Below, piece after piece: positions 1 to 36,290 of a stretch of 36,290 nucleotides of DNA (position 1 is its first letter; every line of letters begins with the position of its first letter). Made by a program: the position numbers and the translations under genes. Source of the DNA: Flavobacteriales bacterium (GTDB lineage Bacteria; Bacteroidota; Bacteroidia; NS11-12g; UBA955); contig CANKVN010000014.1 of NCBI GenBank assembly GCA_947487055.1, forward strand, positions 1 through 36,290. Direction: 5' to 3'. The notes below the pieces were generated by a model. It ran no database searches, had not been told where the DNA came from, and saw only the letters and a program-made list of their open reading frames with translations.

Positions 1-4
1 ACTG

Positions 5-739
5 ATGAAAAAAGGAAATTTTATATACGGTATCCACCCGGTGGAAGAAGCCTTGAATTCGGGGCAAACCATAGACAAAGTATGGGTGCAGGAGGGAACG
101 GTGGGACCAACATTGCGGGAGATTTTGGGCATGTTGCGCGACAGGAAAATCCTGTGGAAGCAAGTGCCGGTTGAGCGCCTCAACCGAATGGTTAATGGAA
201 ACCACCAGGGAATTGTGGTTGCGCTTTCGGCCATTCCCTTTGCCGGTATTGAGGAAGTGGTAGCTGCTGCCTATGAGAAAGGCCAAGATCCATTTATTTT
301 GGTGCTAGACGGGGTTACCGATGTGCGAAATTTTGGAGCCATTGCCAGAACCGCCTCATGCGTGGGGGTTCACGGTATTGTGGTCCCTGAAAAGGGAGGC
401 GCCGCCATCAATGCAGATGCGGTAAAAACCTCTGCCGGTGCTTTGTTTAGCATTCCTGTATGCAGGGTGCCCAGTTTGTATCATGGTCTGAAATTGCTTA
501 AAAACAGCGGCCTGAAACTGGTGGGCGCTACAGAAAAGGCGGATGACAGTCTTTTTGCCTCGGACTTTACCGGACCCATAGCACTGATTATGGGCGATGA
601 AGAAAAAGGTCTTGGCACCGATACCCGAAAACTGTGCGATACGCTCTTTAAAATACCGATGGTTTCCGGCGGTGTGGGTTCGCTCAACGTTTCAGTCGCT
701 GCCGGCGTGTCCCTCTACGAAATTGTGCGCCAGCGCTAG
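5..739 (+). CDS. rlmB: 23S rRNA (guanosine-2'-O-)-methyltransferase RlmB (SpoU/TrmH family)
   Basis: This is a SPOUT-class RNA 2'-O-methyltransferase, expected to use SAM to methylate the ribose of G2251 (E. coli numbering) in the 23S rRNA P-loop. The N-terminal substrate-binding domain starts with YGIHPVEEAL (about residues 9-18). The three SpoU knot motifs follow in order: DGVTDVRNFGAIARTA (about 102-117), LIMGDEEKGL (about 194-203) and IPMVSGGVGSLNVSVAAGV (about 217-235). At 244 residues it matches the usual RlmB length. The ATG lies four bases from the window edge, so its promoter and RBS cannot be judged. It converges on the next gene across 25 bp. TrmH-type paralogs are the main alternative, but the N-terminal domain favours RlmB. 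Confidence 0.93.
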   Translation: MKKGNFIYGIHPVEEALNSGQTIDKVWVQEGTVGPTLREILGMLRDRKILWKQVPVERLNRMVNGNHQGIVVALSAIPFAGIEEVVAAAYEKGQDPFILVLDGVTDVRNFGAIARTASCVGVHGIVVPEKGGAAINADAVKTSAGALFSIPVCRVPSLYHGLKLLKNSGLKLVGATEKADDSLFASDFTGPIALIMGDEEKGLGTDTRKLCDTLFKIPMVSGGVGSLNVSVAAGVSLYEIVRQR

Positions 740-764
740 ATTTTAGCCCCAAGCCTGCACAACC

Positions 765-3700
765 TTATTTAGGGTTGATGAGCATCTTTTGTGCATGATT
801 CCCACTGGCAGACTGAATGGTGATTTCATAGAATCCAACCATTAAATGGCCTATGGGTATTCGTGCCTGGCTGCCCGTAAATTGTCCTTTTAGCATTATT
901 TTCCCTGCTGTGTTGTAAACAACATAACGGCTGGTTTCACTGTCGGCATTGCCTGTGGTTATGAGCACTTCATTGTCTGTGGTAGAAATAATGGCAGATG
1001 GAGCATTTTTTATACTGTTTGCAAAACAGGTTTTACTGTAAGATTCTTCACCCGTTTGATCCGTTTGTTTGATTCTGTAATAAGCCCCTTCGGGATTGGG
1101 GTTTTTGTCTTCAAAACGATAATGCCTGGGGGTGTGGCTGTTGCCACTGCCCGCTATTGAGCCGATGGGAACAAACGATTGGCCACTGCTGGATTTTTCG
1201 ATGGTAAATGTTTTTACATCCTTTTCTTCTGCCGTACCCCATTCAATACCAGTACCGCTTTTTGTGGTTTCGCAACGGTTGTATAGCCAGGTTACCGGCA
1301 ATGGGGTAACATTGTCGCCAACAGCAAATGGGGAAAAGCTGCCTTTGTAACCAGAGATTACGGTGAAATTGGTACCTGCAGCTGAAGGTGTTGTGATTTC
1401 TTGCCATTTGGTGCCATTGTGGTGAAATACGGTATAGCTAACGGGTGCAGGGCTTGATTCGTGGCTGCTTTCCCAGTAAAACCCGATATCTACCCCGTTG
1501 GATGAGTTGCTTGAGCCTGTGCCTTTGGTGATTTGCCAGGTTCGTTTAACCCTTGGTTTTGTGCTGAGTATTGTTGCTCCCGAGGCTCCTGTTCCATTGT
1601 CGTAAACTTCGTCAATAACGCGCACACCAAAGTTATCGGCAGCTGAGGTTTGATTGGTAATAGTAAGTTTATTGAATGCACTGTTTCCTACAGGAAAGGT
1701 AAAAGGCGTGGAACTTACAGCCATGCTGTTTTTGGTAACAGAACCTGAACCATCTGTTTTGATGTAGCATGTGCTGCCCGGAGATCCGGAAAAAGTGCCA
1801 TTCATGGTTAAGTTGTAATTGCCTAAAGATAAAATACCGGAGGAGAGTGCAACGCTGGTTGAGATGGTGATGTTCTGGCCAAGGCTTACTCCGCCTGCTC
1901 CATTCATGGTAAGGTTGGCTATGGTGCCTGTTTTAATGACGGATGCAGGCAATGTAATGGCGCTTGCATTGGCGAATTCCAGGTTACCGGCATCGGCATC
2001 TATATCGCCACTGCTGCGGGTAATATTGCTTCCAGAGTAGGTAAGGGTGGTGTTGCCCAAATCCAGTGTACCGCTGCTTAGGCTTAGTGCACCGGAAACG
2101 GTGGTGCCATTTGAAAGGATAATGCCGGCTCCGTTGATGGTCAGGTTTTTAATGGTGCCGCTTTTGATGGTGGATGCAGGTACGGTAAGGATTGAACTGT
2201 TGGTGAAAACGAGGGTCCCGTTGTCGGCATCAATATCACCAGAGGTTCTGGAAATACTGTTGGAGTTAATCGTTAACGTATTGTTTCCGATATCCATTGT
2301 GCCTGAGGTAAGGGTTAATGTGCCTGTTAAGGTTAAGTCTTTATCCAGCGTAACACCCAGGCTTCTGTTAATGGTGAGGTTATTCATGCTGCTGATGGTG
2401 CTGCTGCTGCCCGGAAAACTGGTTGTATTCAAAACAATAGAACCATTATTGGTGATGGTGCCTCCACCCGTGTATGTGCCATTAATGGTTAATGTGACAC
2501 CCGCATCAATAACAAGGGTGCCTGATGTAACGGATAGGTTATTTAAGGTTTGGTTTGTACTGACTTTAAGTGTACCTCCATTTACGGTAACGTTATTGGT
2601 TGCGGGCAAGGTATTGCCTCCGCTGCGGTTTAGCTGAAGGGTGCCGGCAGATACGCTGGTACTGCCTGTATAATCATTCGCTCCTGTTAGTATCAAGGTG
2701 CCAGCATTGGATTTGGTAACCCCTCCGGTACCGCTGATTTTACCGGCATAGGTATCGGTCATGGTGTTGTCTAAAGTCACTACAGCATTTCCCAGAGAAA
2801 CTAAGGCGTCGCTGCTGCTGCTGGCCAGGGCAATTATTTGGTTAAATCCGTTGCAATTAAAAGTACCCGATCCTTGTAAGGTAACCAGAGCAGGGGTTCC
2901 TATTCCCAGCTGATTGGCAGCGTCAGTTCTGACCGTTTTCCCATCAGAAATGGTAAGGTTGTTGCCAACGGCTTTTTTGCCTGCAGTTTTGTTTAGAACA
3001 AGCAAGCCGGAATTAACGGTGGTTGTGCCGATGTAGGAATTGTCTGCTGTGCCGGAAAGAATTACAGTACCATTCCCTGATATTATTACAGGATAAGCCC
3101 CTGAAATTACACCTGAGAATGTTGTGGATCCATTACTGTTTTCTGCACTTAGATAAAGGCCTCCTGTACTATTGTTAATAATATTTCCCGAAAATGTGTG
3201 GGTGCCGGATGTGTTTAGACCTCCTAAATATCTGGTTGTAGTATTACCATCGTTGATGGTTATGTTATTGGAAAAATTGGTACTCCCCGAACTGTTAGAT
3301 AGCCAAAGTTTTGCAACATTGGCAAGTTGGCTGCCATTACCGAGGTAAATTCCACTTCCTGATGCAATACTGCCATTGCTCTCAATCCAAAGTTCCCCAT
3401 TGTCAATTTGGGTTTCACCGGTGTAACTATGTGTTCCATTAAGTTTTGTTACCCCAAATCGGGATACATTTAATATGCCGCTGCCGGATACTACTCCAGT
3501 TAGCCTAATATAACGGTTCGTTGCATCAACACTGCTATTGTTGCCGTAAATCTGAATGGTTCTTCCGTTATTGTTGATGGTTCCACCAAATATTATAGAG
3601 TTGGATGATGCTGATAACTCGATATTATGAGTTGAACTTCCGACAATAGAAGCATTTATGGTATGGGTTGTTCCCGAGTTATTTTGTATTAACGGCCAAG

Positions 3701-4103
3701 TTCCTGAGTGATCATAAAAGTTAATTGTTCCTGTTGCTATTGTCCTTGAACTGCTATTTCCGCTTGCGAAAACTAATTTATGGGCATTAAAGGTTAAGGA
3801 ACCTAAAGACATATTTAATTCATGATTATTATTGAAATTTATGATATGATTACCATAACAATCAGGCCTATTTCTTGAATTGTTGGGCCCCCAACCGCTA
3901 TACCACCACTGTGAATTTGCAGTTCCAATTTGATTACAGGTATTGCTGCCATTTTCCCAGTTGTTGTTTGCTGCCACATCCCTCCAGTCAACTGTTACTT
4001 GGCAATAAACAGTTACTGTGCATGATAAAAATAAGAATAACGCCGCTGTTATTGACTTTTTTAAAATTGAGAATTTGGTGTTTAGAGTATGAGTTGCTAT
4101 CAT
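765..4103 (-). CDS. Large secreted protein with autotransporter-type beta-strand repeats and T9SS C-terminal sorting domain
   Basis: This 1112-residue protein has a signal peptide (hydrophobic AALFLFLSCTVTVYC, cleavage probably before QVTVDW). A long Gly/Asn/Ser/Thr-rich beta-helix-like body follows. It contains typical autotransporter-associated strand repeats such as GTLILTGANDYTGSTSVSAG. Toward the C-terminal third there are two similar blocks of about 77-78 residues (each with SGDIDAD and a TLTSGTMDIG/SLSSGTLDLG motif) plus part of a third. The last ~85 residues look like a type A Por/T9SS sorting domain (ending in GFYEITIQSASG and NHAQKMLINPK), with PLPVTWL preceding it. There is no C-terminal autotransporter barrel, so export is inferred to be through T9SS to the surface or medium. 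Its role is unknown; adhesin or matrix protein is possible. It is a paralog of the broken gene next to it. Confidence 0.85.
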   Translation of the reverse strand: MIATHTLNTKFSILKKSITAALFLFLSCTVTVYCQVTVDWRDVAANNNWENGSNTCNQIGTANSQWWYSGWGPNNSRNRPDCYGNHIINFNNNHELNMSLGSLTFNAHKLVFASGNSSSRTIATGTINFYDHSGTWPLIQNNSGTTHTINASIVGSSTHNIELSASSNSIIFGGTINNNGRTIQIYGNNSSVDATNRYIRLTGVVSGSGILNVSRFGVTKLNGTHSYTGETQIDNGELWIESNGSIASGSGIYLGNGSQLANVAKLWLSNSSGSTNFSNNITINDGNTTTRYLGGLNTSGTHTFSGNIINNSTGGLYLSAENSNGSTTFSGVISGAYPVIISGNGTVILSGTADNSYIGTTTVNSGLLVLNKTAGKKAVGNNLTISDGKTVRTDAANQLGIGTPALVTLQGSGTFNCNGFNQIIALASSSSDALVSLGNAVVTLDNTMTDTYAGKISGTGGVTKSNAGTLILTGANDYTGSTSVSAGTLQLNRSGGNTLPATNNVTVNGGTLKVSTNQTLNNLSVTSGTLVIDAGVTLTINGTYTGGGTITNNGSIVLNTTSFPGSSSTISSMNNLTINRSLGVTLDKDLTLTGTLTLTSGTMDIGNNTLTINSNSISRTSGDIDADNGTLVFTNSSILTVPASTIKSGTIKNLTINGAGIILSNGTTVSGALSLSSGTLDLGNTTLTYSGSNITRSSGDIDADAGNLEFANASAITLPASVIKTGTIANLTMNGAGGVSLGQNITISTSVALSSGILSLGNYNLTMNGTFSGSPGSTCYIKTDGSGSVTKNSMAVSSTPFTFPVGNSAFNKLTITNQTSAADNFGVRVIDEVYDNGTGASGATILSTKPRVKRTWQITKGTGSSNSSNGVDIGFYWESSHESSPAPVSYTVFHHNGTKWQEITTPSAAGTNFTVISGYKGSFSPFAVGDNVTPLPVTWLYNRCETTKSGTGIEWGTAEEKDVKTFTIEKSSSGQSFVPIGSIAGSGNSHTPRHYRFEDKNPNPEGAYYRIKQTDQTGEESYSKTCFANSIKNAPSAIISTTDNEVLITTGNADSETSRYVVYNTAGKIMLKGQFTGSQARIPIGHLMVGFYEITIQSASGNHAQKMLINPK

Positions 4104-4156
4104 AAGCAGTTTTTTAATTTTGGATGTCTATAAGCTAATTTCAAAGTTACTTAGTG

Positions 4157-4189
4157 TAAACATAACACACTAAAAATCACAATTCCAAA
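4157..4189 (-). promoter_or_regulatory. Putative promoter with palindromic -7 region upstream of the 765-4103 gene
   Basis: On the - strand there is TTTG, a 21-base spacer, then TATGTTTA, one base off the Bacteroidota -7 consensus TAnnTTTG. The -7 element sits inside an inverted repeat TTAGTGT-N9-ACACTAA (4151-4173). A near copy lies upstream of the paralogous gene at 7719-7741. A perfect TAACTTTG box at 4142-4149 is an alternative -7 element, but no -33 partner is visible for it. The leader would be about 45 nt. Confidence 0.4.
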
Positions 4190-4286
4190 TTTTTTTGTAT
4201 AAAAATTTAAAGAAAAATACTCATCTGGTTGTTTTGTGGTAACAATCAACTGCCTGAAAATAATCAGGGACATGGTTTTGGGCTGT

Positions 4287-5402
4287 TTATCTGGTTTTGG
4301 CGAACCGCAGGTTAAACTTCTGCCCAGCGGAAATAATTTTTAGGATATATATCCCTTCTGGTAAATGTGCTACACTCAGTTTTTGGGTGTTATCCGGTTT
4401 GCCTATGTCCATCAACATGCCTGTTGCATTAAAAATCTTGTATTCGGTGTTTTTCAGATTTTTCACTCCGGTTATCTGCAGGAAATCCATGCAGGGGTTG
4501 GGATAGATGCCTGGAGCCGGTCTAAAGGTGTTTTCGGCCTTGCAAACCTCACTGTAACTGAATTTGCCATCCCTGTCTATTTGCTTAATCCGGTAGTAGG
4601 CATTGCCAGCTACAGCCAAAGTGTCTTCGAAATAATATTGACTTGTCGTTGCACTGAACCCAGCTGCGGGTAATTCGCCAATGGGGGTAAATTCTTCTTC
4701 ACCAATGCTGCGTTCTATCAAAAACCGATCGGTATTGCTTTCCATGGCGGTACGCCAATTTAGCATTACATTTCCGTTGTTTTGGGATTTGCACTGAAAG
4801 GTTAGCCAGGTTAAAGGCAAAGGAACCACAGCATCACCCCCAATTACAAAAGGGGAGAAGCTGCCGGAATACCCTGTTTGGGTGTAAATATAGGGGGATG
4901 TACCGCTAACACTGCCTGTTCCTGCAGCAATTTCCCAAGCGCTCAGCGATGTATTATAATGATTGAGTGTGGGTGGGCTCAAGGTGCCAATGATTTCTGA
5001 AGATCGATACATGAATTTCATGTCTACGCCACCACCAATGTTGGGGTTGCTTTTGGTGATATCCCAGGTGCGGAAAACCAAATCCTTGTTGAACAATGTA
5101 CCCGTTAATCCACCGCGCCATGCGGAATCCAAAACTTTCACCGTGAACACATCCACCCCGGTTCCATTGTTGTTTTTAACATACAATTGGTTGTAAGAAG
5201 AGCGGCCAATATGGAAGGTGAAATTGGATCCGTTGCTTATGCTTGACTTGTAAACCCCGGTGCCATTGGTTCTTACATAGGAACTGGCAGAGCCGCCAGA
5301 TACATTGGAAAGCTGATCGTGCTCCAGGGTGAAGTTGCCAATGGTGATGATGCCATTGGTAAGGGTCAGTAAATCATCACAAATAAATTGGAATAGATAC
5401 AT
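4287..5402 (-). CDS. C-terminal part of a frameshifted T9SS beta-repeat protein
   Basis: This 371-residue ORF is the downstream half of a gene whose upstream half is the ORF at 5366-7696. It has no signal peptide, and its apparent ATG lies inside the overlap, so it is probably not a natural start. It continues the repeat pattern (LTLTNGIITIGNFTLEHDQL), then matches the downstream part of the 1112-residue paralog: a FTVKVLDSAWRG segment, the GYSGSFSPFVIGGD stretch, PLPLTWL, and a T9SS type A sorting domain (YPNPCMDFLQITG ... LPEGIYILKI). If joined with the upstream ORF the product would be about 1130 residues, close to the 1112-residue neighbour. Without the join it cannot be exported. Confidence 0.75.
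   Translation of the reverse strand: MYLFQFICDDLLTLTNGIITIGNFTLEHDQLSNVSGGSASSYVRTNGTGVYKSSISNGSNFTFHIGRSSYNQLYVKNNNGTGVDVFTVKVLDSAWRGGLTGTLFNKDLVFRTWDITKSNPNIGGGVDMKFMYRSSEIIGTLSPPTLNHYNTSLSAWEIAAGTGSVSGTSPYIYTQTGYSGSFSPFVIGGDAVVPLPLTWLTFQCKSQNNGNVMLNWRTAMESNTDRFLIERSIGEEEFTPIGELPAAGFSATTSQYYFEDTLAVAGNAYYRIKQIDRDGKFSYSEVCKAENTFRPAPGIYPNPCMDFLQITGVKNLKNTEYKIFNATGMLMDIGKPDNTQKLSVAHLPEGIYILKIISAGQKFNLRFAKTR
5366..5402 (-). other. Frameshift junction splitting the beta-repeat gene
   Basis: The upstream frame reads TMNGSGGICIYSNLFV and then hits a stop as VMIY*. The downstream frame overlaps here and resumes the repeat as DDLLTLTNGII. Adding one base near position 5379 (after the FV codons) would give ...NLFVDDLLTLTNG..., which matches the repeat pattern of the paralog. 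The overlap of the two ORFs is 37 bp. I see no slippery heptamer, so a mutation or a sequencing error is more likely than programmed frameshifting. Confidence 0.7.
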
Positions 5403-7696
5403 ATGCCCCCGCTACCGTTCATGGTCAGGGTGCTAATGTCGGCATTTACAAAAAGATTTGCCGGTATGGTTAAATAGGATGTATTGGTAAATTCAACGGT
5501 AGCAGTGGTTGCGTCTATGGTGCCCAAACTGCGGGAAATAGAGCTGCCGCCGTAAGTAAATGACTTGTTGAATAAATCAAAAATGCCTGACGTTAGGGTG
5601 ATGTTGCCGTTGAGGGTGCGGTTGGCGTGCAACTTAACCGTGGCTGTGCTGCTGCTGCAATTGATAATCAGGTTTTTTGGTCCGTTGGTGATGGGCCAGA
5701 ATACATCGGCTGTGTTCATGCCCGACGTAATCTCCAGGGTGCCATTACTGCCAAAGGCTATGCTGCCGCTGACAGAAAAATTGACGGATGAATTAATGCT
5801 TAACTTTCCATTAATCGTTAGGGTTTTTCCTGCAGCCACCACGAGCGTTCCACCGGTCATAATAATATTATCTACCACATCACTGCCCTGAAAATCCAGC
5901 ATGCCTGTGCCCGATACTGAAAAATCGGCATTATCATCGATCAGGTTGTCATTGTAGAATTCAATTTCACCACCGGAAATATCATAATTTAAACTTCCCA
6001 TGGTTCCGCTCGTGCCCACGGTTCCCCCGGCTACAGTGGTGGTGCCTGTGTATGTTTGTGCATTGAAAAGCGCAAGTTTGGTGGTGCCCGAACCATTCAT
6101 GGTGAGGTTGCCTTGCCCGGAGATGGTACTTTGGTAATTTATCCCTTTGTTGGCACCATTGATGGTGAGGGTTACACCGCTCCCGATGCTCGCGGTTCCG
6201 GCATCTGAAACGGCAGTTTCCTGCAGCGAACCGATTGTGGTATTGGCGTTCACCGTTAGGGAAGCGCCATTGGAAATAAATATGTCTGATCCGCTACCGA
6301 GAGAGCCATTGCTGCCCACAGTAATATTGCCTGCGGCAATGCGTGTATCGCCGGTGTAGCTGTTTATTGCGTCAAGGGTTAGGGTTCCTGCACCATCTTT
6401 GTAAATAGACGTGGTGGTTCCGTTGTTTGTGGCGCCTGCGCCGCTTATTATGCCTGAAATACTGGTGTTTTGTGAACCTCCAACAAATAGCACATTGGCT
6501 CCGCCGCTTACATTCCCGGAAAGCAAAATATTGCCGGAGGTTGCATTAATTCGGCTGCTTGAGCCAAGGCCTATGGGGCCGCTCCACCCGGATGAAGATG
6601 TGCTGCTATTGTTTAAAGCGCCTCCTGTGGATATGCCTAATCCATTTAATGTTAATGCCTCACTATTGGTTGGCGTAATTCCGTATAAATCCAGCACGCC
6701 GCCTGAACTTACAGTGGTGCCTGCGGCTGTTGTTCCCAAAGGTCCATTGGGCGAAGTGCCTGCTGCGTTTATTTTAAGTGTTGCATTTGCATTTATGGTG
6801 GTAAGCCCGGTGTAGCTGTTGTTTTGGCTTAGAATTACCGCAGAGCCTGCGCTGCCGCCAATATTTACGGCATTTGACTGGCTGGTGCTGTTGGATGTGC
6901 TTATCAGTCCGTCGGTTACCTTGCCCGGGGTGAAGGTGCCGCTGCTTAGGTAGTAGCCCAGGTTTGAACCGCCGGTGGAGAGGTGCGAAAACGCTTGTTT
7001 CCAGTAAATATCCGCATTTGCAGACCCGTTCCAGTCATCTTCCAGATAGAGGACAAAATGGCTGATATTGGCGCCTGCAGTGCCGTTCATGGTCAGGTTA
7101 TTCAACCTTTCATGAAATGTCCCATCTACCCATAATTCTACATTGCAATTTGTTTCCGATAAAACATGAATTTTGAACTGGTAGTCTCTTCGGGTGGTGC
7201 TTACGTTGTAATTTAAGGTGCTGTTTCCTGCATTGTGATTGACATACCAGGATGAGGTGACATCGTCAACCTGTATGTATAATCGCGAATTATCATGCCT
7301 GTTGGCCCAGCTGCTGGTAGCCGATGGTGATGCATTAAGGGACAGACCGATACAGCCCATCGCCGACGTAGCTGAAACCGTTATGGTTACCAGATCGCCT
7401 GGCTGCAGGTTGCGGTCGTTGCCAGTGTTGTCGCCGGCAGTTTTAAATTTGCGCCAGGCAACCACCTGCTTGGCTCCGGTAGATTTGGCATACATGCCCA
7501 ATTCGGTAGTGCCCGCGTTGGCAAATGCCCCGGCAGTGCCATCGGTAAATAAGGTGTAATAACCGGCGTTGCCCAAGGTGTATGTAACCTGGCCTTTAGC
7601 TGAATGAAATGCCATTCCCAACAACATCCAAAACCAAAAGAATTTGGATGGTGGTCTTTTAAGACAAAGCGCAATATTGGCTGCCCAATAGTACAT
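5366..7696 (-). CDS. N-terminal part of a frameshifted T9SS beta-repeat protein
   Basis: This 776-residue ORF has a signal peptide (FFWFWMLLGMAFHSAKG, then QVTYTLG) and a repeat-rich beta-helix-like body. It includes autotransporter-associated strand repeats such as GTLTLDAINSYTGDTRIAAG. The N-terminal ~230 residues are less repetitive and look like a lectin- or sugar-binding-like beta-sandwich (LYIQVDDVTSSWYVN, FKIHVLSETNCNVELWVDG), but I cannot assign a family. It stops inside a repeat because of the frameshift near 5379, so the T9SS sorting signal is lost from this ORF. If the frameshift is real, the product would reach the periplasm but lack its T9SS export signal. It lies downstream of the TonB receptor but has its own promoter-like dyad. 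Confidence 0.75.
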   Translation of the reverse strand: MYYWAANIALCLKRPPSKFFWFWMLLGMAFHSAKGQVTYTLGNAGYYTLFTDGTAGAFANAGTTELGMYAKSTGAKQVVAWRKFKTAGDNTGNDRNLQPGDLVTITVSATSAMGCIGLSLNASPSATSSWANRHDNSRLYIQVDDVTSSWYVNHNAGNSTLNYNVSTTRRDYQFKIHVLSETNCNVELWVDGTFHERLNNLTMNGTAGANISHFVLYLEDDWNGSANADIYWKQAFSHLSTGGSNLGYYLSSGTFTPGKVTDGLISTSNSTSQSNAVNIGGSAGSAVILSQNNSYTGLTTINANATLKINAAGTSPNGPLGTTAAGTTVSSGGVLDLYGITPTNSEALTLNGLGISTGGALNNSSTSSSGWSGPIGLGSSSRINATSGNILLSGNVSGGANVLFVGGSQNTSISGIISGAGATNNGTTTSIYKDGAGTLTLDAINSYTGDTRIAAGNITVGSNGSLGSGSDIFISNGASLTVNANTTIGSLQETAVSDAGTASIGSGVTLTINGANKGINYQSTISGQGNLTMNGSGTTKLALFNAQTYTGTTTVAGGTVGTSGTMGSLNYDISGGEIEFYNDNLIDDNADFSVSGTGMLDFQGSDVVDNIIMTGGTLVVAAGKTLTINGKLSINSSVNFSVSGSIAFGSNGTLEITSGMNTADVFWPITNGPKNLIINCSSSTATVKLHANRTLNGNITLTSGIFDLFNKSFTYGGSSISRSLGTIDATTATVEFTNTSYLTIPANLFVNADISTLTMNGSGGICIYSNLFVMIY

Positions 7697-7718
7697 AGGA
7701 GAAGGTACGTTGAGGGTT

Positions 7719-7756
7719 ATAAGTGTAAAATTAACACTTATTCATCAAAAAAGCAA
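7719..7756 (-). promoter_or_regulatory. Putative promoter/operator dyad upstream of the 5366-7696 gene
   Basis: There is a perfect 8-bp inverted repeat ATAAGTGT-N7-ACACTTAT (7719-7741). On the - strand its centre reads TAATTTTA, one base off TAnnTTTG. A TTG lies 20 bases upstream (7754-7756). The core GTGTTAnnTTTACACT is shared with the dyad upstream of the paralog at 4151-4173, which suggests a common regulator or a recently duplicated promoter. The predicted leader is about 20-25 nt. An AT-rich hairpin acting as a weak terminator for the preceding receptor gene is the alternative. Confidence 0.4.
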
Positions 7757-7766
7757 CTGCCTAAGT

Positions 7767-10058
7767 TCAGAACTTAATGACAATGCCACCAAGCATGTGT
7801 CTGGTTGCTTGTGGATACAAAAACACTTCCTGGGTGATATCGCGGCTGCCGTAGGTGTACATGAATGTATATCCGTTCGATGAATACTTGCTGTTAAAAA
7901 GGTTCAGGATCTGCAACTGCGCGGATACTGTTGTTCCTTTGTTTACCATAAATGTTTTTTGCAGCCATAGCTCCGCAAACTGGTAAGGATTTAAACTGCG
8001 GTAGCGATCGCCGGTATTGTCCAGATATTGGCGGCTAACAAACTTGTGCAGGTAGCGGATGTTCCATTGCCCCGGCAACTGGTACTCCAGCCATGCTCCG
8101 GCGTTTACTGCCGGCGACATTGCAATCGGAACGTTGCGGAAAACACTGTCCTTATTCACGTAGGTAAAATAGTCGGGAATAACGTTGGTGATGCTTTTGA
8201 TTTTATTTTGGCTCAGGGCAATATTGCCGCCAATGGTAACATGCTTTATGGGACGAATTTCGAATCCTGCCTCAATCCCGCGGCGGAAACTGGCTTCTGC
8301 GTTGCGCCTTAGGGCAGACCCTACATCGTTCACTTCACCGGTCAAAACCAACTGGTTTTTGTACTTCATGTAGTACAGGTTCACGAACAGGTTCATTTTT
8401 TCGGTTTGTCTGCTCCATCCCAATTCCCAGTCTGTGAGTTTCTCCGGCTTTGGTATGTCTCCGGATTTGTGGTCTGTGAAATCGCTTCTGGATGGCTCTC
8501 GCTGGGCAATGCCCATGCTGCCGTAAAAGCTGTTTGCATTTATTTGGTACATCAGGCCTGCTTTTGGGTTGAAAAAGCCAAAGTTCCCATTGAAATCAAT
8601 GGCCCTGAGGTCGTTGTCTGTTCCTGTTCCCCGGTGGGATACCTGCCTGTATTGCAAATCAATCCAGGCGTGCAAACCGGTGGATACTTCATGGTTCAGC
8701 TTGGCAAAGATGGTGGCGTCTGTTTTGTTGCCTCTTCCATTGTAATAAGGGTGGTTTGGACTTGCGGAAGGCGCAGCACTCGCCCATATTACACGGCCAA
8801 AATGTTTGCCCTGGTACTGGTTCAGGCCGGCGCCCAGAATAAAGTTGAAACGCTGTGTGTGGTAGTTCCAGTTCACATTGGTGCCAAGCAATGTATTGTC
8901 CAGCCACCTTCTTCGCACGATGTCACTCCGGAAAAGGGTATCCGTGCCAACAACAGTTGGCGGCAGCAGGTAATTGGATAGTTTATCCTGTGGTTTAAAC
9001 TGCTCGAAAAATCCGAAACCGTGGGTGAAGTAACCGGTTGCATACAGCTGGCTGTTTTTGCCGGTGTTGATGTTCAGGTATAGGTGATGGTGGTTTTGGG
9101 TGTAATCATCAACTTCTGAAGCATAGTTGTAATAATTATAGCTGCGGGGGTTTGAATTGAATAAATTGATGGAATCTGCAGGGTTTCTATAGGTTACTCC
9201 AAGGTTGCGGTAATAATGGTTTAGCAGGTCGCTGGAACTGCCGAATAATTTTTCTTTGGGAACACCCCACCATGCCTGATAGGTTTGTTCTTTGCCACCA
9301 AAGGAAAGCCATTTTGCTGACCAGTTTTTATGTTGGTAGCCTACGGATGTCATGTAGGAGCGGAGTTTGCTGTTGGCCCTGTCTACAAAGCCATCGCTGT
9401 TGATGGCGGAGAGCTTCACATCCACGGTCCAGTGCTGGTTGATTAATCCTGTTCCTGCGGAAATGGAATGTCTTAGGGTATTGAAACTGCCACCGGAATT
9501 GGACACCAGGACGTAGGGATTGTTTGAACTGTAGGTTTGCATGTTTACCGATGCGCCAAATGCTCCTGCTCCGTTGGTGCTGGTTCCCGCGCCACGCTGT
9601 ACCTGAACGCTTGCAAGGCTGCTTGCCATGTCGGGCATGTTTACCCAAAATGTTCCGTGGCTTTCTGCATCGTTGATGGGCACACCGTTTATGGTTACAT
9701 TGGTGCGTGTGGCATCGCTTCCGCGCACACGAATACCGGTATATCCAATTCCTGCTCCTGCGTCGCTGGTGATGGTGATGCCGGGTTGAAACTGTAGCAA
9801 TACGGGCAAATCCCTTCCGGTGTTCTGTATTTGAATTTCGGCCCTGCCTACTGTGGTTTGGGCAATAGGCGCTGCGCTTCCGGCGCGGGTTGCCGATACC
9901 ATAATGGCTTCAATGCTCTTGGACGGGGTGGTGGTGTCTGCCTGTGGGCCAATGCTGTCCGCAAATGCAGTATTGCGGTTGTTTGGCAGTGGCTTGATAG
10001 CGGCTTGCAGCAGCAGTGTCAATGAGAAAAATACAGTGATAAAGATGGTTTTTTTCAT
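7767..10058 (-). CDS. TPP-riboswitch-controlled TonB-dependent outer-membrane receptor (probable thiamin importer)
   Basis: This is a 763-residue TonB-dependent receptor. A signal peptide (MKKTIFITVFFSLTLLLQAA) is followed by a plug domain (VSATRAGSAAPIAQTTVGRA, then GIRVRGSDATRTNVTINGVP and VQRGAGTSTNGAGAFGAS). A 22-strand-type barrel follows, ending in the terminal aromatic GGIVIKF. The ORF track starts at 10124, but that ATG lies inside the TPP riboswitch. The ATG at 10058 precedes the signal peptide, so I use it. Because TPP controls the leader, the substrate is inferred to be thiamin, its phosphates or a precursor. TonB receptors under THI elements are described in Bacteroidetes. No SusD partner or thiamin transporter gene is adjacent. 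Confidence 0.88.
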   Translation of the reverse strand: MKKTIFITVFFSLTLLLQAAIKPLPNNRNTAFADSIGPQADTTTPSKSIEAIMVSATRAGSAAPIAQTTVGRAEIQIQNTGRDLPVLLQFQPGITITSDAGAGIGYTGIRVRGSDATRTNVTINGVPINDAESHGTFWVNMPDMASSLASVQVQRGAGTSTNGAGAFGASVNMQTYSSNNPYVLVSNSGGSFNTLRHSISAGTGLINQHWTVDVKLSAINSDGFVDRANSKLRSYMTSVGYQHKNWSAKWLSFGGKEQTYQAWWGVPKEKLFGSSSDLLNHYYRNLGVTYRNPADSINLFNSNPRSYNYYNYASEVDDYTQNHHHLYLNINTGKNSQLYATGYFTHGFGFFEQFKPQDKLSNYLLPPTVVGTDTLFRSDIVRRRWLDNTLLGTNVNWNYHTQRFNFILGAGLNQYQGKHFGRVIWASAAPSASPNHPYYNGRGNKTDATIFAKLNHEVSTGLHAWIDLQYRQVSHRGTGTDNDLRAIDFNGNFGFFNPKAGLMYQINANSFYGSMGIAQREPSRSDFTDHKSGDIPKPEKLTDWELGWSRQTEKMNLFVNLYYMKYKNQLVLTGEVNDVGSALRRNAEASFRRGIEAGFEIRPIKHVTIGGNIALSQNKIKSITNVIPDYFTYVNKDSVFRNVPIAMSPAVNAGAWLEYQLPGQWNIRYLHKFVSRQYLDNTGDRYRSLNPYQFAELWLQKTFMVNKGTTVSAQLQILNLFNSKYSSNGYTFMYTYGSRDITQEVFLYPQATRHMLGGIVIKF

Positions 10059-10082
10059 GGATGCATATAGTTTTCTGCATCC
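10059..10082 (-). promoter_or_regulatory. Hairpin abutting the start codon (riboswitch expression platform)
   Basis: GGATGCA and TGCATCC form a perfect 7-bp stem around a 10-base loop. The 3' arm ends directly before the ATG at 10058. Its position suggests that it controls translation initiation, and that ligand binding upstream decides whether it forms. There is no U-tract, so transcription termination is less likely. Confidence 0.45.
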
Positions 10083-10105
10083 GAAGCACCCCTGATAAGG
10101 TGGGA

Positions 10106-10184
10106 CATTTCCCTGCGCAGGCATTATCCTGATCAGGTATTGCGGGTATTGTCTCAGCGTTCCTTTACGGAAGCACCCCGAATG
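10106..10184 (-). promoter_or_regulatory. TPP riboswitch (THI element)
   Basis: The - strand carries the hallmark TPP aptamer sequences in order: CGGGGTGC, a variable P3 hairpin (TTCCgtaaaGGAA), GCTGAGA, a TACCC strand, CCTGATCAGGATAATGCC and GCGCAGGGA. CATT (from 10184) and AATG (to 10106) can pair as P1. This matches the known consensus, so the call rests on direct sequence recognition. It lies directly downstream of a TACCTTTG promoter box and upstream of the TonB receptor, which it presumably represses when TPP is abundant. Confidence 0.95.
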
Positions 10185-10189
10185 CAGTA

Positions 10190-10222
10190 CAAAGGTAATT
10201 TAATTGACCAGATATTGGCCAA
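10190..10222 (-). promoter_or_regulatory. Promoter of the thiamin receptor transcript
   Basis: TTG (10220-10222), a 22-base spacer and an exact TACCTTTG (10190-10197) on the - strand match the Bacteroidota -33/-7 form. The expected start would be about 5 nt downstream, just where the riboswitch begins. A perfect palindrome ATTGGCCAAT (10214-10223) overlaps the -33 element. Confidence 0.55.
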
Positions 10223-10252
10223 TCTGGGAGAAATCGATAAAAAGGATTTTTA

Positions 10253-11248
10253 TTAATGCTTAATGAAACCTTTTTCCAGCAGCAGTTCGGCAACCTGCAC
10301 GGCATTGGTGGCCGCGCCTTTTCTGAGGTTGTCGCTCACCACCCAAAGGTTCAGGGTGTTTGCCTGGCTTTCATCGCGGCGTATGCGGCCCACAAATACA
10401 TCATCCTTGTCGTGGCTCCAAATGGGCATGGGATAGATGTTGTGCTGCACATCATCCTGAACCACCACGCCGGGTGCTGCGGCTAGTATATTTCTTACCT
10501 CTTCCAGGTTGAAATCCCGCTCAAACTCAACATTGATACTTTCACTATGGCCGCCGGTTGTGGGCACACGAACCGTGGTGGCTGTTACCCCAATTTCCTG
10601 GTTCTCCAGGATTTTACGGGTTTCGTTCACCATTTTCATTTCTTCTTTGGTGTAGCCGTTTTCCTGAAATACATCAATATGGGGTAGGATGTTGCGGTCG
10701 ATGGGGTGTGGGTAAACGGGTGTAACCACTGTTCCGCTGCGTTCTGCATCCATTTGTGCTACTGCTTTTTGGCCGGTTCCGGTAACGCTTTGGTACGTAC
10801 TCGCCACAATCCGCTTGATGGAATATCGATCATGCAACGGTTTTAGGGCCACCACCATTTGGATGGTGCTGCAATTTGGGTTTGCAATGATATGGTTTTC
10901 CTGTTTTAGCGCATGCGCATTCACTTCCGGCACCAGCAGCGGAATATCGTTTTCCATGCGCCATGCGCTGCTGTTGTCTACCACATAGGTGCCTTTGGCA
11001 GCGAAAAGAGGCGCAAATTCTTTGCTAACGCTTCCACCGGCACTGAAGAGGGCCAGATCCGGTGCTGCCTCAATGGCATTTGCTATGGAAACCACCGTCC
11101 AGGTTTTGTTGTTAAAGGTTATGGCTTTCCCAACGCTGTTTTCGCTGGCAACGGGTATGAGTTCCGAAACCGGGAAATTGCGCTCCTCCAGCACCTGCAA
11201 TATTTTGGAACCTACCAGTCCGGTAACACCAACAACCGCTACTTTCAC
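10253..11248 (-). CDS. asd: Aspartate-semialdehyde dehydrogenase
   Basis: The enzyme reduces aspartyl-4-phosphate to aspartate-4-semialdehyde with NADPH, the branch point toward lysine/diaminopimelate, threonine and methionine. The NADP-binding Rossmann motif GVTGLVGSKI is at residues 7-16. The catalytic cysteine is C126 in NPNCSTIQM. The substrate-site stretch GTGQKAVAQMDAER and the histidine region GGHSESINVEF are present. At 331 residues it has normal length and no truncation. It lies 3 bp downstream of the small lipoprotein gene and is probably co-transcribed with it. A TPP-controlled receptor follows it but has its own promoter. Confidence 0.95.
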   Translation of the reverse strand: MKVAVVGVTGLVGSKILQVLEERNFPVSELIPVASENSVGKAITFNNKTWTVVSIANAIEAAPDLALFSAGGSVSKEFAPLFAAKGTYVVDNSSAWRMENDIPLLVPEVNAHALKQENHIIANPNCSTIQMVVALKPLHDRYSIKRIVASTYQSVTGTGQKAVAQMDAERSGTVVTPVYPHPIDRNILPHIDVFQENGYTKEEMKMVNETRKILENQEIGVTATTVRVPTTGGHSESINVEFERDFNLEEVRNILAAAPGVVVQDDVQHNIYPMPIWSHDKDDVFVGRIRRDESQANTLNLWVVSDNLRKGAATNAVQVAELLLEKGFIKH

Positions 11249-11251
11249 TGT

Positions 11252-11512
11252 TTATTTTCCTTCCTCGGTAGAAATAATCAGTTTAGGCTCTTCTACCTGT
11301 GGGTTTTTTACAGGGTCTGGTAAAGGGGCTTTTGCTGCAGTGTCAGGGCGTTTTGCATCCTGTTGCTCCAGTTTTTCGAAATCGGATTCCTGACGCTCAC
11401 TGTCCATGCTATCCTGTTCTTTTTTTTCTTCTTCGGTGTATGCACCATCGCCGGAACAAGCAGCAGTAAACAAAAGACAAGTTATGCCTAACAAAAGAAA
11501 TAGGTGTTTCAT
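11252..11512 (-). CDS. Small hypothetical lipoprotein
   Basis: This 86-residue protein has a signal peptide with a lipobox (LLFTAAC, Cys about residue 19). A short, highly charged and probably disordered tail rich in Glu, Lys, Asp and Ser follows (YTEEEKKEQDSMDSERQ). I recognise no domain. The mature protein would be a lipid-anchored peptide of about 68 residues. It sits 3 bp upstream of asd, so it is likely translated from the same mRNA, but nothing links it to lysine/threonine synthesis. A TAATTTTG box lies 5 bases before the ATG. Confidence 0.7.
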   Translation of the reverse strand: MKHLFLLLGITCLLFTAACSGDGAYTEEEKKEQDSMDSERQESDFEKLEQQDAKRPDTAAKAPLPDPVKNPQVEEPKLIISTEEGK

Positions 11513-11517
11513 AAAGG

Positions 11518-11525
11518 CAAAATTA
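11518..11525 (-). promoter_or_regulatory. TAATTTTG -7 box for the lipoprotein-asd unit
   Basis: An exact TAnnTTTG match lies only 5 bases before the lipoprotein ATG, so the transcript would be leaderless or nearly so. The nearest TTG is too close (12 bases) to be a standard -33 element, which lowers confidence. Confidence 0.35.
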
Positions 11526-11544
11526 ATACGCTGAATTCAATTCT

Positions 11545-12063
11545 TTAGAGAATTTCCAACGCTTCGAAAAAATCGTTCCATTCGGAAAAGTCTTTTATGC
11601 CTGTGGAAACCGACTCAAAGCAATCGATACTGATACCCCAGGGCTCATTGCTCATAAGTATTTCAGCTGTTTCGGTTGTGGGGATTACGGCGCAATAGGT
11701 ATTCTCCGAAACAACAAGTGCAGGCACATGGGAAATAGCGTCGGTTATGGGATTGGATGTTTTTACAATCCAGGTTAGCTGTTGGGATGCGAACTGGTCT
11801 TTTAGTGTAGAAAATGCGGTTTCTTCAACCTCCATTCCGCTTACCGGTATTAGGTTTAGCAGGGTTTCTATTTTTTGTACCGTTGCTTCAGGCCCAATTT
11901 CCAGGATTATATCCGGACCGGCACACCAGCCTATTATTTCCTGAATGGTGGAAGCCGGTAGGTCATTGTCGCTGCCGACAGCAAAACCAATGCACTCAGC
12001 CATTACAGCAGCTGCATAGCGGGCATCGGAAAGGTCGCGGATGTTGTTGAATTTAATTTTCAT
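11545..12063 (-). CDS. Degenerate TrpF-like (phosphoribosylanthranilate isomerase-like) protein
   Basis: This 172-residue protein resembles TrpF at both ends. MKIKFNNIRDLSDARYAAA corresponds to the family's MKIKICGI..xxDA.xA start, and GISIDCFESVSTGIKD near the C-terminus corresponds to the phosphate-binding VDVSSGVE..PGxKD segment. The catalytic cysteine of KICG is replaced (KFNN), the PKSPR substrate loop is missing, and the protein is shorter than the usual ~205 residues. I therefore doubt it is a working isomerase. No other trp gene is in the window. It sits between the E2 and lipoprotein genes with ~30 bp gaps. The homology is my own reading and needs a profile search. Confidence 0.5.
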   Translation of the reverse strand: MKIKFNNIRDLSDARYAAAVMAECIGFAVGSDNDLPASTIQEIIGWCAGPDIILEIGPEATVQKIETLLNLIPVSGMEVEETAFSTLKDQFASQQLTWIVKTSNPITDAISHVPALVVSENTYCAVIPTTETAEILMSNEPWGISIDCFESVSTGIKDFSEWNDFFEALEIL

Positions 12064-12099
12064 AAAAGGTCAGCGAAGCCCCGGTGGGAGGCTACAGCC

Positions 12100-13335
12100 T
12101 TAAACCAGCATTTTCACAGGCTCTTCTAGGAATGCCTTGAAGGTGTTGAGGAAGGAAGCTCCAATGGCGCCATCCACCACGCGGTGGTCGCAGCTAAGGG
12201 TCACTTTCATGGTTTTAACAGGCTTGATTTCTCCGTTAACTACACCCACTGTATCTTTTACTGCGCCAACAGCCATGATGCAGGCATCGGGCGGGTTGAT
12301 GATGGCGGTAAATTCTTCAATACCAAACATACCAAGGTTGCTGATGGTAAAGGTATTACCAGCCCAATCCTGGGGTTGAAGTTTCTTTTCTTTGGCGCGT
12401 TTGCCGTAATCTTTTACTTCGGTGCTGATGTGGCTGAGGCTTTTTTGGTCTGCAAAGCGCACCACAGGCACCAGCAAGCCTTCTTCTACAGCCATGGCTA
12501 TACCAATATGGATATGGTGATTGTAGCGGATTTTGGTGCCCAGCCAGCTGCTGTTTACCTTCGGGTGTTTGCGCAAGGCAGAAGCCACCGCTTTGATAAC
12601 CAGGTCGTTCATGCTGATTTTCACATCGCTGATGGCATTCATTTGTTCGCGGGCCGCAACTGCATTGTCCATGTTTATTTCCATGGTCAGATAGAAATGC
12701 GGTGCTCCGAATTTGCTTTCGCTGAGGCGTGCAGCAATGGTTTTGCGCATCTGGCTCACGGCTACTTCTTCGAAGCTTTCGGTTCCGGAAACGTATGATA
12801 TGGCGGGGGCGGATGCTGAAGCGGCAGCAGGGGTAAATTCCTCAATATCCTTGCGGATGATGCGGCCATTTTCTCCTGATCCCTGCACCTGGTGCAGGTC
12901 AATGCCTTTTTCTTCTGCCAGTTTTTTGGCCAAAGGAGAAGCTTTCAGGCGGTCGTCGGCACTGGTTGTGGTAATAGGTGCTGCAACCGGTGCGGCAGCC
13001 GTCTGCTGAGGAGCAGGGGCAGAAACCGTTTCGGCGGCAGGTGCTGCAGAAACAGCCGGTGCTGCCGGTGCTCCGCTGAGGAATGACTGATAGTCATCTC
13101 CGGGATTTCCAACAACAGCAATCACACCATCAACAGGGATGGCGCTGCCTTCTTCCACCAGGTACAGGATGCTGCCCTTGGCATACACCTCCATATCCAT
13201 GGTGGCTTTGTCGGTTTCCACTTCAGCAAGTACATCACCGCTTTTCACGGTATCACCAACTTTGTAATTCCACTTCACAATGACACCTTCGGTCATCGTA
13301 TCGCTCATTTTGGGCAATTTAACTGCTTCTGCCAT
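12100..13335 (-). CDS. pdhC: Pyruvate dehydrogenase complex dihydrolipoamide acetyltransferase (E2)
   Basis: This E2 component transfers acetyl groups from lipoyl-lysine to CoA and forms the core of the PDH complex. From the chosen ATG it has 411 residues. A lipoyl domain (residues 1-75, lipoylated Lys about 43 in VETDKATMD) is followed by an Ala/Pro linker. A peripheral-subunit-binding domain comes next (about 130-166, KASPLAKKLAEEKGIDL). The catalytic domain ends with LSCDHRVVDGAIGA, carrying the HxxxDG active site. The ORF track starts at a TTG (13347) that lies inside a promoter-like TATCTTTG box; the ATG at 13335 gives MAEAVKLPKM, typical for E2. E1 and E3 genes are not in the window. 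A 2-oxoglutarate-type E2 is less likely given the MAEAVKLPKMSDTMTEG start. Confidence 0.9.
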   Translation of the reverse strand: MAEAVKLPKMSDTMTEGVIVKWNYKVGDTVKSGDVLAEVETDKATMDMEVYAKGSILYLVEEGSAIPVDGVIAVVGNPGDDYQSFLSGAPAAPAVSAAPAAETVSAPAPQQTAAAPVAAPITTTSADDRLKASPLAKKLAEEKGIDLHQVQGSGENGRIIRKDIEEFTPAAASASAPAISYVSGTESFEEVAVSQMRKTIAARLSESKFGAPHFYLTMEINMDNAVAAREQMNAISDVKISMNDLVIKAVASALRKHPKVNSSWLGTKIRYNHHIHIGIAMAVEEGLLVPVVRFADQKSLSHISTEVKDYGKRAKEKKLQPQDWAGNTFTISNLGMFGIEEFTAIINPPDACIMAVGAVKDTVGVVNGEIKPVKTMKVTLSCDHRVVDGAIGASFLNTFKAFLEEPVKMLV

Positions 13336-13344
13336 ATCAGTTGG

Positions 13345-13352
13345 CAAAGATA
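13345..13352 (-). promoter_or_regulatory. TATCTTTG -7 box before the E2 gene
   Basis: An exact TAnnTTTG lies 9 bases before the ATG at 13335, so the leader would be very short. The only nearby TTG (13368-13370) is 15 bases upstream, somewhat closer than usual. Confidence 0.4.
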
Positions 13353-13493
13353 ATGCAATTAGGTGTTCAATTTTGGACTAGCATTTAAGGCTGTTTAAGG
13401 TTTTTGGGTAAAAGGTTGTAATTGCTTATTTGTTTTAGTTCCAAGGCTGATTGTAAACACAGACAAGGCATTGGGTTGGATGTGACAGAAATG

Positions 13494-13526
13494 TTGACAG
13501 GATTTATCGCACATGAATTACATTCG
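13494..13526 (+). promoter_or_regulatory. Possible thyA promoter
   Basis: TTG (13494-13496), a 22-base spacer and TACATTCG (13519-13526) approximate the -33/-7 pattern, with one mismatch in the -7 box. It ends 4 bases before the ATG at 13531. If real, the ATG at 13513 would lie upstream of the transcript. Confidence 0.3.
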
Positions 13527-13530
13527 CATC

Positions 13531-14334
13531 ATGTCCCAGCATTTTCCTTTCGAAGCCTTTCTTGGCCATGTTATGCAAAACGGCACTCCCAAAACTGACC
13601 GCACCGGTACCGGTACGGTGAGCGTTTTCGGAGGGCAGCTGCGTTTCAACCTGCAAGAGGGTTTCCCGCTGATTACCACCAAAAAAGTCCACCTCAAGAG
13701 CATTATTTATGAACTCTTGTGGTTTTTGAAAGGGGAAACCAACGTTGCTTACCTCAAGGAACATGGCGTGAGTATCTGGGACGAATGGGCAAACGAAAAC
13801 GGAGAACTGGGCCCCGTTTACGGCAAGCAGTGGCGCAGCTGGGAGGCCAAAGATGGCCGTATAATTGACCAGATTTCCGAAGCCCTGCACCTGATAAAAA
13901 ACAACCCCGACAGCCGCCGTATTTTGGTGAACGCATGGAATGTGGGCGAAATAGACAAAATGGCCCTGATGCCCTGCCATACCATGTTTCAGTTTTATGT
14001 GGCAGACGGAAAATTGAGTTGCCAGCTGTACCAGCGAAGTGCGGATTTGTTTTTGGGTGTGCCCTTCAATATTGCCAGCTACGCCCTCTTAACCATGATG
14101 ATGGCCCAGGTTTGCGGCCTGCAGTGCGGCGATTTTGTGCACACGTTTGGCGATGCGCACATTTATAGCAACCACTTCGAGCAGGTGAAGGAACAGCTAA
14201 GCCGCGAACCCCGTTCGTATCCGCAAATGAAACTCAATCCGGATGTAACAGACCTCTTTGCCTTCGATTATAGCGATTTTACCCTTGAAAACTACGATCC
14301 CTGGCCTGCAATTAAGGCCCAGGTGGCGGTTTAG
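13531..14334 (+). CDS. thyA: Thymidylate synthase
   Basis: ThyA converts dUMP to dTMP using methylene-tetrahydrofolate. The protein shows the family motifs: [19 protein letters not shown] near the N-terminus, the catalytic cysteine in [12 protein letters not shown] (C149 with this start), the dUMP-binding [16 protein letters not shown], and [14 protein letters not shown], ending at IKAQVAV. I choose the ATG at 13531 (267 residues, near the 264 of E. coli ThyA). The ORF track starts at 13513, which would add MNYIRI; the promoter-like box favours the later start. The ORF on the opposite strand (13504-13980) is a shadow. No folA is adjacent. Confidence 0.94.
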
Positions 14335-14480
14335 CGGTATTTTGATGCCGGTAATTGTGGTGCCTGATTGGGTTGCCAAAAACCAGCTGCAAGGCTGAAA
14401 ATAGGAGTCAGCGTTTTGTTTATTGTACATGTGCATGAATACTCCCTTGGCAATCGTGGTTTCGGTGCGAAATTGCAGCC

Positions 14481-15569
14481 ATGCTTGATGCCTTTTTTGA
14501 GCCCGTGGATAATGCCATTTGGGCGCCTTTTCGCAACAACGATTCGCTACTGGGTGGTAAAATGAGCATCCATGGACACACCTTCCCAAAATTAAAAAAT
14601 ATTCAGCTGGCCATTGTGGGTGCAGGCTATCCCGCCGATGAGGTGCGGAAGAAGCTATATGGCCTTGCCTGGCGTTTCGATCGACTAGGAATGGCAGACC
14701 TGGGCAACCTGAAATTGAGCGGTGATGCCAACAGCCGTCAGTTTGCCATGAGCGAAGCCATCGGTGAGTTGCTCAATGCAGGTATCAAGGTTTTGGTTAT
14801 TGGCCACGATCCATTGTTGATTTATGGATATTATAAGGCTTACCGCCAAACAAAAGAGCCGGTGGAAGTGGTGAAGGTGAGCCCGGATGTGGACCTCGAT
14901 GAAGGCACACCATTGAGGCAGATATTGGTAGAAAAGCCAAGTTACCTGTTCAATATCGATTTTTTGGGTACCCAGGGTTATTACATCAACAACCAAACCG
15001 CTGCGGTGCTGGATAAAATGTATTTCGAAAACCACCGATTGGGTGAAATCCGCACCGATATTGAGGAATCGGAACCCATACTACGCAGTGCACACATGAT
15101 GATGTTTGATATGAATGCCTGCCGTTATGCCGATTCGCCGGGTACTATGCTGCAAAGTCCAAATGGCTTGTATGCCGAGGAGGCGGCCAGGCTGGCCAGG
15201 TATGCAGGCGTTAGCAATACGCTTAGTTCTGCTTATTTCTATGGCCTCAATCCGGATAATGCGCACGACGCAGACCATGTGTTGCTCTCGCAAATGCTTT
15301 GGTATTTTATAGACGGATATTGTGCCCGGTTCAACGATCACCCCATACACAACCACGAAGATTTTCTGATTTACCGAAACAGGCTCAGCAGCACCGGTCA
15401 TGAAATTATTTTCTATAAAAGCCGCAAAAGCAACCGCTGGTGGATGGAAATTCCGCATCCCTACGATAAAAAATCCTTTTTTATAGGTTGCAGTTACAAA
15501 GATTATCAAACGGTGTGCAACGATGAAATGCCGGACCGCTGGTGGCGCGCCTATCAGCGTTTGATGTGA
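14481..15569 (+). CDS. Arginase/formiminoglutamase-like protein lacking metal ligands
   Basis: This 362-residue protein appears to have the ureohydrolase (arginase/agmatinase/formimidoylglutamase) fold. The order of elements fits the family: LAIVGAGYPADEVRKKLYGL, then VLVIGHDPLLIYGYYKAY where the family has the GGDHS segment, then VKVSPDVDLDEG where it has DAHxD, and MFDMNACRYADSPG where it has SxDxDxxDP. The manganese-binding Asp/His residues are largely absent from these positions, so it is probably not a working ureohydrolase and may have become a structural or binding protein. It stands 146 bp downstream of thyA without a clear promoter. A tandem repeat block follows. Confidence 0.6.
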   Translation: MLDAFFEPVDNAIWAPFRNNDSLLGGKMSIHGHTFPKLKNIQLAIVGAGYPADEVRKKLYGLAWRFDRLGMADLGNLKLSGDANSRQFAMSEAIGELLNAGIKVLVIGHDPLLIYGYYKAYRQTKEPVEVVKVSPDVDLDEGTPLRQILVEKPSYLFNIDFLGTQGYYINNQTAAVLDKMYFENHRLGEIRTDIEESEPILRSAHMMMFDMNACRYADSPGTMLQSPNGLYAEEAARLARYAGVSNTLSSAYFYGLNPDNAHDADHVLLSQMLWYFIDGYCARFNDHPIHNHEDFLIYRNRLSSTGHEIIFYKSRKSNRWWMEIPHPYDKKSFFIGCSYKDYQTVCNDEMPDRWWRAYQRLM

Positions 15570-15571
15570 TT

Positions 15572-15945
15572 TTGTTTAATGGTCCAATAGAATCGTTGCT
15601 AGTCTTTTCACAGCCCAGCCCTGCAACTCCTGACCCTTAACTTCTCACTTTTAACTAAAGTTTAATGGTCTGTTGGTTTAATAGTCAAATAGAAACCGTT
15701 GCCGGTCTTTTCGTAGCGCAGCTCCGCAACTCCTGACCCTTAACTTCTTACTTACAACTGAAGTTTAATGGTTTATTCGTTTAATGGTCTGTTGGTTTAA
15801 TGGTATAATAGAAACCGTTGTTGGTCTTTTCGCAGCGCAGCTCCGCAACTCCTGACTCTTAACTTTTCACTTACAACTGAAGTTTAATTGTTTAATGGTC
15901 TGTTGGTTTAATGGTATAATAGAAACCGTTGTTGGTCTTTGTGCA
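15572..15945 (+). repeat. Tandem repeat block of ~103-119 bp units (three and a partial fourth)
   Basis: The 555-bp gap between the ureohydrolase-like gene and the reductase gene holds this block. Units run roughly 15572-15660 (diverged), 15661-15763, 15764-15882 and 15883-15945 (truncated). Each has a TTTAATGG-rich start, then AATAGAAACCGTTG, a more GC-rich core (CGCAGCTCCGCAACTCCTGA) and a run of degenerate heptamers with ACT in phase (AACTCCT GACTCTT AACTTTT CACTTAC AACTGAA). GTTG near the start of the core and GCAAC near its end can pair in every copy. It contains no gene. It is not a CRISPR because there are no unique spacers. Differences in length come mainly from extra TTTAATGG units. 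Confidence 0.85.
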
Positions 15946-16109
15946 GAACAGTAAGTATGGGTCAATCTTCATTCTCAGATTAAACTATTCAGTAAAAAAT
16001 CCAACTTTCTTCGCTTTTGTTTGTTAATATGGTTACCCTGCAGGACAAAGCAGGCAGAATCCGGACCCATGTCTAACATTTTCTGCATGTACTTCTCGCC
16101 TTGGGGCCT

Positions 16110-16117
16110 TATTTTTG
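16110..16117 (+). promoter_or_regulatory. TATTTTTG -7 box before the PaaE-like gene
   Basis: An exact TAnnTTTG lies 7 bases before the ATG at 16125. No TTG sits at the usual -33 distance. The ORF track's TTG start at 16101 lies upstream of this box, which supports the later ATG. Confidence 0.4.
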
Positions 16118-16124
16118 CATCGTT

Positions 16125-17201
16125 ATGTCAGAAGGATTTCACGGTATAGCCGTACACAAAGTGGTAAGAGAAACCGCCGATGCGGTGACCCTTCACCTGG
16201 ATATTCCCGTTTCGCTTACCGAAACATTTTCATACACCGCCGGACAATACCTCACCTTTGAGGCAGAAATCAACGGCGAAAAAGTACGCAGAAGCTACTC
16301 GCTGTGCACCTATGCACCTGCCGATGCCCATCCTGCCGTAACCATCAAGCGCGTAGATGGTGGCCGCATGAGCAATTACATGAACAGCAACGTAAACGAA
16401 GGCGATCTGCTGCAAGTAATGCCTCCAATGGGTAAATTTACCCTGGTTCCAGAAGCAGGAAGAAGCACCCACTATGTGTTGTTTGCCGGTGGAAGCGGTA
16501 TCACCCCTATGATGGGTATTTCCAAAGCCGTGCTCATGCATGAGCCTGGTAGCATAATTACCTTGGTTTATGCCAACCGCAATCCCGAAAGCGTTATCTT
16601 TAAAAATACGCTGGTGGAAATGGAAAAGCAGCATCCCGGTAGGTTCAAGGTTATTAACAGCTATGATCAGGCGCCTTTTACCTGGTTTGGAATGAAGGGC
16701 TACCTCACCGAAGATAAGGTGTTGAACGTGTTGCAGTCTAAAATTGGTGGTTCTTATACCGGTTTTCAGTTTTATATCTGCGGACCCTCACCCATGATGG
16801 ATGTGGTGAAAAACGGACTTTCCAAGGCCGGTGTAGCCTCCGCCAATGTGCATACGGAGTACTTTACGGCCCCTGTTTCTTCAGCCGCCAAAGCCGAGGA
16901 ATCTTCCGATACAGCCGCTTTCTCAGGTCAGGCAAGCATCAAGGTGCATGTGTATGGCAAAACCCACGAAATCACCTGCGATGACAAAACAACGGTACTT
17001 AATGCCTGTATGAAAAACGGCATTGATCCTCCCTACAGTTGCACTGTGGGTGTTTGCACCACCTGCAGGGCAAAGGTTACCAAAGGAGATTTGCACATGC
17101 TGGAACGCGAAGGCCTTACCGATGACGAAATCAACAAAGGCTATATACTCACCTGCCAGGCACTGCCCCGCAGCAGCGATATCGAACTTAGCTACGAATA
17201 A
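16125..17201 (+). CDS. PaaE-like flavin/2Fe-2S oxidoreductase (ferredoxin-NADP reductase type)
   Basis: This 358-residue electron-transfer protein combines three modules: an FAD-binding domain (RRSYSLCTYAP), an NAD(P)H-binding domain (FAGGSGITPMMGI and CGPSPMMD) and a C-terminal plant-type 2Fe-2S ferredoxin domain (PYSCTVGVCTTCRAKV, with the fourth Cys in LTCQALP). This is the architecture of the phenylacetyl-CoA epoxidase reductase PaaE and related oxygenase reductases. No paaABCD genes are near, so its partner oxygenase or desaturase is unknown. The ATG at 16125 gives MSEGFHGI; the TTG at 16101 in the ORF track is rejected. It may be co-transcribed with the thioredoxin-fold gene 52 bp downstream. 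Confidence 0.85.
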   Translation: MSEGFHGIAVHKVVRETADAVTLHLDIPVSLTETFSYTAGQYLTFEAEINGEKVRRSYSLCTYAPADAHPAVTIKRVDGGRMSNYMNSNVNEGDLLQVMPPMGKFTLVPEAGRSTHYVLFAGGSGITPMMGISKAVLMHEPGSIITLVYANRNPESVIFKNTLVEMEKQHPGRFKVINSYDQAPFTWFGMKGYLTEDKVLNVLQSKIGGSYTGFQFYICGPSPMMDVVKNGLSKAGVASANVHTEYFTAPVSSAAKAEESSDTAAFSGQASIKVHVYGKTHEITCDDKTTVLNACMKNGIDPPYSCTVGVCTTCRAKVTKGDLHMLEREGLTDDEINKGYILTCQALPRSSDIELSYE

Positions 17202-17253
17202 TACGGCCTTGCGAGAAAAGCGCCTGTAATCGTTTCTCTACCTTCTCTTTCTT

Positions 17254-17859
17254 ATGAATCAAAACATCAACAACCACTGGGATGCCGGAATGACCTGGCA
17301 GGCCTACCGCGACCAAATAGATGAACTGCTGCTTCAGGGCAAAACCACCGGTGCCGACAACAGCGCGGCAATGCTGGATTATGCCAAGCTGAATCAGGCA
17401 CGCATGCGCCGTTTGGAGGGCCATGCCCAATTGTTACCAGAGGTGACGGCAGATTTGCAAAACCTGCCCAAAGGCTTGAAAATACTCGTTATTGCCGAGG
17501 GGTGGTGCGGTGATGCTGCCCAGGTTTGTCCGCCGGCGATGCTGTTGTTTCAGCACCTTGGTATCGAGCACCGCTACGTGCTTCGCGATCACGATACCAC
17601 ACTCATAGATCAGTTTTTAACAAATGGTGGCCGCAGCATTCCTGTTTTTATTGCGCTGGATAGCGAAGGCAATGTGCTGGGAGAAAAATGGGGGCCAAGG
17701 CCTGCAGCATTGCAGGAATTGCGCAGCAGCTGGGTTGCAGCGGGTTTGCCTTTTGAACAACAGGCGGAATTGCTGCATGGCTGGTATGCCAAAGACAAAA
17801 CAGCTGCCGTGCAACAGGAGTTGGCCCAATGGCTAAAGCTAATGGCAGCTAACCTCTGA
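17254..17859 (+). CDS. Thioredoxin-fold protein with WCGDA motif
   Basis: This 201-residue cytosolic protein has a thioredoxin-like core: a beta strand KILVIAEGWCGDAAQVCPPAM followed by helix and strands including RSIPVFIALDSEGNVLG with the cis-proline segment. The active site is WCGDA, so the second Cys of CxxC is missing and another Cys sits four residues later. This is seen in a family usually annotated as thioredoxin family protein, whose function is not settled. It ends 4 bp from the rluD stop on the other strand. No RBS is obvious before the ATG. A role in redox buffering alongside the upstream flavoprotein is only a guess. Confidence 0.75.
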   Translation: MNQNINNHWDAGMTWQAYRDQIDELLLQGKTTGADNSAAMLDYAKLNQARMRRLEGHAQLLPEVTADLQNLPKGLKILVIAEGWCGDAAQVCPPAMLLFQHLGIEHRYVLRDHDTTLIDQFLTNGGRSIPVFIALDSEGNVLGEKWGPRPAALQELRSSWVAAGLPFEQQAELLHGWYAKDKTAAVQQELAQWLKLMAANL

Positions 17860-17867
17860 GGGGTTAG
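17849..17867. terminator. Small hairpin at the convergent trx/rluD junction
   Basis: CTAACC and GGTTAG form a symmetric 6-bp stem around TCTGAGG across the gap of the two convergent stops. It has no U-tract on either strand, so it would be a weak or Rho-dependent stop at best. Confidence 0.25.
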
Positions 17868-18877
17868 GATACGTAGCGCCGGATTTTTTCCAGCAGCTTG
17901 TCAAAATCTTCGGGCAATGCTGCTTTAAACATCATTTGTTCTCCGGTTACCGGATGGATGAAACCCAGTTCAGCAGCGTGCAGTGCCTGACGGGGCATCA
18001 TTTCAAATGCGTTTTCAATAAATGGCTTGAACTTGGGCAGGGCAGAGCCTTTGCGTATTTCGCGGCCTCCATACATTTCATCGCTGAAGAGGGGGTGGCC
18101 CTGCGAAGCCATGTGTGCACGGATCTGGTGGGTGCGGCCTGTTTCCAGTTGGCAGGCTACCAAGGAGGTGAAATAGAAATGTTCCACCACCTCATAATGG
18201 GTGATGGCCAGTTTTCCATCTTCTTCGTTTTCGAAATGCTTGCTGCGCCTGCGGTCTGCGGGATCCCTGGCAAGGTAGCCACGGATGGTACCTGAAGGGT
18301 TTTCAAAATCGCCCCACACAAGGGCCAGGTAGCGGCGGTGAATGTTGTGGTTGTAAAATTGATTGCCAAGGTGGCTGAGCGCAAATGGGGTTTTCCCCAC
18401 CACCAGTAAGCCACTCGTGTCTTTGTCTATGCGGTGAACAAGGCCAGGGCGGTGTGATTCGTCTTTTTGGGGCAATTGGCCAACGTGGTATACCAGCGCA
18501 TTGACGAGTGTGCCGCTGAAGTTGTTGTATCCAGGGTGCACCACCATGCCGGCAACCTTGTTCACCACCAACAGGTGGTCGTCTTCGTAAACAATATCGA
18601 GGGGAATGTTCTCGGGATATACTTCCTTATCCCGGGGTGGTTCCGGCAGCATAATGCGGATTTCATCACCGGGTTTGATGCGGTAATTACTCTTAACAAT
18701 CTTGCTGTTTACCTGCACACAGCCTGCATCTGCAGCTGCTTGTATTTTGGTTCTGCTGGCGTTCTGCAATCGGTGCATCAGCCATTTGTCTATGCGCATC
18801 GCCTCCTGACCCGGATCGACCAAAAACCGGTAGTGTTCAAATAAGCCAGCGTCGTCGCTCAGGAGTTCGTCTTCCAC
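17864..18877 (-). CDS. rluD: 23S rRNA pseudouridine synthase RluD-type
   Basis: This 337-residue pseudouridine synthase of the RluA/RluD family has an S4 RNA-binding domain (MRIDKWLMHRLQNASRTKIQ, about residues 33-52). The RluA-type catalytic domain follows, with the active-site segment HRPGLVHRIDKDTSGLLVVG (catalytic Asp in HRIDKDTSG) and the TGRTHQIRAHM motif. It is expected to modify helix 69 uridines of 23S rRNA; RluC-like specificity cannot be excluded. A TAA lies in frame just upstream (18887-18889), so the GTG at 18877 is the only plausible start that keeps the N-terminus EDELLSDDAG. A TAACTTTG box ends 4 bases before it, implying a leaderless mRNA. Confidence 0.88.
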   Translation of the reverse strand: MEDELLSDDAGLFEHYRFLVDPGQEAMRIDKWLMHRLQNASRTKIQAAADAGCVQVNSKIVKSNYRIKPGDEIRIMLPEPPRDKEVYPENIPLDIVYEDDHLLVVNKVAGMVVHPGYNNFSGTLVNALVYHVGQLPQKDESHRPGLVHRIDKDTSGLLVVGKTPFALSHLGNQFYNHNIHRRYLALVWGDFENPSGTIRGYLARDPADRRRSKHFENEEDGKLAITHYEVVEHFYFTSLVACQLETGRTHQIRAHMASQGHPLFSDEMYGGREIRKGSALPKFKPFIENAFEMMPRQALHAAELGFIHPVTGEQMMFKAALPEDFDKLLEKIRRYVS

Positions 18878-18881
18878 ACTG

Positions 18882-18889
18882 CAAAGTTA
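18882..18889 (-). promoter_or_regulatory. TAACTTTG -7 box directly before rluD
   Basis: An exact TAnnTTTG ends 4 bases before the GTG start, and its first three bases are the in-frame TAA stop that fixes the start. No good -33 TTG is seen at the standard distance. The transcript would begin at or just before the GTG. Confidence 0.4.
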
Positions 18890-19044
18890 CGGGCATTAAC
18901 CCTGAGTGCGGTGAAAATCTCTATCAATCCTGCATTTGAAGAAATCCTGCCCGGTTTTTTGGGGTTTAGCGTTGCGCTCTTATGGTCAGGGTAAACCAAT
19001 TATTATGCGTGGTTTGGAACGTTCTGCAGATCATTGAAAACAAA

Positions 19045-19080
19045 CAAAAAGGACCTGCCGGCTATGACAGGTCTTTTTTA
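19045..19080. terminator. Strong bidirectional terminator downstream of rlmD
   Basis: AAAAAGGACCTG-CCGGCTATGA-CAGGTCTTTTTTA is a GACCTG/CAGGTC hairpin with an A-run on one side and a T-run on the other, so it works on both strands. It follows the rlmD operon and shields rluD from read-through. The 331-bp gap 18878-19208 otherwise holds the rluD promoter region and the inverted repeats described separately, and no convincing ORF. Confidence 0.75.
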
Positions 19081-19145
19081 TTGGATATTTGGCCGGGTAT
19101 AATTACTTGGCCCTCTTGAAATAAAACCGCGTTATGAAAATTCCA

Positions 19146-19203
19146 TTGCCTAAGGGATATAATATCCAAATAAAAAGAAACGGGTATCAAACCCTTTAGG
19201 CAA
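19146..19203. repeat. Long-armed inverted repeat in the rlmD-rluD gap
   Basis: TTGCCTAAGGG (19146-19156) and CCCTTTAGGCAA (19192-19203) pair over 11 bp with one bulge. Inside is a second small palindrome, GGATAT-A-ATATCC. ATATCCAA (19162-19169) can instead pair with TTGGATAT (19081-19088). The element ends six bases before the rlmD stop, so it may be a stabilising 3' structure or part of a non-coding RNA. Confidence 0.5.
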
Positions 19204-19208
19204 CAGCA

Positions 19209-20609
19209 TTAACGAAGCTCCCACAATCCCACATTTTCCACATGGTGGGTGTGCGGGAACATATCTACCGGCTGAATTTTTACCAGCCTGTATTTTTCAT
19301 CCAGCAGTTTGGCATCACGGGCTTGGGTAGCCGGATTGCAGCTCACGTAAACAATGCGGGGCGGTTCGGTTTCTAAAATCCGTTTAACCACATCCGGGTG
19401 CATGCCGTCCCGGGGCGGATCGGTAATCAATACATCGGGGCGGCCGTGCTCGTTAATAAATGCCGTGGTAAGGATTTCCTTCATGTCGCCGGCATAGAAA
19501 CTGAGGTGTTCCATCCCATTGATTTTCATGTTTTCTTTGGCATCCAAAATGGCTTCGGGCACATATTCAATCCCCACCACCTGCCTGGCTTTGTCGGCTA
19601 CATAGAGCGCAATGCTGCCGGTGCCGGTATACAAATCGTAAACCAGTTCTTTTCCGCTTAGGCCGGCAAATGCTTTGGTTATGGCATAGAGCGTTTCAGC
19701 TTGCATGGAGTTGGTTTGAAAGAAACTTTGTGGACGAATTTTAAACTGCAATCCACCCAATTCTTCCATCAGGTATTCGTTGCCGTGATAGCACTGCACG
19801 GTTAAATCCTGCAAAGTATCGTTCTTTTTGGTGTTGATGACATATACCAGCGATGTTACGCGCTCAAAATGGTCGCGGATATAATCCAGCAAGGCATGGC
19901 GCTTTTCGGCATCGTCTTCGAAAAAGCTAACCAATACCATCCATTCGCCTTTTTTATTGCAGCGCAGCATCAGGTTGCGCATCATTCCCTGTTGATCCAG
20001 CAAGTCGTAGTAGGTGTAGCCGTGGGTGTCACAAAAGGCTTTTACGCCACGTTGTATCTCGTTGACATAGTCTGGCATCAGGTGGCACTTATCAATGTCT
20101 ATAACCTTGTCAAAACGGCCTGGAATGTGAAATCCAAGGGCGGTTGGTCTTATGGTGGTTTCAGGATCGAAGTGGGTAACCCAGGCGCGGTTGCTAAAGG
20201 TTAAATCCAGCTTGTTGCGGTAAGCGGTGGTTTGGGCGCTACCAAGAATGGGAAGCACTTCAAAACCGGATAACCCGGCTATGCGTTCAAACGCGTCCAC
20301 CACTTGCTGTTGCTTAAACGCAAGCTGATCTTCGTATCCAAGGTGCTGCCATTTGCAGCCGCCGCAGGTTTGAAAATGACTGCAAAAAGGGGTGATGCGC
20401 TTTTCGGAGTGGTGGTGAAACTTTACAATCCTGCCTTCCAGGTAATTTCGCTTTTTGGCAACAATTTGTACATCCCCAATATCTCCAGGGGCTGCAAACT
20501 TCACAAACACCACCTGATTGTCAATCCGGGCAATGCAATTTCCTTCGGCTACGGCAGGGCCTATTTCTACGTTTTCCAGCAGCCGGTATTTGGGCATTTT
20601 TCTCCTCAT
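19209..20609 (-). CDS. rlmD: 23S rRNA (uracil-C5)-methyltransferase RlmD/RlmCD type
   Basis: This 466-residue RumA-family enzyme methylates a uridine (U1939 type, perhaps also U747) in 23S rRNA with SAM. It starts with a TRAM-like domain (VEIGPAVAEGNCIARIDNQ...VFVKFAAPGDIG). The iron-sulfur cysteines follow (CSHFQTCGGCKWQHL), then the Rossmann SAM site VYDLYTGTGSIALYVADKA, DPPRDGMHPDV, and the catalytic cysteine in YVSCNPATQARD. It overlaps the stop of the upstream thioredoxin lipoprotein gene as TGATG. An ATG four codons inside (MPKYRL) has a GAGGAG just upstream and is an alternative start. Confidence 0.92.
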   Translation of the reverse strand: MRRKMPKYRLLENVEIGPAVAEGNCIARIDNQVVFVKFAAPGDIGDVQIVAKKRNYLEGRIVKFHHHSEKRITPFCSHFQTCGGCKWQHLGYEDQLAFKQQQVVDAFERIAGLSGFEVLPILGSAQTTAYRNKLDLTFSNRAWVTHFDPETTIRPTALGFHIPGRFDKVIDIDKCHLMPDYVNEIQRGVKAFCDTHGYTYYDLLDQQGMMRNLMLRCNKKGEWMVLVSFFEDDAEKRHALLDYIRDHFERVTSLVYVINTKKNDTLQDLTVQCYHGNEYLMEELGGLQFKIRPQSFFQTNSMQAETLYAITKAFAGLSGKELVYDLYTGTGSIALYVADKARQVVGIEYVPEAILDAKENMKINGMEHLSFYAGDMKEILTTAFINEHGRPDVLITDPPRDGMHPDVVKRILETEPPRIVYVSCNPATQARDAKLLDEKYRLVKIQPVDMFPHTHHVENVGLWELR

Positions 20610-21196
20610 CAGTGTTGTTTTTTTGCTTTTACTTGGTTTAAAATGGTGATAAATGCGGCGGGTTCATGGTAGCCTGCCAGGCAGTAGCGTTCCTCAGATT
20701 TATTTGGTGTGAGCCAGAAATACGTGGTTGGAAATCCGTTCCGCTTGCCATATCCCAGCCACAGATAAAGCTCACTGTTGCTCATACTGGTATCTCCAAA
20801 AGTAAACGTGTGGTCCTTTTCGGGATTCATTTTCACGGTCACAAAATCGGTATTCAGATTGGCTATCACTGCAGAATCTACGTAGGTTTGGCGGTCCATA
20901 ACCTTGCACCAGTAGCACCAATCGGTATACATATCCACCAACAGGATTTTATTTTCGGCGATGGCTTTTTTGTATCCGCTTTCAAAATCAAGCCAGGTAA
21001 TGGTTTTTGCCGGTGCGGGTTTTGGTGGTATTGCTTCAACCTCCGTTTTGCTGATTTTAGCCGTTGGCAGCATCACTGCCGGTGTGTCGGGGGTGGTAAA
21101 TACGGGTTTTGCATTGCTTGCAACAGCAGTTGGTTTCTTTGCTTTGCAGGCAGCAAAAGCAAGCACCAAAAGGATAAATACACCAATGTTTCTCAT
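20609..21196 (-). CDS. Thioredoxin-like lipoprotein with WCYWC active site
   Basis: This 195-residue protein has a lipoprotein signal (VLAFAAC, Cys about 17) and a Pro/Lys/Thr-rich linker. A thioredoxin-fold domain follows (about 70-190) with the CxxC motif in DMYTDWCYWCKVMDRQ and the cis-Pro segment NGFPTTYFWLT. It resembles DsbD gamma-like and DUF255-type periplasmic thioredoxins, so it probably acts as a periplasmic disulfide reductase or cytochrome-maturation helper on a membrane lipid anchor. The gene overlaps nadC by ATGA at its start and rlmD by TGATG at its end, so the three are translationally coupled. Confidence 0.85.
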   Translation of the reverse strand: MRNIGVFILLVLAFAACKAKKPTAVASNAKPVFTTPDTPAVMLPTAKISKTEVEAIPPKPAPAKTITWLDFESGYKKAIAENKILLVDMYTDWCYWCKVMDRQTYVDSAVIANLNTDFVTVKMNPEKDHTFTFGDTSMSNSELYLWLGYGKRNGFPTTYFWLTPNKSEERYCLAGYHEPAAFITILNQVKAKKQH

Positions 21197-22053
21197 GATG
21201 GAATAGAATGGGTTTTCATGCTAATATCAAGGCTTTTTACCGTATGGGTTAGCATTCCCAGCGATATAAAATCAACCCCTGCTGCTGCATATTGCCGGAT
21301 GTTGTCTGCAGTTATGCCGCCTGAAGCTTCGGTTTCGCACCTGCCCGCAATCCATGTTACGGCTTCTTTGCAGGCATCCGGTGTGAAATTATCAAGCATA
21401 ATCCGGTCCACGAACCCTGTATTTAAGGCTTCTTTCACCTCATCCATGTTGCGTGTTTCTACCTCTATTTTGAGGTTTTTACCGTGGGTTTCAAGGTAGG
21501 TTTTGGTGCGCTGCACGGCAGCTGTAATGCCACCTGAAGAATCAACGTGGTTGTCTTTCAGCATGATCATGTCGTATAGCCCAATACGGTGGTTTTCTCC
21601 GCCACCGGTTTTCACGGCCCATTTTTCCAGCAACCGCAATCCCGGTGTGGTTTTGCGTGTGTCCAGAACTTTGGTTTTGTAGCCGTCCAGAAGTTTTACC
21701 ATGGCTGCTGTTTGGGTGGCAATACCGGATAAGCGTTGCATGAAGTTTAGCAACAGCCTCTCAGCGAGCAACAAACTGTGTACGCTGCCATGGGCTTCGG
21801 CAAGCAAGGTGCCTTTAGCAAGGTGTTCGCCGTCCTGGTGATAAATGTTCAGCGTAATTCCCGGATCTACCACTTTTAAAATCGTTTTGGCCAGTAGCAA
21901 GCCTGCAATTACCCCATTTTCCTTGAGCAGGATGCGGGAATGGCCCTTAGTTCCTGCCGGTATGCTCGCCAGGGAGGAATGGTCACCATCGCCTTGGTCT
22001 TCGTGCAGACAAAGGGTGATAAATGAAATGAGTTCGGGATTGTTGAAATCCAT
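21193..22053 (-). CDS. nadC: Quinolinate phosphoribosyltransferase (nicotinate-nucleotide pyrophosphorylase)
   Basis: NadC forms nicotinate mononucleotide from quinolinate and PRPP in de novo NAD synthesis. The 286-residue protein carries the family motifs in order: ERLLLNFMQRLSGIATQTA, LDTRKTTPGLRLLEKWAVKTGGGENHR (active-site Arg, Lys and His), MLKDNH, EVETRNMDE, RIMLDNF, and EASGGIT with DFISLGMLTH near the end. Length is typical. No nadA or nadB is in the window. It lies 17 bp downstream of the DUF4783 gene, a pairing I recall as common in Bacteroidota. Confidence 0.95.
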   Translation of the reverse strand: MDFNNPELISFITLCLHEDQGDGDHSSLASIPAGTKGHSRILLKENGVIAGLLLAKTILKVVDPGITLNIYHQDGEHLAKGTLLAEAHGSVHSLLLAERLLLNFMQRLSGIATQTAAMVKLLDGYKTKVLDTRKTTPGLRLLEKWAVKTGGGENHRIGLYDMIMLKDNHVDSSGGITAAVQRTKTYLETHGKNLKIEVETRNMDEVKEALNTGFVDRIMLDNFTPDACKEAVTWIAGRCETEASGGITADNIRQYAAAGVDFISLGMLTHTVKSLDISMKTHSIPS

Positions 22054-22070
22054 GCCTTCAAAGGTCAGGC

Positions 22071-22454
22071 TTATTTCTCAATTTTTAATTCGTGGATATT
22101 GAGCTTTGCTCCATTTCCGCGATAAAAAATGGTTGATTTATATTCCTCAGTGCCGCATTGCAGGGCTAACACCAAAAAATGCGCACCATTTTCGCTTTTG
22201 CCTTGCTGCATTTGTTTCACAACCGTGGGTTTGTGTGCATCAAAAAATCCCTGAAGGATCATTTTGGCCTGGCTTTTACTGTAAACACCTTCCTTGCCCG
22301 GGGTAGTGAGCTGCACGCTGGCACTGAAATGCCCGGCTATTTCGGTAGCATTTCCTGCGGAGAACAATTGCAGCAGTTTGTTGGCATCGTCCGCCGGTTT
22401 TGCAGAAAACGAGGAAAAAAGGGCTACAACAGCGGCGAAAATGGGTGGAAGCAT
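22071..22454 (-). CDS. DUF4783-like secreted protein
   Basis: This 127-residue protein has a short signal peptide (MLPPIFAAVVALFSSFSA) and then an NTF2-like alpha/beta domain (KLLQLFSAGNATEIAGHFSASVQLTTPG ... MILQGFFDAHKPTVV). It matches the DUF4783 family of Bacteroidota, which often precedes nadC. Function is unknown; ligand binding in the periplasm would fit the NTF2-like fold. It is the first gene of the nadC-trx-rlmD operon, and no convincing promoter was found upstream. Confidence 0.75.
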   Translation of the reverse strand: MLPPIFAAVVALFSSFSAKPADDANKLLQLFSAGNATEIAGHFSASVQLTTPGKEGVYSKSQAKMILQGFFDAHKPTVVKQMQQGKSENGAHFLVLALQCGTEEYKSTIFYRGNGAKLNIHELKIEK

Positions 22455-22508
22455 TGTCTGTCAATCATCCAATATTATGCCAAATTAACCGATTACCCCC
22501 GTAACCAT

Positions 22509-22536
22509 AAAAAAGGCCCGATAAACGGGCCTTTTT
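22509..22536. terminator. Rho-independent terminator after the endonuclease gene
   Basis: AAAAAAGGCCCG-ATAAA-CGGGCCTTTTT is a perfect GC-rich hairpin with A-run and T-run flanks. It ends the endonuclease operon on the - strand and separates it from the DUF4783-nadC operon, which is also on the - strand. Confidence 0.9.
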
Positions 22537-22552
22537 CGTGATTTAAGTTGAT

Positions 22553-24736
22553 TTAAGGTTTGATGATTTTTACGGCAGCATGGGCATTGTTGCTGTGCAC
22601 ATAAAGCAAGTATGCGCCTGAAGCAAGGTTTGCGATGCTGAATTTGCCATTGAAACCGGAATTGCTGGTTTCCAATACACTGTTTCCGGTAATGTCTACC
22701 AAAACCATGTCCACTTTTTCTGTTCCGAAGGCAGATAAATCCACCTGAACCATATCTGTAGCCGGATTTGGCATGGCGTTTACCTGCAAAGTCTTTTTGC
22801 CGGTTTTGCGGGTTTGGTTGGTGTTGGTTTTAAAGCATTCTCCGGAGGCAATGCGGGTCATGTTGCTGAAATCGATATAGCAAGCCCAGTTGGGGTTGTC
22901 AATAAATGGATTTCTGTTGTTTTGTTTAAATGCGATATACTCCTGGCGGGCCATTTCGTAATTGTTTGGAGGGTATTTCTGGCTCCAGCGCTTCAATACA
23001 TTTTGGTCCTGCATGTCGGTGATGAACTGCACGGAGGTAGGCATTGTGAATGGCTTATCTGCCGTATGGTATGTGGCGCAGATGTAGAAACAAGCCCTCG
23101 ATACCATGCCTTTTACGCGGTTTGGTGGTTCGTAAGCCAGATTGCCGACGCTATCTGTGCCATATTTACCGTCCAGAAACTGGTATGTAACGGTTTTCAG
23201 ATTGTTGTAGGGAACATTGCTGCGCACGGCATTGGCTTTTATCTGGTGCACGGGGAACAAGGCATACAAATCACTGCCACAGGCGCTGTCGGTAGATGGA
23301 ATGCTCATCCAGCTCTTTGGATAGGAGTGTTCGCGGCTCAGGGTGTCCCAAATAATTGGGGGTTGAAATAGGTATTTGAAACCGCTGTAGGTGCAGGTCA
23401 GTACACGCCTGCTTCCGGTGGTATCATACGCAGCAAAGTCTTCCACCATGGTGGTTCCGTAGTTGCTGTAATACACCTGAAAATGAGGGCGGATTTTGGA
23501 TTTTAATTTGGATAAAAACTGGGTGTCTGTAGCGGTGATTCCTGAGTAGTAAGTTCCGGTATTCAAGCCGGGAGTGGTTACATTGTCCATTACAGATCCG
23601 CTTTGATAGTAGTTTATGTATTTATCGTATCCGTTCCAAGAAATAACCTTAACAAAGTACTTGGTATTGGCAACAATCTGGTCAATCCTGTAGTCGCCTG
23701 CAGGACCATTTTCAACAACCCTGGCTTTGCCTAAATAAGAGCCTTTTTCGTAAGCCACACCGTCTGTAGGTGTTTCGTTGATGCTGTCTTTGGAAACCAG
23801 GATGAGCAGGTTGTCTGCATTGTTGGTTCCGGCAGTTGCCTTGAGCTGCCAGGCACGAACGGTTGAAAAATTCAAGCTGGGGGATGCGTTTGGTTCGGTG
23901 GCAAAATTACCGCTGATGGCATAAATGTTTAGGCTGAAAACAGTATTGCCCACACCATCGTTGCTGTATATTTTCATGGTGCCCTTGATAGATCCGGCAG
24001 GGGCGCCTACAAGCTGCACCAGCATGTTCTTTTGGCTTTTAGACAAAATGGTATCCGGAACACCGCCGGCCTTGAAATAAGCAGCATCAGCACCACTAAA
24101 ACGCACAGAGTCAATAACCAGGGGGTCGCCAACTCCGTTGTTTTTAAGGGTTACAGGGTACAGTCCGGAATTTCCGGGCTTAAACATGCCGCCATTAATC
24201 ATTTGCGTAGTTCCATCATAAACGGCTATTTCAGGGCTCGCAGATGGGCCTGCAGGTTTAACCAATACGTCGTCCAGTACCACGTTGAAACCGGTAACCT
24301 TGGTGGTGTAAATAAACCTTACATAGCGGCTTCCTGATTTCAAACGCACCATGTGTTTGGTAATGGTCTGTGGCAAAGATTTGGTGTAATTACGCACGTT
24401 GGTCCAGGTGTTGCCATCTACGCTTTCGTCGATATTAAAAACCGAACCAGGGTCTGTACCGGGGTTGGTTCTAACCCAATATTCAACGGTATCTGCACGG
24501 CTTCCAAAAAATACCTGAAGGTATTCGCCGCTGCCATCAAGCCTCAGTGCCTGTGGAGCAGAGTTGTAGAAGCCTGCACTGGTATAGGTGAGGTTACCGG
24601 CCACTTTTGCCAGGTCATAACTCCAGCCGGTTGGTGGAGCCGTAACATTGCTCATGTCCCACGATGTGGGAAGTGTTGCTTGCCCAAACAAGGTGGTGCT
24701 TAGGAGGCAAATTAAAGAGAGTATGGTGTTTTTCAT
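22553..24736 (-). CDS. T9SS-exported endonuclease I family nuclease
   Basis: From the ATG at 24736 (MKNTILSLICLLSTTLFGQ, a clear signal peptide) the product has 727 residues; the ORF track's start at 24790 only adds sequence inside the upstream gene. After a beta-sandwich (about residues 20-170) and a choice-of-anchor-D-like domain (PEIAVYDGTTQMINGG...), an endonuclease I domain follows: REHSYPKSWM, DLYALFPVHQIKANAVRSN, KGMVSRACFYI and the FKQNNRNPFIDNP finish. The E-H pair and the N..RSN block of the beta-beta-alpha-metal active site remain, while the His of the usual DxHNL is replaced. A T9SS type A sorting domain ends it (MPNPATDMVQVDL...SGAYLLYVHS). It lies 4 bp downstream of a TonB receptor. 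Confidence 0.88.
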   Translation of the reverse strand: MKNTILSLICLLSTTLFGQATLPTSWDMSNVTAPPTGWSYDLAKVAGNLTYTSAGFYNSAPQALRLDGSGEYLQVFFGSRADTVEYWVRTNPGTDPGSVFNIDESVDGNTWTNVRNYTKSLPQTITKHMVRLKSGSRYVRFIYTTKVTGFNVVLDDVLVKPAGPSASPEIAVYDGTTQMINGGMFKPGNSGLYPVTLKNNGVGDPLVIDSVRFSGADAAYFKAGGVPDTILSKSQKNMLVQLVGAPAGSIKGTMKIYSNDGVGNTVFSLNIYAISGNFATEPNASPSLNFSTVRAWQLKATAGTNNADNLLILVSKDSINETPTDGVAYEKGSYLGKARVVENGPAGDYRIDQIVANTKYFVKVISWNGYDKYINYYQSGSVMDNVTTPGLNTGTYYSGITATDTQFLSKLKSKIRPHFQVYYSNYGTTMVEDFAAYDTTGSRRVLTCTYSGFKYLFQPPIIWDTLSREHSYPKSWMSIPSTDSACGSDLYALFPVHQIKANAVRSNVPYNNLKTVTYQFLDGKYGTDSVGNLAYEPPNRVKGMVSRACFYICATYHTADKPFTMPTSVQFITDMQDQNVLKRWSQKYPPNNYEMARQEYIAFKQNNRNPFIDNPNWACYIDFSNMTRIASGECFKTNTNQTRKTGKKTLQVNAMPNPATDMVQVDLSAFGTEKVDMVLVDITGNSVLETSNSGFNGKFSIANLASGAYLLYVHSNNAHAAVKIIKP

Positions 24737-24740
24737 TTGA

Positions 24741-27413
24741 TTAAAAAGTAATGCGAATACCGGTGGTGTAACGGAATCCGGGGGAAACAAATACTTCGAG
24801 GTTGGTGGGCCTGAAGGTATTGGAAGGGTTGTTGTCTATGCTGCGGTGCTGTGCATCGCTGATATAAAGGTTGTTGGTCACATTTTGGCAGTTCGCATAA
24901 ACCGAAATCTGACCCGATTTATAAGCGGTAAAAGTGTATCCGGCAGAAATATTCATGTACCAGTATGCTGGAATACGGAATGATTCCCGGCCTTTATAAG
25001 CCCCAACAAGGGATAAGGGATCAAAGTCTGCGTAGTGCTTCCAGAAATAGACATACTGGGCTGAGATGTAAGCTCCTTTTAGCAGTGAAGGCTCCCAGCG
25101 CACGCTCCAGGTCCACTGGCACTGTGCCGCGTCGCCCACGTGCACGCCGGAAGCATCGAAATCTACAAGCCCGACAGAATCTCCTGCATCATCGCGTATG
25201 ATACTTCGTGCACCGGATTTCCATTGCCAGTCGGCCAAACTCAATGCACTTTGAATGGTCATGCCATTTCCTGGTTTCAGAATACCTGCAAACTCTACAC
25301 CCATGTGTCTGGCTTTCATGCCGTTGATGTTGTATGAAAACAAATTGCCATCAGGGTCGCGGTAGGTGGGCAGGAAATTTGCAGGGCGGTTTTGCCAGTA
25401 AGTATAGTATACGTTTGCATCCAAACTGAATATGCGGCTTTTATAACCTGCACCGCCTTCAATGGCATATATTTTCTCGTTTTTGGCGTCTTTTACTTCA
25501 ACGTTGTTGTTGTCAAATATATTGTTGAAACGGGTTGGTTTGTTCAAATAACCCACATTTCCAAACAAATTTACATGCCTGCTGATGTTGCGGTTTACCC
25601 CAGTTTTAAGGGTTACACCGGGTCTTCTTACCCAATCGGAAACCTTTGGCTGGCTGTCAGCTGTGAGCCTAAAGAAATCAATCCTGCGGTAGAAGGATTG
25701 TGTGGTACTGGCATTCACGAAAGCTGAAGTCCTGCCTTTGGAATATTCCAGTTCAGCAAACCCACCTATCCAGCGAACCAACCCATCGTTATTGAAACGG
25801 AACTTGTCGCCTTTATGGTAGAGCAGGTCTTTTTTATTGGGGTCCAGTTCACCATTGTCGGGGATGAAATAATCACCACCCAGCAAATCATAAACCTCTC
25901 GGTAATGCTGTGCCCTGTAGGTGCGAAGGTCCAGTCCTCCGGTGAAGGTGAAATTTTTGTTGATTTTGTGGTTGAGCGTGCTCAATGCACCAAACCATTT
26001 GTGGTTGTTTACGCTGCGGTGCAATATGCCGTATGACCTAAGCTCGGTAGCGCTGTATGCAGGGTCGGGATTGGGCACAAATGCAGACCCGGTGGTATTG
26101 GCCCACCATGAGCCTTGCATGTTGAACTGGCCGTAGGTTCTGAGCTGGCTGATGCTGTTGGCTTGCGAACCACCACCTTTGCCGACAGACATATAGGCGA
26201 CCGTGCTGATCAGCGTTTTACTGCTGGGTTTCCAGTCGTGTTTCAGGTAAACCTGGGGTTTGTGAAATTCGTTTACCCGTTCACTTTTGCGGTTGTTCGA
26301 TCCCCAGATGGTATCGCCTACGTCGTTCAACCGGGCCTCATTAAGCCATCCCCAGTGCTGGTTATATTTTCTGCCCTGATTAACGGGCATATTGCCCACC
26401 AGGGTGTCCATATTCAGTTTCATGGCAAGGCCACGGTCATACAAGCTTAACCTGGCCCTAAAGCTGCGCTGTCCATGGCTTTGTGGAGCGCCAACCGCAG
26501 TCAAGGAAAGGGTGTGTTTTTTGCCAAATTTCTTTTCAAGGCGGCCGTAGTAGCTGTACATGTCATCATACAATGCATCTACATAACCGGTGCTGCTTCT
26601 TTTGGTGAAGCTGAAGATGGCGCCCCAGTTTCCTTTTAGCCTGCCAGTATTGATGGTTGCTGAATATTTTTGGTAGCGGGAATCACCAAATTCTGCGTTT
26701 GCAGAAGCTTTAAATTGGTTGGATACACCGCGGGTAATGATGTTCATGGTGCCGCCAACTGCGGGATTGGCGATGCGGCTGCTGCCCAGCCCTCGCTGCA
26801 CCTGTGTGAGTGCGGTCACTTCGCTTAATCCGAACCAGTTGCTCCAGTAAACCTCGCCATTTTCCATGTCGTTCACAGGAATTCCGTCTATCATCACGGC
26901 GATGTTGCGTTGGTTGAAACCGCGAATGGTAATGCGAGCATCACCGGCGCCACCGCCTTGCTGGGTGGCATAAACGCCTGGTGTGTTGTTCAGCAGCATG
27001 GGCATGTCTGCGCTACCGAGTTGCTCGCTGATGGTTTTGCCGTTCAGGTTGCTGTAGGCTATGGGAGTTCTTCTGTCTTTGGCAAGGGAAGCGGTAATTT
27101 GAACCGCTTGCACATCCGTGCTGAGGTTGTCCAGCCTGAAAACGACATTTGGAATAAGGCTGCGGTCGGCAAGGATTTGAATGGTATCGCTGCTGAAGCC
27201 TTCCAGTGTTGCAACCAGTGTATGGTTGCCACCAACCAGCAGCATGCTGAAAGAACCATCGGCTCCCGAAACTGCGGAAACCGCCCTGCTGCTAATAACC
27301 GCTTTTGAGATTCCTTCGCCGGTTAAGGCATCTGTAACCTTACCCACAATCTTTGTTTGGGCTTGCAGCAGACCTGTTCCGCTGAGCAGGGCTATGAGAA
27401 AGGCGGTCCTCAT
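24741..27413 (-). CDS. TonB-dependent outer-membrane receptor with carboxypeptidase-regulatory-like N-domain
   Basis: This 890-residue receptor has a signal peptide (MRTAFLIALLSGTGLLQA) and an N-terminal CarboxypepD-regulatory-like domain (IVGKVTDALTGEGISKAVI ... GFSSDTIQI). The plug has GDARITIRGFNQRNIAVMIDGIP and a VQRGLGSSRIANPAVGG segment, and the barrel ends in TTGIRITF. There is no SusD partner, so it is not a standard polysaccharide locus. Upstream it overlaps the lamin-tail protein gene by ATGA, and downstream the nuclease follows after 4 bp. I infer uptake of nuclease products such as oligonucleotides, nucleotides or phosphorylated fragments, but no motif proves the substrate. Confidence 0.88.
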   Translation of the reverse strand: MRTAFLIALLSGTGLLQAQTKIVGKVTDALTGEGISKAVISSRAVSAVSGADGSFSMLLVGGNHTLVATLEGFSSDTIQILADRSLIPNVVFRLDNLSTDVQAVQITASLAKDRRTPIAYSNLNGKTISEQLGSADMPMLLNNTPGVYATQQGGGAGDARITIRGFNQRNIAVMIDGIPVNDMENGEVYWSNWFGLSEVTALTQVQRGLGSSRIANPAVGGTMNIITRGVSNQFKASANAEFGDSRYQKYSATINTGRLKGNWGAIFSFTKRSSTGYVDALYDDMYSYYGRLEKKFGKKHTLSLTAVGAPQSHGQRSFRARLSLYDRGLAMKLNMDTLVGNMPVNQGRKYNQHWGWLNEARLNDVGDTIWGSNNRKSERVNEFHKPQVYLKHDWKPSSKTLISTVAYMSVGKGGGSQANSISQLRTYGQFNMQGSWWANTTGSAFVPNPDPAYSATELRSYGILHRSVNNHKWFGALSTLNHKINKNFTFTGGLDLRTYRAQHYREVYDLLGGDYFIPDNGELDPNKKDLLYHKGDKFRFNNDGLVRWIGGFAELEYSKGRTSAFVNASTTQSFYRRIDFFRLTADSQPKVSDWVRRPGVTLKTGVNRNISRHVNLFGNVGYLNKPTRFNNIFDNNNVEVKDAKNEKIYAIEGGAGYKSRIFSLDANVYYTYWQNRPANFLPTYRDPDGNLFSYNINGMKARHMGVEFAGILKPGNGMTIQSALSLADWQWKSGARSIIRDDAGDSVGLVDFDASGVHVGDAAQCQWTWSVRWEPSLLKGAYISAQYVYFWKHYADFDPLSLVGAYKGRESFRIPAYWYMNISAGYTFTAYKSGQISVYANCQNVTNNLYISDAQHRSIDNNPSNTFRPTNLEVFVSPGFRYTTGIRITF

Positions 27414-28381
27414 TGTTTTATCAGCCTGGCGGAATAGTTTTCCTGCCCTGCACCGATTGCCTGAAGGTGGTAAACACCGCTGCTCAAAGATGCCGTAGAG
27501 ATGGTTGCAATGGCAAATCCATTGGGATATTGCATTTCAAAAGGCAATTGAACCTTGCGGCCTTGCATATCCATGGCAATGATACTTATTACAGCCCCCT
27601 GGAAAAATGCCTTAACCTCGCTGGTGGCAGGGTTAGGAAACAATTGCACCTGTTGTGCTGCAATTTCTTGATTGCGGGCTGCGAATTTGTTACAATCGCA
27701 AATATGGGTGCGCAGCGAATCGAAAGTGTTCACGGGGTATACCTCCCATTCCTTGCGTGGATTGAAGTTTGCCGGATTGGCGGAAACGCCTTGCTTGATT
27801 CCGTGTTTGCGGATAAGGGTTTTATCGATGGTGCACCAAAGGCCCAGGCCAGTATTGTTTGGGAACGAATCACTCCAGCCAATGGTTCTGCTTGGGTTTG
27901 ATGGCAACTGAGGTTGCTGCCCGATTTTGCCAAAGATGTCAATAGGTGACCATTTGTTGGTGGCCGTGTTCAGTTTGTCCAGGCTCATGGCATCGTCTCC
28001 GTTGAAACTCATGGAGAATGAAGTGTTGTAATCTTTGGATAAGAACAAATCTGCTTTAACCCTCAGGTTATAGGTAACGGGAGTATCCTGGCCTGTCTGG
28101 GTGGTGTCGCGGCGGTCAATGACCAATACCTTGGCTTCGTTGCTGCCAATGGTGCCGGAAAGCAAATCGCTGAATTGGCTGGTCCACACCGCTGATCCGT
28201 TTTGCCAGCGGGTAACCCGATAATTGCTCAGGTCGATGGTAGCGGTTCCCGGGTTGTAAATTTCAAGGGCTTTGTTGTTTCTGGTGCCCTCAACATATTC
28301 GGATATGAAGAGTTCATTGCATTGTGCACCCAGTTTTACCATAGAAAGGATGCATCCAAGAGCGAATAAGGTCTTTTTCAT
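27410..28381 (-). CDS. Lamin-tail-domain (LTD) protein with T9SS sorting domain
   Basis: This 323-residue protein has a signal peptide (KKTLFALGCILSMVKLGAQ) and an N-terminal lamin-tail-like domain (LFISEYVEGTRNNKALEIYNPGTATIDLSNYRVTRW, then VLVIDRRDTTQ). LTD domains are often joined to or near extracellular nucleases in bacteria. The tail resembles a T9SS sorting domain (QLFPNPATSEVKAFF ... SLSSGVYHLQAIG). It is the first gene of the operon with the TonB receptor and the endonuclease, overlapping the receptor by 4 bp. I infer a surface protein that binds substrate or anchors the nuclease system. The divergent nucleotidase gene starts about 50 bp away. Confidence 0.8.
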   Translation of the reverse strand: MKKTLFALGCILSMVKLGAQCNELFISEYVEGTRNNKALEIYNPGTATIDLSNYRVTRWQNGSAVWTSQFSDLLSGTIGSNEAKVLVIDRRDTTQTGQDTPVTYNLRVKADLFLSKDYNTSFSMSFNGDDAMSLDKLNTATNKWSPIDIFGKIGQQPQLPSNPSRTIGWSDSFPNNTGLGLWCTIDKTLIRKHGIKQGVSANPANFNPRKEWEVYPVNTFDSLRTHICDCNKFAARNQEIAAQQVQLFPNPATSEVKAFFQGAVISIIAMDMQGRKVQLPFEMQYPNGFAIATISTASLSSGVYHLQAIGAGQENYSARLIKQ

Positions 28382-28412
28382 TTGGAAGTATGTAGCAAAT
28401 TTCGTATATTTA
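28381..28412 (+). promoter_or_regulatory. Possible promoter of the split 5'-nucleotidase genes
   Basis: TTTG (28381-28384), a 20-base spacer and TATATTTA (28405-28412, one base off TAnnTTTG) precede the ATG at 28434. On the other strand, GAAATTTG in the same ~50-bp gap may serve the LTD operon, so the two units could share a control region. Confidence 0.4.
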
Positions 28413-28433
28413 GGTTATCAAATTGCTAAGTTA

Positions 28434-29249
28434 ATGTATCATTTTTCACAGAATTGCAGAAAGTGTGTTAATTTGTATGTTGTGAGGTGTGGTTTTCTTT
28501 TGATGTTGAGTGTGTTGGCCCTGTCCTGCGGGGTTAAAAATTTGCATTACAAAGCACTTTGGCCATTGAACACGGCTGCAGATATTCGTCCCGACAGCAC
28601 CATGTCCCGCTTTCTGAAACCCTACAGGGATACACTTCTGCAGTTTACCACCACCGTTGTCGGCAAAACAGATACGGGATATTTTCCCGAACGGCCTTCC
28701 GGAAACCTGGGAAATTTGTGTGCAGATTTGACATTTGCTTATGCCGATTCACTCCTTAAAAAACGGATAGGCCTTCCGCTGGATGCGGCTGTACTTAACC
28801 TTGGCGGCCTCAGAACTGCGTTGCCATCCGGGTCCATAACCGTTGGAAACCTCTACGAGGTGATGCCTTTTGAAAATACCGAAGTTCTCTTAAAAATTAG
28901 CGGCGGCGCCATGGATAGTTTGCTCAGGCATATCGTTAAGCGTGGAGGTGAGCCTGTTTCAGGATTAAAAATCGAGGTAAATGAAAAGCAGGAATTTATC
29001 GCCTGGATAGGAAATAACCGTTTTGACAGCCGCCGTGATTACTGGATAGCTACCTCGGATTACCTGATGAATGGTGGTGATGGTTACAACATGTTTAGGG
29101 GAGCGTTGGAAATGATCGCTACAGAAAAAACAATGCGTGGTATTTTTACGGAGGGTATTCGTGCTGAAACTGCAAAATATGGGATAGTTCGGAAAAGAAC
29201 AGAAAGGAGGATTGTATATGCCAACGAGGCGGCAATTCCTAAGAAATAG
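28434..29249 (+). CDS. 5'-nucleotidase C-terminal domain lipoprotein (UshA-type, split)
   Basis: From the ATG at 28434 the protein has 271 residues. A lipobox (LSVLALSC) suggests a lipid-anchored protein. The rest is the substrate-specificity domain of 5'-nucleotidases (5_nucleotid_C): SGNLGNLCADLTFAYADSL, AVLNLGGLRTALPSG, VGNLYEVMPFENTEV and MNGGDGYNMF. The metal-binding phosphatase domain is missing here and is encoded by the next gene. The ORF track start at 28272 lies inside the opposite-strand gene and has no signal peptide, so I reject it. It overlaps the next gene by 32 bp. Confidence 0.82.
   Translation: MYHFSQNCRKCVNLYVVRCGFLLMLSVLALSCGVKNLHYKALWPLNTAADIRPDSTMSRFLKPYRDTLLQFTTTVVGKTDTGYFPERPSGNLGNLCADLTFAYADSLLKKRIGLPLDAAVLNLGGLRTALPSGSITVGNLYEVMPFENTEVLLKISGGAMDSLLRHIVKRGGEPVSGLKIEVNEKQEFIAWIGNNRFDSRRDYWIATSDYLMNGGDGYNMFRGALEMIATEKTMRGIFTEGIRAETAKYGIVRKRTERRIVYANEAAIPKK
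29203..29210 (+). promoter_or_regulatory. Strong Shine-Dalgarno before the metallophosphatase gene
   Basis: AAAGGAGG lies 7 bases before the ATG at 29218, inside the end of the upstream gene. It is the clearest Shine-Dalgarno in the window; most other starts here show none. It fixes the ATG start against the TTG at 29212. Confidence 0.6.
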
Positions 29250-30084
29250 CGCATGGCTGGCAGGCGGCTTGCTGCTTACCCCGGAGGCACTAATGGCTAA
29301 TGACAAAACATCATCCCTGATGATTTTGCATACCAATGATTTTCACAGCCGGCTGGATCCATTTCCGGATAACCATCCCAAATATCCGGGTCAGGGCGGC
29401 ATTGCAAAGCTGAAAACCTTGATGGACGAAGTTCGCAGCCAAAACGACTATTGTCTGCTGCTGGACAGCGGGGATGTGTTTCAGGGTACACCCTATTTCA
29501 ACAGGTTTGGCGGTGTGCCGGAGTTTACCTGGATGAACATGGCCGGCTATGAAGCGTCTACCCTGGGCAACCACGATTTCGATATGGGAATGGAGCACCT
29601 TGCAGCGTTGATTCAAAACCACGCCAAATTTCCGTTCCTTAACTGCAACTATAATGTAGAGGCTACACCGTTGAAGGATCTCATCAAAAAACGGCTGGTG
29701 GTGCGCAAGGGGAAACTCAAGATTGGCATCACCGGAGTAGGGGTAAACCCCGAGGGCTTGATTCCCCAACATTTGTGCAAAGGCCTTTTGTACCAGGATC
29801 CTGTGGCGAAGGTGCAGGAGCAGGCTGACATCCTGCGCAAGCGCGAAGGCTGTGATGTGGTGATTGTGCTGTCGCACCTGGGGCATGAGTATCCCAGCAA
29901 CCAAATCAGTGATGTGAAACTGGCAGCAGCAACGCACGGAATCAACGTCATTTTGGGGGCACACACGCATACCTTTCTGGAGGCACCACTGGGTTTAACC
30001 AATAAAATGGGAGAGACCGTGCTTGTGAATCAGGCGGGCTGGGCTGGATTGAGGCTGGGCCGCATTCAGCTGGATTTTAAATAG
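29218..30084 (+). CDS. Tat-exported 5'-nucleotidase/metallophosphatase domain protein (UshA N-terminal type)
   Basis: This 288-residue calcineurin-like phosphoesterase begins with a twin-arginine signal (PTRRQFLRNSAWLAGG). The metal-site motifs are complete and in order: LHTNDFHSR, LLLDSGDVFQGTPYF, STLGNHDFDMG, VLSHLGHEY and LGAHTHT. It is the catalytic N-terminal half of a 5'-nucleotidase, expected to hydrolyse nucleotides to nucleosides and phosphate in the periplasm. Its C-terminal partner domain is the gene directly before it, so the usual domain order is reversed in the operon. I use the ATG at 29218 behind the Shine-Dalgarno. The stop is 3 bp from the sucA stop on the other strand. Confidence 0.88.
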   Translation: MPTRRQFLRNSAWLAGGLLLTPEALMANDKTSSLMILHTNDFHSRLDPFPDNHPKYPGQGGIAKLKTLMDEVRSQNDYCLLLDSGDVFQGTPYFNRFGGVPEFTWMNMAGYEASTLGNHDFDMGMEHLAALIQNHAKFPFLNCNYNVEATPLKDLIKKRLVVRKGKLKIGITGVGVNPEGLIPQHLCKGLLYQDPVAKVQEQADILRKREGCDVVIVLSHLGHEYPSNQISDVKLAAATHGINVILGAHTHTFLEAPLGLTNKMGETVLVNQAGWAGLRLGRIQLDFK

Positions 30085-30087
30085 ACA

Positions 30088-32799
30088 TTAGGCAAAAGCG
30101 CGGGCAATGATATCCGCCTGCTCTTTGTCGTGCACTTTTTTGTAGCCGGTAGCCGGGCTGGCGCTGTTGCCCCTTCCCACGTATTTCAAGGCCACAGGCC
30201 AATCGTAGCGCATCAGGTGGAACCAGTAACCCTGATTTCTGGGTTCTTCCTGTACCCAGCAAAATTCTGCACCTTCGTATTGCTTGAAAATTTCTTCCAG
30301 TTTCCACTCAGGCAATGGATATAATTGTTCAATGCGGATAATCGCTACATCCTTGTTTTCCTGTGCGTTTCTTGCCTGCAGCAAATCATAATAGATTTTG
30401 CCTGCGCAGAACAGCACTTTTCTTGCCTTTTTGATGGGTTCGTGGTCCGGAATTAAATCCTGAAATGAACCTTCGAAATCTTCCAGTTTGCTTACGCACA
30501 ATGGATGTCTGAGCAAGCTCTTGGGGCTCATCATGATTAATGGTACCTGAAAATCGCGGTTTAGCTGGCGGCGCAAGGCATGAAACAGGTTGGCAGGCGT
30601 GCTTGGGTAAATAACCTGCATGTTGCCGCCTGCACAAAGTTGCAGGTAACGCTCGGGGCGCGCACTGCTGTGTTCTGGTCCCTGGCCTTCATAACCGTGG
30701 GGAAGCAGCAGGGTTAATCCGCTGAATTTGCCCCATTTGGTTTCGGCACTGGCAATGAACTGGTCAATCATGATTTGGGCACCGTTGGCAAAATCTCCAA
30801 ACTGGGCTTCCCAGATCGTCAGGCCTTCAGGCATTGCGGTACTGTAGCCATATTCAAACCCAAGGGCTGCATATTCGCTCAGCAAGCTGTTGTATACATT
30901 GAAGCTTCCCTGTTTTTCTGAAATATGCTGCAAGGGAATAAACTCCTGCTCGCTGTCTTCTTTTTTCACCACGGCATGCCTGTGGCTAAAGGTTCCGCGT
31001 TCCACATCCTGGCCGGCAAGGCGCACGGGATGTCCTGCTTCCACAAGACTTGCGTAGGCAAGCAATTCACCCATGGCCCAGTCGAGGGTTTCGTTTTGCA
31101 GCATCTTTTTGCGGTCTGCAAAAAGGTTTTGCACCTTGCGAATGGGGAGGTTGTCTTCTGGAATGCTGGTGATTTTTTCACCCAGGGCGAGCAATTTATC
31201 CTTGCTGATGCCAGTATTAACCTCCTTGCTGAAATCCTTTTCAGTAGGGTGTCGGAATCCATCCCAGCGGTCCTTGGTGGTTTTTTTGGCTGGTTTGTGG
31301 TCGCCTTTGGCTTCCTCGAATTTTTCCTGAAGGAGTTGTTTGAACTGCTGTTCCATTTCCGCTGCCAAAACAGCATCAATTTCGCCGCGCTCCATCAGTT
31401 TTTGTTTGTAAATCTCCCTCGGGTTGGGGTGTTTGTCAATAATCTTGTACATGATGGGCTGCGTAAAGCGCGGCTCATCACCCTCGTTGTGTCCGTATTT
31501 GCGGTAGCCCAGCAGGTCAATGAAAATATCGCTGTTGAACTCCAGGCGGTAAGCCATGGCCAGTTTCACGGCATGCACAACAGCTTCCACATCGTCGCCA
31601 TTTACATGCAACACGGGGCAAAGGGTTACTTTGGCCACATCGGTGCAATAGGTGCTGGTGCGTGAATCCATGTAATTGGTGGTAAAGCCAATTTGGTTAT
31701 TGGTAACAATGTGAATGCTGCCACCCACATAGTATGCTTCCAATCCGCTCATCTGCACCACTTCATACACAATTCCCTGGCCTGCTACGGCTGCGTCGCC
31801 ATGGATGAGTATCGGGCAAATTTTATGGACTTCGTTGTTGTATTTGGTATCAAGTTTGGCGCGTGCAAGTCCCTTCACAACAGGGTTAACCGCTTCCAGA
31901 TGGCTGGGGTTGTCTGCCAAACGCAGGTGCACGGTTTTCCCGCTTGCTGTTTCAATGTCTGTGCTGTAGCCGAGGTGGTATTTTACGTCGCCCTCGAAAT
32001 CTTCATCGGCTTCGTTTTGAAATACCTTGCCTTCAAATTCGCTGAAAATATCGCTGTATTGTTTGTTGAATACGTTGGCCAGTACATTCAGGCGTCCGCG
32101 GTGGGCCATGCCCATCACAAATTCCTCAACACCCAATCCCGCTCCATATTGAATCACTGCGTCCAGTGCGGGGATTAAACATTCCAAACCTTCTACGGAA
32201 AATCGTTTCTGACCGATGTACTTGGTGTGGATGAAATTTTCGAATACCGAAGCCTGGTTGAGTTTTTTAAGGAAATGCCTTTTTTCGTCTACGGTTAAAT
32301 CGGGAACGTTGCGTGTTTTTTCGAAACGATCCTGCAACCAGCCCCTCCTGCGGGGATCGCGGATGTAGGTGAATTCGCAACCGATGCTTTGGCAATAGGT
32401 TTGTTCCAGCAACGCGATGATGTCTTTAAGTTTGGCTTGTCCCAAACCCACTTCCACGCCTGCGTTGAATTGCTTTTCCAGGTCTGTGGCGCTTAGCCCG
32501 AAGTTTTCAATATCCAGTGTGGGCGTGTATTTGCGACGCTCACGAAGGGGGTTGGTGCTGGCAAATAGATGGCCGCGCTGCCTGTAGGCGTTAATCAGGT
32601 TTAGTACCTGAATTTCCTTAAGTGCATCTTCGCTAACCGGGCCTCCGGTTTCTGCCTTTTCTGCGCCCAGGTCGAAGCCTTCGAAGAATTTTCTCCAGCC
32701 AAAATCCACGCTTTCTTTGTCTGCGCGGTATTGTTCATACAATTGGTCTAAGGCTGCGGGGTCGGCATTCAACAGATACGATTCGTCAGGCTGGCTCAT
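30088..32799 (-). CDS. sucA: 2-oxoglutarate dehydrogenase E1 component
   Basis: This 903-residue, thiamin-diphosphate-dependent E1 decarboxylates 2-oxoglutarate and passes the succinyl group to lipoyl-E2 in the TCA cycle. The N-terminus has the typical SYLLNADPAALDQLYEQYRADKE E2-binding segment. The catalytic core shows MGMAHRGRLNVLANV, HGDAAVAGQGIVYE, NNQIGFTTN (TPP/Mg site region), LGYRKYGHNEGDEPRFTQP and LLPHGYEGQGPEHSSARPERYLQ. The C-terminal RNQGYWFHLMR and GRGNSASPATGY finish is standard. Length is normal and no frameshift is seen. sucB is not adjacent. A good promoter precedes it, so it is probably monocistronic. Confidence 0.96.
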   Translation of the reverse strand: MSQPDESYLLNADPAALDQLYEQYRADKESVDFGWRKFFEGFDLGAEKAETGGPVSEDALKEIQVLNLINAYRQRGHLFASTNPLRERRKYTPTLDIENFGLSATDLEKQFNAGVEVGLGQAKLKDIIALLEQTYCQSIGCEFTYIRDPRRRGWLQDRFEKTRNVPDLTVDEKRHFLKKLNQASVFENFIHTKYIGQKRFSVEGLECLIPALDAVIQYGAGLGVEEFVMGMAHRGRLNVLANVFNKQYSDIFSEFEGKVFQNEADEDFEGDVKYHLGYSTDIETASGKTVHLRLADNPSHLEAVNPVVKGLARAKLDTKYNNEVHKICPILIHGDAAVAGQGIVYEVVQMSGLEAYYVGGSIHIVTNNQIGFTTNYMDSRTSTYCTDVAKVTLCPVLHVNGDDVEAVVHAVKLAMAYRLEFNSDIFIDLLGYRKYGHNEGDEPRFTQPIMYKIIDKHPNPREIYKQKLMERGEIDAVLAAEMEQQFKQLLQEKFEEAKGDHKPAKKTTKDRWDGFRHPTEKDFSKEVNTGISKDKLLALGEKITSIPEDNLPIRKVQNLFADRKKMLQNETLDWAMGELLAYASLVEAGHPVRLAGQDVERGTFSHRHAVVKKEDSEQEFIPLQHISEKQGSFNVYNSLLSEYAALGFEYGYSTAMPEGLTIWEAQFGDFANGAQIMIDQFIASAETKWGKFSGLTLLLPHGYEGQGPEHSSARPERYLQLCAGGNMQVIYPSTPANLFHALRRQLNRDFQVPLIMMSPKSLLRHPLCVSKLEDFEGSFQDLIPDHEPIKKARKVLFCAGKIYYDLLQARNAQENKDVAIIRIEQLYPLPEWKLEEIFKQYEGAEFCWVQEEPRNQGYWFHLMRYDWPVALKYVGRGNSASPATGYKKVHDKEQADIIARAFA

Positions 32800-32815
32800 G
32801 GTGCTAAATTAACTG

Positions 32816-32844
32816 CAAAATTAAGCACTGCAACCCACTTTCAA
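32816..32844 (-). promoter_or_regulatory. sucA promoter
   Basis: TTG (32842-32844), an 18-base spacer and an exact TAATTTTG (32816-32823) fit the Bacteroidota -33/-7 pattern. The start codon is 16 bases downstream, so the leader is about 10 nt. Confidence 0.55.
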
Positions 32845-32853
32845 TACAAGAAT

Positions 32854-33639
32854 TTACAGGGGCTTTTTCAACCAGCGTTTTAGCTGATTGTAGGGGATGT
32901 TGATCTCCACAGGGCCGTCGGCATAGGAGGCAACTTCATAGCGGTTGAACAAGAAAAAAATGCCGGTTTCATCAAACCCGAAATTATTGGTTAGGTGAAA
33001 CTTATCGTTTTGAAACCAGTATCCGGCTTCAGACAGTGATGCTCCGGGCAGCAGGTTCTTTTCTTTTCGGAAAGTGCTTTCTGCCATTCGCAGCAGCGGC
33101 ATGGTGTCGGTAAACAAATCCTGCCACTTGTCAACCGGTGTTGCCGCAGGAAGGGCATATACCTTGTAGGTAATTCCTCCGTTGGGATGGGCGCCGCCGT
33201 AGTAACCATCCAGGCTGTGGCTTACGGTAATGGTATTTCCTGTTTGCTCAAACCCAAAGTAGGATTCCTCATACCAGTTCAGGTTATACGAAAAATCCAG
33301 GGGGCTGCTGTCCTCCGCAACAAACTGGCTTTGCCATTCAGAGGCCCAGTCATTGAATCCTTCGTTGAGTGCGTTTCTTAGCTCATCTTCGGTATTTATT
33401 TCGGTGGACAAAAGGTCCAAATACATTTGTCTGTTTAGCCGCCCGGCAGTTTCCTCAGGTCCGGTAAACCAAAGGTAATGAAAGTAGCTGCTGCAGTTGA
33501 CCGTGTCGGTGGAGCCGTCTTCCAGTGACACAATGCGTTCTTCCTTAAAGGTTAAAGAATCCCGTTTACTGGTGAGTGGCTGTGCAAATATTGCCCTGCC
33601 TGAAGCAAGCAATAGGAGTGCAAAAAGCAGCTTTTTCAT
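32854..33639 (-). CDS. DUF3298/DUF4163-like secreted protein (second paralog)
   Basis: This 261-residue protein has a signal peptide (MKKLLFALLLLASGRAIFA) and the DUF4163/DUF3298 arrangement. Its hallmark is the DGYYGGAHPNGGITYKVYALP segment, followed by KWQDLFTD and a final FLFNRYEVASYADGPVEINIPYNQL strand pair. Related domains occur in the deacetylase PdaC and anti-sigma factor RsiV, where they bind ligands such as peptidoglycan or lysozyme; the role here is unknown. It starts by TGATG overlap with its paralog upstream. The two share layout and several motifs and are probably a tandem duplication. Confidence 0.7.
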   Translation of the reverse strand: MKKLLFALLLLASGRAIFAQPLTSKRDSLTFKEERIVSLEDGSTDTVNCSSYFHYLWFTGPEETAGRLNRQMYLDLLSTEINTEDELRNALNEGFNDWASEWQSQFVAEDSSPLDFSYNLNWYEESYFGFEQTGNTITVSHSLDGYYGGAHPNGGITYKVYALPAATPVDKWQDLFTDTMPLLRMAESTFRKEKNLLPGASLSEAGYWFQNDKFHLTNNFGFDETGIFFLFNRYEVASYADGPVEINIPYNQLKRWLKKPL

Positions 33640-34457
33640 CAGGGCTGGTTCGGTTTTGACAATAATTTACCGAGGGTTGTATATTCCAGCAGCAATTCTG
33701 TTTCACCGGAGGCAGGAGGGGCAATTTCATAAACATTGTAAAAAAACACAATGCCTTTTTCGGTGTATGCAAAATTGTCGGGTAGGTAGAATTTACCATT
33801 CCAAAACCAACTTTTGCTGGTGGGCTCGGCTTCGGGAATGTTTTTCGATTTTCTAAAAGTTTCTTCGGCTATTTTCAAAACCGCACTGGTGTCCTTAAAC
33901 AGGCTTTTCCAGCTTTCAACGGGCGTTCCTTTTTTTGCATCCAGCAAGGTGTAAACGGTAACCCTGAAACCATGTGCACCACCGGTGAAATAGTATGCCT
34001 GATCCTTAATGGACACGTAGTTTTTATTGGCATGTATCAGGGCGAAACGCTGTTCTTTGGTGTAATTAAAGGTCCATGCAGATTCGGGATCGCTGTTTAA
34101 ACGTTCCCATTCTTCGCGAAATTCTTTGGCGTCCTGTTCAATCCGTTTTTCCAGCGGCAAATCCTGGTGGGCGGTGTCGGTGGTGATGGCATTGTCCATA
34201 AGCTGGTTGAGGCCTTCGGCCAGTTTTTTGGCCTTGCCTTTTCCCTGGTAAATTTGAAAGGCCACATCATACGTGCACATCGCGCTGTCTGCGGTACCTT
34301 CTGTTTTCATGCGCCATTTATCCTGCAGGTGAAATTCTTTAATGGTAAGGCCCTTAATCCGGATTTCCTTTTGGGCAAACAGCCCGCTACTGAATAGGAT
34401 GAACCCGGTTAGCAAACATATTTTGCTGTTTTTTATGATATTTAACCTGCCAATCAT
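33639..34457 (-). CDS. DUF3298/DUF4163-like secreted protein (first paralog)
   Basis: This is a 272-residue protein from the ATG at 34457, which overlaps the cdsA stop as ATGA; the ORF track's start at 34472 is a GTG inside cdsA. It has a signal or anchor segment (KICLLTGFILFSSGLFA). The DUF3298 hallmark is AYYFTGGAHGFRVTVYTLLD, followed by SWKSLFKDTSAVLKIAEETFRKSKN and a final strand region VFFYNVYEIAPPASGETELL. It resembles the next gene in order and spacing of motifs. Envelope or stress-sensing is possible, but function is not known. Confidence 0.7.
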   Translation of the reverse strand: MIGRLNIIKNSKICLLTGFILFSSGLFAQKEIRIKGLTIKEFHLQDKWRMKTEGTADSAMCTYDVAFQIYQGKGKAKKLAEGLNQLMDNAITTDTAHQDLPLEKRIEQDAKEFREEWERLNSDPESAWTFNYTKEQRFALIHANKNYVSIKDQAYYFTGGAHGFRVTVYTLLDAKKGTPVESWKSLFKDTSAVLKIAEETFRKSKNIPEAEPTSKSWFWNGKFYLPDNFAYTEKGIVFFYNVYEIAPPASGETELLLEYTTLGKLLSKPNQP

Positions 34458-35284
34458 TTGAAAAGACTCCACGAATAAACAACAACGGACACAAACAAAA
34501 AAGCATCGAAGCGATCCAGTGCTCCTCCGTGCCCAGGAATAAACCTGCCACTGTCTTTGATGTCTGCTTGTCTTTTTAGGGCGCTTTCAAAGAGGTCTCC
34601 TGCAGTTCCTGCTACACTCACCATTGCGCCAAGCACAGCACCTTGCCATATTCCATAATTCCAGAAATTGCCCAGAACCGCTGCAATCACTGCGGTTAAA
34701 ACTGTTCCGCCAATAAACCCTTCAATGGTTTTTTTTGGGCTTAAGGCTTCGTATAATTTTATTTTGCCAAACGCCCGTCCGGTAAGGTAGGCGAAGGTGT
34801 CGCTGCTCCATGTGAGGATAAAAACCAGCATAGGGAGCTGCCAATTGTAGGGATGACCTGCCTTGTAGCCGCTGATGTGCAGAAACAGGAGGGAAGGGAC
34901 GGAGATATAAACCAATGCAAATACCATTGTGCCGGTTTCTTCAAACAAGGTTATACCCTTGCGAAACAGCTGTATGGCGAAATAAACCACCAGCAGCAAC
35001 ATGGTTTGTCCGATCATGGGCATGGTGAAGTAATCCTGTCCGTGAACAAGTCCCAACGCTTCCGGAATTCCCCGATGGATGAGTAATATCAGGGTGTTGA
35101 GCACCCAGCCAAAGGTGAGGTTGAAGGCAGAGTCAATCTTTTTTAGCGCCAGCAATTCTTTTATGCAAAAAGTACTGATTACCCAAACCAGCGCCCACTG
35201 TGCCATAAAGCCCTGCATGAGTGCCAAAATTACCACCGTCGCATAAATGGTGCCCCAAATGGTTCTTACCCAAAAATTACTCAT
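34454..35284 (-). CDS. cdsA: Phosphatidate cytidylyltransferase (CDP-diglyceride synthase)
   Basis: CdsA makes CDP-diacylglycerol from phosphatidate and CTP, the precursor of all phospholipids. The 276-residue protein has about eight membrane helices and the family signature at its end: SDTFAYLTGRAFGKIKLYEALSPKKTIEGF and then GDLFESALKRQADIKDSG with PGHGGALDRFD. Length is typical. It overlaps the CPBP protease gene upstream by ATGA and the DUF3298-like gene downstream by ATGA, so the genes are translationally coupled. It is probably essential. Confidence 0.95.
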   Translation of the reverse strand: MSNFWVRTIWGTIYATVVILALMQGFMAQWALVWVISTFCIKELLALKKIDSAFNLTFGWVLNTLILLIHRGIPEALGLVHGQDYFTMPMIGQTMLLLVVYFAIQLFRKGITLFEETGTMVFALVYISVPSLLFLHISGYKAGHPYNWQLPMLVFILTWSSDTFAYLTGRAFGKIKLYEALSPKKTIEGFIGGTVLTAVIAAVLGNFWNYGIWQGAVLGAMVSVAGTAGDLFESALKRQADIKDSGRFIPGHGGALDRFDAFLFVSVVVYSWSLFK

Positions 35285-36222
35285 GCTTGTTTGTTTTTTA
35301 TTTGTCGGTGAAACCAGATCATGGAATAAACGAAAGGAACCAGTGCCAGCAGCGCAACAACGGGTCCCGGATGCAGCTGGTTGTATGCATCACTTACACC
35401 GGTAAGCCTGAAATTTGCCTGGCTGAAATAATGAAGCACTACTGCCGTGGCGTTGAATAAAAAGTGGGCAACCATGCCGTAAATAGTATTGCCTGAAGCT
35501 GCGCGAAGCCATCCAAATGCAAGGCCCGCCATGAATATTCCCGGCAGTTCGTAGAAACTGAAATGCAGTACTGAAAACACCAGTGCCTGCAACACAATTG
35601 ACCGCACAATGCGCCCTGTGGTGGAGTTGAATATGTTTTGCAGGATGCCCCTAAACAGCAATTCTTCAATGACGGCGGGCAAAACAGCCACCAAAAAAAG
35701 GCAAATCCAAAGTTCGTTCAGTTCCTGCATGTCCAGCAGGGTATTGGCCATTTCCTGCCTGCTGCTGTCCAGGCGCTGTGCATAATATTGCAAAGCCTGG
35801 GGCCATTGAATGCTGCGCATAAATCCATCAATCCAGTTCACCAGCACAAAGGAGCTGCCTGCACTCACCAGTCCCATGGCCAAAAAGCGGGGTTGAAAGG
35901 GTTTGTTTAAACCGCCTTCTCGGATGAGGGAAGTGCGGTTAACCACCGTGAACATCCAGGCTGGTATAAGCATGGCGCCCACAAAGGAAATAAAATGGTA
36001 AACCCTGCTGATGTTGATGGCCAGGGCCGTGCCGTCGGGATTGCCCAGGAGGTTGCGGGTTTCGGCAAACGAAACACCGTAGATTCCCCCTGCCGCAAAA
36101 GCCGCTATGACAGAAAAAATAAGGTTGAACAGGAAAATGAAAATCAGGACAAACATCAAGCCCCAGTTGTTGTGAAAACTGGGCTTGCTGCCTTTGTACG
36201 ATTCGGTTAGGTCTTCGCTCAT
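35281..36222 (-). CDS. CPBP-family intramembrane glutamic protease (CAAX protease/Abi type)
   Basis: This 313-residue multi-pass membrane protein has the CPBP signature: PAVIEELLFRGILQNIF (EExxxR), VFSVLHFSFYELPGIF (FxxxH-type helix) and GMVAHFLFNATAVV (HxxxN). These residues form the intramembrane glutamic-protease active site in Rce1 and related enzymes. Substrate is unknown; roles range from protein maturation to bacteriocin immunity. It is the first gene of the operon leading to cdsA, with a promoter-like TAGGTTTG box upstream. Confidence 0.85.
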   Translation of the reverse strand: MSEDLTESYKGSKPSFHNNWGLMFVLIFIFLFNLIFSVIAAFAAGGIYGVSFAETRNLLGNPDGTALAINISRVYHFISFVGAMLIPAWMFTVVNRTSLIREGGLNKPFQPRFLAMGLVSAGSSFVLVNWIDGFMRSIQWPQALQYYAQRLDSSRQEMANTLLDMQELNELWICLFLVAVLPAVIEELLFRGILQNIFNSTTGRIVRSIVLQALVFSVLHFSFYELPGIFMAGLAFGWLRAASGNTIYGMVAHFLFNATAVVLHYFSQANFRLTGVSDAYNQLHPGPVVALLALVPFVYSMIWFHRQIKNKQA

Positions 36223-36232
36223 TTGCTTACTG

Positions 36233-36266
36233 CAAACCTACGTTTTTTTATGCATGGAAAGTTCAA
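36233..36266 (-). promoter_or_regulatory. Promoter of the CPBP-cdsA operon
   Basis: TTG (36264-36266), a 23-base spacer and an exact TAGGTTTG (36233-36240) lie 10 bases before the CPBP ATG. The spacing is at the long end of the usual range. Confidence 0.45.
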
Positions 36267-36279
36267 TCGGATTACTGCG

Positions 36280-36287
36280 TAATTTTG
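36280..36287 (+). promoter_or_regulatory. TAATTTTG -7 box reading out of the window
   Basis: An exact TAnnTTTG on the + strand ends three bases before the window edge. It suggests a divergent gene just beyond the window, but no -33 TTG is visible, so this is only a hint. Confidence 0.25.
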
Positions 36288-36290
36288 CAG

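Follow-up and report, generated by a model that had tools for sequence, protein, structure and literature searches.

A TPP riboswitch ahead of a TonB-dependent receptor in a Flavobacteriales genome and its predicted anti-P1 expression platform

How a TPP riboswitch could shut off a gene that has no Shine-Dalgarno sequence, and what the product of that gene imports, were the questions raised by a 36,290-nt stretch of DNA from a Flavobacteriales bacterium (hereafter the window). A preliminary description, made from the letters alone, had placed a THI element on the minus strand at 10106-10184, directly after a good promoter and ahead of a TonB receptor, and had proposed a search with the Rfam TPP model as a check.

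The riboswitch, its promoter and the receptor gene

The search with cmscan gave a strong minus-strand match to RF00059 at 10190-10093, which covered the full model (1-105) with 65.0 bits against a gathering cut-off of 54.3 (E 9.6e-11). It was the sole Rfam match at the gathering threshold in the 36-kb window, and no other TPP riboswitch was found in the genome (2.34 Mb, 95% complete). P1 was formed by 10185-10181 and 10109-10105, so that the limits of the aptamer were within a base of those first proposed, and the conserved core letters (CUGAGA, ACCUGAUC, GGAUAAUGCC and GCGCAGGGA) were all present. With a complete-model score above the curated cut-off, the element belongs to the TPP riboswitch class; judged by its sequence, the aptamer is a standard TPP riboswitch of known biology, which presumably binds TPP. 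The promoter was also supported. A −7 box of the Bacteroidetes sigma-A type, TAccTTTG, was located at 10190-10197 of the minus strand with the same spacing in 7/7 members of the genus, and a possible, weak −33 TTG element was seen in the sequence at 10220-10222, 22 nt upstream of the −7 box. When the box at 10197-10190 was placed at −12 to −5, as in Flavobacterium psychrophilum (PMC9723704), the +1 position was expected at about 10185, where P1 begins. At all seven genus loci and at 28 of the 30 family loci having a box, the start so predicted fell 0-2 bases before P1.

The gene behind the riboswitch (7767-10058, minus strand) encoded a TonB-dependent outer-membrane receptor of 763 aa with a signal-peptide-like N-terminus. 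Both receptor domains scored over their cut-offs, the Plug domain (PF07715) with 49.6 bits (E 6e-13) and the beta-barrel (PF00593) with 66.3 bits (E 6e-18). The start codon is likely the ATG at 10058, located 34 nt past the end of the Rfam match and 46 bases after P1 closes, rather than the mechanical ORF start at 10124, which lies inside the riboswitch. The claim that the riboswitch stands directly ahead of a TonB receptor was thus borne out, and the two were found together in 7/7 genomes of the genus, with receptor identities of 61-72%. Elsewhere in Bacteroidota, a TPP element defined by the strict core pattern was found upstream of 36 of the 65 receptor homologues. A TonB-dependent thiamin receptor controlled by a TPP riboswitch is known from Bacteroides thetaiotaomicron as OMthi (BT2390; Costliow & Degnan 2017, PMC5613172). 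The receptor of the window resembles OMthi in standing directly behind a TPP riboswitch in a member of Bacteroidota, and the conservation of this riboswitch throughout the genus agrees with an OMthi-type receptor, a predicted thiamin importer. The order of riboswitch and receptor is established for Bacteroidetes, and here it was met in a new lineage.

Several neighboring genes were also noted. A gene for a T9SS surface protein follows the receptor after about 70 nt (gap 7697-7766) in the window and in four sister species (L032, L033, L034 and L035), and the gap contains a hairpin-like motif around GTGTTAA(C/T)TTTACAC. The surface-protein gene may share the TPP-controlled transcript, or a weak terminator may lie between the two genes. 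In the window this gene was split into two overlapping minus-strand ORFs, 5366-7696 and 4287-5402 (overlap 5366-5402). One undivided ORF of 1133-1134 aa is present in three sister species, and compared with these the window is one base short within the overlap, which is either an assembly error or a real frameshift. A second, distantly related TonB receptor (24741-27413, minus strand) has a BtuB-like plug far below the family cut-off, and similar proteins were found in sister genomes.

Two competing helices in the leader

The mechanism of TPP control in Bacteroidetes was described as uncertain (Costliow & Degnan 2017, PMC5613172). The leader of the window contained two helices that compete for the same element. 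In the first, the anti-P1 helix, the 5' arm CUGCAUUCGGGGUGCUUC (10170-10187, minus strand) comprised the 5' strands of P1, P2 and P3; with an mRNA start at P1, 16 nt of the arm (10185-10170) would remain. The 3' arm GGGGUGCUUCGGAUGCAG (10075-10092, minus strand) formed the antisequestor element in the leader. The two arms made 18 uninterrupted pairs (10187-10170 with 10092-10075), against a mean of 7.1 in shuffled sequences, and the duplex of −19.9 kcal/mol was better than all 200 shuffles, a number that sets the lowest attainable p at 0.005. In the second helix, the sequestor hairpin, GGAUGCA (10076-10082) from within the antisequestor element paired with UGCAUCC (10059-10065), which lies flush with the AUG at 10058-10056, all on the minus strand. 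No Shine-Dalgarno sequence was found ahead of this AUG. Once P1 has formed, the leader element that is complementary to the P1 5' strand can also pair with the bases at the start codon (10082-10076 with 10065-10059), a pairing that was weak in one sister species, G001. A further alternative pairing joined CCUUAUCAGG (10091-10100, minus strand) to the aptamer segment CCUGAUCAGG (10137-10128), with 90% complementarity, and was present in the minimum free energy (MFE) fold. This anti-P4 pairing was set aside as a general switch because it was not seen in this form in the sister leaders inspected.

The two helices suggest a translational OFF switch of the "anti-P1" type described for E. coli thiC. 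When TPP is scarce, the beginning of the mRNA, which carries the 5' strands of P1, P2 and P3, would pair with the leader element that immediately precedes the gene. P1 would thereby be broken and the flank of the start codon left open, and the receptor would be made. When TPP is bound, P1 would close, and the freed leader element would pair with the nucleotides adjoining the AUG and so exclude the ribosome, which in this phylum is not guided by Shine-Dalgarno pairing. Bacteroidota ribosomes do not recognise Shine-Dalgarno sequences (PMC9976891), and initiation in Bacteroidota is tuned by the structure of the start region (PMC6847099). We consider it likely that the TPP riboswitch is a feedback OFF switch that acts through this anti-P1 platform on an OMthi-type receptor, whose gene is the only one under TPP control in an organism auxotrophic for thiamin. 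In ligand-free E. coli thiC, the P1 region is likewise engaged by a distal leader element, a pairing that is exclusive with P1 and with the hairpin at the start site (PMC5234074). The scheme was reported to be conserved in an alignment of 77 gammaproteobacterial sequences (PMC5234074). Unlike thiC, in which the ribosome binding site and the AUG are sequestered, the window has no Shine-Dalgarno sequence and a hairpin that is flush with the AUG; the helix of the window type is also 13-18 bp long, and transcription is expected to start at P1.

Three observations lead us to infer control of translation: the leader has no terminator, a hairpin abuts the AUG, and the OMthi and pnuT mRNAs of B. thetaiotaomicron showed no significant response to thiamin in RNA-seq (PMC5613172). 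No terminator-like site was present on the minus strand between 10190 and the start codon, on which ground an intrinsic terminator in the leader was rejected, and the start-proximal hairpin was followed by an A-run instead of a U-run. All of these observations make it unlikely that the riboswitch acts on transcription, by intrinsic or Rho-dependent termination, instead of on the initiation of translation, even though mRNA levels are reduced by some TPP riboswitches, Rho termination accompanies translational control in E. coli thiC (PMC5234074), and one relative in the family, G068, has a GC-rich hairpin and a U-run right after its aptamer.

For the window, the outcome of folding the leader in silico depended on the start of the mRNA. 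With a start at 10190, the 18-bp anti-P1 helix was the MFE structure of the free window RNA, and the 3' arm of the sequestor (10059-10065) was paired at 0.99 when the aptamer was held. With a start at 10185, the anti-P1 helix fell to 0.19 because other pairings competed, and the sequestor was paired at 0.95 even without the aptamer held. The predicted switch of the window itself is thus absent when the mRNA starts at exactly P1, and it appeared in the folds of most sister species. In the six sister species, the ligand-free anti-P1 pairing was 0.54-1.0. When the aptamer was held, pairing of positions −7 to −1 in the sequestor rose from 0-0.45 to 0.86 in five of the six, and in G001 it rose from 0.19 to 0.29 only. 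Compared with the free ensemble, the aptamer fold cost 3-10 kcal/mol in the genus. TPP binding could plausibly pay this cost. Equilibrium folding was used for all of these values, and it takes no account of the order in which structures form during transcription, a factor of importance in E. coli thiC (PMC5234074).

Thiamin metabolism and the cargo of the receptor

TonB receptors take up many kinds of cargo, and the gene content of the genus bears on the substrate in this case. ThiC and ThiE (TMP synthase/TenI) gave no match in the 7/7 genomes of the genus, whereas the same searches were positive in 13 and 11 of the 14 control genomes, respectively. The ThiD kinase family gave no match over the cut-off in the same seven genomes and was positive in 14/14 controls. 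A PnuC/PnuT-like permease and thiamin pyrophosphokinase (TPK) were found in 7/7 genus genomes. Since the three biosynthetic proteins are missing and the permease and TPK are kept, the genus should need preformed thiamin, and precursors should be of little use to it. The preliminary description had named "thiamin or a precursor" as the substrate; these losses speak against the precursor, and thiamin is supported as the predicted cargo.

The neighbors of the homologues point in the same direction. A PnuC/PnuT-like gene directly followed the receptor homologue at several loci (L051, L057, L060, L079, L080, L083, L090, L092 and L096), and a TPK-like gene adjoined it as well at L060, the sole such case. 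Homologues in Bacteroidaceae and Prevotella adjoin a PnuC/PnuT-like permease, as OMthi does. In the genus of the window, the permease and TPK genes are in the genome and unlinked to the receptor. The receptor of the window differs from OMthi in being the only gene with a TPP riboswitch, the permease being encoded elsewhere without one, and in belonging to a genome that has no thiamin biosynthesis as a fallback. The permease gene of the genus (L157, 1483-2046; G000:C72) lies away from the receptor, in a placement unlike the receptor-linked arrangement of other Bacteroidota, and is flanked by a superoxide-dismutase-like gene and a gene for a 469-aa Cys-rich protein. As far as its sequence goes, it is PnuC/PnuT-like and may be either PnuT or PnuC.

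The cargo is most likely intact thiamin rather than a precursor, a prediction favored by the missing ThiE and ThiD, the TPP control and the PnuT/TPK adjacency among the homologues. The matches of the receptor examined in PDB and NCBIfam include none that names thiamin: no relative in PDB was found by sequence at E<=0.001, and the NCBIfam matches were low-scoring haem/transferrin receptors only, far under the cut-off. These matches would leave room for another cargo, such as a precursor, an unrelated ligand or thiamin phosphates, which could also be taken up, but a cargo other than thiamin is quite improbable in a genus that lacks the ThiE and ThiD by which precursors would be used and whose receptor homologues indicate thiamin through their TPP control and their PnuT and TPK neighbors. 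The window was also said to encode two enzymes that depend on the supply of the cofactor. OGDH E1, a TPP enzyme, was found at 30088-32799 (1219 bits), and the PDH subunit (12100-13347) is the E2 acetyltransferase, which does not itself bind TPP.

Conservation of the anti-P1 helix and its scope

The alternative helix was examined in a set of 91 TPP loci that covered this genome and related ones; 78 to 82 of the loci had a usable leader. Segments of 14 nt along the aptamer were scanned against the leader and compared with dinucleotide shuffles. Clear complementarity was confined to the 5' strand of P1, at a mean z of −1.9 (78 loci), and most other segments were at about −0.2. The P1 3' strand was rejected as the switching strand since segments at the 3' end of the aptamer had no clear complementarity to the leader beyond the shuffles. 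With a 16-nt strand, p<=0.05 was reached at 6/7 genus, 24/32 family, 6/17 order and 9/22 class loci. In a strand-swap test, 17 of 41 genera had a strand that outperformed the strands taken from other genera (rank <=0.05), compared with 0-7 of 41 for control segments. The uninterrupted helix had 15-16 bp in four of six sister species and 9 and 10 bp in the other two; the 9-bp helix, in G005, was not significant. In the family the helix was commonly 13 bp, and relatives often had 13-16 bp, against about 7 in shuffles. The leader fold with the start-codon hairpin was more stable than shuffles at 7/7 genus and 20/32 family loci, and the effect was weaker beyond the family.

The element complementary to the P1 5' strand also covaried with it in the family. 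In the diagnostic column, which is the base before CAUUCG, pairing with the leader occurred as G-C, U-A or A-U. This base was paired with the leader at 30/32 loci, compared with 13.8 expected by shuffling (P 5e-5, a value that ignores relatedness), and in 20/22 after thinning. It was paired with its own P1 partner at only 12/32 loci (16 expected), so that the base seems to be retained for the anti-P1 helix rather than for P1. All three pair types occurred within one genus (g5), which implies several independent changes. Although the 3' arm in the window holds an exact 10-nt copy of the 5' strand of aptamer P2/P3 (GAAGCACCCC, 10092-10083 identical to 10179-10170), which pairs with its original through G-U wobbles, it is very improbable that the complementarity is a by-product of duplication or chance and that TPP acts otherwise, for example by direct occlusion by the aptamer, because the sister species form the 15-16 bp of the same helix with different letters, three pair types occur at the covarying diagnostic column even inside one genus, and the swap test favored the own strand in more genera than it did the control segments.

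The reach of the anti-P1 platform beyond these relatives was limited. In a second set of leaders, from distant receptors, 5/43 were at p<=0.05 (binomial P 0.06, not significant); a phylum-wide platform was dropped on this result, and the claim was limited to the family and scattered members of the class. Within this range we tentatively propose, as a possibility somewhat short of probable, that TPP riboswitches of Bacteroidota use a platform independent of Shine-Dalgarno sequences, in which the extreme 5' end of the mRNA would be the antisequestor (up to 16-18 bp), its position fixed by a promoter in phase with P1, and a hairpin abutting the start codon would stop translation. Two elements in the set, in G068 (L146) and in G112:C7 (L123), were of a GGGGA type with a GC-rich hairpin directly after the element, and with a U-run in G068, which suggests a terminator-type platform within the same class.

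Exchange between the aptamer and the expression platform is likewise supported by covariation in a full-length TPP model built on a terminator-type seed (NAR 2026, PMC13273304), but the aptamer and platform of that model have only two nucleotides in common. In the literature examined, no description of anti-P1 logic in Bacteroidota was found; a 2019 preprint on Bacteroides TPP riboswitches, represented here by its citation in PMC7366714 and outside this comparison, concerns the same question in the same phylum and may already describe a related platform. The finding at this locus is confirmed and largely ordinary, and the comparison of platforms lifts it somewhat above routine annotation. For the organism, the receptor is apparently the one entry route under TPP-riboswitch control for a vitamin that the lineage cannot make. 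For the family, the proposed platform offers a concrete, testable model of how a riboswitch may shut off translation where Shine-Dalgarno sequences are not used.

Follow-up and report, generated by a model that had tools for sequence, protein, structure and literature searches.

Organization of the locus

Three genes on the minus strand of the window (the whole stretch of 36,290 nucleotides that was analysed) encode a lamin tail domain (LTD) protein (positions 27410–28381), a TonB-dependent receptor (24741–27413) and an endonuclease I protein carrying a type IX secretion system (T9SS) export signal (22553–24736). The LTD and receptor genes overlap by exactly 4 bp (ATGA, 27410–27413), and a gap of exactly 4 bp (24737–24740) lies between the receptor and endonuclease I genes. 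The tight operon without SusD described in the initial annotation was accordingly confirmed in its genes and junctions. Because the only Endonuclease_1 domain of the assembly lies within this operon, and because the same arrangement recurs in relatives, the association is beyond chance. Rfam and tRNA scans gave no match at the operon, and a Pfam scan of the operon genes found no SusD family match. The pairing of a SusD-family lipoprotein with SusC that marks SusCD polysaccharide utilization loci is thus not found here; the LTD protein stands in that place, and a SusD-like role for it, judged by sequence, was rejected.

The LTD protein has a signal peptide, a Lamin Tail Domain at residues 20–133 (41.6 bits; cut-off 34.3) and a T9SS type A sorting domain at residues 247–318 (Por_Secre_tail, 27.4 bits, also over its cut-off). 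Its AlphaFold model, with a mean pLDDT of only 68, resembled the globular domain of lamin A/C (1ifr, TMt 0.61), so that both the score and an Ig-like lamin fold, the latter from a moderate-confidence model, place it in PF00932. The endonuclease I protein scored 86.9 bits for Endonuclease_1 (cut-off 25) and 42.7 bits for the T9SS tail, and was distantly matched to Vibrio endonuclease I (1oup/1ouo). Its E469-H470, N502, R505, N507 and RNPFxDxP residues were kept in an alignment of 13 relatives; this score and the EH, N, RxN and RNP motifs, whose residues we take to have the catalytic roles familiar from the family, identify a predicted nuclease of PF04231. With Por_Secre_tail on both proteins and SprA_N (541.6 bits) in the genome, which also encodes TonB_C, both qualify as T9SS substrates.

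The receptor (890 aa) comprises a CarbopepD_reg-like domain, a Plug and a barrel according to Pfam, its structural model and clade analysis, although CarbopepD_reg_2 was under the Pfam cut-off (Plug, 49.7 bits). The model (pLDDT 79) has the TonB-receptor fold, with the Plug domain in a beta-barrel, and its closest solved folds in Foldseek were PqqU, YncD, Fiu and FecA. The solved receptors nearest to it in sequence import siderophores or PQQ. Its best NCBIfam match was the vitamin B12 receptor BtuB (TIGR01779), an assignment that we rejected, since the score was 51.2 bits against an equivalog cut-off of 599.7 and no cobalamin or TPP riboswitch was found upstream of the operon in the window or in eight relatives.

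Two plus-strand genes beside the operon encode the halves of a UshA-type 5'-nucleotidase, ordered C-domain and then N-domain. NucC (28482–29249) carries 5_nucleotid_C (77.2 bits; solved relatives 3ivd and 2z1a), whereas NucN (29218–30084) carries Metallophos (66.9 bits), a Tat-like signal (TRRQFL) and a match to the 5'-nucleotidase 2z1a (E = 8e-30). Both domains of the enzyme are therefore present as two genes, and each half stayed under the cut-off of 600 bits for the single-chain equivalog NF007109 (NucN, 106; NucC, 52). The NucC reading frame opens at 28434; however, comparison with genus members indicated that translation probably starts at a GTG near 28482, followed by a lipobox (LSVLALSC/G), so that NucC looks like a lipoprotein. 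With this start the divergent intergenic region (28382–28481) spans about 100 bp and not 52 bp: the divergent split nucleotidase stood as first annotated, but its spacing of about 50 bp probably did not. Within this region, a block of 31–36 bp around 28399–28430 is near-identical in six genus members.

Conservation in relatives and exchange of the nuclease

The initial annotation had made its proposal depend on co-occurrence of these genes in relatives, and this was upheld in the window's family and across the class. Within the family, endonuclease I was present in 24/24 genomes with a receptor orthologue, compared with 4/12 genomes without one (Fisher's test, P = 1.6e-5), and the LTD, receptor and endonuclease genes were found together with NucC and NucN wherever the contig reaches far enough. 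The receptor itself occurred in 95 of 395 sampled genomes of the class, about a quarter. A survey of the class and phylum, in which loci were inspected in about two thirds of the class genomes, identified 60 receptors with an LTD gene directly upstream; in 56 of these, one of the three genes that follow on the same strand encodes a nuclease (directly adjoining: Endonuclease_1 in 39, PLD in 8). For receptors without LTD the corresponding fraction was 4 of about 81 (P = 1.7e-30, a value that ignores kinship). The receptor–nuclease linkage spans about 40 genera, and the cassette is widespread and conserved across the phylum Bacteroidota.

The LTD-linked receptors form one clade of 65 rows (support 99). 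Since the LTD link is restricted essentially to this clade, a single ancestral event that was long retained is indicated, not many gains. Inside the clade, about five changes between Endonuclease_1 and two-HKD PLD, whose folds are unrelated, were mapped on the tree, and both HKD motifs were intact in all 11 full-length PLD partners. Because the nuclease was exchanged repeatedly while LTD and receptor stayed constant, nuclease action is what the slot conserves. Leaving aside contigs that stop right behind the receptor, three of the sampled relatives have no nuclease downstream: two have a helicase at that place, and the third has its PLD gene upstream. In neighbouring receptor clades, a type I phosphodiesterase/nucleotide pyrophosphatase gene follows the receptor in 18/82 cases. 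Receptors of the LTD clade have a basic pI (median 8.70, +2.8 above their own locus, against 5.25 and –0.4).

The nucleotidase halves are an accessory of the cassette. Their proposed place in the pathway agrees with the divergent arrangement in the window's family and with nine genomes of one other family, in which LTD, receptor, endonuclease, NucC and NucN genes are collinear. It does not extend to a general feature: in most relatives the two genes are not adjacent to the LTD–receptor–nuclease genes. A search of freely accessible journal papers found none that describes these three genes as a unit.

Probable nucleic-acid acquisition and competing explanations

We consider it likely, with a probability of about 0.7, that this cassette serves the acquisition of nucleic acids, combining cutting at the surface, TonB-powered uptake and, in the window's family, periplasmic dephosphorylation. 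The co-occurrence of the genes, the exchange of nucleases in one slot, and outside evidence from Flavobacterium johnsoniae and Riemerella support this reading, which also draws on the gene content, tight coupling, active-site motifs and basic receptors, and on SprA and TonB in the genome. In such a pathway, the T9SS would place the endonuclease I and LTD proteins at the cell surface, where the former would cut extracellular DNA or RNA and the latter would pair with the receptor. Anionic products would then pass through the receptor into the periplasm; we infer that the receptor's substrate could be DNA, oligonucleotides or nucleotides. In the window's family, NucN and the putative lipoprotein NucC would strip phosphate, so that phosphate and nucleosides enter the cell. 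Regulation by phosphate may be expected by analogy with F. johnsoniae, in which EndA1 and EndA2, fn3, LTD and Endonuclease_1 fusions that do not adjoin a receptor, rise by log2 4.7 and 4.1 upon phosphate depletion (PMC8115612).

Binding of the substrate by the LTD protein in the manner of SusD, as proposed in the initial annotation, is a candidate role. Most LTD proteins of relatives have an acidic pI (median 4.93), so that plain DNA binding is not favoured and the candidate role of a basic DNA-binding protein is unsupported. By analogy with XusB on XusA, a structural lid appears as possible as a DNA-binding role.

Alternatively, the locus could mainly take up long DNA in natural transformation: the LTD protein and receptor would carry the DNA through the outer membrane with no need of a type IV pilus, and the nuclease would trim it. 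In Riemerella anatipestifer, transformation requires both a barrel with CarboxypepD_reg (RA0C_RS04915) and the partner of this barrel, which has DUF5689 (RA0C_RS04920) (PMC8459023), and tonBA and tonBB mutants are impaired in transformation, an effect that the authors explain for tonBB via iron (PMC8383284). Barrels of RA0C_RS04915 architecture at L070, L125, L189 and L185 scored 220–260 bits against the window receptor's profile, in most cases far over generic receptors, and adjoin an EEP nuclease; L070 also carries endonuclease I and a window-type receptor. However, the Riemerella gene is likened to these barrels by domain architecture only, and the window receptor is separate from the clade of Riemerella-type barrels (support 100), to which it has about 20% identity. 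The tree, in which the receptor falls outside the DUF5689-barrel clade, and the LTD partner domain led us to reject orthology of the two pairs; in the window's genome DUF5689 occurs only inside a large T9SS protein, not paired with a receptor. ComEC is present in this genome but is widespread, and one would expect transforming DNA to be degraded by a nuclease at the surface. We therefore regard transformation as an improbable main function.

An equally slim chance attaches to import of a small ligand, such as an iron chelate or a cofactor, that the nuclease merely releases or accompanies. The top PDB profile match of the window receptor is the xenosiderophore receptor XusA (9gbc; PMC13142918), its best fold matches are those listed above, BT_1938 (4q1z) is a weak fold match of the LTD model, and DUF4876 and TonB receptor loci belong to an iron-dependent stimulon in Porphyromonas gingivalis and Bacteroides thetaiotaomicron (PMC10434189). 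Against this, the partner that stayed constant through about five swaps is a nuclease, neighbouring clades retain a nucleotide pyrophosphatase, no adjoining iron-, heme- or B12-specific gene was recognized, and the riboswitch and B12-receptor searches were negative. Least probable is that the nuclease works in the turnover of biofilm DNA or in defence against DNA outside the cell, the LTD–receptor pair being only co-expressed with it: orphan extracellular nucleases of this type, such as EndA1/EndA2, do exist without a receptor (PMC8115612), but the tight junctions and the long-retained linkage argue otherwise.

A broader and more tentative possibility is that the LTD-linked clade and its nucleotide-pyrophosphatase-linked and DUF5689-linked relatives form a superfamily whose members import DNA or long oligonucleotides with TonB power. 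They would provide a pilus-free outer-membrane route in Bacteroidota, which the LTD branch may use for feeding and the Riemerella-type branch for transformation. Nucleic-acid passage over this membrane matters for nutrition, dissolved DNA being a major pool of phosphorus, and for transformation, in which the one genetic screen picked out a related barrel. The defined cassette could be tested directly in strains that can be cultured, e.g. Lewinella cohaerens, which carries the LTD–receptor–PLD version.

Relation to known systems

The operon is a PUL-like locus without SusD. As in SusCD-type loci, a surface enzyme, a partner and a TonB receptor share one operon with periplasmic enzymes nearby; unlike in those loci, the partner is a T9SS-exported LTD protein and the enzyme a nuclease. 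It resembles the TonB-linked organic phosphorus loci Pus/PusCD of F. johnsoniae, although these include the SusD-like PusD, and it shares with EndA1/EndA2 the combination of LTD and Endonuclease_1, there fused in phosphate-induced nucleases listed as orphans and here encoded, with the receptor, as separate genes (PMC8115612). LTD domains also accompany extracellular nucleases in the DNA-degradation loci of Ca. Izemoplasma (PMC8289736), with nucleotidases nearby, and in ExeM (PMC6085458), but in one large protein and with no TonB receptor described alongside. The Riemerella pair (PMC8459023) likewise joins a distantly related CarboxypepD_reg barrel to a surface partner, though one of DUF5689 type, and pairs of its architecture adjoin nucleases in other genomes. 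The lid-type transporters XusAB, BtuBG and SusCD (PMC13142918) also have a dedicated surface partner; the likeness to an LTD protein over a barrel is conceptual, as their partners are lipoproteins of other folds and their substrates are siderophores, B12 and glycans.

Operon structure and the divergent nucleotidase genes

The operon described in the initial annotation was recovered with its gene content and junctions, and coordinates and Pfam matches agree. On the minus strand, the gene for the lamin tail domain (LTD) protein (28381–27410; LTD and Por_Secre_tail) overlaps that of the TonB receptor (27413–24741; Plug) by 4 bp at ATGA, and a 4-bp gap precedes the endonuclease I gene (24736–22553; Endonuclease_1 and Por_Secre_tail). 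The nucleotidase genes beside the operon match 5_nucleotid_C (NucC) and then Metallophos (NucN). By comparison with genus members, NucC is probably a lipoprotein whose start lies near 28482. A search for a shared control motif in the divergent gap had been suggested; a block of 31–36 bp in this gap is near-identical in an alignment of six genus members, which fits back-to-back promoters but falls short of proving joint control. A DUF4783 gene (22071–22454, minus strand), found mainly in the window's genus, lies between the endonuclease gene and nadC.

Conservation within and beyond the family

Neighbourhood conservation in relatives had been named beforehand as a test. We searched 58 relatives for the receptor and retrieved its neighbourhoods. 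The LTD–receptor–endonuclease operon with divergent NucC and NucN was retained by every family member with a long enough contig, and the wider surroundings (sucA, nadC and a thioredoxin-like gene) were rearranged around it. Endonuclease_1 was present in 24/24 genomes with a receptor orthologue (one a C-terminal fragment), compared with 4/12 without (Fisher P = 1.6e-5); the window's genome has a single Endonuclease_1, inside this operon. One genus member, G003, carries two operon copies (L034, L037), each with an adjoining NucC, and one family member without the operon (G008:C57:77773-84797) has a receptor with DUF5689 and a divergent Endonuclease_1 gene ~2.4 kb away.

Conservation also extended beyond the family, with named relatives including Lewinella cohaerens, Saprospiraceae, Chitinophagales and Zunongwangia. 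The receptor occurred in 105 of 395 genomes in a phylum survey (E ≤ 1e-80) and in 95 of 395 genomes, from 42 genera, in a class survey (E ≤ 1e-230). We inspected 80 and 60 neighbourhoods, respectively, labelling open reading frame calls with profiles from the window and loci L066 and L070, with Pfam spot checks. Because the search model was the receptor sequence alone, neighbours were not selected for. An LTD gene lay directly upstream of 60 of 142 receptors, and a nuclease gene followed within three same-strand genes in 56 of these 60, whereas only 4 of the receptors lacking LTD have one; these counts are uncorrected for kinship. Of the four exceptions, L208 meets a contig end and L239 has its nuclease (PLD) gene upstream of LTD; in L205 and L210, a PIF1/UvrD-like helicase gene and an aroA-like gene stand where the nuclease is expected.

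The split 5'-nucleotidase was only partly borne out as a locus member. In another family, nine genomes (L119, L198, L203, L206, L207, L209, L211, L214 and L233) have NucC and NucN collinear after the endonuclease, and in the window's family the pair is divergent, so the link exists in at least two arrangements. The pair is missing nearby in most relatives inspected. In neighbouring receptor clades, a type I phosphodiesterase/nucleotide pyrophosphatase gene comes next in 18/82 (L145, L174 and others).

Nuclease exchange and the predicted substrate

In a tree of 135 receptors, those linked to LTD fall within one 65-row clade (support 99), whose nuclease is mostly Endonuclease_1. The other members carry a T9SS-tailed, two-domain PLD protein, and the nuclease type switches about five times within the clade. 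Both HKD motifs are intact in 11/11 full-length PLD partners, and all three scanned by Pfam contain a DUF5689-like segment. The occupation of one slot by unrelated enzymes of the same chemistry suggests that nucleic acid is their shared substrate, although PLD partners might have lipid substrates.

Receptors of the LTD clade are basic (median pI 8.70, 2.8 above the locus median), in contrast to sister receptors (5.25, –0.4), which favours an anionic ligand. The predicted receptor structure is that of a TonB receptor, with PqqU/YncD and FecA as nearest folds, and by profile the xenosiderophore receptor XusA is nearest. LTD proteins are acidic in relatives (median pI 4.93) and basic in the window (8.71). 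The LTD model, of moderate confidence, resembles the lamin A/C domain, and the protein could be a lid, a nuclease scaffold or a binder.

In F. johnsoniae, EndA1 and EndA2 are fusions of LTD with Endonuclease_1, and phosphate depletion raises them by log2 4.7 and 4.1, respectively (PMC8115612). This fusion links LTD functionally to the Endonuclease_1 family; by analogy, phosphate may also regulate the window operon. We consider predicted nucleic-acid scavenging the best reading of the operon, with a probability of roughly 0.7. The operon would work like a polysaccharide utilisation locus, but identity as a SusCD locus does not apply to it.

Related receptors and other genes

In Riemerella, natural transformation requires both RA0C_RS04915 and RA0C_RS04920 (PMC8459023). 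Pairs sharing this architecture (CarboxypepD_reg barrel and DUF5689), with an EEP nuclease alongside, occur in L070, L125 and L189. Such barrels score 220–260 bits against the window-type profile, compared with <60 for most other receptors and 110 for the in-window control, another TonB receptor (7767–10124) that is likely for thiamine, as assigned from the TPP riboswitch at its gene start (10093–10190, minus strand). These barrels are homologues that form a clade separate from the window's and have DUF5689 as partner. A single Zunongwangia stretch (L070:7043-20943) combines a barrel–DUF5689 pair and the EEP nuclease with Endonuclease_1 and two window-type receptors. On contig C19 of the window's own genome (L079), a T9SS protein of ~1077 aa with a DUF5689/OB-like segment is encoded upstream of a peptidase-like gene. 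Two large PATR-repeat proteins (765–4103 and 5366–7696, minus strand) adjoin a T9SS-tailed protein (4287–5402) in the window.
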